Part shown: one piece after another, positions 1 through 64,000 of the stretch
Layout: the number at the start of each line of letters is the position of its first letter
Numbering within the stretch: position 1 is the stretch's first letter
Assembly (NCBI RefSeq): GCF_026151205.1
Contig: NC_087076.1
Location: forward strand, 186,001 to 250,000
Length of the DNA: 64,000 bases
DNA from: Bolinopsis microptera
Taxonomy: Eukaryota; Ctenophora; Tentaculata; Lobata; Bolinopsidae
Direction: 5' to 3'
Program-made: the position numbers and the translations under genes
Notes under the pieces: model-generated
Database searches by the model: none
Told to the model about the DNA's origin: nothing
What the model saw: the letters and a program-made list of their open reading frames with translations, nothing else

Positions 1-543
1 GACCATAGTACTAGAACGGTCGGTATTCAAAAGCAAACGTGCAATGTGCATGTGCAAAGATTTACAAGCGACATTTTGATCGGTTTTGTGGTAATTACGT
101 TGTATTCAGTGCGAGCTACATTTTCAAAATCAAACTAACAGTCAAGGACAAAAAGTCATACACCAAATGAGCATTATATTTTTATAAATTGTTTTACATC
201 TCTTTATTCTGTAAAATGTGCTAAAAATTAAATTTCTTGTTTCATTGAAATTTCTTGTTTCATTGATTTTAATCGGTTGTATCTTCGGTGGGGATGAATA
301 CTTTTTGATGCGATTAAAACTGACTGCCAAATAAATAGAAAACTACTAGCTTCATCCCTGTTAACACGGGCTTTCTAGTCATTATTATAATTCAAAGAAT
401 TATTCTGTATGTATGTCTGTACGACCGCCCACGTGCAAATTAGACGAGAAATAGGAAGCTGCATGGTAAAGGTGTTCAAAAGTACACGTGCACGTGCAAA
501 GATTTGCGAGTGACATTTTGATCAGTTTAGTGTCGATTACATT
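1..543. other. no gene seen; diverged direct repeat
   Basis: No convincing coding region. A block at about 30-106 recurs in diverged form at about 477-545 in the same orientation (both contain a GTGCAAAGATTT-type core followed by GACATTTTGATC), so this is repeat-derived DNA. I see nothing else. Confidence 0.5.
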
Positions 544-882
544 TTAAGGGGGCCGGGGGGGGGTCTTCATCAAAATTATCTCGAAATTGATTTTATAGTT
601 GTTTCTGATAGAGGGGAGTGATATCTACCAGATGCTTTTGATCCCATGGAAAAATATTGTTCCTAGCCAAAATTATCGCCAGTCAAGGGTCAACGCTTAT
701 GTGTAATTGTATTGCGTGAGCGATTTTCAATCGCGCGCCCTGAAAATCGAGTCTAAAAATCTATCTTCTCCTACATTTTTTAAGCAATCACCCTGAAACT
801 TTCAGGATATGTTCCAGGGATCATTTAGAAGAGACCAATCGAGCCGAATTTTGAGATAGGTCTTAGAAAAATTGTCGCCATT
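544..882 (+). repeat. single arm of TTAA-flanked G-rich foldback family
   Basis: Starts with TTAA then GGGGGCCGGGGGGGGG and continues into the same sequence as the arms of the foldback element at 3951-4695 (CTCGAAATTGATTTTATAG, then the CTTTCAGGATATGTTC block). Only one arm is present; I find no inverted partner next to it. Probably a half-deleted copy of a non-autonomous DNA transposon. Confidence 0.7.
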
Positions 883-1147
883 GTTTTTATTTAAGTTCAT
901 ACTTCATTGCTCTGTAATTCTGCACTATTTTATAAAAGTTTCATATCAAATAATGGTCTCAATTAGAGGTCTCGACTGCCTAGGCATCAAACCTCGGCAG
1001 TCGTTACTATCCTCTAGTTCGGCGCGGAGTCAGCTGAAAATATCTACAAGAGTAGAAGGGAATTTTATATACAATATTATCATAATAATATTATTATTAT
1101 GGAGAGGCACAGAATAGAGGTTTTAATGTGGTATATACACTGATGAC

Positions 1148-2269
1148 ACCATCAGCAGAGAAACAGTACTCAATGTTCTTGAAGATGCTGGCTGTACTAG
1201 TGATGAAATTAGGATGGTACGGCTCCTACTATCAAACACAGTGTTGAAAGTAAAAGTCAATAATACTGTATCAATTGAGTTCCAAAGCACAACTGGAGCA
1301 TTTCAAGGAGATGCACTATCAGGTAATCTATTTACTGTTGTTGAAGCCGCTGCACTTATTCACCTCAGATCTATACTCTCCCAAGTATCATCAACACCTT
1401 ACCCAGTAAATCATCCAATCCCTAATCCTCCTATCTCAGAAGAATTCATGCCACTCGAAACAGGATACTCTGATGATATTGACTTTAATAACACTGAACT
1501 TGCTCCACTCAAAGAAATGCTTCCTATCGCTAAAGATATATTCCAGCAGTGGGACCTTCATATCAATTCTTCCAAGACTGAATTTGTCCATTTTTATTTA
1601 GCAGATCCTAAACCCACTGTTAAACGCAAGGTGATTGTTGGAAAAGTGTATAGAGGTGATGAAGAGTGGCGCTCTAACAAAACTTTAGGATCGTTGATGT
1701 GCACTGTTAAGGATATCAAGAATCGAATATTCCTTGGTAATGTTGCCTTTAGTAAATTTCAGAAAGTTTGGATGAAGAGCAAGATTTCAGTCCAAAGGAA
1801 GATCAAAATCTACGAGGCACAAGTAGTCTCTATTCTACTCTACAACTGCAACTCCTGGGCTGCACCACTAGCTTCGTTGAATGAACTTGATATTGCTCAT
1901 CGCAAACACCTCCGAAGAATCCTCAACATCAGATGGCCTACTGGGGTTATTTCTAATGAGGCACTCTATGCTCGTTGTTATGTCACTCCCTTGTCTGTGA
2001 GAGTCTCTAAGTTTCGATGGAGAATGTTAGGACATATCTTAAGAGGACAGGAAGACTCACCAGCATACACCTCTATGTTATTTGCTATAAATTCTGATAT
2101 TTTTATGGAAGGGAGACGGGGTAGACCATGTTTAAACTTATTAGATGTTATTAGAAAAGACTTGACTAGTAGAAATCTTGATATTAGACTTAAGAATTTG
2201 ACTGATTTCGAAGACCTTAGATTTTTGGCTTTAGATAGGGAGGAATGGAAGAAGTTAGAAGATGGTTGA
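1148..2269 (+). pseudogene. 5'-truncated RTE-like LINE reverse transcriptase (C-terminal part)
   Basis: Reverse-transcriptase remnant beginning in the palm. It aligns with the longer minus-strand element at 39242-42536: shared motifs are the GAFQGDALSG block, the active-site box Y-S-D-D (GYSDDIDF), the KTEFVHF block, and the C-terminal EAQVVSILLYNC and LRRILNIRWP blocks. The reading frame is open from about 1148 to the stop at 2269, but endonuclease and fingers are missing, so it cannot be autonomous. The catalytic box has serine where YADD is usual. Typical 5' truncation from incomplete target-primed reverse transcription. Clade RTE is inferred from the C-terminal blocks. Confidence 0.85.
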
Positions 2270-3307
2270 TGTTTTTTGTTTTCTTTTTTATGCGTTTTGA
2301 TATCTATAAGGTGCCTAGGATGCTCTTTCAAAGAGATATTTCGTACTTTGAAAGATTTACTACTATATACATTCAAAGTGCTTGTGGAAAAACTAATAAC
2401 TGAATATAATATTATACAATAAAACTCTGATTTACCACAAACCCCTACATATATATATATAATAATACCATGGTTGTTTCCTTTTGGGGGTTTTACTGTA
2501 TAATGTATTTCATCTAGGATAACTTACAATTGCAACGGAATGAGGGGTAGGCCCATGATGTTCACGAGTACGTCTTGTCTTGAGCATCACGCACACCTAT
2601 CTGCAAATACCTTCATCTCAAGTCATTTTGATAGCATGTTAAAAAATTTTAAATATCAGGATCTTGGGAAACAAATTCCCTGAATTAGTCGTGGCATTTT
2701 TGAATTTAAAACAGTGAAGAATGGAGAACAAGCTGATCCTTACATTTTTAGAGATAATATTATATGGTTTTACATCGAATAACTGCAGAAAATATTGCAA
2801 AAGTTCATTATATGATTATTGCAGTATGAGATATATTGCAGTATGAGGTATTGCAGTTTAAGGTAATATTGCAGTATTAGATATTGCAGTATAAGATATT
2901 GTTATTACAAAATTTCATACGACACTACCAGAAAATTTCACAAAACACATGTTATAACAGCAAAATAAGACAGTGCTGCTTCAGAAGACGTAGGATACTC
3001 TAAAAACAGAGCATTACATAAATTCATCACACTGTTATAGTTATACCATTTATTATATTATTGTTAGAATGTTGCAGGAAATTCTATGCATGAGAAAAAC
3101 AACCAATTCGAGAAATGCAACAAATAAAATTAACACTTTAATAGTACTTAAAAACGCATAAAAACACATTAATTCGGATGATTCTTTGCAACTAATGTTT
3201 TACACCCAAAAACAGAAGAGCCAAAATTTTAATAAGCAAGTGATTTTAGACAGTAATGATTGCTTTTCTGTAAAAAATTCAAAATTGAGAAATGTTAACT
3301 TGGTTAA
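2270..3307. other. AT-rich intergenic DNA
   Basis: No gene supported. The first 150 bases could be the LINE 3' untranslated region. Around 2815-2905 there is a short degenerate tandem repeat of ATTGCAGTATGAGAT-like units. Confidence 0.5.
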
Positions 3308-3688
3308 TACAGGGTGTCCCAAAAAAGGCGACTATGTGACTTCGCCTCAGCTTTTACCCAACGACTTGAAACTTTGCAAGTCATGAGCGATTATGCTCCA
3401 TAATCTGTGTTTCAGGGCAAAACTACCGTAGGAACCTTTTCATTTCTCTTCAAGATTGGGGACTGATTAGAATGCTTGAAGAGGTTATCCGGCTTTTGCT
3501 GAGCACATGTAACGGCTGTATCCAGAATCTGAAAAAGAATCGAAATCCAAAATGTCTTGAAGGCTCTTACTTATTCAGGATCTGCAAAAGATGATGAGAT
3601 CTATCCTATTAACAGTAGCTGGTCAGCTCGTGGGTGCAGTAATATGTTAACAATAATCACTTGGTCGCCTTTTTGAGGACACCCTGTA
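3308..3688. mobile_element. mariner-type MITE, 377 bp
   Basis: Inverted ends ACAGGGTGTCCCAAAAAAGG at 3310 and its counterpart ending CACCCTGT at 3686, each flanked by TA (3308-3309 and 3687-3688). The ends match over about 30 bases with few mismatches. TA target duplication plus an ACAGGGTGTCC terminus is the usual Tc1/mariner signature. No transposase reading frame inside, so non-autonomous. Confidence 0.8.
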
Positions 3689-3946
3689 AAGTGTAAATAT
3701 GGCTGTTATTTTCGACTCTGCAAACAACTTAAATTCCAAGTTCACCTATAACTTACGATCTAATTTTTGTTCACAGTTCGCAGCCAACAATGTTTGCAGC
3801 TCATTATCAGTATGAATAAATTCAAAATTGAGTGGAAATTGAATGAAATTAGCTTCATTGACAAGACACAAAATTGATGATTGACAGATAATTATAAAAC
3901 CGATGAAATCCATTCTTATTGAAAAGTTGAGATTTACAGTAACAAC

Positions 3947-4699
3947 TTAAGGGGGCAGGGGGGGTCTTTATGAAATTTCTCTCGAAATTGATTTCATAGT
4001 TGTTTCTGATGAAGGGAGTGATATCTATCAGCTGCTTTTGGTCCCGGTCCCATGGAAAAATATTCTTCCTAGCCGAAGTTATCGCTGGTCAAAGGTCAGC
4101 GCTTATGTGTTATTGTATTGCGCAAGCGATTTTCAATCGCACACGCTGGAAATGGAGTCTACAAATCTATCTTCTCCTACATTTTTTGAGCAATCACCTT
4201 GAAACTTTCAGGATATGTTCTAAGGACCATTTAGGAGATTCTGTTCCATCAGAATTTTAAGATAGGCCTTAACAAATATTTTATTCGATTTTGAAAATCT
4301 TGGACCTTGTTTTTTTGACGATTTTTCCAGGTCCAAGATTTTCAAAATCGAATAAAAAATTTTCTAAGGCCTATCTTAAAATTCTGATAGATCAGAATCT
4401 TCTACATGGTCCTTAGAACATATCCTAAAAGTTTCAAGGTATTGCTCAAAAAATGTAGGAGAAGATAGATTTGTAGACTCCATTTCCAGCGCGTGCGATT
4501 GAAAATCGCTTGCGCAATACAATAACACATAAGCGCTGACCTTTGACCAGCGATAACTTCGGCTAGGAAGAATATTTTTCCATGGGACTAAAAGCAGCTG
4601 ATAGATATCACTCATATTAGAAACAACGTATTAGAAACAACTATAAAATCAATTTCGAGAGTAATTTCATAAAGACCCCTCAGCCCCCTGCCCCCTTAA
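3947..4699. mobile_element. 745-bp foldback (hairpin) element with TTAA target duplication
   Basis: Two arms of about 365 bases read as near-perfect reverse complements around a short centre near 4310-4330. The element begins TTAA-GGGGGCAGGGGGG (3947) and ends CCTGCCCCC-TTAA (4696-4699), so TTAA flanks both sides. TTAA duplication is characteristic of piggyBac-type transposition, but the termini are not canonical piggyBac ends, so the family is inferred. No coding capacity. Related arms lie at 544 and 6579. Confidence 0.85.
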
Positions 4700-4952
4700 A
4701 GCCACCATGGCAATTACTCTTAACCATCTTATTGTATAGTATATTTTATAATATCATCATGAACCAATGCAACTTATCAACTTTCCAGCTTGAAGATTAT
4801 TATATATCATATAAACATTCGTTAGGACAAATATATATCACACACTAGACAGCCTTTATCGTTACTTGAACAGTAACTGGTTTTGTGATTTCTAAGAAAT
4901 TGAAAGAAGGCTTAGTCTAGAAAACACAAGGATATCATAACATTTGAGATGG

Positions 4953-6353
4953 TCAGCCCATATTAAGTTTACTGTTAGCAGCTAGGTTTGAAGCCTCAAT
5001 AGCTCTTTTCTGGACTTTTTTCCAAGCTTCTTCACGTTGAGCCTCTTTCCGTTTCTCTTTTTGCCGTTCAGCTTTAAAAGATAAAGTTAGTTCATCAAAC
5101 AACTGGTTATTCATTTCCATAAATGTCTTCATAACATTATATACAAGAGCAACAATTGTCTGGTTCCAATGATCCTTACTTATAAGATAAAGGGCAGGAA
5201 ACATTATGGGCATTATGATTCTACAGTGTTCTTCTATCAAACTCATTATGTACTCATTGTTCCAGAAGTAAAGAGCTCTTTCGGCGACTTGAAACTGTGG
5301 ACTTGAAACAGCTTTTGCTAACATCTTGAAAAGAGGGATGATAACCTTCTTAAACTGAGTTGGCTCTATAATGTCGAGAACTTCCTCAACTTCACCAAGT
5401 AACATCACCTCTTTTGCACTGTTTGTTTTTGGCCACAGCTTCAGCAAACCTAATATTGTTGGTTCAGTAAGAGATGGATCCTTTTCAACAAATTGCACGA
5501 TGCAGTAAGCCAACTGAGCATGATATGAAGCTATTCCCCTCGATTTATGTAGAGGTATCAAGACCTTGAAAAGAAAAAGTCTGTGTTCTTGTTTCAGTGG
5601 AACTGCAAAGCCATTTATAATGCTGCCAAGAATCTCAAGAAATTCTGCAATGCCATTACAGTTTTCCCCTTCAAATATATACCTTAAAAATATGTAGTTG
5701 ATATTTTTTCTAATGAAAGATCTGAGACCAAGAAACTTTCCATAGATTCTGTGAAGCAAGGTTTTGAGCATATCTCTTTCCCTAGGATCCTCACTATTAA
5801 ACAATGCCATAATTTGCAAAACAAACTTTTGGTCGCAATACTTTTTGCACAGTGAGGGTTGAAAATCAGCACTTTCCATGAACCTCAAAAAGTACTCATA
5901 TATAAGTTGCAGATGGGGCCAGCTGGGATCGTAGTTTGGCTCATCCTCATCATTATCAAAGTCTTCTTTCCCTTCGTCTTGGTTTGGGGGAAAGCATCTA
6001 ACAACATTACACTGCAACATTTTTATACTCTCAGGGTAGACAGCTTCAAATATAACCCCGTTGTTGCTGGCGATATAATCAATCAATTCATTTAGAGTTT
6101 GTCTTTTTTGTTCAATTCCTTTATTTTCAGGCTCAAGTGCAGTAAAATCAAAGAGAATGCAGCACTGCTGAAGCTTTTTCAGGAACAATTCATTCCGCTC
6201 TGCTGCAGATGTCTCTTTTAATGGTGGTAACAGTTGAAACTCATGATTGCTCAAAAACAAATTAAAGGATGTTGTGCTAAGACGTTTTCCTTTACTCCTC
6301 TTGGCTGATTTCTTTGTAAAAGGATCTGAAGTGGGTGGCGATGTCCCCATCAA
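4953..6353 (-). CDS. PPP2R5: PP2A regulatory subunit B56 (PPP2R5 family), intronless
   Basis: Complete 466-residue B56-type regulatory subunit of protein phosphatase 2A, which directs the PP2A A/C core to substrates. The length matches animal B56 proteins of about 460-520 residues. The HEAT-like core is unmistakable: [11 protein letters not shown] at residues 201-211 retains the His, Arg and Arg (201, 202, 211) that bind LxxIxE substrate motifs, followed by [17 protein letters not shown] (234-250) and [19 protein letters not shown] (252-270). The N-terminus is a basic, disordered tail; the C-terminus (428-450) is a charged helix rich in K, R and E. There is no intron, frameshift or internal stop. 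Animal PPP2R5 genes are normally split by introns, so this may be a retrocopy under selection or a naturally intronless paralogue. No clear poly(A) tract or target duplication was seen. It lies between foldback elements. Confidence 0.96.
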
Positions 6354-6578
6354 TCCATAAATTTAGCTTGTCTCGATCATGTAACTAATTCATGTGTGCT
6401 GCAACTGGAACATATACCCTGTTCATGATAATTAGGATGATTAAGAATTCATTTGTTATATATATAATGTAGATAAGGGTAATCATGGGGCCACTGGCCC
6501 GTGCTTGTTCTGATATGTGGCAAAAATTAGCTGAGCTTGTAGTATTGACAAATCCAATTCCACAATCTTTGTCTCACA
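6354..6578. promoter_or_regulatory. upstream region of the B56 gene
   Basis: The only candidate promoter space for the minus-strand B56 gene before the next repeat begins at 6579. I see no canonical TATA box close to the start codon. Annotated by position only. Confidence 0.25.
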
Positions 6579-7130
6579 TTAAGTGGGCCGTGGGGGGGGG
6601 GGGGGGGGGGGGGGCTGGGGGAGGCTAGGGGGTCTTAATGAAAATTCTCTCGAAATTGAGTTTATAGTTATTTCTGTTATGTTGAGCATTCTCAACCGAA
6701 AGACCGAAACAGATCTAAAGAGACAATTAGCAAAGTCGGAAAAATAGACTTGAATTTGTTTATATAATTTATAAAGCGTATGTTATTGCCCGCGTTAAGG
6801 GGCCTGTTAATAATTAATTAAATTTTAGATTTAATAATAATAATGATAGAGGAGAATGATGTCTATCAGCTGATTTTGGTTCCATTTAAAAATATCGTTC
6901 CTAGCTGAAAATTGACCCTAAAATTTCCTACAAAACGATGCCCAAGAATTTCAAAATTGAATGTTCAATTTATATTATATCTCTAGGAGAAGATTGATTT
7001 TTAGACTCAATTTGGTCTCAAGGAACGATATTTTTCCATGGGACCAAAAGCAGCTAATAGATATTACTCCCCTGGCCTCTATTAGAAATAGCTAAACTCA
7101 ATTTAGAGAGAATTTTCCCTTTACAAAAAC
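6579..7130. mobile_element. diverged member of the TTAA/G-run foldback family
   Basis: Begins TTAA-GTGGGCCGTG followed by a 23-base G run (6592-6614), then GGGGTCTTAATGAAAATTCTCTCGAAATTGA as in the other family members. An inverted arm near 6990-7115 contains the counterpart block (GGACCAAAAGCAGCTAATAG). An insertion of unrelated AT-rich DNA near 6680-6840 interrupts the left arm. Right boundary uncertain. Confidence 0.6.
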
Positions 7131-7326
7131 CAACTTGATTATATAATAATAAATTCGGTTGAACTAACACATAGCAGGAAAGCCACATTAATGTTGGGGC
7201 CGTCTACTAAATGTGAGAATAAAAAACAATCAAACAAAACATATCATAATATAAGTGTAAGAATATGGTTGATCACAAGTCTGTCCCAGCTAAAAGCAAG
7301 GGAAAAAGGACAATCGGACTGACAGA

Positions 7327-7650
7327 ATTATAACCAATGAGATATAATGCATTTCTATTCTAGGATTGCAATAAAACGGTAGAAACTCAAACAATATACA
7401 CATAATATAACAATAATCCTATATACAAATTCTATATATAAATTCAATAAAAAATCTTAGAAAATTTCATAAAAACCCTTTGTAGTAGTAGTAAAAGTAG
7501 CCAATTCAATTTGTTGGCTCTAAATTAATATCTAGATCTGGTATTTTAACTATACTACCACTTTTTATCCCTCTTTCTCCTCTAAATCCTATTCTAGGAT
7601 TTCTATTCCTAGAATAGAAATGCACATCTCATTGATAATTCTCGTTGAAA
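7327..7650. repeat. inverted-repeat MITE-like element
   Basis: AGAATTATAACCAATGAGAT plus TGCATTTCTATTCTAGGA at about 7327-7372 reappears inverted at about 7595-7650 (TCCTAGAATAGAAATGCA, then ATCTCATTGATAATTCT). About 45 bases of terminal inverted repeat around 230 bases of AT-rich, non-coding centre. No target duplication identified. Confidence 0.55.
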
Positions 7651-7980
7651 ATTCGATTTTTGGGGGCCACACCCAAACAACATTGAATCGCTTATACTGG
7701 TGTTTGTGAACATGTTAGACACTCCATTGTAACATATTGCAATATGTCATTTAATCCGGAATATAATCTGAAAAGATGGAGCGAAACGGATTTAAAAAAA
7801 AGTAAAAGTCATCTGAGAAGCTAGAATATATGAAATATATTTTTGTCTGCTAAATAAAATATATTTTTGATACTAAATAAAATAAAACAGCTACTCTCAT
7901 CTATAACAACAGACCCTAATTATACCGTCGACAATTCATATGACAAATTTTACACTGCAATCATAGTCGACGATAACTAA

Positions 7981-8761
7981 GTGTAAACCGTGATTAATTG
8001 AGATGAATTTAGGGTAATATTGTGTAATATCTAGGTAGTGTAGTGATTATAATAAGGCGGTCGTGGTGTCCAGTATGTGACGGTAGTATTTTGGGCATAT
8101 ATTAGTATACGACAGTTATTGCAGTTTAAGTGCAGAGAGGTCAGTTTAACATATGTTTGGGTCAGTACAAGGTTGAATTATGGAGTGTTTACAGAATACT
8201 AGTGGTACTATGTTGTGGCTATCGACAGGACAGTTTGCAATTCCCGGGAAATGGTAGATTGTTTAGACTATCAGGGGCGAGAGGAAAATACGATTAGCCT
8301 TTTGAGATCGTGAGTGCCAGTTTACCCGATCGAGAGGGGGGTCATTTTGATACCGGGCAGGTTCTGTAGCTAGAACCTGTTAAGGTTAGGTCGTTTAGTT
8401 AGGTAGATGGTTATAGTGGTAAGTATAAGATTGGCGGCCGTAGAATAGTGGAGCATTACGTAGTTACTATTATCAGGATAGAGGCATTTGCAGTCAGGCT
8501 GACTTAGACAGGTAAAGCTAGAATAAGAGTAAGATTAACGGCAGGAAGTGTGTTGCGTAATATTTGAGGCAGTATGAATCGGAGTAATTAGGAATTTGTT
8601 GCATAGCATTTGAGGCAATATGAGTCTAAGTGACTAAGCGTTGGTTGAGCAAATATTCGATTATTCATTGTTCAGTTAAGTACCTTGGGCACCTTTATTA
8701 TACCCCTTGTTTGCATTCTCACCCTATTCGATAGAGGGTCATGGTTGATACCAGACTAGTG
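7981..8761 (+). mobile_element. left long terminal repeat (781 bp)
   Basis: Colinear with 18722-19502 at a constant offset of 10741 and no net insertion or deletion; by eye the two copies look identical. They bracket gag and protease remnants, as LTRs do. The natural candidate start is TGTAAACC at 7982. I could not find a clean CA end or a 5-bp target duplication, so exact LTR boundaries are uncertain. Confidence 0.75.
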
Positions 8762-8777
8762 GTATCAACCATGACCC
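8729..8777. repeat. hairpin spanning the LTR/internal junction
   Basis: GATAGAGGGTCATGGTTGATACC-like left arm, an 8-base loop (AGACTAGT), then GGTATCAACCATGACCCTATC. The arms pair over about 21 bases with a 2-base bulge. TGGTATCAACC just inside the left repeat occupies the position of a primer binding site. Confidence 0.8.
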
Positions 8778-8906
8778 TATCAGCAGGGAGCACAGCTAAG
8801 AAGAGATGGACTCAGAGAGGGTAAGCTAGAAGCTAGGCAGGGGAAGGAGACCGAAAAGAGGAGAATCAGAGAAGCTAACAGAGCAGCGGGTAAGAAATAC
8901 CCATTA

Positions 8907-9628
8907 ATGAAACCTCGGATGTTTGTGCTGGGGAAACACAGCTTTAGAACCTTCCTGAGCGGGTTTAAAATATTTGCCAATGCTGCGGACATCTTGGATG
9001 AAGACTTGGTGGACATGATAATGACGTACTTGGACCCCAAGGCACAGAGGAGAGTGGAGACCCTACGATTAACCCGGGACGAGAAGAGAACTGTAGAGGC
9101 GAGTTTGGAGAGGAGGACAGAGGTGCTATGTGATGTGCATTCAAAGGCGGGTGCAGGAAGAGACTTCTTGAGATGCGTCAGAAAGAGGAAGAGACAATTT
9201 CGGATTTTGCAGCTAGAGTCACTGACATGGCAGATGAGGCATATGCACCGGAGGAGGAGGAGATCAAGAAGACCATCAGGCTAGATGTATTTACAGCTGG
9301 GGTATTAAAGGATGAAATCGGGATCGAGTTAATCAAGTCACGAGTGCAAGATTTTGAGGCCGCGCTAAAGAGGACAGTTTAGTTGGATGGGATCCTGGCG
9401 AGTCGTAGCCCTAAACCAGGGAAGAATGAGGAGGAACTTTTGTTCCAAATCGGGGAGGATATAGAGATGGATGAGGGAGTGATAAACCGAGTAATGAAAG
9501 AGAACCGGCCGAGAAGAGACATCGGTGCTTGTTACACCTGTGGACAGCATGGACATTTCGCAAAGGAATGTAGAAAGACCCCTACTTGGTATGGATGCGG
9601 GAGACAGGGTCATATTGTAATGGATTGA
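8907..9628 (+). pseudogene. broken gag with zinc knuckles (LTR element)
   Basis: Capsid-like region followed by a CCHC zinc knuckle (CYTCGQHGHFAKEC) and a second, degenerate knuckle (WYGCGRQGHI). The coding sense is split: one frame covers about 8907-9150, another runs from 9173, a stop interrupts at 9380-9382 and the frame continues to 9628. Non-functional as it stands. This gag is of a different type from the one that follows at 9976, which suggests a composite interior. Confidence 0.7.
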
Positions 9629-9975
9629 ACGCAAGGACACGGTGGCCAAGGAGGTCTTCAAAGAGGGCAAGATCCTCTTGTACAGAAAGCTATGGACGAA
9701 AGAAATTTATCATTGGTAGCAGGTAGAAGAACTGATAACTGATAAGACATGGGAGGAGACCAACCGCCTTAGTCGACAGAGGGGATGGATTACTTGAAGG
9801 GGATACGTGAAGTTGGGAACTTCGATAGCAGCTGCTAAGAAGGCTGCAGTGTGGGTCTTGAGAATCCAGGATTTCAAGGCAAGAGATTTTGCAACACGCT
9901 TAGAGTATATGTATATATACTCAGAGTATATTTCTAGGTATTGATGATCTAGAAAAGTTTGTTAGACCGGAACAA
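9629..9975 (+). other. decayed retroelement internal DNA
   Basis: No open frame. It joins the first gag remnant to the second and is probably decayed coding sequence (short gag-like fragments, several stops). Confidence 0.4.
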
Positions 9976-10905
9976 ATGCAAATGACAGAATATAGCGCTG
10001 AGTTCAAGAGACGATTGAACCGGATCGGAGAGTTGTTTAATAACAAGAAAGAAATTTATCATGATGGTATGTTGGCATACAGGTTGTTAACTCAGGCCAA
10101 CCTGACCAAAGATCAACAGATATTGATCAAAGCTGCAATGGGGACTCAAGAGTTGACAAGTAAAGCAATTGAGGAAGGTTTGAAGAGGTGTTTCGGTGAC
10201 GCTGTTTTCTGTCGTAGATCCAGACTGGAGTTAGACACAGTGAAGATCAAGGTAGAACCTGGATCGGATGTGCATTACCATAGGGGTCAGTTTGATGAAA
10301 AAGGATACTGACATCAGTGGTGATAACGGAGAATATACATTCTATCAAGGATACAATAATTGAGGACAAGGAGGAAGGAAATCGTTCTCTTCTGGCGGTT
10401 ATAACAATTACTCCAATGGCAGAGGGAGATCTGGAAATGACAGCAGACCATGGGAAAGAGACAAACAGCTCAATTCAAAAGAAAGGAATAACTCAGACTA
10501 CAAAGATGAGTTAAATGCTATCAGTCACAAAACAGGCGATGTAGCAAGATGTTCAATTTGTGATTCGAATAAGCATTTCCGGGCAGATTGTCAACATAAT
10601 CCCAATGTTAATGATGTTCGAAAGAAGGATTCGGGCTCAGTGTGTATGTATCAGTCGTGCAGGAATGGTAAAGAATCAAACAAAATTGACAATGACTACT
10701 GTGAGACAGTGCTGTTAGTCAATGAGACATTGAACAAGGTGTTGATTGACACTGGTACAACCAGTAATGTGTGTGGTGATGTTTGGTTGAACACATTCTT
10801 AGAGTCAATGCCTGAAGAGTTGAAGAAAAAGGTCAGCGAAGTCGAGAGAAACTTGAGTTTTTGTTTTGGAGACGGACACGCGATTAAATCTATCAAATGT
10901 GTTAG
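9976..10905 (+). pseudogene. copia-like gag, zinc knuckle and start of aspartic protease, interrupted
   Basis: Gag-like segment (9976-10311), a glycine/asparagine-rich linker in shifted frames, one good CCHC knuckle (C-x2-C-x4-H-x4-C in CSICDSNKHFRADC, near 10550-10590) and an aspartic-protease start with D-T-G (LIDTGTTSNVCG, near 10745). The protease then reads FCFGDGHAIKSIKCVRI and stops abruptly at the 3' tail of a LINE. It resumes at about 16485. The arrangement gag-knuckle-protease with DTG and VCG resembles invertebrate copia/GalEa-type polyproteins (inference). Several stops and frameshifts make it non-functional. Confidence 0.7.
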
Positions 10906-11364
10906 AATTAGAATTAGAATTAGAATCAAATTTACACAGCAATACAATAAGAATAAAAAATAATTTAAGAAGCTTCAATCTGCTGTGCAGGACATTCAAG
11001 TCAGTCAAAAACTGTTAGCAGAACACCCTTCTAGGGACATAAGGATATAGCATGTAAATTGTAAAACAAAATAAGTAATAAATTAATGAGTGGTAAAATA
11101 AGATATGATTTAACAGTGAACTGTGGGCATGAAGGTAACAATTAATGTTGAAAATTACATAGATGCCCACTTTGGAATTTCGTAAGTAATATTATTTACA
11201 GTTATACACAGAGAAGTATAGAACAACATTAGAATGGCAATGATAACAAATGGGAACGAATAAAGGAGATGTTTAAAGTTCTATACTTCTGAAAATAGGT
11301 CATATAACGCAGGGGGCCTTTCCACCCGACAAAAACTCCAGCACCTTAAAAATTGTTTCAGTTG

Positions 11365-14361
11365 TCACATAGCTAGAGTGTAGAAATAGTCGAAACTATT
11401 GTTTATTTCATAGGATGAGACTCCTTGAATAACATCTGACATAAATTTAGATTTCATACATTGTGAGAAATTTACACTACATTCTATAGTCCTTATGTTC
11501 TCTGGAATTGTATTCCAACATTTTGCACCTAAATATGTAAAGGTTTTGTGTGTTCTGGATTTGTGAATATAAAGGTTGCACCTCTCAGCATCACGTGATC
11601 CTCCGGATACATAAGAAAATTTACCGGTGAATGATGATGGTGCAGCCTCATTAAGAATTTTATACATATACGTTGATAGATGGAGTTGTCGTCTTAAGTG
11701 TAAGGGTAACCACTTCATATTTCGATATACATTTACTGATGGTTCCTGCCAATGAACATCCAGTGCAATTTTTGCTACTTTCTTGTATAATATATCAAGA
11801 GAATTAAGTCTGGTTTTGGCAGCCCTAGACCATATTATATCCAGGTAGTCAAATTGGGGGAGCATAAGAGCATTTACAAACATTTTTCTATATTTCAGTG
11901 GAAGAAGATTTTTCGACCTATATAATGCCCCTATTCTTTTAGCAATTTTTGATTTCACATAATCAATATGGTCTTGAAAGTTCAATAAATTGTCTATCAT
12001 GAGACCTAAATATTTTTGAGATTTAGTTTCTTCTATGAAAAGGCATTCTTTTTCCAAATCCAGAGGGATTGACAAAGTGTCCAGATTAGGATATCTATCA
12101 AATACAATGAATGAAGATTTTGCAGCATTTAGTCTCAGCTTGTTGATTCTAAGCCATTCATACACAATTTTCATATCCTTAATTACATTTTCATATATGC
12201 TTCGGGAAATGTTATCAAAATATAGTGCACTGTCATCTGCAAATAAGTAAACAGTAGATTGTGTGCAATTTCTACTGAGATCATTTATGAATAAACTAAA
12301 TAGAATTGGTCCTAATATGCTACCCTGTGGCACACCTGTTTTAACAGGGAGTGATGTGCTTACATTACCACGTATTTTGGTGTGCTGCTTTCTGTCCCCA
12401 AGGTAGCTTTTGAACCACTTTATGACAAAGCCATCAACTCCATAATACTTAAGTTTTTTCAATAAAATATTATGGCTTACTGTGTCAAAGGCCTTTTTAA
12501 TATCTAAGAATACAATTGCAGGTTTCTTCTGTGATTCCTTAGACGTAAATATTTTATCAAATAGATTAAGCATTAGAAAAGTGGTGGAATGATCTTTTCT
12601 AAATCCATACTGATTGTTGGTAAGCAGTTTATTTGTTTCAACATACTCTGTGAGCTGTTGGTTAACAAAATATTCTATGCATTTTCCAAGTAGGGGGAGT
12701 ATGGATATTGGCCGGTAGTTATTTGGATCATTAGGGTCACCAGTTTTAAGAATTGGAGTGACTGATGCAATTTTACATGCCAACGGCATTGTTCCACTTT
12801 TCATACTAAGGTTTATAATATGAGCTACTGGATCGATGATTTGGGGAATAATATACTTATATACTTTAATAGGCATGATATCGTTAATAGATTTATCTGA
12901 TGGTATACTGAGTATATATTCTTTTACTTGTTCAACAGTCACCTCTTCGAATACAGAGAGTTTACACTCTGGTGGAGGCGGCATATATTCTAGAAAGTCG
13001 TCTGAATCCTTTTCCTTAATTGATTCTTGTAATATTGTACCAACTGTGGCAAAATGCAGGTTAACTCCGTTAACATTTAAGTTGCTTGGGGAAGAGCTAC
13101 TTATTTTTCCAGGTAAGTTTGAAGCATGTTTGATAGTTTTCCAAATACCTTTCAAATCGTTTTTTGCACTTTTCACAGTAAGGTCCTGAACAATATTTGT
13201 ACGTCTGTTTTCTTTGGATAATTTTGTCACATAGTTTCTTTGGGGACGATAGTTATCCCACGAAGTAGAGCATTTCTTATGTAGTTCACTTTTTCTGCAG
13301 TTACATATTCCATTAATACACTTACACTTGAATTTGTTTAATTGTCCTAAACACTTTTTATACTTTCTGAAAAGCATCTTCTTCTTCCGTATTTCTGCCA
13401 GCAGTATTTTAGAGGGATTACAAAGAAAGTTACTATTACATTTAATCTGTTTAGGTGGACAGTAATTATCATACGATTCCTGGATGTGATGATTAAGTCC
13501 ATCTAGCGCATGGTCTACATTAGTACAGCTTAGAATATTACTGTAATTACTGCAGGATCCCAGAAAATAGCTTAAGGCTTTTAGATTGTTTAAGGAGTGG
13601 TCTCTGATAAGGACCTTCTGGAATTTACTAGCTTTATTTACTTTAAAGTCGAGAACACATTTGAGAGCTTGGTGATCTCCTATTCTATCATCAAGTACTT
13701 TACACTCTATGAAATTAGAGTAACAGTTAGTCATTACAACATCTATTGTGCTCTGCGTTATTCTACCATCTAAGTTTGCAACTCTAGTAATTCCTGTAAC
13801 AGTCTGTATCATTCCAAAGAGCTTCATTGTTATATCTAACTTTTTATAATCTAGATCAGATAAAGAGTTTTGGTTAACATTAACATCGCCAATCCATATT
13901 ACTTTCTTACCTTGAAGTTTCATCATACATTCAGTCATATAATCAAGAAAAGTATCTAGATGACAAAAGTTTTGTGATCTGTAGAAGCAGCAAATGTAAA
14001 GATTGGCGTCCTTGAGTTGTATCCATATAGCTTCGATTTTAGAAATATCAGAGTAGGTTATATCTAAATTGAGTAATTTGTGGTTAACATTTTGGTTGAT
14101 CAATATACCACACCCTCCTCTTCCTCTATCGTTAGGTCTATCACACCTTATAAAATCAAAGTTTAAGGGGAAGTTAAGTGTACTAGTGTCTATATCAGAT
14201 TTAAGGTTTGTCTCATTAATTCCAATTATGTCAAGCTTTTCGCGAAATATTAGCTCCTGTAGTTCGAGAGTTTTTGCCAGATTAGTCAGGCCACCCTGTA
14301 TATTACATAGACCAAGAGAGAGATTATCGTTTATTGAGGTACGAATAAGGTTAAACCAAAG
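11365..14361 (-). CDS. LINE ORF2: AP-like endonuclease and reverse transcriptase
   Basis: Open from just after a TAG near 14362 to 11365. The N-terminal endonuclease includes LCNIQGGL, GINETNL, IGDVNVNQ, STIDVVMTN and GDHQALKC, covering the usual catalytic blocks of APE-type endonucleases. A cysteine-rich patch (FKCKCINGICNCRKS) follows. The reverse transcriptase contains NNYRPISILPLLGK, FLDIKKAFDTVSH, GVPQGSILGPILFSLFINDL and the active site YLFADDSALYF. It nicks target DNA and copies the element RNA. Gene order and EN-RT layout fit the CR1/L2/Jockey group. The initiation codon is unclear; the frame extends about 86 codons upstream of the TTG at 14103. Confidence 0.92.
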   Translation of the reverse strand, partial: LWFNLIRTSINDNLSLGLCNIQGGLTNLAKTLELQELIFREKLDIIGINETNLKSDIDTSTLNFPLNFDFIRCDRPNDRGRGGCGILINQNVNHKLLNLDITYSDISKIEAIWIQLKDANLYICCFYRSQNFCHLDTFLDYMTECMMKLQGKKVIWIGDVNVNQNSLSDLDYKKLDITMKLFGMIQTVTGITRVANLDGRITQSTIDVVMTNCYSNFIECKVLDDRIGDHQALKCVLDFKVNKASKFQKVLIRDHSLNNLKALSYFLGSCSNYSNILSCTNVDHALDGLNHHIQESYDNYCPPKQIKCNSNFLCNPSKILLAEIRKKKMLFRKYKKCLGQLNKFKCKCINGICNCRKSELHKKCSTSWDNYRPQRNYVTKLSKENRRTNIVQDLTVKSAKNDLKGIWKTIKHASNLPGKISSSSPSNLNVNGVNLHFATVGTILQESIKEKDSDDFLEYMPPPPECKLSVFEEVTVEQVKEYILSIPSDKSINDIMPIKVYKYIIPQIIDPVAHIINLSMKSGTMPLACKIASVTPILKTGDPNDPNNYRPISILPLLGKCIEYFVNQQLTEYVETNKLLTNNQYGFRKDHSTTFLMLNLFDKIFTSKESQKKPAIVFLDIKKAFDTVSHNILLKKLKYYGVDGFVIKWFKSYLGDRKQHTKIRGNVSTSLPVKTGVPQGSILGPILFSLFINDLSRNCTQSTVYLFADDSALYFDNISRSIYENVIKDMKIVYEWLRINKLRLNAAKSSFIVFDRYPNLDTLSIPLDLEKECLFIEETKSQKYLGLMIDNLLNFQDHIDYVKSKIAKRIGALYRSKNLLPLKYRKMFVNALMLPQFDYLDIIWSRAAKTRLNSLDILYKKVAKIALDVHWQEPSVNVYRNMKWLPLHLRRQLHLSTYMYKILNEAAPSSFTGKFSYVSGGSRDAERCNLYIHKSRTHKTFTYLGAKCWNTIPENIRTIECSVNFSQCMKSKFMSDVIQGVSSYEINNSFDYFYTLAM

Positions 14362-14651
14362 CTAATGGGGAACAAATCCACATGCAGTCTCCTCAAGTAG
14401 ACTAAGTTTCAAATCGTGTCATACATATGATTTAAATTGGATTTCGGATCAGCAATCATACTGCAGTTTAATCATAAAATTTAACAGCATAAAATAGTAA
14501 CTCACTTCTGTTTGTGATAAATATAGCTTGAGAGATATAAAAACGTTAAGTTATTAGAAATTTGTGCTGATCTAACATTTTAAACCAGATAAAACAGTAA
14601 TCCTGTTATTATTCATGTTGATACCCTTGGATTATAGAATTTTAATGAAGT
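14362..14651 (-). other. ORF1-ORF2 spacer of the LINE
   Basis: About 290 bases with no open frame; presumably untranslated RNA between the two cistrons. Confidence 0.5.
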
Positions 14652-16454
14652 TTAACACAAGTGAGTTACATATTTGAGATGCTTACCAAGCCTGGCAATT
14701 CCTAACTTATTAAGGTGCACATTGTCATGGCCCCTGCCAAAATACTTGTCCTTTCTATTATAATTTAAAGTAAAGAGATTATTTTCATGTTCTGTGTTAA
14801 TGTATATTAGCCCATGCTTATAACACATATTCTCTAAGTATCGATTAAGTCCCTGCACTATAATGTTCTTACTAGTGACAGCTCTAGGCAGAATATTTAA
14901 GATATATATTTTTGCACTATTAAATTCTGCCCACAATTTTTGAACAAATTCTTCCATGTCATTGGTGGCACTGTTGAAGTTCATTGTGTTGAGGTCAATT
15001 GGATCAACACAGTTAGTACCAGTTAGTAAAACAACCTTTTTAACCTTTTCTTTGTTGAGAACTTTGAACTGACTGTCGCTAAAGAGTCTTTGGGACATTT
15101 GGATTGAGTTGGCCCCTGGGTAGAAAAATACTTTGGCCTTCTGAGATGAAGAGCTCAACAGTTTTTCATTCAGATGCCTAAACATGCTGCTGCTGATATA
15201 AACTGTGCTCACATCGTTGGGTGTCTCCTTTTCGAACAATTGTTGTCTGTTAACATGCCGCCCTGATTGATGCAGATGGGGTGGTGGAGATGTATAGGGT
15301 GGGGTTAGAGGTCGGTGCTGATAAGCACCATTCGTTTTCCTTGATGGATGAACTATAAACTCGTCTTCTTGATAAGGTACATAGCCGCTGGAGTTGGAGA
15401 TGTTTTCATATGGGTCATGGTAATTGTCATTGCACATGTTGGTTGGTGTACTTGTTAATCTTTGGACAACAGCTACAGGTTTGATCAGTCTGAATGTGAT
15501 ACTGATCCTTTTGTTTGTACAAGATGGTTGAGTACAGATTTCATGTCTGTAATGAAGCTGGGATTTTTTAGACATGATACAAACATCCCCATGCTTTAGA
15601 TCTAGGGCAGACACCACTTTTCCTGTTTGAATTTCTGTGAACTGCATCGTCCTAGAGGCACCCAGAGAAACTGTAACAATATAAGAGTTTTCATCGATGC
15701 ATTCTTCATTATCACTATGGATAGGCATGCATTCTGTCCCAGTACTGTAGTAGTTTACGAGAGCACTGTTGTAAACATAATCCGGGAGTAACACATCAAG
15801 ATATGAACAGATAGCAGCCAGATAGGACTGATGTGGTATCTCCTTCGCCTCGTGACTTCCCCCATTATACACATATGGGAAGTCCCCAAAGTAAGCTGTT
15901 TTCCTATTTTGAAACTGGTGGCTAAAATCCAATTCTCTCAGGAAGATGTCTAAGGAGAATTTTTGAAACGGTGCCTGATCAATGAGTTCAACAGGTGGTA
16001 TGATAATGTCAGGGCTTTCGTCATTTACACTTAAGGCCACACTAGATATGGGTGTTACATCTATTTCAGCATAATACTTGCCACTCCATGGATTGACAGA
16101 TCCTGTACTCCCACTGATTTGATTTTCTGTGTTGTTGGAAATGATAGAATCTGGTGCTTCAATGATGCCATCACTATTGATTAGCATGAAAGATTCAGGC
16201 ACCTCGCATTCACTGTCATATTCAATCTGATCGTTTTCAAATTCTGTCTGAACTGCAACATCTGAACACCTATCCAGGACAGCCCGATAATCTATTGACT
16301 GATTGGTACTTTGATGTAACAACGTACCATTAATCTCTGCTATAGTCTGAGAAGTTTGAACAATGTCTTCTAGGATGATCACTTTCCGCTCGAGAAACTT
16401 GACATGAGATTTGAGTGCAGTACAGTTTTTGCATTTTTGATCACGTTGTGTCAT
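14652..16454 (-). CDS. LINE ORF1: coiled coil, AlkB-type dioxygenase, SGNH esterase
   Basis: Intact 600-residue protein. Residues 8-35 (CKNC then a heptad-rich stretch) look like a short coiled coil. Residues about 160-325 form an AlkB-type 2-oxoglutarate/Fe(II) dioxygenase: ALVNYYSTG (231-239), the iron ligands H246-x-D248 (PIHSDNE) and H304 (YRHEI), TVSLGASRTMQF (261-272), HGD (288-290) and the closing R316-x5-R322 box (KRISITFR) that binds 2-oxoglutarate. All key residues are present. AlkB enzymes remove alkyl groups from nucleic acid bases. A proline-rich linker (380-395) leads to an SGNH-hydrolase-like domain (415-600) with YISSSMF, PGANS, LLTGTNC and a D577-x-x-H580 pair; esterase domains are known in CR1/L2 ORF1. 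A role for the AlkB domain, such as protecting element RNA or cDNA, is inference. Confidence 0.88.
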   Translation of the reverse strand: MTQRDQKCKNCTALKSHVKFLERKVIILEDIVQTSQTIAEINGTLLHQSTNQSIDYRAVLDRCSDVAVQTEFENDQIEYDSECEVPESFMLINSDGIIEAPDSIISNNTENQISGSTGSVNPWSGKYYAEIDVTPISSVALSVNDESPDIIIPPVELIDQAPFQKFSLDIFLRELDFSHQFQNRKTAYFGDFPYVYNGGSHEAKEIPHQSYLAAICSYLDVLLPDYVYNSALVNYYSTGTECMPIHSDNEECIDENSYIVTVSLGASRTMQFTEIQTGKVVSALDLKHGDVCIMSKKSQLHYRHEICTQPSCTNKRISITFRLIKPVAVVQRLTSTPTNMCNDNYHDPYENISNSSGYVPYQEDEFIVHPSRKTNGAYQHRPLTPPYTSPPPHLHQSGRHVNRQQLFEKETPNDVSTVYISSSMFRHLNEKLLSSSSQKAKVFFYPGANSIQMSQRLFSDSQFKVLNKEKVKKVVLLTGTNCVDPIDLNTMNFNSATNDMEEFVQKLWAEFNSAKIYILNILPRAVTSKNIIVQGLNRYLENMCYKHGLIYINTEHENNLFTLNYNRKDKYFGRGHDNVHLNKLGIARLGKHLKYVTHLC

Positions 16455-16484
16455 GTTACCCGTTGTGTCATGTTACCCGTTAAG

Positions 16485-17250
16485 TTGTGTAACAGAGATT
16501 TCATGTTAGAAACATTTGTGGTTCCAGGAGAATTACCCTTTTTGTTTTCTAGATGTAGCATGAAGCAACTGGGGGTATCATTAGACATAGAGAATGATCA
16601 GATTATGATTGGCGGAGAACGGTAACAACTGAAAGTGACCAAATCAGGTCATTATGTGGCAGATATCATGTTATGGGAAAATATGAAATCAGAGAAATAT
16701 ACCATTGAACAAACTGGTAGGGAAGAGAGTGTAAGGAAAGAGGAGATTGTTGATAGTGATAGTGACAGTGAAGATGAATTCTGTCCGAATGAATCAGAGG
16801 AAGTAAGCAATGAACCATCAGCAGAAGGAGTGGAAGTTTCGAGTGAAACTGAAACTTCAATAGAAGAATCTGGTAATGTAGAGACCAGTAGTGAATAAGT
16901 GAAGTCAGAAAGTGTCGGTGATGAAAATAGAGACACAAGTGAGCCTGATGAATTTCAGAGTGCTTCTCGTCTGATGAGAATCAAGACTGGGTAGATGTTG
17001 TAGTCAAGAGGAATAAGGTATTAGACTTTAAGAGTGAGGATGTCATTAGGTATAACTCAGCAGATCATACCAACGATGTGTGGCAGAGAGCAAGTGTAAT
17101 TGGACCTGGATGGAAATAAAATTCTGTAAGGAAGGAAGACATCAACGTCCGGAACTTGGTGAAAGAACCAGAAGGTACAACAATTCAATTGCGTCTCAGT
17201 GAGTGTCAAGTGCAGAAAAAAATCACATGATTCTCTTAACACAAAGTCTA
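16485..17250 (+). pseudogene. copia-like protease C-terminus and acidic linker
   Basis: Continues the protease split by the LINE: RDFMLETFVVPGELPFLFSR-like sequence (about 16495-16560), MKQLGVSLDIENDQIMIGG, a TAA at 16623, then KSGHYVADIMLWEN and a strongly acidic stretch (DSDSDSEDEF onward) to a stop near 16898. Fragments such as VLDFKSEDVIRYNS and VRNLVKEPEGTTIQL in shifted frames near 17015-17200 resemble the post-integrase region of copia-type polyproteins. No integrase core or reverse transcriptase can be found before the right LTR, so the element is non-autonomous. Confidence 0.6.
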
Positions 17251-17324
17251 GTATTGATACGGTGATGATACCAAAGGAGAGATATGGTGAGGTGTGATGT
17301 GTAATCAGTTTATCATTTTGTTGA

Positions 17325-17760
17325 GGCACAGTATGGTCGGAGACAGAGAGCTGATAAATGGAGACACAGAGTGGTCGGAGACGAGAGCTGATAAATGGAG
17401 ACACAGAGTGATCGGAGACGAGAGCTGATAAATGGAGACACATAGAGCTGATAAATGGAGACACAGAGTGGTCGGAGACGAGAGCTGATGAATGGAGACA
17501 CAGAGAGCTGATAAATGGAGACACAGACGAGTCGGACACAGAGTGGTCGGAGACGAGAGCTAATAAATGGAGACACAGAGTGATCGGAGACGAGAGCTGA
17601 TAAATGGAGACACATAGAGCTGATAAATGGAGACACAGAGTGGTCGGAGACGAGAGCTGATGAATGGAGACACAGAGAGCTGATAAATGGAGACACAGAC
17701 GAGTCGGAGGCGTGAGCTGATAAATGGAGACATAGACGAGTAACGGGAGAATGCGGATAG
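17325..17760 (+). repeat. minisatellite inside the LTR element
   Basis: About twelve variable units built on GAGCTGATAAATGGAGACAC followed by AGAGTGGTCGGAGACGA or a shorter tail. Higher-order blocks recur (17330-17530 resembles 17545-17710). The open frames read from it are repeat artefacts. Confidence 0.8.
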
Positions 17761-18385
17761 GCAGGAAGGAGATACAGAGTCAGGATGAGTCACAAAATTT
17801 ATATAACAGTCAGAATGAGTCATAAGATTTATATAACATTAGCGATATCGAAATAACAGTGCAATATCATTGATCACAAAAATCAGATAAATCAGAAATT
17901 ATTTGAAACTGAAAGAACTGTCGATATTGAAATGAAAAGTAAAACCAAAGTCTTAATAAATAACTATCGGAGAGTGTTACCCAACAGGGGCGGTGAGGAG
18001 AAGATGGTCAACATACCTGGAGTACAAGAGAGACAGTGAAACTAAACCCACGAACTGAGACGCTATACATCATCTTGTATTCTGAACAGAGATAGAGAGA
18101 GAGATCCAGAGGAAGATAGTCTGGGCGAGGAGTGGAGACATAGAACGAGAGCCAGAAAAAGATAAGTCGAACGACGAACGGAGACTCGAGACCGGATCCA
18201 GATGAGGATGTTCGGAACGGAGAACGAGACGGAGATAATAAGAGACGAAAGACAAGATAGACAGATGAAGTAAGCTGTTAAGTTTGATGAAACTTTATTA
18301 AATTATTATAGTGGGGCTTTAAATGCTCTCCATGGTATTTCGGAAGGTTGAGGAAGAGCAGAAAAAGGGTTTTAGAAAGTGTGTT
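17761..18385 (+). other. non-coding LTR-element interior
   Basis: Purine-rich sequence (many GAGACAGAGA-like stretches near 18070-18250) with no supported gene. It could be decayed coding DNA or contain the polypurine tract. Confidence 0.4.
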
Positions 18386-18721
18386 TTAGTATACCAGTAT
18401 AGTAAAGTTTTAAGAAATATCAAATTTTCATGATCGGGCAAGATTTTCCATTCAGTTAGTGTACCAGCAGTATGATAGAGTTCTAAAAAATTTTCGATTT
18501 TGTAAAGTTGTAAGCTGTGATCGGGCAAGAGATATGGTCTATAGTAAGAGATTTTCCATTAAATTATTGTACCAGTATAGTAATGTTCTAAGAAAGAACA
18601 TATTTTGTAAAGTTGTGTAAGCCGTGACCGGGCAAGAGATATGGTCTATAGTAAGAGATTTTCCATTAAATTATTGTACCAGTATAGTAGGGTTCTAAGA
18701 AAGAACATATTTTGTAAAGTT
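18386..18721 (+). repeat. 107-bp tandem repeats before the right LTR
   Basis: Two good copies with a 107-bp period (CGGGCAAGAGATATGGTCTA at 18522 and 18629) plus older degenerate copies from about 18386. Each ends TTTTGTAAAGTTGTGTAA, then runs into the next; the last runs into the LTR start. Confidence 0.75.
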
Positions 18722-19502
18722 GTGTAAACCGTGATTAATTGAGATGAATTTAGGGTAATATTGTGTAATATCTAGGTAGTGTAGTGATTATAATAAGGCG
18801 GTCGTGGTGTCCAGTATGTGACGGTAGTATTTTGGGCATATATTAGTATACGACAGTTATTGCAGTTTAAGTGCAGAGAGGTCAGTTTAACATATGTTTG
18901 GGTCAGTACAAGGTTGAATTATGGAGTGTTTACAGAATACTAGTGGTACTATGTTGTGGCTATCGACAGGACAGTTTGCAATTCCCGGGAAATGGTAGAT
19001 TGTTTAGACTATCAGGGGCGAGAGGAAAATACGATTAGCCTTTTGAGATCGTGAGTGCCAGTTTACCCGATCGAGAGGGGGGTCATTTTGATACCGGGCA
19101 GGTTCTGTAGCTAGAACCTGTTAAGGTTAGGTCGTTTAGTTAGGTAGATGGTTATAGTGGTAAGTATAAGATTGGCGGCCGTAGAATAGTGGAGCATTAC
19201 GTAGTTACTATTATCAGGATAGAGGCATTTGCAGTCAGGCTGACTTAGACAGGTAAAGCTAGAATAAGAGTAAGATTAACGGCAGGAAGTGTGTTGCGTA
19301 ATATTTGAGGCAGTATGAATCGGAGTAATTAGGAATTTGTTGCATAGCATTTGAGGCAATATGAGTCTAAGTGACTAAGCGTTGGTTGAGCAAATATTCG
19401 ATTATTCATTGTTCAGTTAAGTACCTTGGGCACCTTTATTATACCCCTTGTTTGCATTCTCACCCTATTCGATAGAGGGTCATGGTTGATACCAGACTAG
19501 TG
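18722..19502 (+). mobile_element. right long terminal repeat (781 bp)
   Basis: Second copy of 7981-8761, same strand, same length. Downstream sequence differs at once (TAAGGGACC instead of GTATCAACC), which fixes the right edge of the repeat. Confidence 0.75.
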
Positions 19503-20083
19503 TAAGGGACCAGGACCAGTTATGGTTGGAGCCTGGTGAGCACGGATGGAACGTGTCGTTAGAGGTTTAGAATCGACAGTGGTTGTTTCAGGGCACCTAG
19601 ATTAGGCACGGTCAAGGCGAGTTGACCGTGCTATCCGTGTTTTATGTTGCAGCACTAGATCGCTGAGCGTTTATGGGCGATACGAGTCTGGTTAATTAGG
19701 ATTTGAAGTAGAGGTTGTCGAATTATTCATTGTGTTGTTTCATAGTTTAATTTTGTTTACCCTTTATTATCACGCTCGTTTCCATTGTCCAAACCCTTAA
19801 TTAAATGCAAATAAACTTCGAACCGGGAAGCAAGTGTCGACTGCTTACATAAGTATCTTCTAATTCTTTTAAATCTGAGGCATATATAATTGATGTATCG
19901 AAAGGATATTCCCTTTTTACCACCTTACCATTCTGATTGATTTTGCACATGACTTACATGTTTTAACTGGAGAAGGGGTTCGCACAGTGGTAGTTTTATA
20001 AACCACTTTTAGTCTATTGACCTATTATACCTAGTGGTAGTTTTATAGACCACATTTAATTTATAACCTATCGACAAAAACAA
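19503..20083. other. flank of the LTR element, LTR-like remnant
   Basis: No gene. At about 19690-19795 a segment (ATTATTCATTGT, then TACCCTTTATTATCACGCTCGTT) resembles the 3' part of the LTR (ATTATTCATTGT, CCTTTATTATACCCCTTGTT), suggesting an older, diverged LTR. Confidence 0.4.
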
Positions 20084-20917
20084 ATGGAAATACGCCAGGA
20101 GCTCGAGTCAACACCACTGGCAAAGTTGATGTTCCAACTAGCTGCTGAGAAAGGGGCAAGTGCTTGGTTAACAGCACTACCTTTAAAAGAGTATGGATAT
20201 CTGATGAACAAACAACAGTTCTCAGACGCAATAGCTCTCAGGTACAACCTGAACTTAAAGGACAGCCCTAAGACATGTACGTGTGGCCAAAAGTACTCAG
20301 CAAACCATGCGCTCATCTGCAAACTCGGTGGATATGTGTCACTGCGGCACAACTCGCTGAGAGACACCTTTGCTGAACTAATGAGAACTGTGAAATGCAA
20401 GGATGTGCAGACTGAGCCAGTTCTTCTTCCAGTTGATGGTCTGGAGTTGCCTAAGGGAACAGTACTTGGAGACCAAGCTAGGCTGGACATTTCTGCAAGA
20501 TCGATTTGGAATGCTTCAGAGAGGGCATATTTTGATGTAAGGGTATTTCATGCCCCAGCCCCCTCCAATGCAAGCAAATCGATCCCAGCAATGTACCAGT
20601 CCCATGAAAATGAGAAAAAGCGATGTTACAACGCAAGGGTTCTTGAAGTGGAGAAAGGAAGCTTCACACCTTTAGTGTTCTCGACTTCTGGTGGAATGGG
20701 TAGTGAAGCTGAAAGACTGGTAAAAAAGCTGGCCAGTAAGATGGAGTACCACACTGGCCAGAGGTACTCGGATGCTGTAGGTTACATCAGAAAGCGCCTT
20801 CGCTTTGAAATCCTAAGAACAACAGTGATTTCTCTCCGTGGAGACAGAGGTGCGAGAAAAAACATTGTTAATATAAACAGTCTAGATCTTAACTTGGAGC
20901 CACAAGGCCAAGGGTAA
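20084..20917 (+). pseudogene. LINE fragment: zinc knuckle plus restriction-like endonuclease
   Basis: C-terminal piece of a non-LTR element, same family as the next entry but a diverged copy. It has the CCHC-type knuckle C-T-C-x7-H-x3-C (CTCGQKYSANHALIC), then GDQARLDISARSIW and AYFDVRVF, which look like the D...D-x-R/K core of a restriction-like (PD-(D/E)XK) endonuclease. Knuckle followed by such a nuclease is the layout of R2/NeSL-type LINEs. The reverse transcriptase is absent. Clade is not assigned. Confidence 0.75.
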
Positions 20918-20975
20918 TTTTTGAGTGTTTAGGGAATTTTTTGAATTCTTAAAGGGTTGATTTTATATAGGGTCA

Positions 20976-23381
20976 TTGCTATATTATGGCAAAGTCTCAG
21001 CAGCAACCAGTCTCATAAATCGTCAAAGTGGTGGACTGTTGGATGTTGATGAAACGGTTATTGGACAGCTAAAGGAAAAGCATCCCTCTGCTATGAATGC
21101 AGCAGATGAAATTTTGATCACAGGTAACAAAGTGGCAGTCGAAGAAGTTATCTTTGAAGCCATCGATTCAATGTTAGTGAAAAAGGCTGCTAAGCTGACA
21201 TCAGGATCAGGTGGACCAACGCTAGTAGATTCAGAGTGCTGGCAGCACATCCTGTGTTGTAGTGCATTTAGTAAATCCCAAGAGCTTGTCGCTGAAGCAA
21301 TTGCCAGATTAGCCAGGCGTGTATGTACTGAAGATGTAGATTTCAAATCAATAGCAGTGCTCACAGCTGGTAGGCTTGTCCCCTTAGATAAATGTCCAGG
21401 CCTAAGACCAATTGGTATTGGTGAGATCCTGAGACGGATTATTGGGAAGTGTGTGATGATGGTATTAAAAAAAGATGTTCAGAAGAATGCTGGACCACTT
21501 CAAACATGTGCAGGTCATGAAGGGGGGATCGAGGCAGCAATACATGCTATGGCAGAGGTGCACGATGATGAGGACACGGAAGCCATTTTGTTAGTGGATG
21601 CTTCCAACGCATTCAACGCTCTCAATAGGACTGCTGCTACCAACAACATGCAGTATGTTTGCCCACCACTTGCTAAATATTTTGAGAACACCTACAGAGA
21701 ACCAACAGACCTTTATGTGGCAAACAGCAAGGGAGTGATCATCAAGAGCTGCGAAGGTTTCACTCAAGGAGACAATATTGCCACTGGTGGATATGCTCTT
21801 AGCACCAAGCCACTTATCGACCGCCTGAGAAACATCATCAAACAGGTGTGGTTTGCCGATGATAGTGCTGCTGGAGGGAAATTGGAGGCAGTGTATAAGT
21901 GGTGGAAGGAGTTGCTCCAAGTTGGACCTAAGTATGGTTATTTTCCTAACCCATCTAAAAGCATTCTAGTAGTGAAGGACCCTCAGATGATCAACCAGGC
22001 CAAGGCATTGTTTGGAGAGTTCAATATGCAAATAACATCAGGCACAAGGCATCTTGGTGCAGTACTTGGCAATACAGGTGTCAAAGATCAGTACATTGCC
22101 GATAAGGTCCAAGGGTGGTGCGAAGACATCAAGATGCTAGCTGATATTACAGAATCTGAGCCTCAAGCAGCCTATTCAGCCTACATCTCTGGCATACAAC
22201 ACCGATGGAAGTTTGTTCAAAGGACTGTTCCTCATATCTCTGAAGCCATGGAGCCGCTAGAACATGAAATAAGACAAAAGCTTCTGCCAAAGATGCTGGG
22301 CAGGGAGATTTCAGACTTAGAGAGGGACGTGTTAAGTCTACCAATAAGATTGGGAGGATTGGGCATTGGTAAACCCCACGAGGAATGCCAGTCTGAGTAC
22401 ACAGCTTCCAAGCTACTCACCACAGAGCTTACAAAGGCAATAGTGGACCAACAGGAAGTTTACACTGCATCCAGTAACCTCACCAAATCAGGGAAAGAAA
22501 TGATAAAAAATTTGAAGAATTCCGAGCTCCAAGCCAAGTTTAACGCTATAGCTGAAAGATGTGGCACCTCCTCTAAGAGAGCACTACTAACAGCAAGAGA
22601 AAAGGGAGCGTCCAGTTGGCTTAACACATTGCCACTTCAGCAGTATGGCTACACTCTGAACAAAGAGGAGTTTTGAGACAGTGTCTGCTTACGCTACAGT
22701 TGGTGGATACCAAACACTCCCATCACCTGTGGATGTGGGAAAACAAGTGATCTTGACCACCTTCTCACCTGTAAGCTAGGGGGCTACGTGATAATGACCC
22801 ACAACAACATCAGAGACACAATGGCAAATCTACTTCGTGAGGTATGTCATGATGTAAAAGTTGAACCCCAGCTACAGAAGGTAAATGAGGGTGACTGCCT
22901 CAACCCCAAGACTATAACAGGTGACCAAGCTCGGCTTGATGTATCTGCTAGAGGAGTTTGGACTCCATTTGATAAGACCTTTCTTGACATAAGGGTTTCA
23001 CACCCCAATTGCTTATCAAACAGGACAAAAACTCTTCAAGAAGTATACGAAGAGAACGAGAAGGAGAAGAAGGACGAGTACTTGGAAAGAGTGTTGAATG
23101 TGGAGAAGGCTACCTTCACCCCGGCTGTATTCCTCACATCTGGAGGAATGTCTAAAGAGTGTAAGCAGTTCGTCAACAGAGTAGCAGACCTCATTGCAAG
23201 AAAAAGGAAGGAAAGGTACTGCGATGTAGTAAGACACGTGAGAACTAGGATAAGATTTGCAATGTTGAGAACAACTCTTATTGCTCTACGAGGGTACCGA
23301 GGAAAGAAGGTGGACACCAAACTTGAGATTCAGCTATCAGAAGTTTCATACAACCTCATCCCTGCCCCTATAATGGAGTAG
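20976..23381 (+). pseudogene. RLE-type LINE: reverse transcriptase and endonuclease, one stop
   Basis: Reverse transcriptase (20976-22676) with VDASNAFNALNR (motif A), EGFTQGDNIATGGYAL (motif B) and FADDSAAGG (motif C). A single in-frame TGA at 22674-22676 interrupts the frame; it then continues through the knuckle CGCGKTSDLDHLLTC and the nuclease core GDQARLDVSARGVW / FLDIRVSHP to 23381. Apart from that stop the frame is open over 2.4 kb. The N-terminal DNA-binding part usual for RLE-type elements is missing or upstream in the neighbouring copy. The element would nick its target through the C-terminal nuclease. It sits 58 bases after another copy's C-terminus, in the same orientation. Confidence 0.85.
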
Positions 23382-25238
23382 ATCATGTGTTTTGTTAAAA
23401 TGTTTTTGAAAAATTATTGGTAGCAATGAATTGTGCTCTGCCAATTGCAACACTTAAAATTTGATTGTGCTCTGCCAATTGCATCACTTGATTTAATTGA
23501 ATGTATATATATATATACTGTTTGACACACTCTTTTCCAAAAAAATATTATGTGTATATTGTTTGAATAATTTTATATTTTATATTATTTATTTATAACC
23601 TTATTATACTTAGTATTTATTTTTGGTGACTGTATCACCCAGTTTTAACATTTGATAATTGTACAGTTTATTGACGACACATTGACTGAATGTTATTTTA
23701 TATTCTAATTTATATTCTAGATATTTTATTTATTTTTCAACAGACGACAACTTCCTGTTTTTTCTTCTATATTAGTTACTCATATCTCTTGTACAGACTG
23801 TTTTACAAGGACATTGACAGATGATACTCACATTAGGCATTCATTATTGCATCTAAATTATTTCACTTGCATTAGGTTTAGAAATTTATTCTCTGGTTAA
23901 CAGATTTCAAATGTTTAATTAATTTGTAGTATGACAAAACAAATTATTGTGATTGTAAATAAAAGATTTAGTTTAAGTAATTTCAACGATTTAGTGTACA
24001 AAGCTCATGATAGACGTCTTTGGAGAAGTTATGGGTGAGTCGAGACTACTCGGCCACTCGATTTTATGATTTAATTTCTATCATCTTGTGTTTGCTGTAA
24101 ATAGTTGATTAATAATGACAGTAAGGTATATAATAAGAAGTTATTTAATTTTGCTTGGGCTATTATATTGACTATTGAGGTTTAATGATGATATGGAATT
24201 TGAATTTCATATAAATTTACACTATGTGGCTGGGGCATTTTGCATAGTAAATATGGTTACTACTCCTATATATCATATTATTTGATTGGTATTCGATTTC
24301 TGATTATTTCCCTAGGAATATGATTATTATATCTCAATTTGGCTTTGGGTAGGGTGCCCCGCTAAAAGAACTGGATTCTTCCAGGAAGCATCCCGTGCAC
24401 AGAGCTTGGTCTACATATATATTAAATTATTAACCATTCATTCTGTATGTGCACGAAAATTTATTTCATGTCAATCAATCAAAAATTGTTGTTTTCTTGA
24501 CTCTCATTTTTTCAGGACAAACGTAATTGAAATGGCCAAACACCATTCAATAAAATTTGGCTCGATCCAAAATCCTAAATAAATACGAAAATGAAGCTTC
24601 ATTTGAAAAAAATGAACACGAATATTTTTCGATTTGACAAATTCCTCGAACCAGTGGTGGTAGTATAAGTAAATGATACCAGAAAGAATTATTTCAATTG
24701 GGCACTCAGTGACTGAGCTATTAAGGCCAACGTATGGGTACTAACTTTTGCCCCCCCCCCCCCCAGTACTGTACTTGTTACTTCCTCCCTAATTTTTAAT
24801 AATAGCAAAATTAGCAATATTGAAATATTGCTGATCAGTATAACTTTATTTTATCAATCTATTTGACAAAATATAAAAAGTAATATATTTGATTGACGAT
24901 GTCAATCCATCGAGATCGTTGCTCTGTGCAGTGAAGCAGAGCAACGATCGACGACGATGCTTCGATGACGATGCTTCGATGCAAAGCAAGAATGCTAGTT
25001 TGCGCGGCGCGTCGAAGCGGCGAAGTCCTTCACATAGCCATGTGTCTACGCGTACTGCGTGACGCGCTTGTTTCACAAATAGATCTTTGCCGCCTCCGGC
25101 GGTCGCGCGCTACTGCAAGCGAGAGGGCTCTGGTTAGAGCAAGCGAAGTCCTCCAATAATATATCGTTTGGGCTAGGGTACCTTTAAGGGATTAATATAA
25201 ATAGCAATGCAATTAGTATTACATTATCACTTTTCTTT
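23382..25238. other. intergenic DNA without recognised genes
   Basis: AT-rich at 23400-24720, possibly including the LINE 3' untranslated region. A duplicated TTGTGCTCTGCCAATTGCA occurs near 23430-23490. A 14-base C run lies at 24751-24764. A GC-richer patch at 24900-25150 has short repeats (GACGATGCTTCGATG twice). No gene supported. Confidence 0.5.
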
Positions 25239-25842
25239 TCTATTCTCTTGTAGGTTTACAACCTACCAGGACGCGCGCCGAGTTGGACAATGGACAGTCC
25301 AATATATACTCGTCGACAGTTTGACCATTGTTAATGATCTGGCCCGGCGCGCGCTACTTCGTAGCTCGTGCCATCGAGATGAAAGCGGCGCGCGCTACTT
25401 CGAAGAAATTTAGACGAGTAACATCCGTCAAGTCGACAGTCCAATATATGGAACAAATATTTTACGAGTATCACCCGTTAATTATTCTTTTTTTTCTCTT
25501 TAATATCTAAAAAGGTCTAGCAACACATCATAAAAATTTAGTTCCGCTCATAAAAGCTCCAATAAAAAAATACAATTTACCAAATTTAAAAAAATCTCAT
25601 CAGAAATCACTTTGTAGGTTTATAACCTACCAGGACGCGCGCCGAGTTGGACTTGTCGACGGTCCTGATATGTGGAACAAATATTTTTCGAGTATCACCC
25701 GTTAAAAATTTGACGGATGTTACTCGTCTAAATTTCTTCGAAGTAGCGCGCGCCGCTTTCTTCTCGAAATGGCCCGATGGCAAGTGCTACGAAGTAGCGC
25801 GCGCCGGGCCAGATCATTAACAATGGTCAATTAAAAATCACT
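25239..25842. mobile_element. foldback/MITE cluster with CG-rich arms
   Basis: GTAGGTTTA(C/T)AACCTACCAGG plus ACGCGCGCCGAGTTGGAC occurs directly at 25251 and 25614. Between and beyond these, the block from ACCATTGTTAATGATCTGG to TTTAGACGAGTAACATCCGTCAA (25323-25431) is repeated in inverted orientation at about 25708-25829. It looks like two related elements inserted head to head, or a long-arm foldback. No coding capacity. Confidence 0.65.
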
Positions 25843-26250
25843 CCCATGGAGTTACTCACAAGGCCAAAACGGAAATTTAATAACAAAGACAATTTAATAG
25901 CAAAGTCAATACAATAAAATCCTCCCAGAAAAATAATTTTTTAAAAATAGAACAATTTCGCACACGCGTGTTAACAGGAATTAAACAGGAATTAAACAGG
26001 AATTAAACAAAATTGGGTCAAACGGCAGATGCCGTGTCTGACCAATATAGGAATAGAAGGTTTAATATTCAAAACTACCCCAATGTAACAAATAACCAAA
26101 CAAGGTGGTAAAAGTAGATAGCCATGTAAAAGAATATAGCACAGAAAGCACAGTCGTATGCAAAAAAAACTCAGCCAAGAGCACTCAACAATGACAAAGA
26201 AAGTATCATACAATGTCCACACACTTATCAAAATATACAAAACACGACAT

Positions 26251-28911
26251 TCATTCAGTATTTTTCTTCGGGAACCTCCGTTCATCGACCTTATTTAAAA
26301 ACCGTCCAATGTCTCTAATAGTTGTTGAGTCGTCGAAGATTTCTCCCGGTTCTTCTCTCATTACTAACAGGTCCCTCGTTCGTTGATGCAGGTTTTTGCG
26401 TAGGTCTTCGTATAGGGGGCATTCGTAGAGGATGTGATGCTCATCTTCTATCACTGGATAGGCCCCTGGTAGCTCATAGAGAAGATCTAACAAGTCATCG
26501 TCACTTGAGCAGCAATGTCTGCAGGCCCGATGTTTTATGTTAAACCGCTTTTTGCCGTAGCGACCAGTTTCAACGTTAAAGCGGTGGGAGCTGCTTCTGA
26601 ATTGCGCGATCTTCTTTGAGCAGTTAGGTTTAAGATCAAGGGCTAGATACGTCTCTTGAGCAAACTTTCTCTTCACAAAGTTGTAGAATGATAGTTTTCT
26701 GTTAGATGTCCTTTCTGTTTCCCATGAGTTTATAAACCACTTTTGCAAACTCTTTCTAATCTGGCTTGGTCTTAATCCTTGGTTTCTCTCTGATGCCTCG
26801 ATGGTTTCTTGCATCTGCTCGAGAGTGGAGAACCAGCTCAGGTTTAGGGTCGCCTGCTCTTCGAAAGCGTGTCTAGCAAAGCAGTCACGACCGTCTACCA
26901 CCATTTGTTCAAGTCTTTCTTTGTAGTTAAACACTTGCTTTGATAGCGTGATGCCTAGTGGATGCCTGCCTGTGTCACCCCATATCGCAGCATTGGATGT
27001 TGACTTCCTCACCCCTAAGGTCCATTTCAAAAGAGACAGATGAAAGTTCTCTAGAGGGTCCCTGGCAATGAGTGTACACACGTTTCCTGTTTCTGGTGTG
27101 GTGCTCGTGTTTGTGGGGAAGTTGCGGAACAGAGCTGTGCTTGGCAGCCACACTTGGCAACCATACGACACCACAGGTACAATAAGTGTATCATATAGCT
27201 TGAACAGTATAGATTTCCTGATGTGGCGGGTATCAATGTAGCTTTTCAAAGAGAAATAACTTCTTAATGCTTTTTGCCTCAGCTTTTGTTGTGTTAGCTT
27301 AAGTGATCCGCTCAGAGTAAATGTAATGCCAAGGTAACAGTACTCTCTCCCGGAGGGGATCTGTTGTTCTCCCAGTTTGAACTCATGACTTTCCTTCAGA
27401 TGCCTTCCTGTTGGGTTAAACACAAGGACTGAAGTTTTTCCAATGTTTACTGTCAGGCCCCATTCTGAGCAGTAATTGTTTAGGACATCAAGCATTTGTT
27501 GAAGACTGTGTTTGTTGAGGGCTAGAAGGACAAGGTCGTCTGCCCATAGCAGATGAGTTATATCTGTATCATTTAGGACAGGGACTTTCACTCCTTCGAT
27601 GTTGTTGAGATCATGTGAAAGCTGGTGGACAAAGCATTTAAACAGTTCAGGGGACATGGGGTGTCCTTGCTCAGTACCACATATTATGTCGATCTTCTGT
27701 GACAGCTTGTCTAGTAGCTTCACTTTGGCTGAGGAGTTTGAGTACATGAACTTAATGCACTCAAAGAATCTCCCTTGAATACCCATTTTCCACAACTTGT
27801 ATAGGAGTGCCTCACGACAGATGGAATCAAACGCTTTGGCATAATCGACAAAGCATGTGTATAGCCTTTGGCGTTTCTTGGTGACATACTTTTCCACGCA
27901 GGTTGAAAGTGTGAAAATGTGGTCTGCTGTCTGTGCGTCTTTACAGAAACCTAGTTGGTTGGCTGTATCAGGATCACATTGATCACGGAATGATATCAAT
28001 CTTTTCAGCAATATGCTTGCAAAGAGCTTTCCGAGATTGCTCGCTACAGCGATGGCTCTGTAGTTGTTTGGATCATAGATATCACCTTTTTTGTGTAGTG
28101 GTGTAACTACTGATGAAGTCCATGGGTAAATTGATAGGCTTAGGCAGTGGTTGAAGAGGTTGAGGACTGCTTTGAGCATGGATCGTGTTGAGGCTTTGAA
28201 GAATTCATTAGAAATTAGATCTTCGGAAACTGCCTTTCCTTTTTTAGTGGCCTTAATGCAAGCACACAGCTCTTCCATCTTTATATCTTGATCCAAAAGC
28301 TTGGTCAGGTCGTCACAAATGTTGTTTTTCTGCATCTTTGACTGTAGCTCTGCGATCTTAGAGTCTTTGATGTTCTTTTTGCCGTAAAGTTCACCGAAGA
28401 ACTTGCAAAAGTTGATCATATCGAAGGCATCAAGACTGGTTGCAGGCGATTTTGTATTTTTAAGAGCTTTGAAGGATTTCCAGCAGATGTTGTTCCCTGT
28501 TTCTATGTCCTTGCAAAGCTTCTCAAAGAATTCTGATCGCTTATGTCTGATCATCTTTCTATATTGTCGCCGAGTGTCGTAATAAGAGTCCCTGAGGAGC
28601 TTGTCCAATGGGGATCTTCCATACTTTTTTGCTAGAATGTTGAGTGTCCTCTTAAGACGGATACATTCACTGTCAAACCATGCCATTTTTGGCTTCATTC
28701 GACTCTTCTTTTTGGTGCTACCATATTTATTATTTCTCGGCCCTTTCTGACGACTTGAGGCGTTTTTTCGGGGCATCACTTGTTCAGCAACCTGATGATA
28801 CAGCTCAACAATTTGGTTGTTAAGGTTAAAAACGTCTTGAGGGGTTTTGCATGAACTTGTAGCCAGAGTTTCCGTCTTTTCCTTTATACTAGGGTCACCC
28901 ATAGCTAGCAA
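26251..28911 (-). pseudogene. LINE reverse transcriptase (APE-type element)
   Basis: 886-codon open frame. A basic N-terminal segment is followed by reverse-transcriptase motifs: DPNNYRAIAVASNLGKLF, FVDYAKAFDSICREALLYKL, GTEQGHPMSPELFKCF and the active site LLWADDLVLLALNK. The C-terminus has a zinc-binding-like pattern (ACRHCCSS ... DEHHILYECPLYEDLR). The endonuclease lies upstream in another frame, so a frameshift near 28975 has separated the two; the reverse transcriptase itself looks intact. Clade left open (Jockey/Rex-like group possible). Confidence 0.88.
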
Positions 28912-29696
28912 GAATTTGAGCTCAGCATTATCCTCACATGGCCATTTGTACTTAGCTTCCTGGGCGCGTCCTCGAGGTCACGCAGTATTTCTTCTGAAAG
29001 GGTTATGTTGTGTCTCAGGCTAAGTGTTGTGACAGAGGGTTTGTGATCGGAGAATTTGTTCAAATCAAGGACTCTAAAACTCTTAACGATCGCTTTTATG
29101 TCAGCTCCTACAGCAACATAGTCTACAACGCTAGCTCCGCCATAATTCACCGATGTGAATTCCCCTAAGGAATCGCCAAGTACGCTGCCGTTTAGGATGG
29201 TTAGATTTGCACAGGCCAGAAAGTCAAGGAGTAACTTTCCTCTAGGATTAACCATCTGGTCCTTGCTAGAACGATCATTGAGACAGGGGTGGCTGCGTTG
29301 GCTAAATGGGTTTGCAGCAGATAATGCTTCAGTATCTTCCTCGATGGTGTTGTTCAAGGTTGCGGTCCTTGCATTGAAATCACCTGCTAGTATCACCTTC
29401 CTACCGTTTTGAATACTATTCATGGTGAAGTCAAGTAAGTTGTCTAGAGTTGAAGCATCGTCATCGGATGTACTTTTGCTTGATTTCAATCTCTTCTTGT
29501 AGGAAGAGTGCTCAGGGGAGTCGTATAAGTTGATGATAACTAGTTCATCGACAGCACTCTCACTTCCTAGTTTTATCCTTACTGATTGGATGTCACTACA
29601 ATTGGATGTTATTTCTTTGATATCCTTGGCAATAGACCTGTGGACACCAATGCAAAGTCCTCCTGAGCGACTGTTTGGTCTGTTAGCACTTAATGA
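28905..29696 (-). pseudogene. AP-like endonuclease of the same LINE, 5' truncated
   Basis: Starts inside the endonuclease (SGGLCIGVHRSIAKDI) and includes VILAGDFNARTA, the long middle loop, SVVDYVAVG and FSDHKPSVTT, the late catalytic blocks of APE-type nucleases. After LEDAPRK the frame slips relative to the downstream reverse transcriptase, ending in a stop at 28905. The first catalytic block is absent because the element is 5' truncated at about 29696. Confidence 0.8.
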
Positions 29697-30690
29697 TTAA
29701 GTGATTAACATCCCATTGACTGTTAATCGATTCGGTTGATGTGTAATACCGTTATAGTACGTCTTCTCCTTTTGATGGTGTAAGCTGTGTAGTAAGCTGA
29801 ATTTTGGTTTTTTATATTCAGGCCGGACTTGTACTTGTAAATATATTGTGTACCAAATAGAAACTTGCCCTGTTTTGACACTGCCAGTTAAATGTTGTTT
29901 TTTTGCGAATTTGAAGTTCTGCTCTCACGTTTTCTCCGTCTCAAACTCTCCTGGTAACTTTAGTCATAAATGCTTACAGTTGACGAACTCACACTCATGG
30001 CGAGTGCCTGCATTATAATTGTTTACATGAAGCAATAAGATGACAAATTTTTTGATAACGGCCGATTTTTCGTGGGTTCTCTATTCTTCTATTGTGTTCT
30101 ATAATCAGTAATTTTGCCCTGTTCTGCATCTTAAACCAAAGGCAAAAGCATGATTTTCTCGTAAATTTGCAACTTGAGTTCAAAATCTTTTACTTTTATT
30201 TGCTATGATTGTTGGAAACTGTAAAGCGCCCGCTTGTGGATATAATACATATCATACTCGCCTCACAGGCGGAATTTTGTATAGCACTCGGGCCCAAAGG
30301 GCCCTCCGGGCTAAACGTACACACTAGTACTATACACTATACGATATTTCGTCCTCGTGCTGGCGCCCTCGAGGACATATATTATATCGTCGCGCAGGCG
30401 ATATAAATTTCTGCCTGCTAGGCTGCGTTGATATCTATATATATCCAAAGTTTGTTCGCCAATGGGGTGTGTCTGGGTGTCAAAGATCTTCAAGATGGGT
30501 GCTACTTGTGATGAACTCTAGAAAGGATTGTTATACTCGGTCTGGCCGTCTGGAAGCCCATAGAATTCCAGTTCAGAAACCGAGTAAGAAGGCGCGGCTA
30601 CTGATGAGAAGCCTTCTTAAAGTTTATTTGGGTTAGAAACGACATCTGGGTCCCTACCCTTGCACAAGATTATTCTCCATTTTCTTGTTG
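29697..30690. other. intergenic; hairpin-rich repeat at 30190-30460
   Basis: No gene. From about 30220 to 30440 there are several adjacent short CG-rich hairpins (for example GGGCCCAAAGGGCCC and CGTCGCGCAGGCGATATA), a style also seen at 38870-39030. Nothing else recognised. Confidence 0.45.
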
Positions 30691-30885
30691 TGTTCCACAA
30701 CTATACTTCCAACATCATATCACACTTCCCCCACACACTTTTTAAAAACCATATCTCATGAAATTTGACGTATTGAAACAACAATTTTAGCTCTATATCC
30801 ACAGTTATTCACCATGGATTTGTTTGTTATTCAATATTTTTTCATAAATTTTTGGACTTAGATTAATTCTTTTATATAGCCTATG
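30691..30885 (+). repeat. 3' UTR relic of a CR1/L2-like LINE
   Basis: Closely matches 61725-61905, downstream of the LINE reverse transcriptase at 59389-61653: shared TTCCAACATCATATCACACTT-type start, AATTTGACGTATTGAAA, ATATCCACAGTTATTCACC and ATGGATTTGTTTGTTATT. A heavily 5'-truncated copy of the same family. Confidence 0.75.
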
Positions 30886-31093
30886 TTCGGTTGCTGGTAA
30901 TGATAACATGAGTAAATTGGAGAATCCTACTAGTCCCGATGTCAAAGACACAAGAACTACATATATTCAAGAGCGTGGCCTTGTTCCGGATTACGGAGAC
31001 TATGCGGTTAGTTTGACACCGTTTTATATTGATATGAGTTTATTGTCCGTTCTTGTATATATATATAAGTCAAACCTGCCCAAGCTAGAGAGC

Positions 31094-31141
31094 CATGGCA
31101 GGGCCAGCAAGCAAGAGCCGAAAACAAACTGAGCCAACTGG
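31094..31141 (+). CDS. possible first coding exon of the coiled-coil gene
   Basis: An ATG at 31094 starts a short basic peptide (MAGPASKSRKQTEPT) that ends at a possible GT donor (GG|GTATAG) near 31141. It lies upstream of, and on the same strand as, the exon at 35989. Placed here only as a candidate; no phase test is possible because intervening exons, if any, fall in poor sequence. Confidence 0.2.
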
Positions 31142-33458
31142 GTATAGAAAATATCAATATGACAAAATTATTAACAATAATAAAAGAATATAGATAGTAT
31201 TAAGGAGGGACAAACCGGGGCCCCTCCACGGGCCGAAGAGTAAGGTGATTCTGAGTGTTGGGTGTTCTCCTCTTCTTCTTTATTGAAGGTGGACGTGGAT
31301 ATCCAGTCTTGGTTGCTACAGAGGGAGTTTTGATCTTGTGAACGTATTGTCCTGTGTATTGAAAGGGTTAATGGTGTCCATCAATTATACAATTGGATGC
31401 AAATCATTAGTATAATAATAGCGACAATGGAGGGTCGCGCAGGATCGATGTGGGCGGTAAATTGGATCATCTCCCTCTATCAAAAACAGTAAAAGCTGAA
31501 ACGAGAGCAAAGGGGTGCCGCCAGCTGGTAGCTAAAGTAACTGACCGTTAGAGTCTGCGTGATTCTATGGTACTAGTTGCTAAGCACCTTGCTGGCGGCC
31601 CAACAGAAGGTGGTAAGTCTGTGAGGGAGATGATCTGACCGTTGTTCAAAAAGCTAAGGGGGATCATAGAAGTCTAGGTACTTCGAAATAAGTGCAAACT
31701 TAAGTATATGTTTAGGAAATGCAAGGGTGTGGAATATATCTTTTTTGATGATAAAGTTACCGAACACTTGTTTCCTTGTTAGTGCGTAGCCCGTAGGCTG
31801 GGCATCTGGTTAGGAAGTGTTCTGTATTTTCTACTTCCTCTTCACATTTGTGAAGAGGAAGGTAAGTCTAAAAGATTCGTCTTATCAAGTTGATTACATT
31901 TCTGTAAAAATTATTTCAAAAAAACTGATACTTTTTGAGTTATAGGCATTTTAAGCCTTAGATCTGCCATTTTTGGCCCTTTTTCACGATGAATTTTACT
32001 AAGTCGTTTGAGACCACATTTCATACCTTAAAACTCAAAATTGAGAAAAATCCTGTTCCAAAAGTTGGATATGATCATCAGCTACACTCGCAAGAATTTT
32101 TGAAGTGATATCTTATGACCTGGGTGATTGGTAAAATATACAACTTTGATTTTTTACAAAAATTTCAATTTTGCTTCTCTCGACCTTGTTTGGTCTGTAA
32201 CTTCGTCATCTATTGTTTGATTATAAAATCCTTTGAAGGGCTTCTTGTACGGATTGTAAGTAATGTTCAGTTATAAAAATCAGCCAAAAAACGTATAAAA
32301 TGACTGAAATATCGGTATTACAGTGACAGACTTCTCAAAATTTCCAAAACTTTCGAAAAAGAAAATATTTATTTTTTCGAAAGTAAGTGCTCTCAAAAAT
32401 AATTTTTAATGTTTCAAATCTTATTTTTTTATGTATACGTTCTTAATGAAGTTAATTACAGCATGAAAGCTTTTGTATTATATGTCCCCTTAAGCTCTGG
32501 GTCTTCAATTTCGCACAATCATGATGTGTAATTTGGATTTTGGACAATTAATTAATTGAAAAGTGAAAAAAATTGTGGCAAACTGTACTAACTTGTTCAT
32601 ATTCGACTGATTGATTTCTAATGTACGCATCCTTAAATTTTCAATTTAAGAGTCTGATATTAATGTTACATATGCAACCGGCTAATATTACCTTAGCTTA
32701 TGTATACATAATACATATTGCATATGTTCAGTATCTTTCCTTTACAGGTGCACTCTTCTAAGGGAACGGAGTTCTGTTAAGAAAGTTCGATTCAGTACAT
32801 TAGATATGAGTCTGCTATTTTATTTTTGAAATTAAAAAAAGTCATAAACTTTTCAAACAAAACATAATTATACAGAATTGAATGATTTTAAATAAACCCA
32901 GATATACAACGAGAAAACCAATCTAGCGCAAGTATCCAATAGTTCAGTATTTCGAAACCCAAATTATGTCCTATTGAAAGAGAGGTCAGCAAAACACAGT
33001 TTGCAGAAATGAATACCACATCCGAAATAACATTGAGCCCTAGCAAATAAAATAAAATTAATCAATCAATCAAATATATAATATTGTATTTATAGAAAAT
33101 ATAAAACTCTCAAAGCTCCTTGTCCGAGCTAACGACCCTAAAGTTCCTGATTACGTGAACTTTTTCGGGTTCTGCTGCCCTCTTATAGAGTAGTTGGTCG
33201 ACTACTTTCTTGTCGGCCATTCTGTCTGCAGCTGATCTATAAGGGAAAATGTGAACAGAGCTAAACCCCTCTACATGTCCGAGTAGTCCTGCTCAAGATG
33301 GTACGAGCTTGATCTAAGCTTAACAAAGTGAATTTCACGGGCTTGACTCGCGACTTTTGTCCTTTCCAACTCGTTTACAGCTCAAGATTTTCAGTTTTTC
33401 GTTGACATGGTCCAACAAAATACACGATACCTTAGCATGTAAATTCTTCTCAGATTCT
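31142..33458. other. non-coding DNA with a small inverted-repeat element
   Basis: No gene supported. About 31464-31636 is bounded by ATCATCTCCCTC and its inverse GAGGGAGATGAT, with an inner pair GCCGCCAGC/GCTGGCGGC, so probably a 170-bp MITE. The rest is AT-rich; if the candidate exon at 31094 is real, this is intron. Confidence 0.45.
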
Positions 33459-35740
33459 GGCAGTGGCGTAACTTAGGGCCCCGCAGACCCCGCTGTGCGG
33501 GGGGGGGGGGGGGGGGGGGGCGCCGTATAAGGGGGGCGCAATTTTCCTGAATTTTAGGCCCTTTCACTGAAAAAACGTCTTGTTTGTGTATTTCCCTGTC
33601 CAATTGAGCGTTCGGTCGACGCGAAAAAAATATTTGGGGTACCCTCTTTTGCTTCAGGGGGGCGCAAAAAGCCTTAGGGGGGGCGAGAAAAAAAGTACCC
33701 GACTTTTTTTTTTTTTTTTTTTTTTAAGGGACACAAAAAATTTTAGGGGGGGGCGTTTTTTTTGGGGTCACTGAGGGGGGGGGTGCCAACACAAAGTTCG
33801 CCAGGGGGTTCGGAGCCCAAAAATTATAATTTTTTTCTCCGTCTTCAAAAAAACAACCTTTCCACTGCGTTGGGTTTTCTTGCAAAGCCGTTTTTTTCGA
33901 AGGGAAAGGCCTTTTCTTTCGGGGGGCTTTTCCCGTTCCAATTAACCCTTTCATAGCTATTTCCCCCAAATACTATTTTTTTTTAAAAAAAATTATAAAA
34001 ATTTACAAGGCTTGGCAAGGACCCGGTTTAAAATTGGGTTTAAACAATTACCCCCACATCGGAACGCCCAACTTCACCTGAGACAGAAATTGTCCGCTTA
34101 CAAATTAAAGTGGGTACAAATTGGAGTGCTTTTAATAATTCTTGGTGATTTTATTTATAAATTTTGCTTCACCAGATACCCGTTGTTCCAAGAGTTTTAT
34201 AGGGGGTGGAAAAAGGGAAAAATTCCCTTAAAACCATTTTTTTTACATTTAAAATATATTGTTAAACCCAAAATATGATTTTTTTCGTTAAAATTAAAAT
34301 TTTTTCGCAAAAAATTTTTTAAAACTGTACCCTATTTTTTTTAACGCCCATATCGTTCAAAAAAAACTATTCTTAGCTTTGCAAACCCAAAACCCCCCAA
34401 ACCCAAATACAACAATGAACAGGCAAAGAAAGACACCAGAAACCCCATAAGATGCCAAAGTTGGGCCCTCAACTTGGGAAAAATGGGGGTTCGGAAGGGG
34501 AAAAATTGTTCACGAAAAAAGTGCGCCTCTGAGCGTTAAAAAATTCCGGGGGGTTTCATTTACACACTTTTTTAATTTTGTTGTCCTTTTTAATTTTTTT
34601 TAAAAAACGAAACCCCTTTCCTGGATCGCTGTCGTTTCCAAAAACTAATCCGCTGTTTTGGGGTTTTTGGTTTTTAAATTAAATTTTATTTTTTTAAATA
34701 ATTATTTTTGGGGGGGTTTAATTAAGTTTTGGTTGGAAAAAAAAAACCCCCCCCCCCCCCCCCCCCCCCCTTTCCCCTTCCCCTCCCTCCCCCACCCCCC
34801 TACCCCCTCCCTCCCCTCCCCACCCCCCCCCCCCACCCCCACCCCACCCTCCCCCCCCGGTTTCTCCCTCCCCTCCCCCCTTCCCCCTTTTTCCTCCTCC
34901 CTCCTCCCCCTTCTCCCCTCCTTTCCCTCTCCCCCCCCTTTCCCCTCCTTCCCCCCCCCTCCCCTCTTCCCTCCCCTCCCCTCTCCCTTTCACCCTCCCT
35001 CTCCCTTTCCCCCCCCTTTTCCCCCCTCCCCTTTTCCCCCTTCCTCTCCCCTCCCTCTCCCTCTCCCCTCCCCCCCTCTCCCTCTCCCTCTCCTCCCTCC
35101 CCTCTCCCCTCTCCCCTCCCCCCCCCCCCCCTCTCCCTCTTTTTGGGGGGCCCTGTTCTTCCCTTCTCCCAATTTTTTTCTTTTAAAAATCTCCTGTTGG
35201 TTTAGGGGCCTCCAAAAATTAAAAAAGTCTTTTTCTTTTTTTCCCTTTATAAATCCAAAAAAAGGGTTTTTTTTTTAAAAAAAATTTAAAAACTAAAATC
35301 CTCCCCTCTTTTATTTCAATTCCCTTTTTGGGTTTTTTTTGTTTGTTTCTTTCCAGGGGCTTTTTTAAACCCCAAAATTGAAAATTCCCTTCCCCCTTCG
35401 ACCAAAAGCAAACCGGGCTTCCCCTCTTTTAAAAACTCGCCGGCCCGGGCCCCAAACTTTCCTTTATTTCTTATTTTTGGCCTTTTTCCTTTTAATCCTT
35501 TTTTTTTTTTTTAAAAAAACCTTTCTTTTGGTCTACTTTCCGCTTCGGGGGGGAACCCTCACCCCAATTTTTTTTTCCTCCTTAACCACCTCCCTTTTTT
35601 CATTTCCCCCTTTCCTTCCGCCTCCAAATTTTCTTGCTTTTTTTAAATTTCTCGTTCAAAAATATTTAGTCCCTTTGTTGGCCCTTTTGGTTCCCTCCTG
35701 GGTCCCTTTTGTTTTAGGTAAAATTTGGCCACCGTCTCAC
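33459..35740. other. homopolymer-dominated sequence, likely unreliable
   Basis: Begins with GCAGTGGCGTAACTTAGGGCC, a hAT-like element end, then a 22-base G run (33499-33520). Almost every following base run is stretched (runs of 5-20 A, T, C or G), followed by a 24-base C run (34747-34770) and about 400 bases of pure C/T (34771-35145). The long open frames here are proline/serine or glycine-rich artefacts. The texture differs sharply from both flanks; it looks like low-quality or mis-assembled sequence, although a real polypyrimidine tract may underlie part of it. Confidence 0.65.
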
Positions 35741-35850
35741 ATGTCACTATATATAGTGTGCAAAACGCACTTTATAGTGACAGGACTATATAATGACATG
35801 TCACTATAAAGTGCTTGTCACTATATAGTGTTGTCACTATATAGTGCGGG
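35735..35850. repeat. clustered palindromes TCACTATA(TA)GTG
   Basis: At least five copies of TGTCACTATATAGTG-like short palindromes in 115 bases. No coding sense. Confidence 0.7.
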
Positions 35851-35988
35851 AATCTTTAGCCTCACAGAAGATATTGTGGTCTTTTTTAAATATAACTGTA
35901 ATACATAATTGATGTAAAGTTTATTTGAATTTTGAAATAAAATTGGGCCACTTCATATATCCAAACCCGATTACTTCGGCAATTTTAG

Positions 35989-36143
35989 GGTACAGATAAA
36001 GAATATCATCTGAGAGTAGCAAGAGTAAACGAACTAAGACTAGAACTGGAGAACCTTACTACAGAACAGAAGACTGAACGAACAGAGCTTTCTGAGTTAG
36101 TCGATCGACATCACACCAACCTCAACCTCAGCACTGATAAAAG
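35989..36143 (+). CDS. coiled-coil gene exon with repeated donor
   Basis: Acceptor TTTTAG at 35983-35988, donor AAAAG|GTAAAT at 36143/36144. Encodes about 51 residues of coiled coil (DKEYHLRVARVNELRLELEN onward). The last 35 bases plus the donor are the first unit of a tandem repeat that continues into the intron. Confidence 0.75.
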
Positions 36144-39100
36144 GTAAATCATCTCACCAACCTCAACCTCAGCACTGATAAAAGGTAAGACATCACACCA
36201 ACCTCAACCTCAGCACTGATAAAAGGTAAATCATCTCACCAACCTCAACCTCAGCACTGATAAAAGGTAAATCATCTCACCAACCTCAACCTCAGCACTG
36301 ATAAAAGGTAAATCATCTCACCAACCTTAACCTCAGCACTGAAACAAGAATTGCGCCCGTTATGCCATAGGGGGACGCTAGATTTCCATCCACTGCTTTT
36401 TCAAGTCCAAGATTAATATAGTATAGTACTATGTTTTACAGTATAAACTGAGATCTAAAGCCCTTAAACGAAATCTAAATCATTCCACATCCACTTCATC
36501 GACCAGGCGATCCCAGTAGTGGAGATCGCGCATTCCTGATATTCTGGCGGTGAATGCTTTCTGTACACTCTCCAGTTCTTGGATATCGCTGATTTTTGAG
36601 GGATGCCATAATGGACAGCAATATTCAATCAGACTTCGAACCATTGATTTGTATAGCGTCAGCATGATGGAGTGAGATCGTGTGTGAAATACACTGACAA
36701 CCCATGATGCTTTTTGGCGAGCTTTATCTGCAATGGCTCGTATGTGAGGGGACCAAGAGAGATCACTTGACACTATGACGCCTAAATCCCTGAGCTGATG
36801 TATTGGCTCAAGTGTAGTGTCTTTGGAAACTGAGTATTGATAATGTTCAACCACAAATGGAAGCTCAGATAGTACATATTGGTGGTTGAATTTGTGACAC
36901 ATGTACTCAAATTTGTCTTTGTGAAGGGCCATATTATTTCTTTCAGACCAATCAATGACATTTTGCAGATCTTTTTGACGGAGCTTGACGTCATGCTCTG
37001 ATTTGATAGCAATGGATATTCGAGTGTCATCAGCAAAAAAAAACATCGAATTATAGAGTGCATGATACAATGTTCAATATCATTGATAAAAATCAAGAAA
37101 AGGATCGGCTCCAAAACCGTACCTTGTGGAACTCCGCTGATTATCAGTGCAAGGATGGACAGATTCCATAGAGTTGGAGCTTTCTCAGTAGAAATTTGTG
37201 ATCTACTTTATCGAAAGCCTTGGCATAGTCGAGGTATATTGAATCAAAATCTGAATTGTTGCTCAGAGAATCCAAAACGTCATCAAAATGGTGGAGAAGT
37301 TGAGTAAGGCAACTCCGGCCAGATCTAAAACCGTGCTGCTTACTATATATGAGGTTATTGATCTCCAAATAGTTTACCAGCTTTTTTCTTATCACCCTCT
37401 CTTTAACCACATGAGAGGTGAGTGATATAGGTCGGTAGTTAGCTGGTTTGGCTCGACTATCCCTCTTGTGGAGAGGAAATACGTGTGAGAACTTATAGAC
37501 CTCCCCAGTAACTAAAGAGCGGGACCAGATGATGTGCATTGGTTCTGCTAGGGCTTTCTTGCAGTTCTTGAGAAGGGTGACTGGAATTTCGTCAGGACCT
37601 GATGCAGCATTAGGTTTGATGTCTTCAATGGCCTTAATGATTTCGTCCACGGAGAAATTCAGCATATCGTCAGTAAAAGGATGCTTGATTGGAGGGGGAC
37701 TGAAAGAAGCAGAGTCGATCCGAGTTTTCGAAGGATCACTGAATACTGACAAGAACTGATTCTGCAAGAGGTTGGCAATGTCTTTTGGATTTGATTTGAT
37801 GGCACCGTTTCCATCAAAAAGCATGCTGATGTTGCTTTTCTTCTTCGAAAAGTTCTTAGCGTAACTATAGAAATACTTGGGATTTTCTTTTACCTTGCTT
37901 TCGGCTTGCTGTTCACGGTACAGGAGATCCTGGTGGATTGCATCACGAATATCCATATGAGCAAGAGCAAGTTTCCGGTTCAAAGATTCAATCTGTGTGG
38001 GAGGGCTATGTGGAATACTTTTTGCAACCTCTAGCTGGGTTTGAAGCTTTCGTTTTCTGCGAGAGGGGATGCGCACAGATGAGCGAGTTTGGGTTTTGGG
38101 AGGGATCTTCTTCGGACAGCCAATCTGTAGAGTAATAAGAGTGAATAGCTCTGGAAAATCCTCTTTGTCGCATAGGTTGATGAGTTGAGCCCAGTCAACA
38201 GATGAGAGCATGTCATTGATCGATGAAAAATCTGCTTTATTAAAGTCTAAGCTTCTAAACGAAGAACCCATAGCAACCCATAGTAACAACATATCTTGTT
38301 ATTACGGCTACAGACCTTCCCTTACCGGATGTAGTGATGGAGGTGAGTCTGTATAGAGAGGTATACAGTATATACATATAGCTCTATTCTTCTTTAGGTC
38401 AGTGACCAGCTGCTCGCTCTTCACTGGATCTATCAGGACATCTTTTTAGGTTTTAACCAGCCTTAGTCTCCCTGTTTTCATCAGAACCTGATAAACAGCT
38501 GTTTAGCTGAGGACTTAGTCTCCCTGTTTTCATCAGAACCTGATAAACAGCTGTTTAGCTGAGGACTTAGTCTCCCTGTTTTCATCAGAACCTGATAAAC
38601 AGCTGTTTAGCTGAGGACTTAGTCTCCCTGTTTTCATCAGAACCTGATAAACAGCTGTTTAGCTGAGGACGGTGACTGGTCGGATAGCTGTACCTGGTCC
38701 AGCAGGTTCCTCTGTAGCCACACTCTTTATCACATTCTTCAACGTTTTGCTGTTGCAGACTGTACCACTTGCACTGTTCTTTTGCTGCACTGTAGCTCTG
38801 TGTCTCAGATGTATAAACTAATCGCACTGATTATAACACCAGAAGCGTGGAGTTATACGCGAATCTAACTGCATGTATAATACGATTACACCAGTTATTG
38901 CACTCGGCTGCGCCTCGTGAAATAATCGAACTCAGCTTCGCCTCGTGCGATTATCGTATAACTTTGCACTCGGCTGCGCGTCGTGCAATTAATAGTGTAA
39001 TCGCATTATACGCAGTTAGATTAGCGTATATAATTATACGTTAACCCAATATTTCAGTAGAATTGTTTGTTTGTTTGTTTGTTTGTTTGTTTGTTTTCAA

Positions 39101-42100
39101 GAGCAACTTGCCACTTATGTCCAGCTCATTATATAAAATTATATTATTAAGAAACTGTTTACACCATTAAAATATTCAAAACCCCTAAAAGAAATCAAGT
39201 CATCCTAAAATGGTGATCAGTACAGATCAAGACAGCTAGAGTTAAAATTTGTTTCTCCAAGCAACTCTATCATCGGCTAATATCTTAAGCTTATTAAGAT
39301 CATTCAAAGAGTTAAGTTTTAAACCTCTACGGATCAAATCATTCACAATAATCTTGAACAAATTCTTACGATGCGCACCGACGCGCCCTTTACAGTTTGT
39401 TGTGACAGCAAACTTTAACGCTAATGCAGCGGGGGAGTCATCAGCACTACGCAAGATATGACCTAGGAGCTTCCACCTTGCTTTAGGGACACGATCTGAT
39501 AGCTTAACTGAGTTACATCTTAGGTATAAGTTTGCATTGGATATTGTTCCATGAGGCCAATAAATGTTCAGTAATGATCTAAGGTATTTTCTATGGCAAA
39601 TGTCTAGTTTTTCTAGTGACTTTGCAGTAGGACACCAACTACTGCAATTGTACATGATGATTGATACAATTTGGGCTTCGTATACTGCTATCTTTCTGGT
39701 AACGGAGATATTCTGCTGAGACCAGATCTTGGTGAACTTATAGAAGGCATTGTTCCCAGCAATGCATCGAGCAGCTATATCACTTTCACTACACAACAAT
39801 GACCCAAGAATCTTACTCTTCCGCCAATCTTCATTTCCACGTAACATGGTATCATCACGACCAGGGATTGTTTCTCCAACAGGAGCGAGGAAAACATGGG
39901 TAAATTCTGTTTTCTCTGTGTTAATGAACAGGTTAAACTCCTTGAAGACTTCCTTAGCTATTGGTAGGATAGCTTCTAAGGATTCTTTTTCCACGTTCAT
40001 GAAGTTACAATCATCTGAATACGCTGACTCCAGTGGCATACCTTCTTTTGAAATAGGGGGATTGGGTGTGTGTGGGGGAGACTCTGCTAGTCGATGGCGT
40101 AGTTCTATAAGAGCTCCTGCTAGGACAAGAGTGAAAAGCTTGCCGGAGAGACTGTCACCTTGAAAGGACCCAAGAAGACTCTCGAATACAGCAGATAGTT
40201 CTCCTTCCACTCTGACCTTGAGCATGGTGTTGGTTAAGAGGAGTCTTACTAGCCTGAGGTCGTCGTCTGTGCATCCAGCTTTGACAAGAAGGTCAAGTAT
40301 AGTCTGGCGTTTGATTGTGTCAAATGCTCGAGACATATCTATGCCCATCTTGTGATACTGGAAGTGTTTACGCGTGACAACCGATATCAACATCCGCTCA
40401 GCCCACACTAGATCACCACAACTTCTACCATGTTTGTACCCCGCCTGCGTGCTACCAGTGAAAGCATCAACTTTGTCTTCAATTCTCTTCAGTACAATCA
40501 TGGATAATATCTTACGAGCACCATTTGATAGACATAGAGGTCGTAGACTAGTGACAGGACCAGCTGGTTTGCGAGGTTTCGGTAAGGGGGTGATGATGGC
40601 TTCACCTATAACATCAGGAAATGAATTGGTCTCCAATGCGCTATTGATGATCTCGGCATATTTTGACCAGAATTTTGTACCAGCATTTTTCAACCACTCG
40701 TTGTAGACTTTATCTGGACCAGTGGCTTTGTTGTTCTTGAGAGATTGGGCGGCTTTCTTTACTTCATCACATGTGATGGGTATGTCTAGGCAGCGTCCAT
40801 CCCCTATAAATGCTTGAAGTGGTTCATCCTCACACGTGAACTGCTTTTCGTAGTAGTCTCTGATCACTTGAGCTTTACCAGCATCTGTGGCAACAAAGTT
40901 ACCTTCTTCATTGTGGACACTGATAGTAGATTTGGGCTTAGTGTCAGCTAGAGTACGCACAGCTTCAAACATCTGCCTTGTGTCATCTGTTGACATGATG
41001 GTTCGAGCGATGTCATCGGCACGTGTGTCAGCAAGGTTCTTGAGATGCTTACGGATGTCTTTCTCTAACCTGTTGATCCTTGTACGGACTTGAGTTCTGT
41101 CAGCAACTTGGTTGTTACAGTTAAGTGCAGCTTGCAGGGTTTGTCTCTCTTTTACAAGGGCTTCAACAGTTGAGTCACTACTGAAGTTACGGTTTCTGGA
41201 GCGTGGTAGTGTCCCGATTACTTCATCAGCAGTTGTCTTAAGGACATCCATCAGGTTAGTGAGATCATCATTAGGGTTTGATGTTACCTGAGAGTTGTTG
41301 ACTTTCTGTTCGACTGAAAGTTGGTATTTGACTTTGGTGGGAAGGTCAGTGGTGAGCAGGGAGTTGTTATATCTCTTAACTACTGAACTTATCTTTTTTG
41401 TAGGAAAGATTTTGTAGTAGGGGGCTAGTTTGATCTTACAAGCAACGAGTCTGTGGTCTGAGTTAGTAGCAAGACCGCCATATGCTCTACAATCTTGGAA
41501 CATGAATCTGCTGCGTGTTCTGCACACAACACAAAATTTCACGAAGATCATGCGTGCGCAATTACATTAAAACGTATGATAGTAAACGAAGACCTTTATA
41601 TTGCGATTTGTTATTTCCTAACACTATTACTAATTACTATTTCTATTTTAAGCACCAGCCACCAGATAATAATTTAAAGGCGTCCACGGACGCCTGGACG
41701 CCCTCAATAGCCGCCTCTGTTCTGCACAGAATATAATCTAATTGGGCAAAGACTGGACGAGTAAGTTTGCTACCTTTAGGGCGACCTTTGGCAGAAATAC
41801 ACATAGAGAAAGTAGTTCGATGTCTACAAGGATGATCAAAATAGGTATTGGTAGCAAACAGTTTGTTTAAGCACATGAAGTTTAATAAATGTTCACCGTT
41901 GAAATTCCTTGTACCCATTCCAAACTTGCCCATATACTCTGTTACACCATACTGATAGTCTAAAGGAGATAAGGTTCCCAACTTACTGTTGAGATCACCA
42001 CAAACAAACAATTCATGAGATGCAGGAACTGAAATAGCATGGGTGAGTTCTCTGTAGAACTTTCTAAGAAGGGCAGGGTTTCCTTCTGCTTTAGGATTAG

Positions 42101-45100
42101 TCGGGCCATAACCGTTAACAATTCTGATATTTTTAGGATGGGATGAGAGATTAGAAGGAATGACGACATTAAGATAGGAAACCCGGTCTGAGGTATACTG
42201 ATAGTCTGTGACATAAGGTAGTAATCTAGGACTTATGATGAAACCTAGTCCACCATGTCGTCCTTGATTTTGCTCCATCATGATCAATTTGTAATTGTTT
42301 CTGAGATATCTAGTGGAATGATTTTTGACTTTTGTCTCTTGAACGCACAAGATATCAACACTATATTCAAAACAATCCGTTCCGAGTTCTTCCTGTTTCT
42401 CCGTCTTAGAGAGCCCTTTTGCATTCAGTGATGCTAGGCTCAGTAAGGAAGTAGAAGAAAACTTTGAACTCATAACTGTCTCTTTCTGCTTTAACGTCTG
42501 TTTCGTCACACCAGTTTTCGCTGATGCTTGTGTCACGCGTCACCGTGTCATACCACCTAGATATAAAATTATATAATGTAGGACTTCTAGGCAGAGTGCT
42601 TGGTTGTGGGACACACTCGACTTTAAGAATGGTGAGAAACCACAAATCTCACTAGTGAGATATCAACAGAGTGTGAACCACTGCCTGACTTACCTGTGGT
42701 TTGAGTATAGAAGAGAGTATCTTCCGTGTTGTTGAGATTCTGTGAGTCCTTTGACCACGTTGCTGGTTACAAACTCTTGTTGTGGGAGGTGGAAGGATCA
42801 TAGGCGCAATTGCATGATGGATAAGAGATGAGGTTTAACAAGTGATAGTTGTGGGGTATCTCTTTAATGAGTAATAATATAAATGAACACAAGGTAAACA
42901 TAAGTAATGTCAAAACAATGTCATTCTGCGAATCTCAGGTAAAGGGGAATGCTAAGGTGGAACTTGAGTAAAGAATGGGGTGAGATGCTGTTAAAATCTG
43001 CTAGGTGAGGAGAGGAGCCGAGGTGTTTTAGCCGATCGAACTCCAGGGCTGGGCAGAAAAAGAGAACGTGGTAAATGACTTGGCGTCCAGAGAAACAGTA
43101 CGAACAATTAGGATTGATCGTGATTCGTGTCGTCTATTTTGTTCAGAAATGCTTGAAGTGGTGCACGGTTATCCAGAAAAGCAGTAATAATGCGAGAGTT
43201 ACGCCTGTTAAGAGACCTGAAGAATTTAATGTGCTGTGGTAAGGAGTAGAGGGTAAGTAGGGAGAGTAGAGGGTTAGAGGAAGTGGAGTCAGACCAGTTA
43301 TTGACTCTGGAGGTAAAGCTGTTATCTCGCAGTGTCGTCTTGTAATGGCTTACGGGAAGAGGAACTGTTTTAATGGAGCTGCAGGTGGTCCCTTCCTTCG
43401 CAAGAGTGTCAGCCAGATCGTTTCCTTTTATACCTGAGTGTCCTCTTATCCATGTTAGGGAAACAGAAGAGCAAAATGATGTGAGCATATCTAGTACTTT
43501 TCTTGTTTCGATGCATGAGGGCTAGACGAGGCGTCGGCAGATAGGGCATGAACTGCAGAAAGTGAGTCTGTGAAGATGGCTACTGATGCGTTCTGACAGG
43601 GCAGGGAGCGAAGGCATGCGCAAGCTTCTCTTATGGCCATCATTTCGGCTTGGAAAACGGTGTTGTGGTCATCCAGTCTCCATTCGAATGTAGCTAAGGG
43701 GTCTACGTCATGCATGGAGTATACCACAAGTGCTGAGCCTGTTTTGTTATTGAGGCTGTTTTGTTATTGAGGCGGGATCCATCAGTAAAGCAGCAGAAGT
43801 GGAAACAGAGGAACAGAGAGGAGGTAACTCGTGATGTAGCCACGTGTTAAGAATTCCTCGTGTAGGAGGAGGTTGAACAATTAAAGTAGCAGGTAATTAT
43901 CACTATGCTGGGTAAACGGACAGTGAAAACAAGGAGAGAAGGGTTACTAATGGCGTAAACACTAATTGCAGACTATTGTGAGTGAAGTGCTAGTCACAGA
44001 GTAAGGGGGAATTAAACTATTAAGGATAAAAAGTGGGCTGAAGCTATTAACTTGTAAACATGTCGCAATAGAGATTGAAACATATCACGACAAAGAGGGA
44101 CTAAAAGTCGAGAAAGATTAAAGTTTCAGGTAATTATCCCTGTGCTGGGTAAACGGACCGTGAAAACAAAGAGAGAAGGGATACTAATGACTTAATCACT
44201 AATTGCAGAGTAATGTGAGTGGAGTACAGAGTAAGGGAGAATTAGACTACTAGAAGAAAATTAGTGGGCTGAAGCTATTAACTTGTAAACATGTCGCAAT
44301 AGAGATTGAAACATATCACTAATAAGAGTGTGCTACAATATGAAATCCGAATATATTGAAGATTGCGGAAAACAGTAATAGTGGGATAATTATAGTGGTA
44401 AAGTGTTTACTAGAGAGTGGTCCACAAGGAGGTTACGTGGGAGAGGTTGAGGTGCATGCTGTGGTGGGTGGTCAAGAGCTGTCCAGCCAATTTTATATGG
44501 CCTAAAATATACACACAAAGCCTACAATAGTAGTTAAGGAGCCGCCACACTGCACTTGGCCAGGCAAGTGAACGAGGAGAGATCAGTGCAGTCCGGCAGC
44601 ATCAAAAGAACGTTTTGAATTACAGTTCAATGGTAGGCAGGGCTAGGTAGCAGCACTGTAATCACTGAGGAGAAGTCCGAAAGAAGGCCTAATTTAACAT
44701 TGTTTTTAATGTGCACCGTAGTTGTGCTGTTCTTCGATTGAATGTTTAAACTGTGCAAAATGGAGTCATCTCCAGTGCCTAGCTGTAAAAAAATGCTACG
44801 TGCGCGGGAGTGTGTGAACGAAAATGCGGCACTAACTAGCGAGCATGAGCAAGGAAAACGGGACTCAGTCGAAAAGGAGCCCTACACTAGTGTTTGTGAC
44901 ACTAAGGGGAGCGCAAGCGAGAGTAAAGAGGGCAAAAATTTAAGCAAGCAAATGCGCGAGCAATAAGACTCTGCCGACTTAAGTTGTAAAAAAGTGACCA
45001 AAAACAGAATCTAAAATAGAAGTATATCCATAATATGTTAAAACTTAAAGGAGTAGCAGGTTACCAGCTGATGAGAAGGGTGCTCATGAAAATGTTAGAT

Positions 45101-48100
45101 GACAAATAAAAGAAAGGTGATGGCATGAGTAAAGTCATAATAAAACGTCAGCGCAGAGAAGTAGTAGATGAATTTATAAAGTAAAAGCTAAAAACTTAGA
45201 AGAGGATTATGGTTAATAATTAGTTAAAGAGTGGCAGGTTACCAGCTTTAGAGAAAATGCGTTAGTTGAAATGTTATTGAAATCTAATCTAAGTAAACTA
45301 TAGGTAAAAATATAATATTAATCATAAGCTAAAATGTACTAATCTTTGTATTCTAAATGGGGAAAAAGAAGAAACATTGTCAGTCAGTCGAGAAAATTGT
45401 CAGTCAGGCTATATGGCAGCTTTGTAGATGTTGTGACAATGCTAGTAGTGGTCCCAGGCTTGCGACTGGAATTGCGGTGTTAAATCGATTTAAAGGTATA
45501 CCAACGATCCACCTCCCACTTGTTGTTTGGTACTTAGCATTAATAGTGTTAGCTGTAGCCATTTATAGCAAGAATCTTAAAACTAAAGGGGATGACAAGG
45601 AAAAGAGGAAGGAAAAAGAATAACGGAACAAACAATTAATTAAAGTATTTACAGGAGCATTAGTAAAATGAAAGATTGCAAATAAAAGAACGTTGAAGAC
45701 GTAAGTAAAGTCATAATAAATCGTTACGTAAGTAAAGTCATATTAAAACTTACGTAAGTAAAGTCATATTAAAATTTAAGCGCAAAAGGAATAGCAGATG
45801 GGTTTATTAATAAAGTGATACGCCAAACCCTGATCTGACAACGTGATGTTTCCCCCTATCAAGATTCTAAAAAAAGTGCGACGAGACCGGATTCCGACAC
45901 TAAAAGTGCGACCCCCACGCGCCACGTGCAGCGGCGAAATGCACTCCCCACCCCCCCCCCCCCCCCCCCCAGCCTGCAAGACCCCCCGCCCCACAAACCA
46001 CTTTCCACCTAAAAAGACTTCGCGCACCCCTATGAACCACACTATGTTACACACCGCAATTACGGCAAGCGTCTCGCAGCACGACGGTCCAGGGCGCGGC
46101 CGTCAAGCAGCCGGCCCCGGCCCGAGTCTCGCCAGCGGTCATTCCTTTGGCAACCATCAATCATCCCACCAAAATTATCATCAGAGCACCCCGTAATACA
46201 CGCTATCCGTTTCAGTAGAATACTCCTCAAGTGTAGTGAGCCTTACGATTAATTATAGTGCCAACCCTCCCCAAACCAAATTTGTTCTTTAAATTGTCAG
46301 TAATATGTTATTGCAGGTGCAGAGAAATCCAAGCAAATTTGACGGCTACCGCCGTGAAGAACATTCCAGACTCGTTACGAGAGTTGGCACAACAGAACCG
46401 TGTCATGAAGCGAGAACTGCTCCTTCATCAAGATAGCATCTACGAGACGGAGCAAGAGATTGAGCAAATCAAAGAGGACATAAGGTTTAAGGTCGAAATT
46501 TTCTGAACAATCTTATAACATTAAATGGCTACCAATGTTTTAATTTTCACTGAAAATATACAACATCTGCTCATTTTCAGGCAACTTCAGAGGCAATTCA
46601 AAAAGAAGCCTGGGTACGTTGTTCCTGTATCAACGTGAGTATAACAGGCTCAGTAATCTAAATTCTGATCTCAGATTGTTAGGTTCGAACATATTTAAGC
46701 GACAAGAGAAACGCCATTGTTGGACGTGAGGAGAGTGAGGACTCCTCAAACTACATTAAATAAATTCCTTCTGTAACGTCCTCAATAAATGTAATAGATT
46801 GGTAGTGTTGTAATTAGTTTAAAACTGTATACTATCAGAGTTCTTGAAGGTTTGCGTTTCGGTTGTGCTCGCTAAATTTTTAAAACTCTAGTGGCGGCCC
46901 CGAGGATATAACTATAAGAGCAGCTTGAATCCATGTAATGTATTTTGAACGCTGATTCCGTTCGGTTGTTATAAATTCTGTTGTTGATCGCATCAGCTAG
47001 CATGGCATGTATGCAAAATTATATAAACAGTCATTTTGTTAATTGGTCTTTCTCATGCATGAACACCTGTTTTAACTTCTTACACACTTCTGCCAGTCTT
47101 ACTTAACAAATAAATTTTACGTAACGCGCGAGCACCGAATCTTATTCCAATATTCCAAGTTTTTAATGTTTGACGTATGTGTAACATGTTTGGAAGTGCC
47201 GCGCAGGCGAGATATTTCTAAGATTTGTGTATATTTAAGTTGCTTTTAGAAAAATTGTATCTCAGATCACAGTGCTGGCAAGCATGACCGTGCCTCTTAT
47301 ATATTCTATGCTATTATACCCCTTTTACTGTTTTTTCAGGCATTAAGGCTCATTGGAAGTCGTTCGGCAGGGTATTTTTAGTTCAAATCATTCTAATTCG
47401 ATGTCAAAGATGACAGGAACAAGAAATAGTTATGTTATGTTATAGTATAGACAGATCCGTTTGAAAAAATCGATCTGCCGACACACCGGGATTTTCGACG
47501 TTTTTGAGTTCCATTAGGTACCCTTTATGGCTGAGCAACTTTTCAAAACTTTTCCACGTGTCTACTCGCCATTACATGTTCCCCAAAAGTTACCATTTTT
47601 GATGTACCTTGCTCTCCATGTATGTGTTCACTAAAAGTTACCAGTTTTTATGTACCTTTTTCGTCATGTTCACTAAATTTTACCAGTTTCAATGTATCTT
47701 TCTCACCATTTTCAGTGTTCACTAGTTTTGTCGTTTTGATGAATAATCGTGATTGATAGTTTTGGTGAATCGAGTTTCCAAATAGTAGAACCTCAACTTA
47801 CTTTAAATATAATGAAACACTTTATATCCTCAAATTCTGAGTTAATAACCATCAAATTGTTTTGAGTGGCAACACCAGGTCAAAACTAAAACTAGAAGGC
47901 AAATACTCATCGAAAAAATGGTGAAATTCTACAATTTCACCATTTAACATGCGCGACTGGTAAATCGTTCGCCGCGCCTGCGGTTAAGAATATCGATTGT
48001 ACGGTTTTGTGACCGAAATCAGAAATATTGTGCTCTGTTATGACAAGAAAATGCCAAATGTTGCCATCGCATCGATACATCAGTAATTAAAATCATTAAT

Positions 48101-48197
48101 GCGCAGCATTCTATTCAAGTTTAATTTCAGGGACATTTGCACGCCTGACACAGAACTAAGCTTAGATATCCCCACCTACAAGATGCTGCCAGTATGA
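35989..48197 (+). CDS. coiled-coil protein gene, last four exons (gene span)
   Basis: Exons 35989-36143, 46317-46484, 46581-46634 and 48131-48197 join in one frame; every junction is GT-AG, and donors and acceptors all use phase 2. The encoded C-terminal part is mostly charged coiled coil (NELRLELENLTTEQK, then SLRELAQQNRVMKREL and ETEQEIEQIKEDIRQLQRQF) ending in a short non-helical tail (SLDIPTYKMLPV) and a TGA at 48195-48197. The first intron is 10.2 kb and full of LINE remnants. I do not recognise the family with confidence; ciliary/basal-body coiled-coil proteins of the DUF4515 type are one possibility. Upstream exons must lie left of 35989, partly in unreliable sequence. Confidence 0.75.
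36109..36342 (+). repeat. 41-bp tandem repeat carrying a 5' splice site
   Basis: Five full units and one partial, each CATC(T/A)CACCAACCTCAACC followed by TCAGCACTGATAAAAG|GTAAAT. The first unit spans the exon end; later units lie in the intron and each repeats the donor. The last lacks it (GAAACAAG). Confidence 0.9.
36480..38292 (-). pseudogene. truncated LINE reverse transcriptase with internal deletion
   Basis: Reverse transcriptase in two frames: 37144-38292 covers the pre-RT region, ANYRPISLTSHVVKERVIRK and YLDYAKAFDKVDHKFLL; the palm resumes as SGVPQGTVLEPILFLIFIND (near 37130-37080) and the active site FFFADDTRIS in the 36480-37070 frame, then the thumb and C-terminus. The stretch between motif A and motif B is deleted and the frame is shifted. 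The endonuclease is missing (5' truncation). Jockey/CR1-type by motif style. It lies in the large intron of the coiled-coil gene, opposite strand. Confidence 0.85.
38293..38462. other. intronic DNA, nothing recognised
   Basis: Short non-coding spacer between LINE remnant and tandem repeat. Confidence 0.4.
38463..38672. repeat. 52-bp tandem repeat, four copies
   Basis: TTAGTCTCCCTGTTTTCATC begins at 38463 and recurs every 52 bases; copies are almost identical. Each contains AACAGCTGTT, a small palindrome. Confidence 0.9.
38830..39241. repeat. hairpin-rich element and GTTT microsatellite
   Basis: 38850-39035 is a set of nested inverted repeats: outer TATAATACGATTACAC and its inverse near 39000, inner CACTCGGCTGCGCCTCGTG-like hairpins. 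A (TTTG)n microsatellite follows at 39065-39095. No gene. Confidence 0.6.
39242..42536 (-). pseudogene. RTE-like LINE, near-intact, split by a 191-bp insertion
   Basis: Endonuclease frame 41643-42536 (SLNAKGLS, CVQETKVKN, VCGDLNSKLG, QLDYILCRT) and reverse-transcriptase frame 39242-41551 (TNSDHRLVACKIK as the last endonuclease block, then SLRPLCLSNGARKILSMIV, MGIDMSRAFDTIKRQTI, GSFQGDSLSGKLF, active site AYSDDCNF, and the RTE-style C-terminus EAQIVSIIMYNCSSW / RKYLRSLLNIYWPHG). The two frames are the same frame interrupted by a 191-bp insertion with an 11-bp duplication; otherwise there is no stop or shift, so the element was recently intact. It lies in the intron of the coiled-coil gene. Same family as 1148-2269. 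Confidence 0.9.
41516..41728. mobile_element. 191-bp insertion with 11-bp target duplication
   Basis: TGTTCTGCACA occurs at 41516-41526 and 41718-41728 and brackets 191 bases that interrupt the LINE between the codons for CRT and RSRF. No clear terminal inverted repeat; an internal GGCGTCCACGGACGCC palindrome is present. Class unknown (SINE or Mutator-like MITE possible). Confidence 0.85.
42537..42950. other. LINE 5' region / intronic DNA
   Basis: Upstream of the minus-strand RTE-like ORF; may include its 5' untranslated region. No other gene. Confidence 0.35.
42951..43870 (-). pseudogene. LINE RNase H domain and C-terminal zinc region, broken
   Basis: Frame 43491-43727 gives EWRLDDHNTVFQAEMMAIREA and AIFTDSLSAVHAL (RNase H D...E...D catalytic pattern, TDS); frame 43108-43488 gives SLTWIRGHSGIKGNDLADTLAK, with the final H and D. 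A frameshift lies near 43490. Beyond it, minus-strand codons near 43050-43105 read as a CSYCF / HVLFFCPAL zinc-like tail. RNase H attached to LINE ORF2 is typical of the I group. The reverse transcriptase is not present, so it is a short 3' remnant. Confidence 0.8.
43877..44316. repeat. tandem duplication of about 220-240 bp
   Basis: 43877-44090 and 44120-44316 share AGGTAATTATC, CTGTGAAAACAA-like, CACTAATTGCAGA and an exact ending (GGGCTGAAGCTATTAACTTG, then TAAACATGTCGCAATAGAG). Diverged by several small gaps. No coding sense. Confidence 0.8.
44317..45356 (+). other. intronic DNA; unsupported small ORF at 44742-44966
   Basis: A 74-codon frame (KMESSPVPSCKKMLRAREC onward) is charged and Cys-containing but matches nothing I know. 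A repeated GTTACCAGCT(G/T)(A/T) block near 45058 and 45237 indicates repeat-derived DNA. Confidence 0.35.
45357..45623 (+). CDS. hypothetical small protein with one membrane segment
   Basis: 88 codons: a basic start (MGKKKKHC), a Cys pair (CRCC), a hydrophobic stretch of about 20 residues near positions 52-73 (LPLVVWYLALIVLAVAIYS) and a lysine/glutamate tail. It could be a type II/III membrane peptide or chance. It lies in an intron among repeats; no homology recognised. Confidence 0.3.
   Translation: MGKKKKHCQSVEKIVSQAIWQLCRCCDNASSGPRLATGIAVLNRFKGIPTIHLPLVVWYLALIVLAVAIYSKNLKTKGDDKEKRKEKE
45624..46316. other. intronic DNA with tandem repeat and C run
   Basis: Three copies of a TTACGTAAGTAAAGTCATA-like unit at about 45695-45780, each containing a donor-like GTAAGT. 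A 20-base C run at 45951-45970 inflates a proline-rich reading frame that I do not accept as a gene. Confidence 0.5.
46317..46484 (+). CDS. coiled-coil gene exon
   Basis: Acceptor TTATTGCAG|GTGCAG; a second in-phase AG six bases on (46321-46322) could add or drop two residues. Donor ATAAG|GTTTAAG. Encodes SLRELAQQNRVMKRELL and a long charged helix. Phase 2 at both ends. Confidence 0.8.
46581..46634 (+). CDS. coiled-coil gene exon
   Basis: 54-bp exon between TCATTTTCAG and CAAC|GTGAGT. Continues the helix (RQLQRQFKKKPG) into YVVPVST. Confidence 0.8.
46635..48130. other. last intron of the coiled-coil gene
   Basis: 1.5 kb between GTGAGT and TTAATTTCAG. Degenerate repeats of CACTAAA(A/T)(G/T)TTACCAGTTT near 47580-47710. 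No other feature. Confidence 0.55.
48131..48197 (+). CDS. coiled-coil gene terminal exon
   Basis: Follows TTTAATTTCAG; encodes DICTPDTELSLDIPTYKMLP and one more residue, then TGA. The frame matches the preceding exon. An ATTAAA lies about 75 bases downstream as a possible poly(A) signal. Confidence 0.75.
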
Positions 48198-48676
48198 GTG
48201 GATCGACCAGCGACCTTATCGTCTAGTAGCAACTTTGATACCATTGAACAATACTAAATACTTGCTCGATTATTAAACATAGTTTTAATTTTACTAAAGA
48301 AGGGTTAAGAAGAATAGGAAATCGATTTTATGATGTTATTTTGTACTAAAATTGAAGCTCATGTAAGTTATTTTGTACCAAAATTAGTTGTTTTGTAATT
48401 TGTTTGGCCTACCTTACGTCCGCAAAGTTTGGACTTTGGACAAAATTTAACTCTGCGCAAAGTTCGGGTACAATTAGTTGGATGTGGGACAGGTTGCCCT
48501 GATGAATACTTTTTTAGGAGATATAGTCGTCTAAAAGAATATTTAAGTATAGCCCTGGGGTCAAAGCGGCAAATTTAACTACATTTTAATATACTTTAAT
48601 ACGTTCAGCCTCCTCTCCCCCCCCCCCCCCCCCCCCCCATTTTTTATCGAGTAAAAATTACTTACTAGAGTTTGGT
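48198..48676. other. 3' flank and end of a G/C-run element
   Basis: 48550-48640 (GGGGTCAAAGCGG, TACATTTTAATATACTTTAAT, then a 24-base C run at 48617-48640) is a diverged version of the ends at 54385-54500 and 62204-62311. Only one end is visible here. Confidence 0.6.
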
Positions 48677-49027
48677 TTATCGTACAAAAAAAAACAGATT
48701 TCTCGACAAACGGAATTCAGAGATTGAATCGGTTAACATTTTAATCAGGAAACAATTCAAAAAATTAAGAGAGCAGTTGATCAATTCGTATGGAGAACTC
48801 CCATAGCACCATAACTGAGTTATTTTTCGTTTTGCCACATCTACAAGAAAATACCACTCAGCCATACTAATCTGGCGAATTCCATCGACAGGTTCACACT
48901 CTGTGAAATAGCATACTCCGGGATGGGGATAGTAGCACAATGCACATGATCCTAGCACCTTGCTCAGAGGAACAGCGACCCCAGGGCAAGTTTCCTTATC
49001 ATCACCACACAATATCTTGACAGTCAT
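48677..49027 (-). CDS. hypothetical 116-residue cysteine-rich protein
   Basis: Open frame with seven Cys in the first 45 residues (MTVKILCGDDKETCPG ... GSCALCYYPHPGVC ... CEPVDG) and a well-composed middle (ISMAEWYFLVDVAKRKITQL). The composition looks protein-like up to about residue 85; the tail is AT-rich and probably not coding. It lies just downstream of the last recognised NT5DC exon, in the same frame as unspliced read-through but behind a stop. It may be an exon of an unknown gene or a repeat remnant. Confidence 0.35.
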   Translation of the reverse strand: MTVKILCGDDKETCPGVAVPLSKVLGSCALCYYPHPGVCYFTECEPVDGIRQISMAEWYFLVDVAKRKITQLWCYGSSPYELINCSLNFLNCFLIKMLTDSISEFRLSRNLFFFVR

Positions 49028-49059
49028 ATTTCTATAATTTCAATCGTTGTCTAACATAC

Positions 49060-49267
49060 CTGAGTTGCCTGATATCTCATGTGGAAGGTCCTGCCTAACG
49101 GGCGTGAACCTGTAATGTGAGGGATGGTAGTGAGCCAGGTTGGTCAGGTTAGACGTGTAAATCTCTGCAAAGCGTGACAAGCGTCTGTAGAATAGTGTCG
49201 GCATGAGGTGTGTTCTGAACGAACTGCAGAACTCTGAGATGTGCAGTCTACGCAGCTCTGCACGGAC
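49060..49267 (-). CDS. NT5DC exon (last recognised)
   Basis: Acceptor TTTCTTTATACAG|GTCC. Encodes VRAELRRLHISEFCSSFRT and FYRRLSRFAEIYTSNL, matching the conserved C-terminal FRT...RRLSRFA block of the family. Possible donor CAG|GTATGTT at 49060/49059. If not spliced, a stop follows within six codons. Confidence 0.85.
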
Positions 49268-52200
49268 CTGTATAAAGAAATATAAACTTTTAATACATGA
49301 TAATACCCGCAGTGGCTACACTACGCAGCTCTGCACGGACCTGTATAAAGAAATATAAACTTTTAACACATGATGATACCTGCAGTGGCGTAACTAGTGT
49401 AGGAATTTCGTTACGCCACTAGTTTTACACATATTCAGAGCCTAAGCGTTTAAAAAACGTAAGTCTTTTTACTCTGAGCGTCACAAAGACTTGAATTTTA
49501 GCCGCAAAGGCCATATTTACATCTTTACATAATACAAGTTAGGAAGCTACATCAGGAATTAAGTGCTTCGTTTTTATGAAATTCCCAAAAATGTTTGGCT
49601 CTGAGTGGCCAAAAATAGCCCTGGATTTTTGTAACTTGAACAAGGCGTAGACCGCATGATGAGTGAGTATATATCTTGAATCACCTCAAAACGACGGTTA
49701 CAAAGACCTTATAAACTCCTCCGGGACACTGCTATGAGTAATTCGTTTAAAAACTTACCCTTCATTCTCGTTATTTGGGATCAGTATAGAAAATGAAAAA
49801 TGGAACTGGAGAAGTAAGATATTTGTAAATTTACTAAATAAATAAAACTAAGGTAGGAGTTGATGTTCTATTTGTCAGTAGTTCCTCAATCCGAAAGTTG
49901 AATGAAGAAGGGGTGTCGAATTCAGCTCGGCAAGCAAAAAAAGTATCCTCCTTTAGGGCTGTCGATTACCATAAATGTGACCTCGATTCCATCATCGACA
50001 AAGTGCAAGTCGAGTCATCATTTGGAATATTGAAGCCCTCTGTAACGGCTGTAGGACTATTGAGCGGTGGACTGTTGAGCGTAGGACTGTAGGTCGGTGA
50101 AGGTCGGAAGTAGGACTGTAGAGCGGTGTCAAATCGCCAGGGTAGGACTCTAGAGCGGCCGCCCTTATAGATCTCACAACATGAGGACTTTAGAGCGGTA
50201 CGATCCTAAAATGAGGACTGTAGAGCGGTGGACTGTTGAGCGGTGGACTGTAGGCCGGTGAAGGTCGGAAGTAGGACTGCAGAGCGGCCCTCCCTTATAG
50301 ATCCCATAACATGAGGACTCTAGAGCGGTACCCTCCTATAACATGAGGACTCTATAGCGGTTGAAAATTTGAAGATTGAACACTCAACGAAGCTAAGTTA
50401 TACATTGTAACTCGTGATTGAATATGGTCATGACATTCTAGGATGATAACTTTATTGAAGAGCCATGGAGTTAATGAACATTTTCATTTACTTATTATAT
50501 GATGCGCCTACTAAGGGTCATGGAGAGTCATGGAGTTAATAAACATTTTCATTTACTTATTATAAATATTGACCCTTAGTAGGCGATGCGCCTACTAAGG
50601 GTCATGGAGAGTCATGGAGTTAATGAACATTTTCATTTACTTATTATAAATATTTTATTACTAATATTATAGTGTAACTTAATTTAAGATTATTGGTCGG
50701 TCTCAACGTCTTCCAAATGATTGAAATATTCTTCTGCTACTCAAAAATGTAAAACTTGTCTTCGGTATTTTAGTGAACTGTTCGTATCAATGTGATTTCG
50801 CTGACGCTAAGCAGAGTACCGATCAAGTTCGTGCAGATCATTTAGGAATGAGGATCGCATCGCGTGACGCTTTAGCGCCTACTAAGGATATCTCATGTTC
50901 ATCAATCTGGTGACGGGACTGATTCAGATCAGATCCCATCGCAGTGCGATATCTTGTTAGGATTTCGAAGGTATGGTATAAATATCACGGAGTATCCAGT
51001 TTTCTTAAATAAAGTTATCATCCTAGAATGTCATGACCATAATCAATCAAGAGTTACAATTTATAACTTAGCTTCGTTGAGTGTTCAATCTTCAAATTTT
51101 CAACCGCTATAGAGTCCTCATGTTATGGGATCTATAAGGGAGGGCCGTTCTGCAGTCCTACTTCCGACCTTCACCGGCCTACAGTCCACCGCTCAACAGT
51201 CCACCGCTCTACAGTCCTTATTTTAGGATCGTACCGCTCTAAAGTCCTTAGTAGGCGCTAAAGCGTCACGCGATGCGATCCTCATTCCTAAATGATCTGC
51301 ACGAACTTAATCGGTACTCTGCTTAGCGTCAGCGAAATCACATTGATACGAACAGTTCACTAAAATACCGAAGACACGTTTTACATTTTTGAGTAGCAGA
51401 AGAATATTTCAATCATTTGGAAGACGTTGAGACCGACCAATAATCTTAAATTAAGTTACACTATAATATTAGTAATGAAATATTTATAATAAGTAAATGA
51501 AAATGTTCATTAACTCCATGACTCTCCATGACCCTTAGTAGGCGCAATGTATAACTTAGCTTCGTTGAGTGTTCAATCTTCAAATTTTCAACCGCTATAG
51601 AGTCCTCATGTTATAGGAGGGTACCGCTCTAGAGTCCTCATGTTATGGGATCTATAAGGGAGGGCCGCTCTGCAGTCCTACTTCCGACCTTCACCGGCCT
51701 ACAGTCCACCGCTCAACAGTCCACCGCTCTACAGTCCTCATTTTAGGATCGTACCGCTCTAAAGTCCTCATGTTGTGAGATCTATAAGGGCGGCCGCTCT
51801 AGAGTCCTACCCTGGCGATTTGACACCGCTCTACAGTCCTACTTCCGACCTTCACCGACCTACAGTCCTACGCTCAACAGTCCACCGCTCAATAGTCCTG
51901 CTCCCCTCTGTAACAGCGAAGATGACGAAAATAGGAGCAAGTTTCTTACGCTCTGCAACCTCACAGTTATTAATAACCAACTCAAAATTCTTAATGGCCG
52001 TACCCATAATTTATTCTGCCCATTAGAAATAGACATGGTTCGACCCACAAGTCAATTTCTCGAGCAGGTTTTGGCGTGAAATACTTGAGATATACCTGTT
52101 TCCTCGGGGTTTCCTCTCTACCTGTTTCCTCTCTACCTGTTTCCTCTCTACCTGTTTCCTCTCTCCCTGTTTCCTCTCTACCTGTTTCCTCTCTACCTGT

Positions 52201-55200
52201 TTCCTCTCTACCTGTTTCCTCTCTACCTGTTTCCTCTCTACCTGTTTCCTCTCTACCTGTTTCCTCTCTACCTGTTTCCTCTCTACCTGTTTCCTCTCTA
52301 CCTGTTTCCTCTCTACCTGTTTCCTCTCTACCTGTTTCCTCTCTACCTGTTTCCTCTCTACCTGTTTCCTCTCTACCTGTTTCCTCTCTACCTGTTTCCT
52401 CTCTACCTCTTTCCTCTCTACCTGTTTCCTCTCTACCTCTTTCCTCTCTACCTGTTTCCTCTCTACCTGTTTCCTCTCTACCTGTTTCCTCTCTGCCTGT
52501 TTCCTCTCTACCTGTTTCCTCTCTACCTGTTTCCTCTACATGTTTCCTCTCTACCTGTTTCCTCTCTACCTGTTTCCTCTCTGCCTGTTTCCTCTCTACC
52601 TGTTTCCTCTCTACCTGTTTCCTCTCTACCTGTTTCCTCTCTGCCTGTTTCCTCTCTACCTGTTTCCTCCCTACCTGTTTCCTCTCGATGCACCACAAAT
52701 CAGTGTAGTGGACTGCTGTAGGGTCGGGTAAGAACCTTTGTACTTCACGTATCAAGTTATTAAGTTCCTTGAGGATGAACATGTTGTGCTGATGTTCCGC
52801 ACTGTTCAACAGCTCAATTTCCTTCTCCAGCTCTCTTATTATAGCTCCTGGTAAACATTTGAGTTCAACTCTAATTTGAAATGATTATTTTTTTTCGAAC
52901 ACATATTCAATATCACAGTCCAGCTAACGATCAAATGATGCTATAAATTTGTCTATGTGTCTATCAAAACGAATAGTGTGTTCTGATCACCTGTGTGCCA
53001 CCCCTGATTGAGGACAGGTTCTGCCAAGTCTGCATACATCTGATCTCCGAAATAAAGAATATTGCAGGGCTGCCAGCCTGTCAGTCTGTGTAAATCTCTC
53101 ACGTTACCCTCGCAGTATACCTCACCTGAGAAAGGTACGTTACCCTCGCAGTATACCTCACCTGAGAAAGGTATGTTACCCTCGCAGTATACATCACCTG
53201 AGAAAGGTACGTTACCCTCGCAGTATACCTCACCTGAGAAAGGTATGTTACCCTCACAGTATACCTCACCTGAGAAAGGTATGTTACCCTCGCAGTATAC
53301 ATCACCTGAGAAAGGTATGTTACCCTCACAGTATACCTCACCTGAGAAAGGTATGTTACCCTCGCAGTATACCTCACCTGAGAAAGGTATGTTACCCTCG
53401 CAGTGTACCTCACCTGAGAAAGGTACGTTACCCTCGCAGTATACCTCACCTGAGAAAGGTATGTTACCCTCGCAGTATACCTCACCTGAGAAAGGTATGT
53501 TACCCTCGCAGTATACCTCACCTGAGAAAGGTATGTTACCCTCGCAGTATACCTCACCTGAGAAAGGTACGTTACCCTCGCAGTATACATCACCTGAGAA
53601 AGGTATGTTACCCTCGCAGTATACCTCACCTGAGAAAGGTATGTTACCCTCGCAGTATACCTCACCTGAGAAAGGTATGTTACCCTCGCAGTATACCTCA
53701 CCTGAGAAAGGTATGTTACCCTCGCAGTATACCTCACCTGAGAAAGGTATGTTACCCTCGCAGTATACCTCACCTGAGAAAGGTATGTTACCCTCGCAGT
53801 ATACCTCACCTGAGAAAGGTATGTTACCCTCGCAGTATACCTCACCTGAGAAAGGTATGTTACCCTCGCAGTATACCTCACCTGAGAAAGGTACGTTACC
53901 CTCGCAGTATACCTCACCTGAGAAAGGTACGTTACCCTCGCAGTATACCTCACCTGAGAAAGGTACGTTACCCTCGCAGTATACCTCGCAGACGTAAAAT
54001 TCGGAAATTAAATGGTGAGCAAATCATAAAGATTAGATGTTTCTAACCAAGCCTGTAGTTTAAGCTTATATATCATAGTTAAATAAGACGAACCTTCCTT
54101 GAACTCCGTGACTTGTCCGTAAGCAGGAGTGTTATGAGAAGTTAGTCTCCGGAACACCCTGTACTTGTCTTCAAAGAACTTGGGCTTCATCGATTGGCAA
54201 ATCACAACGTCAAACGATTTCCGCCAGTTTTCACCCATTATATGCTTCATACCAACATTCAAAAACTCGTACGGACTGAAAATGGAAAGGTTTGTGGTCT
54301 CTACAAATTTGCAAATTTGAATCTCACCTTGTAACGGCAGCAAAAACTGCTCAAAAATTAACAAAATCGCCCATATCTCAATTTGGGGGGGGGGGGGGGG
54401 GGGGGGGGGGGGCCAACCATATTAAAGTATATTAAAATGTAGGATTTTTCCCGATTTTGACCCGGGGATATACTTTAATATACTTTAATATACTTTAATA
54501 TATCCCTACCTCCTTGGAGGCCTACATCAAAAATTGTTGCCCAAAATAAGCTTGAAATGCAATCCTTGATCGATTCCAAAAAGTTCTTGAAAAAATATTG
54601 AAAACTGATGGAGTTATTTCAATTTTAATGAAGTTATTTTGGCTAGTATTCTGAACCGAGATATTATGTGCAATTTTCCCAATTTTGTTCATGGAGGTCT
54701 TTTTACTTAGTATCCACTATATCCAACAAACACTGAGTTATATCTTTCACATAGAGTTAGTCTCATAAAAAAATATTGAAATTTTATCGAATTTGGGCAA
54801 AAGCGAATTTGGACAAAAGCGTATGCCCAAATATGGGCATATTTTTTAAAGCTCATAGCTCAGCCAATTTTTGACCAATCTGGATGGAAATTCATGTACT
54901 AGTCCTAAAACAGGCTTATCTTGCGAATCTGAGTGAAAAATATAGTTCATCATGTAAATCTTAACGAAGAATATAAATCTTCTAATTGTAGGTATATTAA
55001 AGTGGCAACTTGTACGAACACCGATGGGACATTAAGACAACATTAAGACAACATTAAGACAACAATAAGACAACATTAAGACAACATTAAGACAACAATA
55101 AGACAACGTTAACGCAACAAACACCAATAAGACAACAAACGATAAGACAACATTAAGACAACATTAAGGCAACATTAAGGCAACATTAAAGCAAACATTA

Positions 55201-58200
55201 AGACAACATTAAGACAACATTAAAGCAACAATAAGACAACAATAAGACAACAATAAGACAAGATTAAGACAACAAACACCGATAAGACAACAAAATAGGA
55301 TAAAATATTAAGACAACATTAAGACAACATTAAGACAACATTAAGACAACAAACTCAATTAAGACAACATTAAGACAACATTAAGACAACAAACTCATTT
55401 AAGACAACATTAAAACAACAAATTCTTTAAAACAACATTAAGACAACAAACTCGTTTAAGACTACATTAATGCAACATGTTTAGAATATGTAATATACGG
55501 CCGGGATTTCATTGCCGCAGTTAAAAAGGGTAGGATTATTACACACACAGATTTTTTCCGTTCACACCCTTTTGTAAAAAGGCAATAGTGAAAGGTTACG
55601 AATGGAGGTTTTTGCAGAAAAACGTGGATTTTGGAGATTGCAGTAGGTGGGTCTGAGTATGTCGTGTTCCTTGCTTCCGTTCGTTACCATGCAACGAAAA
55701 GGCCGCACGCGTGCGCGAGGATTGCTTGCGGAGATGTGATGTATAGATAGCCTTTGGTCAATGAATGCGCGGCGCGAGTGTATTTTAATGCGCGAAAAGT
55801 GGCATGCAACGTATGTATTGATGTGTACACTGTACACGAGTATAGTTTACTTTTGCTTACAGTTTTTTGCATTTGAATTGAATTTCAAATGTTTCCCCTA
55901 TTTAATGCATAACTTATCAATATTATTATTATGAGGTGAGCTGATTGGAGCTTATTCTTAAAGTTATAGTGAATGGAAATCTAGCGTCCGCCAAAACGAA
56001 ACAACGGGCGCAATTCTTGTTAAATTATCTGTTCAAATACTTTGGACTGCTAGTTAAAAGTCGGAAATTTAAATTGATGCTTAATTGGGGGGGGGGAGGA
56101 GGGGTCACTGGAGCTGCTGGAGGAGGGGTTACTGGAGCTGCGTGAGGAGATCACTTCTCCTGGATCGCATCATCACCATGGCTCACGTGACTTTAAATGA
56201 TATCTGGCTCACTCAACTTTTTACGATGCATCACATGTCAAATCACCTCAGATAATAATGTAACATCTTGTTAGCGATTCTCAGATCGCAGCTTGTAATT
56301 GTACAGTTCACGTCATGACCAGATCGGGTGGTATTAATGAGGGCCGTTGTTCGTGTTCTGCTCACGTGACAAATAATATAAATAGAGGCCATCAAACCAA
56401 CATTTTATCTAACGATACAACATGAACTCCCTTCCCTCCTACGAAGAGCTAAGACGCGGATCACTATCATCGGAAACGGAATGTCTACAGTACTGCTTAG
56501 ATATCGGAATGCTGCGACCTTTCCAAACTTGTGAAGAGTGCAACAACTTTATGACCTTGAAGAAATGCCCAACGAGCAAGTACACAGACGGCTACTGCTG
56601 GCAGTGTTCAGACACTTCTTCAGACATCGACCACTTCTGCTCAGTGAGAACCGGGAGTATCCTCCACAAACGCAAGCTACCCTTCTCCGTATTCCTCCAC
56701 ATCATCTGGCTGTTCTGCAACCGACTGAGCGTCTGCGACGTAGCACGGATCATAACCATCAGCACCGGCTGTGTACGGTCCATCTTCTCCTCGATCCGAA
56801 ATTGCATGCTTGAAGACCTGTTCGACAACGGTGCACGTAGAAAGATTGGTGGGGTCGGCTGTATAGTGGAGATTGACGAATCCAAATTCGGTAAACGAAA
56901 ATATAACAGAGGTCGACGTGTAGTCGGAAAATGGGTGCTGGGTGGGTTCTGTAGGACTACTGGCGAATGCTTCTTAGTGGAGTGTACCGGCAATCGACGC
57001 GATCACAACACCCTAATCACACTCATCAAGGAGCACGTTCTACCGGGTACAACTATTCTCACCGACAAGTGGAAAGGTTATAACGCCATGCAACACCACG
57101 GATTTCCTCATCAAGTTGTCAACCATAGTCGAGGATTTGTGGAACCGGTCACTGGTGTTCACACCAACAGCTGCGAAGGGATGTGGTTCCACGCTAAGAA
57201 CCACATGAGAAGAGGAACCGGTCGTACCCGAACGGATTCAGCAGCCATGACTGTATCCCTGTCAGAATTTATGTGGTGTAAGCGATACGGACTGACAAGA
57301 GACAACGCCTCCGTGAGGAAAGCCTTCAACCAAGATATCCCAGCCCTATTCAGAAGAATTTTTGATTAATTTATTGCTCTGTAAATTTGTATTACCTGAT
57401 AAATAATGAGACCTAATTATTTCATTTTCAGAGTTTAAGTCACAATTTCGTATTACTCTAACTCAGTTGATGAAGTAAAATATAATTTGACAAAGTAAAA
57501 TATATTCGAAGAAATAGTATTATACTGTTATACATAATTTGTTGTCTTAAACGAATTTGTTGCTTTAATGTTGCCTTAATGTTGCCTTAATGTTGTCTTA
57601 ATGTTGTCTTATCGTTTGTTGTCTTATTGGTGTTTGTTGCGTTAATGTTGTCTTAAAACATTCTAAGTATGGGGTTCAGTTCCTTAGGAAGTATCTTAAT
57701 GACTTAATTGACACCACTAAGCAGTTATTTCCCGCTGCAATTATAATTATCCAATGTTGTCTTCCTATTAAATGTTTATATTCCTACATAGCAAAGAATG
57801 TTCTAGATTTTAATAATCTACTTAAAGACTTATGCCTAAATAATAATTGCGTGTTCTTAGACTGTTTCTCAGTCTTTTTAACTCGAGACTTTAGATCATG
57901 TAATGAACTTCTATACCATGATTGGCTTCATCTCAACATGAGAGGAGTAGGTTTACTGTCCACTTCTCCACTTGGCTTAAGTTTTTTGTAAACGAACACA
58001 GTTTTGACAGGGTTGTAAATAATCTTCTGGGAATTTAAATCTTTGATCTTTTCTTTCATTTAATATTTTGATTAAGACGTTGCGCCTAAAATTAAAACTC
58101 AAACAAATCTCTGATTTAATCTTTTTCTAAATTTTATGCCTCCTATTTCAGGTACATTCGGTCACTGCCCATTTTCCCATATGTTAGACAATGAATCGTT

Positions 58201-61200
58201 TAGACTTAGAATAGGTCTTTTTGCATGCAAAAGGCCTCGTACACAGTCAAAAAATGCACATATACATATCAACACATTTATACCTAACAAAATTTACACA
58301 TTTAAGTCTCCATACACCCCACACATCAACTACAATTATCATAATCATATGTTTCTCTTCTATTCTCTCATCATGACTTACTTTCTCCCAATTCTTCTCT
58401 CCACGACTAGGTCCATGAACACCGTATTCCCCCTAGATTCTAATATTCATTCCTCTCTACTCCTTGACAGCCCACGTTATCTTATACCATTTCTTGCTTG
58501 CTCCCACATCAAACTTTTCTTTGTAATTATCTCCTCATGGTTTATAAGAAATGTTCTTCTCCCTGGTAAGATGAATAGAGTCAAGTATTCCAGCCGCCTC
58601 AGGCGTCTAGTCTCTTTATTCATTCTTTGGGTTTTCTCTCTTAACTTTCTTTTGATAACTCTTGTTAATCCTTCTATGCTTAATCCAGGTCCCAACTCCC
58701 TATCTGTACTCTACCAAAATGTCCAAGGTCTCATTCCTTTCAGTAACCTAAGCTCCTCCCATCCCCTTCTTGATGGTAATAAGATTTCCGAACTTCAATC
58801 CTTTGCTAACATAGAGCAGCCTGACATAATTGCCCTAAATGAGACTTGGCTCAAAAAATCTATTTCTAGCAACGAAATCTTTCCTTCTTCTCAATATGAA
58901 ATCTTCCGCAATGACCGCACGAGAAAGACTCATCCTCAAGATCCTAATAACCCTAAAAAGTTTAGGGAAAATGGAGGTGGTGTTCTTTTGGCTGTTCGGT
59001 CTGATCTCGACGCCACTACAACCCGACTACCAGTTAGCCTAGGTGCAGAAATGCTTGCCGTTAAAATTTCTTTTCCTAACAAAGAGAGTATTGTAATCTG
59101 TACTTGTTATAGAGTAGGAACTCTTGGGTTACCTAATCATGATGTCATAGTTAGTTATATTCGCAAGCTAGTTTCCAAAAAGAATCCCCCTAAAATCTAT
59201 GTTATTGGTGATTTTAATCTCCCCCATACAGATTGGCTATCTTCATCCAGTACCGTACCTATTGAGCAATCCTTCATAGATTCTTTCAGTGATCTTTCTC
59301 TCTCCCAGTTGATCACATCACCCACCCATAAAAGTGGTAATATACATTAGACATTCTTCTCAGTAATTATGATAACACAATCGATAACTTGAATGTCTGT
59401 GATCCTCATTCCGTGTGCAAATCTGATCATTTTCCTGTCACTTTTTCAATTAAAAGCTCCTTTTCCCGTAAGAAAACTCCTAAACGTAAAATCTATAATT
59501 TTAAGAAAGCAAACTGGGACATGATTAATCGTGAATTATGCTCGATTAATTGGCAAGTCCTAGAATGCCTAGATCCTGATTCGTCTTGGAAGTTAGTTAA
59601 AGACTGCATTATGAATTTAGTTGATATACATATTCCTAAAGTAATTATTAAATCAGAGTTCCAACCCCCGTGGTTCGATAGTGAATTTTTTTCTTCATGC
59701 CGTAAAAAAGATAGACTCAGAGCTAAATTTAAAATTTCTGGTTCTATTTCTGATGAGTTAAAGTTTGTTACTAGCCGTAAAGATTTTAAGAGGCTCTCAT
59801 CAGCCAAAATAAGAGATAATCTTTTTAATAGTGATGATCCAGCGCTTATAACTAAGAAGTTTTGGTCACATGTTAAGTATAAATCTAACTCCTGCCGTAT
59901 TCCTAATTGTGTTAGTTATTCTGGACAGCTTCGGTTCAATCCCAAAGATCAAGCTGAACTTTTCAATTCTTTCTTTTTTAACCAGTTTTCGGATCCTTCA
60001 CTTTATGACACTGACATCTCCTATGTCAATGATGTTGATTTTGATATTGACTTCGATCATCGGGATGTTCGTAAGCTTCTTTCAAATATTAATTCAAATA
60101 AAGCCCAGGGACCAGATGGCATACACGGTAAAATTCTAAAAAATTGTTCCGTAGGTTTAGCTTACCCTCTAACATGCATTTTTCGTGGATCCTACAACAG
60201 CGGCTACATTCCACAAGAATGGAAACTTGCAAATGTTGTCCCAATATTTAAGAAAGGTAAGAAAAGTGAGGTTGAAAACTATAGACCAATATCCCTTACT
60301 TGTTTAGTCATGAAAGTTTTTGAGCGCATTGTTAAACGTAAACTGCTTTCTTTGACAAGTACCCTTCTTGATCCCAGGCAGCATGGTTTTCTAGAGCACA
60401 AGTCATGCACAACCAATATGGTTGATTTTTGTGATAGCCTGGCATTGTCTCTTAACGAAAACATTATCAATCATGTTGTGTATTTTGATTTTGCTAAGGC
60501 ATTTGATTCTGTAAATCATGATATCCTTCTTCATAAGCTAAAGACCTTATATAACATTGATGGTACACTTCTCAAATTTCTTACCAATTACCTTCAAGGC
60601 CGTTACCAAAGAGTGGTTATTGGTAATGAGATGTCATCTACCCTCTCAGTTAATTCTGGTGTCCCCCAGGGCTCTATCCTTGGTCCCTTACTTTTTGTAT
60701 TGTTTATCAATGATATTCCTCTTGGCCTTTCGGATAATACTGATATTGTTTTGTATGCCGATGATACAAAAATCTGGCGTAAAATACATTCATCTTCTGA
60801 TAATACCAATTTACAAATGGATATAGACTATCTCTCTGACTGGGCACTTAGAAACAAAATGCGATTCCATCCAGCAAAATGTAAAGTGCTTATTGTTTCA
60901 GGAAAACCATCTTTATCTCCTCCATTCGCATATAATCTTGATGGCTCTCCTCTTGTGTATGTAGAGTTAGAAAAAGATCTTGGAGTCGATGTTACTCCTA
61001 AGCTAAGTTGGAATAGTCAGTGCGACAGAATTTATACTAAGGCCTGCCAACAACTTGGTATGGTCAGAAGAGATGGCCATATTGTCATTGATCTGAAACG
61101 TCGCCGGGCGCTTTACCTCTCCCTAGTTCGTAGCCAATTCGAAAATTGTTCCATAATCTGGCGCCCTTGTAATAAATCACTTAGTGATAAATTAGAAAGT

Positions 61201-62278
61201 CTCCAAAAGAGAGCTATTAAATGGATTCTGTCTGAAGAGGGCCGCAGTTATCCACCTGAGCAATATGTCAAAAAGTGCAAGCTTGTCGACATTCTCCCTT
61301 TGTCTCAAAAGTTTGACTTGAATGATCTTATTTTTTTCCACAAAGTTCTGAACAATTTAATTCCTGTATCGCTGCCTCACTATCTCACTTTATATCAGGG
61401 CACTTCTCGACTAAGACGTTGCCACCTCGACAGTCTGTCTATTGTGTCATCAATTTTACCTAAGTTAAGTCAGAATTCACACACCTTATGTACCTCAAAT
61501 AGCCCACTGGCAAAGTCATTTTTCTACAGAACTCATATACTGTGGAATGGACTCCCTTTACAGGTAAGACAGATTGTGTCTACTAGTGTTTTCAAAGCTG
61601 AGGTCACTAAGCATCTATGGAAATGTTTATTGGATAGTGAAACAACAGCCTAGCCTAGTTTCTTTGCTCCCCATATTATTATTATTTTTGTTTTATTAAC
61701 TTTTATCTACCTTCCTATACTTTCAACATCATATCACACTTCACCCGCACACCTCACACATTAATGACCATATCAGACCTGTATCTTATGTATCTGGAAT
61801 TTGACGTATTGAAATACCAATTTTGACTATATATCCACAGTTATTCACCATGGATTTGTTTGTTATTAAATAGTTTTTCATAAATTTTTGGATTTAGATT
61901 GATTCGATGTAATGGGTCCAAGTTACTGCGGACATAGTTCACTATGTGTTTACCGTGTTTGGGTGCCCATCATATTTTACAGATGGGGGCGATATTTTGA
62001 ACGATTCTATTTTATATTCATCTATTGCTGTACTCTGTAAAATTTGAAAAGTATTTAATAAAAAAAATGTTGTCTTATTGGTGTCTTAATGTTGTCTTAT
62101 TTTTGTGTTAATGTGTCTTATTGGTGTCTTAATGTTGTCTTATTGTTGTCTTAATGTGTCTTAATGTTGTCTTAATGTCCCATCGGTGTTCGTTCTAGTT
62201 GCCATTAAAGTATATTAAAATGTAGGATTTTTTCCGATTTTGACCCGGGGATATACTTTAATATACTTTAATATGTTT

Positions 62279-62314
<36 letters not shown>

Positions 62315-64000
62315 TTGCGAAACTGATTCCGGTCAAAACAATATAATTCAATTGGCTTAAAATATTTTTGCGTGAAATTATCAGAAACAATGTAGAATCG
62401 GTAGCCCAGGTGGTTGCAATTATACATGATGATTGACACGACTTGAGCTTCGTATATTCTGAGCTTGCGATCAAGTGATATCTTAGACTGATATCTAACA
62501 CAACAAATTAACCAAAAAGTAAAAACCGACCCTTCGATGTGAAAAATTACAGCTCGCAAATGGAGTTGAAAACGAATTTTAACAGGGTTATAGAAAAAGG
62601 ATATAATGCACTATGCAGCTATTAAATCATGTTTACAATTTTGATTAAGGCTGTTTGTTTTTCTTAATTAACGTTGTATTGGAGGAGAGATAGTTTGACT
62701 GTGTCGTTGTAACTATGGTAACTAGTAGTGTCGTTGCGTAGAAACATCATAAGATTGCAAGAGCGCGAGCAAGCACAGATAATCAATGCGCACTTTTATG
62801 TTTTATGAAACATCAATCGTCATGACTACTGACTAGCTCACATTTACGCTCATGCTATGACTAATATCTATTCATAACTTTGGTTTTTTTATAAAACTTT
62901 TAAAACTTTTTCATAACTTTTAATTTTTAATATTCGCAACAAAAGATCTAACCTGTTTGTAAGAATGAAGAGTTGTTTATTCTCCCTCCTCAACATGACC
63001 AGCATATCTACCAGCTTAGGGTTTGGCTCTATATATTCCTCTATATTACGCATGATATGTGAGTGTAGCGTGCCGTGCACGTGCAACTCTGATGTAACAT
63101 TCTTGATGTCTTCATAGACTAGGACGGGGTGGGGTGTGCTCTGAGTGGACTGCAGGTAGTCTAGTACTGAGCACCACGCGTATAGTTCTGGTATTTGAAA
63201 TAAGTCCACTATTTGACGGAATCTCTTAGAGTCGCCCTGTAATTTAATCAGGTGTCGTGGTAGCAGATTAATTTCACACAGCACTCACAGCAAATAAGAA
63301 AATTATGATTTTCATTGTCATTTTGAATCAACGTGCATACTGCATAACAATTATAAGTACTCACCCCAGGAAAAAAGAGTCTCATGCCTGGGTACATGTC
63401 TTGTATCTCCTTCTCAGTCAACTTCCTAAAACACTGGTACACTGAATCTGGAGCAATCCTATGGTATGCATCCACCTGGAGGATAATCGTGATGAAGAAC
63501 ACTGCTGACTAGTGTTCGCAACAGCTCATTTAATTAATCAGATATTAGAATTTAGAAGAAAACCAATTTCTTGTCTTAACCGTTATTTATAAACACCTTT
63601 TCAAGACATCTGAGAAGGTAAGACTTTAAAGTGAGTGAACTTACTTTCATAAAAACTCCAGTCAGTATATCGAAGTGGACACCTCTTGCCAAAAAATCAG
63701 GGTTGTAATTTAACTGTGATATTTCCTGGAAAAGTACATTGTATTCCCGCATTTCACCATGTGAATTTTTATGTGAACAGGTTAGATACAGATTATAAAA
63801 ATGGAAGTGATTATATTTTTATTATATTTTGTTCTTCTTCTACAACAGACTCTTAATCACAGCACAATAAATACTGCAAGATGCCCATCTTAAAACGTTA
63901 TTTTAGACACTTACGGGAGGGTAATGTCTAGAAGAAACAAGACCTTCTATGATCATGTTGAAGATTGTACCCTCCAGTGCTCCATTGTATGGAGCTAATG
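49060..64000 (-). CDS. NT5DC2/3-like HAD-family 5'-nucleotidase gene, 3' part (gene span)
   Basis: Host gene entering from the right edge. Exons: 63915-64000 (partial), 63645-63725, 63365-63475, 62953-63236, 54094-54275, 52991-53125, 52675-52847 and 49060-49267. All junctions are GT-AG and phases agree throughout (0, 0, 0, 2, 1, 1, 0). Landmarks of cytosolic 5'-nucleotidase domain proteins: FNMIIEGLVSSRHYP, FLARGVHFDILTG, LFILTNS, FDVVICQSMKPKFF, GEVYCEGN, ILYFGDQMYADLAE, HTGAIIRELEKEIELLN and FYRRLSRFAEIYTSNL. The N-terminal DxD catalytic loop lies outside the window. Family members are HAD-fold hydrolases, often mitochondrial or cytosolic, with poorly defined substrates. The final codons are not settled: after ISGNS the donor CAG|GTATGTT leads to no exon I can prove. 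The 8.7-kb intron at 54276-62952 holds a Merlin transposon. Confidence 0.9.
49248..49387 (-). repeat. 73-bp duplication of exon start and acceptor
   Basis: 49248-49320 and 49321-49387 match over about 67 bases. The unit contains the first 20 bases of the exon, the acceptor TATACAG|GTCC and about 40 bases of intron, so two acceptors now stand in line. Confidence 0.9.
49382..49424. repeat. mini hairpin with hAT-like ends
   Basis: CAGTGGCGTAACTAG and its inverse TTCGTTACGCCACTAG, ten bases apart. CAGTGGCGTAAC also starts the block at 33463. A residual element of about 42 bp. Confidence 0.7.
49425..50035. other. intronic DNA of the NT5DC gene; small ORF
   Basis: A plus-strand frame from 49898 (MNEEGVSNSARQAKKVSSF onward) runs to the insertion at 50047 and would have continued at 51915-52026 before the foldback element inserted, giving a frame of about 85-90 codons. 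No homology recognised; function not assigned. Confidence 0.35.
50036..51914. mobile_element. 1857-bp long-arm foldback element, 11-bp target duplication
   Basis: CCCTCTGTAAC at 50036-50046 and 51904-51914 flanks an element (50047-51903) whose left part (50057-50700) is repeated inverted on the right (51040-51895). Arms are built of tandem AGGACTNTAGAGCGGTGG-like units. Inner blocks (GGGTCATGGAGAGTCATGGAG and GCGCCTACTAAGG) recur in both orientations, so smaller palindromes are nested within. A 9-11 bp duplication with long complex arms fits Mutator-like or foldback elements. No transposase. Confidence 0.8.
52094..52690 (-). repeat. 15-bp array carrying a 5' splice site, about 38 copies
   Basis: Unit (minus strand) AGAGAGGAAACAG|GT. 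The first unit is the end of the NT5DC exon at 52675; each following unit repeats the CAG|GTAGAG donor. From 52675 down to about 52535 the units stay in the exon frame as repeats of R-K-Q-V-E with a few A for V. A 2-base loss near 52535 shifts the rest. A few units carry substitutions (CTGCC, TACCTC). Confidence 0.9.
52675..52847 (-). CDS. NT5DC exon ending in the 15-bp array
   Basis: Acceptor TTTACCAG|GAGC; encodes AIIRELEKEIELLN, a helical segment and DLWCIERKQ. The nearest donor is CAG|GTAGGG at 52675/52674. The next exon joins in phase 0 from any unshifted donor in the array. Confidence 0.88.
52991..53125 (-). CDS. NT5DC exon beginning in the 36-bp array
   Basis: Minimal exon from the innermost acceptor TTTCTCAG|GTGAGG. 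Encodes GEVYCEGNVRDLHRLTGWQP and ILYFGDQMYADLAEPV, the conserved HAD motif IV region of the family. Donor ACAG|GTGATC. 45 codons, phase 1 on both sides. Confidence 0.9.
53099..53990 (-). repeat. 36-bp array carrying a 3' splice site, 24 exact-register copies
   Basis: CCTGAG (the inverse of CTCAGG) recurs every 36 bases from 53125 to 53953, 24 copies without one insertion or deletion. A degenerate extra half unit lies at 53975-53990. Minus-strand unit: ACCTTTCTCAG|GTGAGGTATAC and so on; it includes a pyrimidine tract, the AG acceptor and a strong GTGAGG donor-like sequence. In the NT5DC frame each unit reads VPFSGEVYCEGN (or I for V) and is open throughout. Confidence 0.95.
54094..54275 (-). 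CDS. NT5DC exon
   Basis: Acceptor CCATTTTCAG|TCCG. Encodes SPYEFLNVGMKHIMGENW and FDVVICQSMKPKFFEDKYR, matching the family pattern after the ITNS motif. Donor GGAAG|GTTCGT is weak but gives the right phase (1). Confidence 0.88.
54385..54500. repeat. left end of a G-run-terminated element
   Basis: 28-base G run (54385-54412), then CCAACCATATTAAAGTATAT and TTTTGACCCGGGGATATACT. The inverse stands at 62204-62311 ending in a 30-base C run. Flanks CAATTT|G-run and C-run|CAATTT suggest a short target duplication. The Merlin element inserted into the right inverted repeat of this element or a duplicate of it. Confidence 0.6.
54501..54995. other. interior of the G-run element
   Basis: About 500 bases, non-coding, AT-rich. 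TTGGGCAAAAGCG / TTTGGACAAAAGCG is duplicated near 54793-54825. Nothing else recognised. Confidence 0.4.
55020..55480 (+). repeat. left subterminal repeat of the Merlin element
   Basis: More than 25 units of A(C/A)A(T/A)(T/A)AAGACA, with variants such as CAACAATAAGACA and AACTCATTTAAGACA. The inverse (TGTTGTCTTAATG) fills the other end. Arrays of this kind often hold transposase binding sites; here that is inference. Confidence 0.9.
56377..56385 (+). promoter_or_regulatory. TATA box of the Merlin transposase gene
   Basis: TATAAATAG 37 bases before the ATG at 56422, in an otherwise unremarkable leader. Position fits a core promoter with a very short 5' leader. Confidence 0.5.
56422..57369 (+). 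CDS. Merlin (ISXO2/IS1016-like) DDE transposase, apparently intact
   Basis: 315 residues without stops or shifts. A zinc ribbon (CEEC at 37-40, CWQC at 59-62) precedes a helical DNA-binding segment, then the DDE domain: D152 in VEIDESKFGKRKY, D215 in TILTDKWKGY and E252 in HTNSCEGMWFHAKNHMRRG, the signature of ISXO2-type transposases that in animals are called Merlin. It cuts and rejoins the terminal repeats of this element. GC content and codon use are richer than in the neighbouring LINE. Complete ends, target duplication and an open transposase suggest recent activity; the nested LINE (outside the gene) would not destroy the protein but would lengthen the element to 7.2 kb. Confidence 0.93.
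   Translation: MNSLPSYEELRRGSLSSETECLQYCLDIGMLRPFQTCEECNNFMTLKKCPTSKYTDGYCWQCSDTSSDIDHFCSVRTGSILHKRKLPFSVFLHIIWLFCNRLSVCDVARIITISTGCVRSIFSSIRNCMLEDLFDNGARRKIGGVGCIVEIDESKFGKRKYNRGRRVVGKWVLGGFCRTTGECFLVECTGNRRDHNTLITLIKEHVLPGTTILTDKWKGYNAMQHHGFPHQVVNHSRGFVEPVTGVHTNSCEGMWFHAKNHMRRGTGRTRTDSAAMTVSLSEFMWCKRYGLTRDNASVRKAFNQDIPALFRRIFD
57668..57994 (+). pseudogene. C-terminal SGNH esterase part of LINE ORF1
   Basis: Open frame from the truncation point to a TAA: FLRKYLNDLIDTTKQLFPA, IIIIQCCLPIKC, then LDCFSVFL and the D-x-x-H box HDWLHLNMRGVGLLS. The same fold as the end of ORF1 at 14652, but a different element family. No AlkB part is present here because of truncation. Confidence 0.7.
58136..61653 (+). 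pseudogene. LINE ORF2: endonuclease and reverse transcriptase, one frameshift
   Basis: 58136-59350 has an unusual hydrophobic N-terminal region of about 170 residues (several membrane-like stretches), the sequence MLNPGPNSLSVLYQNVQGL leading into an APE-type endonuclease (ALNETWL, GGGVLLAVRS, VIGDFNLPHTDW). One base appears missing near 59345, so the endonuclease end (SDHFPVTFSIKS) and the reverse transcriptase lie in the frame 59389-61653: VENYRPISLTCLVMKVFERI, YFDFAKAFDSVNHDILL, SGVPQGSILGPLLFVLFIND and active site VLYADDTKIW. The thumb and C-terminus are complete. Only the single shift disables it. Confidence 0.9.
62204..62311. repeat. right end of the G-run-terminated element
   Basis: TATATTAAAATGTAGGATTT, GACCCGGGGATATACTTTAA, then TGTTTGGG and a 30-base C run (62282-62311). 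Inverse of the tip at 54385, and also a direct copy of the 54420-54490 segment because the TATATTAAA blocks are themselves inverted. Confidence 0.6.
62400..62505 (-). pseudogene. RTE-like LINE relic
   Basis: A minus-strand fragment reading RYQSKISLDRKLRIYEAQVV and SIIMYNCNHL, the same C-terminal block as in 39242-42536 and 1148-2269. About 35 codons only. Confidence 0.7.
62953..63236 (-). CDS. NT5DC exon
   Basis: Acceptor AAATTACAG|GGCG; encodes DSKRFRQIVDLFQIPELY, VYEDIKNVTSELHVHGTL and ENKQLFILTN, with the HAD motif II-type LTN(S) completed by the next exon. Donor AACAG|GTTAGA, phase 2. Confidence 0.92.
63365..63475 (-). CDS. NT5DC exon
   Basis: Acceptor ATCCTCCAG|GTGG, donor CCTGGG|GTGAGT. 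Encodes VDAYHRIAPDSVYQCFRKLT and the following 17 residues; corresponds to the MKIDAFHYIQLG region of vertebrate family members. Confidence 0.9.
63645..63725 (-). CDS. NT5DC exon
   Basis: 27 codons between TTTTCCAG and GTAAGT: EISQLNYNPDFLARGVHF then DILTGVFMK, matching the YDPNFAIRGLHYD block of the family. Confidence 0.92.
63915..64000 (-). CDS. NT5DC exon, cut by the window edge
   Basis: Encodes APYNGALEGTIFNMII and EGLVSSRHYPP, then donor GTAAGT. The rest of the exon and the catalytic N-terminus are beyond 64000. Confidence 0.85.

Follow-up and report, generated by a model that had tools for sequence, protein, structure and literature searches.

LINE ORF1 proteins are known for RNA binding. 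The closest described systems are the Type IV (esterase) ORF1 proteins of CR1/L2 elements, e.g. zebrafish ZfL2-1, in which the same coil is followed by an SGNH domain in ORF1 while endonuclease and reverse transcriptase (RT) are encoded in ORF2; as in the LINE described here, ZfL2-1 has a short direct repeat at the insertion (5 bp; excerpt of PMC4245944) and a 3′ tail of short units. PDB entry 4c1b ('ORF1-encoded protein') was matched weakly by the profile of the present ORF1 family (E 0.0086). AlkB is not mentioned in the available portions of two papers on esterase ORF1s (PMC3905857, PMC4120745), whereas here an AlkB domain lies between coil and esterase; in one of them, as far as the excerpts go, none of the esterase ORF1s was credited with a known structural domain for RNA binding, and the esterase was described in 2013 as standing alone among LINE ORF1 proteins in being an enzyme (PMC3905857). 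A retrotransposon with an acquired AlkB-type demethylase has likewise been described in Phalaenopsis orchids (PMC9289625, available part), but that Ty3/Gypsy element is a plant LTR element with an m6A-demethylase-like AlkB in a separate extra ORF, whereas here an ALKBH2/3-like AlkB is found inside ORF1 of an animal non-LTR element. In bdelloids, ORFs for a GDSL esterase or a DEDDy exonuclease have been captured by LTR as well as Penelope-like elements, so by more than one retroelement class, and the accessible text on these elements does not mention AlkB (PMC5408684). Human ALKBH3 and ALKBH2 share the fold, the ligands and the Tyr143 equivalent with the present domain and differ as stand-alone repair enzymes. 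Viral AlkB domains sit in an RNA-virus context, unlike that of a LINE, and we know of no coil or esterase beside them. RNA repair for genome integrity has been postulated for the AlkB domains of Alphaflexiviridae, Betaflexiviridae and Closteroviridae (as told in the available part of PMC9289625). Among the top-ranked full-text literature matches, a scope that leaves most subscription papers and Repbase outside, no report of AlkB in a LINE ORF1 was found, in keeping with an earlier note on this DNA, which had known of no described ORF1 joining an esterase to AlkB. Judged by these partly available sources, esterase ORF1s (PMC3905857, PMC4120745) and AlkB in orchid Gypsy (PMC9289625) are already known, and AlkB in a LINE ORF1 appears to be new.

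The window analysed here is a stretch of 64,000 nucleotides from the ctenophore Bolinopsis microptera. ORF1 (600 aa; open frame, Pfam and blastn against siblings) occupies 14652–16454 on the minus strand, exactly where an uninterrupted frame had been noted before; a plus-strand reading of this interval was rejected, its translation being full of stops. The protein consists of a coil, an ALKBH2/3-like AlkB domain with all ligands and an SGNH domain with all catalytic residues in one chain. AlphaFold2 predicted a helix at residues 11–48 (16311–16424, minus), and we infer from this prediction and from other LINE ORF1s that it is the short coiled coil claimed earlier. A CxxC motif precedes it (residues 8–11, window 16422–16433, minus); of 121 rows, 63 have Cys at one of its two positions and 66 at the other, and the motif may contribute one half of a zinc site. 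Phosphoribosyltransferase matches of residues 2–72 (NCBIfam, best 8e-4) were far below cut-off and were rejected as chance matches of the coil. The SGNH hydrolase domain (residues 412–600; 14655–15221, minus) was delimited by Pfam, profile search, AlphaFold2 (block-mean pLDDT 84–97), fold comparison and conserved residues. Its D577-x-x-H580 pair was found as the earlier note had it, and the nucleophile S423, the glycine G447 and the oxyanion Asn N481, which that note had missed, complete the catalytic set. In the profile searches proposed there, the AlkB profile PF13532 scored above its cut-off and PF13472 (Lipase_GDSL_2; E 6.9e-6, 27.1 bits) below its curated cut-off of 32.9. A coil and an esterase upstream of ORF2 are as in Type IV ORF1s, which have no further structural domain; because an AlkB domain is present, this ORF1 represents a new sub-type and not a plain Type IV member.

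The LINE copy (family A) extends over 10903–16447 on the minus strand, as determined by blastn against the sibling L036, with a few bases ambiguous at either end: window positions 16447 to 10902 align with L036, in which position 477 is the 5′ end common to other siblings. It is 5′-truncated, about 209 nt short of its full-length siblings (approximately 5.73 kb), so that its true start is gone, which the earlier note had overlooked; the siblings carry about 40 extra N-terminal ORF1 residues (637–639 aa from the first methionine). The part homologous to siblings begins near 16447, which is five bases after the ORF1 ATG (16454–16452). This ATG and the first codons are target-derived and not the element's own, because the ATG sits in a 17-bp duplicated piece of target outside the sibling homology. 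At the 5′ junction the target forms two tandem copies of the 17-bp unit (TGTGTCATGTTACCCGT; 16447–16480, plus; repeat D17 in register 16444–16477, and flank reading), the first of which provides the ATG. TGTGT flanks the insertion on either side (flanks read by eye), with the target-site duplication on the element's 3′ side at 10898–10902 (plus). The 3′ tail of repeated ATTCTA units (10903–10927, minus; sequence reading) adjoins target sequence and is also present in siblings L032, L033, L036, L037 and L038. With the first ~209 nt missing and sibling frames intact, the window therefore holds a truncated copy, and intact frames lie elsewhere in the genome. A plus-strand frame is split by the LINE (10640–10902, left part ...SIKCV; 16464–16622, right part ...LPVKLCNRDFMLETFVVPGELPFLFS); the split gene appeared protease-like by eye, and Pfam gave no convincing match for its left part.

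ORF2 is an open frame of 998 aa (11365–14361, minus) containing both an endonuclease (PF03372, 6.6e-6, 26.5 bits against a cut-off of 24.5) and a reverse transcriptase (PF00078, 1.2e-39, above cut-off), as in LINEs with an apurinic-type endonuclease. Tail and short duplication fit the CR1/L2 (Jockey superfamily) clade but do not define it. In the window the first in-frame ATG of ORF2 comes no earlier than residue 141 (window 14361–14310), and the same was seen in all ten fetched family A/B copies with that stretch, including intact frames (starts were read in the window copy and in L031–L033, L036–L039 and L041–L043); by ungapped count, an ATT codon stands in families A/B where the relatives P0124 and P0127 have the ORF2 ATG. 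Three copies of family C likewise have no ATG before CNMQGGL. The ORF2 start is likely non-AUG, or ORF2 is translated in another way. Elsewhere in the window, an open frame at 4956–6353 (minus; PF01603, 1e-171, whole profile) encodes a protein phosphatase 2A B56 regulatory subunit; it is intronless over 466 residues and either a retrocopy or a single-exon gene. RVT_1 frames of other elements lie at 26254–28911, 37147–38292 and 39245–41551 (all minus) and 59389–61650 (plus), with a fifth, weak match below cut-off at 20976–22673 (plus), and an ISXO2-like transposase domain frame at 56422–57366 (plus; PF12762, 2.4e-12).

The AlkB-type 2OG-Fe(II) dioxygenase domain comprises residues 150–328 (15471–16007, minus; Pfam, profile and fold comparison, AlphaFold2). 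PF13532 (2OG-FeII_Oxy_2) matched residues 204–322 (E 4.9e-23; score 82.8 bits, cut-off 31.2), AlphaFold2 block-mean pLDDT was 90–97 (82 in the last block), and the domain has the double-stranded beta-helix fold. Iron ligands H246, D248 and H304 and the 2-oxoglutarate-side arginines R316 and R322 were all at the residues given in the earlier note, are invariant in 32 homologs of A1, and are accompanied by the further conserved residues Y196 and E250, which align with ALKBH3 positions. Y196, aligned with ALKBH3 Tyr143, is present in every one of the 121 rows except one, which has a gap. Variation was seen at N234, whose ALKBH3 counterpart is an Asn that we take to contact 2-oxoglutarate: in the 121 rows T occurs 47 times, N 43, H 24, S 4 and Q 2, and one row has a gap. 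Profile matches ranked ALKBH3 first, then ALKBH2, then E. coli AlkB, so that by similarity the domain is closer to ALKBH2/ALKBH3 than to other solved AlkB proteins; identity to human ALKBH3/ALKBH2 is 20–26% over the aligned domain. Fold comparison also put ALKBH2/ALKBH3 nearest, the closest structures being DNA-bound ALKBH2 and ALKBH3. ALKBH5 and FTO chains were absent from the sequence matches and from the best 50 PDB fold matches of each of two comparisons, the latter a limited list that decides nothing. In the sources available in part, Tyr143 of ALKBH3 anchors the methylated base, and the substrates of ALKBH3 are m1A and m3C (PMC10816986). The earlier note had named alkyl damage and m6A-type marks as substrates; since the domain resembles the m1A/m3C repair enzymes ALKBH3 and ALKBH2 rather than m6A erasers, and no ALKBH5 or FTO was among the sequence matches, the m6A part appears less likely.

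The best overall explanation, with a probability of roughly one half, is that a particle-borne AlkB clears methyl groups for copying of the element. Its parts differ in strength: the domain is very probably a catalytic dioxygenase, its substrate, judged by similarity, is probably of the m1A/m3C type rather than m6A, and the element's own RNA or cDNA is somewhat favoured as its target over host RNA or DNA. ORF1p would multimerise via its coil and coat the element RNA, from which AlkB would oxidatively strip Watson–Crick-face methyl groups (m1A, m3C); or AlkB may act on single-stranded cDNA or target DNA exposed in target-primed reverse transcription. Such methyl groups block reverse transcriptases; with an eraser packaged alongside, ORF2p would be able to copy its template over the full length. 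Beside the RT, a particle-borne AlkB would act as AlkB does in tRNA sequencing, which it facilitates as a tool (excerpt of PMC7968990). The SGNH part may have the role proposed for the LINE esterase elsewhere (lipid or membrane binding, ester hydrolysis).

Two other substrate assignments were weighed. An m6A (or DNA 6mA) eraser that hides element RNA or DNA from methylation-based host control, as proposed for the orchid Gypsy element, would find a precedent in the m6A-demethylase-like AlkB ORF of that element, which demethylates in vitro (PMC9289625, in the part available), and in E. coli AlkB, which by PDB titles was crystallised on m6A DNA, so that the AlkB class can contact m6A; it is unlikely here, as sequence and fold go with ALKBH3/ALKBH2 and the conserved residues E250 and Y196 have their counterparts in ALKBH3. 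A point against the best explanation itself is that mammalian L1 is aided by m6A and suppressed by ALKBH5 (PMC7873242, excerpt), so that a LINE does not always gain from demethylation. Repair at integration of alkyl damage in single-stranded DNA, be it nascent cDNA or the displaced target strand, instead of action on RNA, is given an equally low chance: the DNA-bound nearest structures speak for it, as does the single-stranded DNA that target-primed reverse transcription is known to expose, but ORF1p normally coats RNA, and the data do not separate RNA from DNA substrates.

Conservation was assessed in homologs and in genomic copies. All five AlkB ligands were kept in 118 of 119 homologs with letters there (119 of 120 listed), S423, G447, N481, D577 and H580 in 116 of 118 with letters, and all ten residues in 114 of the 120 listed, counts that are conditional on the homologs having been collected through similarity searches with a query that itself bears AlkB. 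AlkB and SGNH showed mean pairwise identities of 43% and 42%, the linkers one of 21%. In the 49 genomic loci searched (two copies are each represented by two overlapping loci), HDHRR was intact in 48 of the 48 covering it and SGNDH in 45 of 46 (N to D in L020). The strictest selection count used 21 copies from top protein matches, a choice favouring few amino-acid changes, and gave 13 synonymous and 2 non-synonymous variants in AlkB (omega ~0.05) and 16 and 10 in SGNH (omega 0.21); coil and linkers were not significantly off neutral. A wider set of 14 A, 14 B and 20 C rows (window copy left out; 13 A rows for SGNH) gave a weaker AlkB signal of 0.20 (34:21 synonymous:non-synonymous, p 2.8e-9; A 9:2, B 15:14, C 10:5) and an SGNH omega of 0.27 (38:32; C alone 7:8, p 0.054). 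Omega is raised by neutral changes in new insertions and lowered by picking copies through protein similarity. Frame-breaking indels occurred in AlkB in 2/14 A rows and in SGNH in 2/20 C rows. Selection on the ligands, which the earlier note had suspected from their retention, is thus borne out. That the AlkB fold is a nucleic-acid-binding module replacing an RRM, with catalysis irrelevant, would fill a gap, because the esterase ORF1s of Repbase are said to have neither an RRM nor any other structural domain for RNA binding (PMC3905857, available text), but is improbable given that iron and 2-oxoglutarate ligands are retained at this frequency while the linkers have diverged. Selection on an intact AlkB suggests that the element, while copying itself, strips its own RNA or DNA of chemical marks or of damage.

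Copies were sought with the ORF1 protein in the 264.65-Mb assembly, and at least 102 stretches matched, some of them two pieces of one copy; stops were present in 6 of the 102. Family A comprises the window copy and eight full-length siblings (99% identity, no stops), family B 14 full-length members (58–59% identity, frames of 608–619 aa) and family C 30 AlkB stretches (49–53% identity), 20 of them within frames of 630–632 aa. Twenty copies were fetched (8 A, 5 B, 7 C); an ORF1 frame with AlkB was present in all, in 17 it is followed by an ORF2 frame of 350 aa or more, and in nine the ORF2 frame reaches at least 996 codons. Copies lacking the domain, or neutral decay of its ligand residues, had been named beforehand as grounds for refutation; the copies keep AlkB, and the ligand residues show no decay. 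Among protein sequences, 182 relatives were found at E 1e-3 or better, with PF13532 in 119 of the best 120 of the 182, and Mnemiopsis leidyi contributed five of the best 120 and two more from the SGNH search (P0014, P0046, P0063, P0071, P0105, P0243, P0244). A quick tree joined family A with family B (support 92) and set C apart in a second group (100). ORF2 relatives ranged from 98% down to 48% identity among the matches listed, and a scan of viral contigs gave 111 pattern matches, none confirmed, and hence no relative. That the fusion arose by accident in a single copy, or belongs to a host gene nearby, and has no role in the element might be read from the truncated, startless window copy but can practically be set aside, contradicted by eight siblings at 99%, two more families of the same architecture, 182 relatives and purifying selection. 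AlkB is a shared, selected part of a large, diverged ORF1 family, and its identity and selection in a LINE ORF1 are virtually certain. Of what the earlier note had read here, the LINE ORF1, the AlkB–SGNH fusion (upheld by Pfam, conservation across homologs, fold and selection) and the selected ligands stood, and m6A-type marks became the less likely substrate.

AlkB-less relatives were looked for with the SGNH part. PF13532 was lacking in 11 of 17 matches, and several of those read begin inside a frame or are fragment-like gene models. P0105 was rejected as a gene model skipping part of AlkB that otherwise nearly matches P0071; P0243 and P0244, without all or part of AlkB, match P0014 in their flanks and probably owe the gap to faulty gene models; P0242 and P0249 both begin inside the frame and look like fragments. 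In P0251 (381 aa) AlkB is absent while coil and SGNH remain (aligned to P0061 at 7–116 and 311–542); AlkB can therefore be lost, which counts against its necessity.

In two A–B pairs (L036 vs L041, L032 vs L043), 250-base windows were 93–100% identical through ORF2 and 36–75% through ORF1. The shared sequence starts at ATTCGTACCTCAATAAACG, the very start of ORF2, so that the breakpoint lies in the first ORF2 codons, and AlkB is carried by both partners. In the simplest reading of these alignments, ORF1 and spacer of one family would recently have been replaced by another AlkB–SGNH ORF1. A Mantel test on nine ORF1/ORF2 pairs, eight of them paired indirectly (8 matches vs 0–4 at shifted offsets), gave r 0.76 for AlkB with SGNH, 0.40 for AlkB with ORF2 (p 0.03) and 0.32 for SGNH with ORF2 (p 0.046); because some pairings may be chance, this is a hint of ORF1 exchange and no more.

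Tentatively, and at somewhat less than even odds, these elements may represent a widespread old lineage of animal LINEs in which a demethylase in each particle would clear RT-blocking methyls or host marks from the RNA, and whole AlkB–SGNH ORF1s would pass between families as cassettes. Several copies have intact ORF1 and ORF2 frames, which makes direct testing possible. If true, the particle would hold a second, nucleic-acid-modifying enzyme with which some LINEs would be editing or repairing their own template, and RNA modification and alkylation repair would be tied to retrotransposition in animals.
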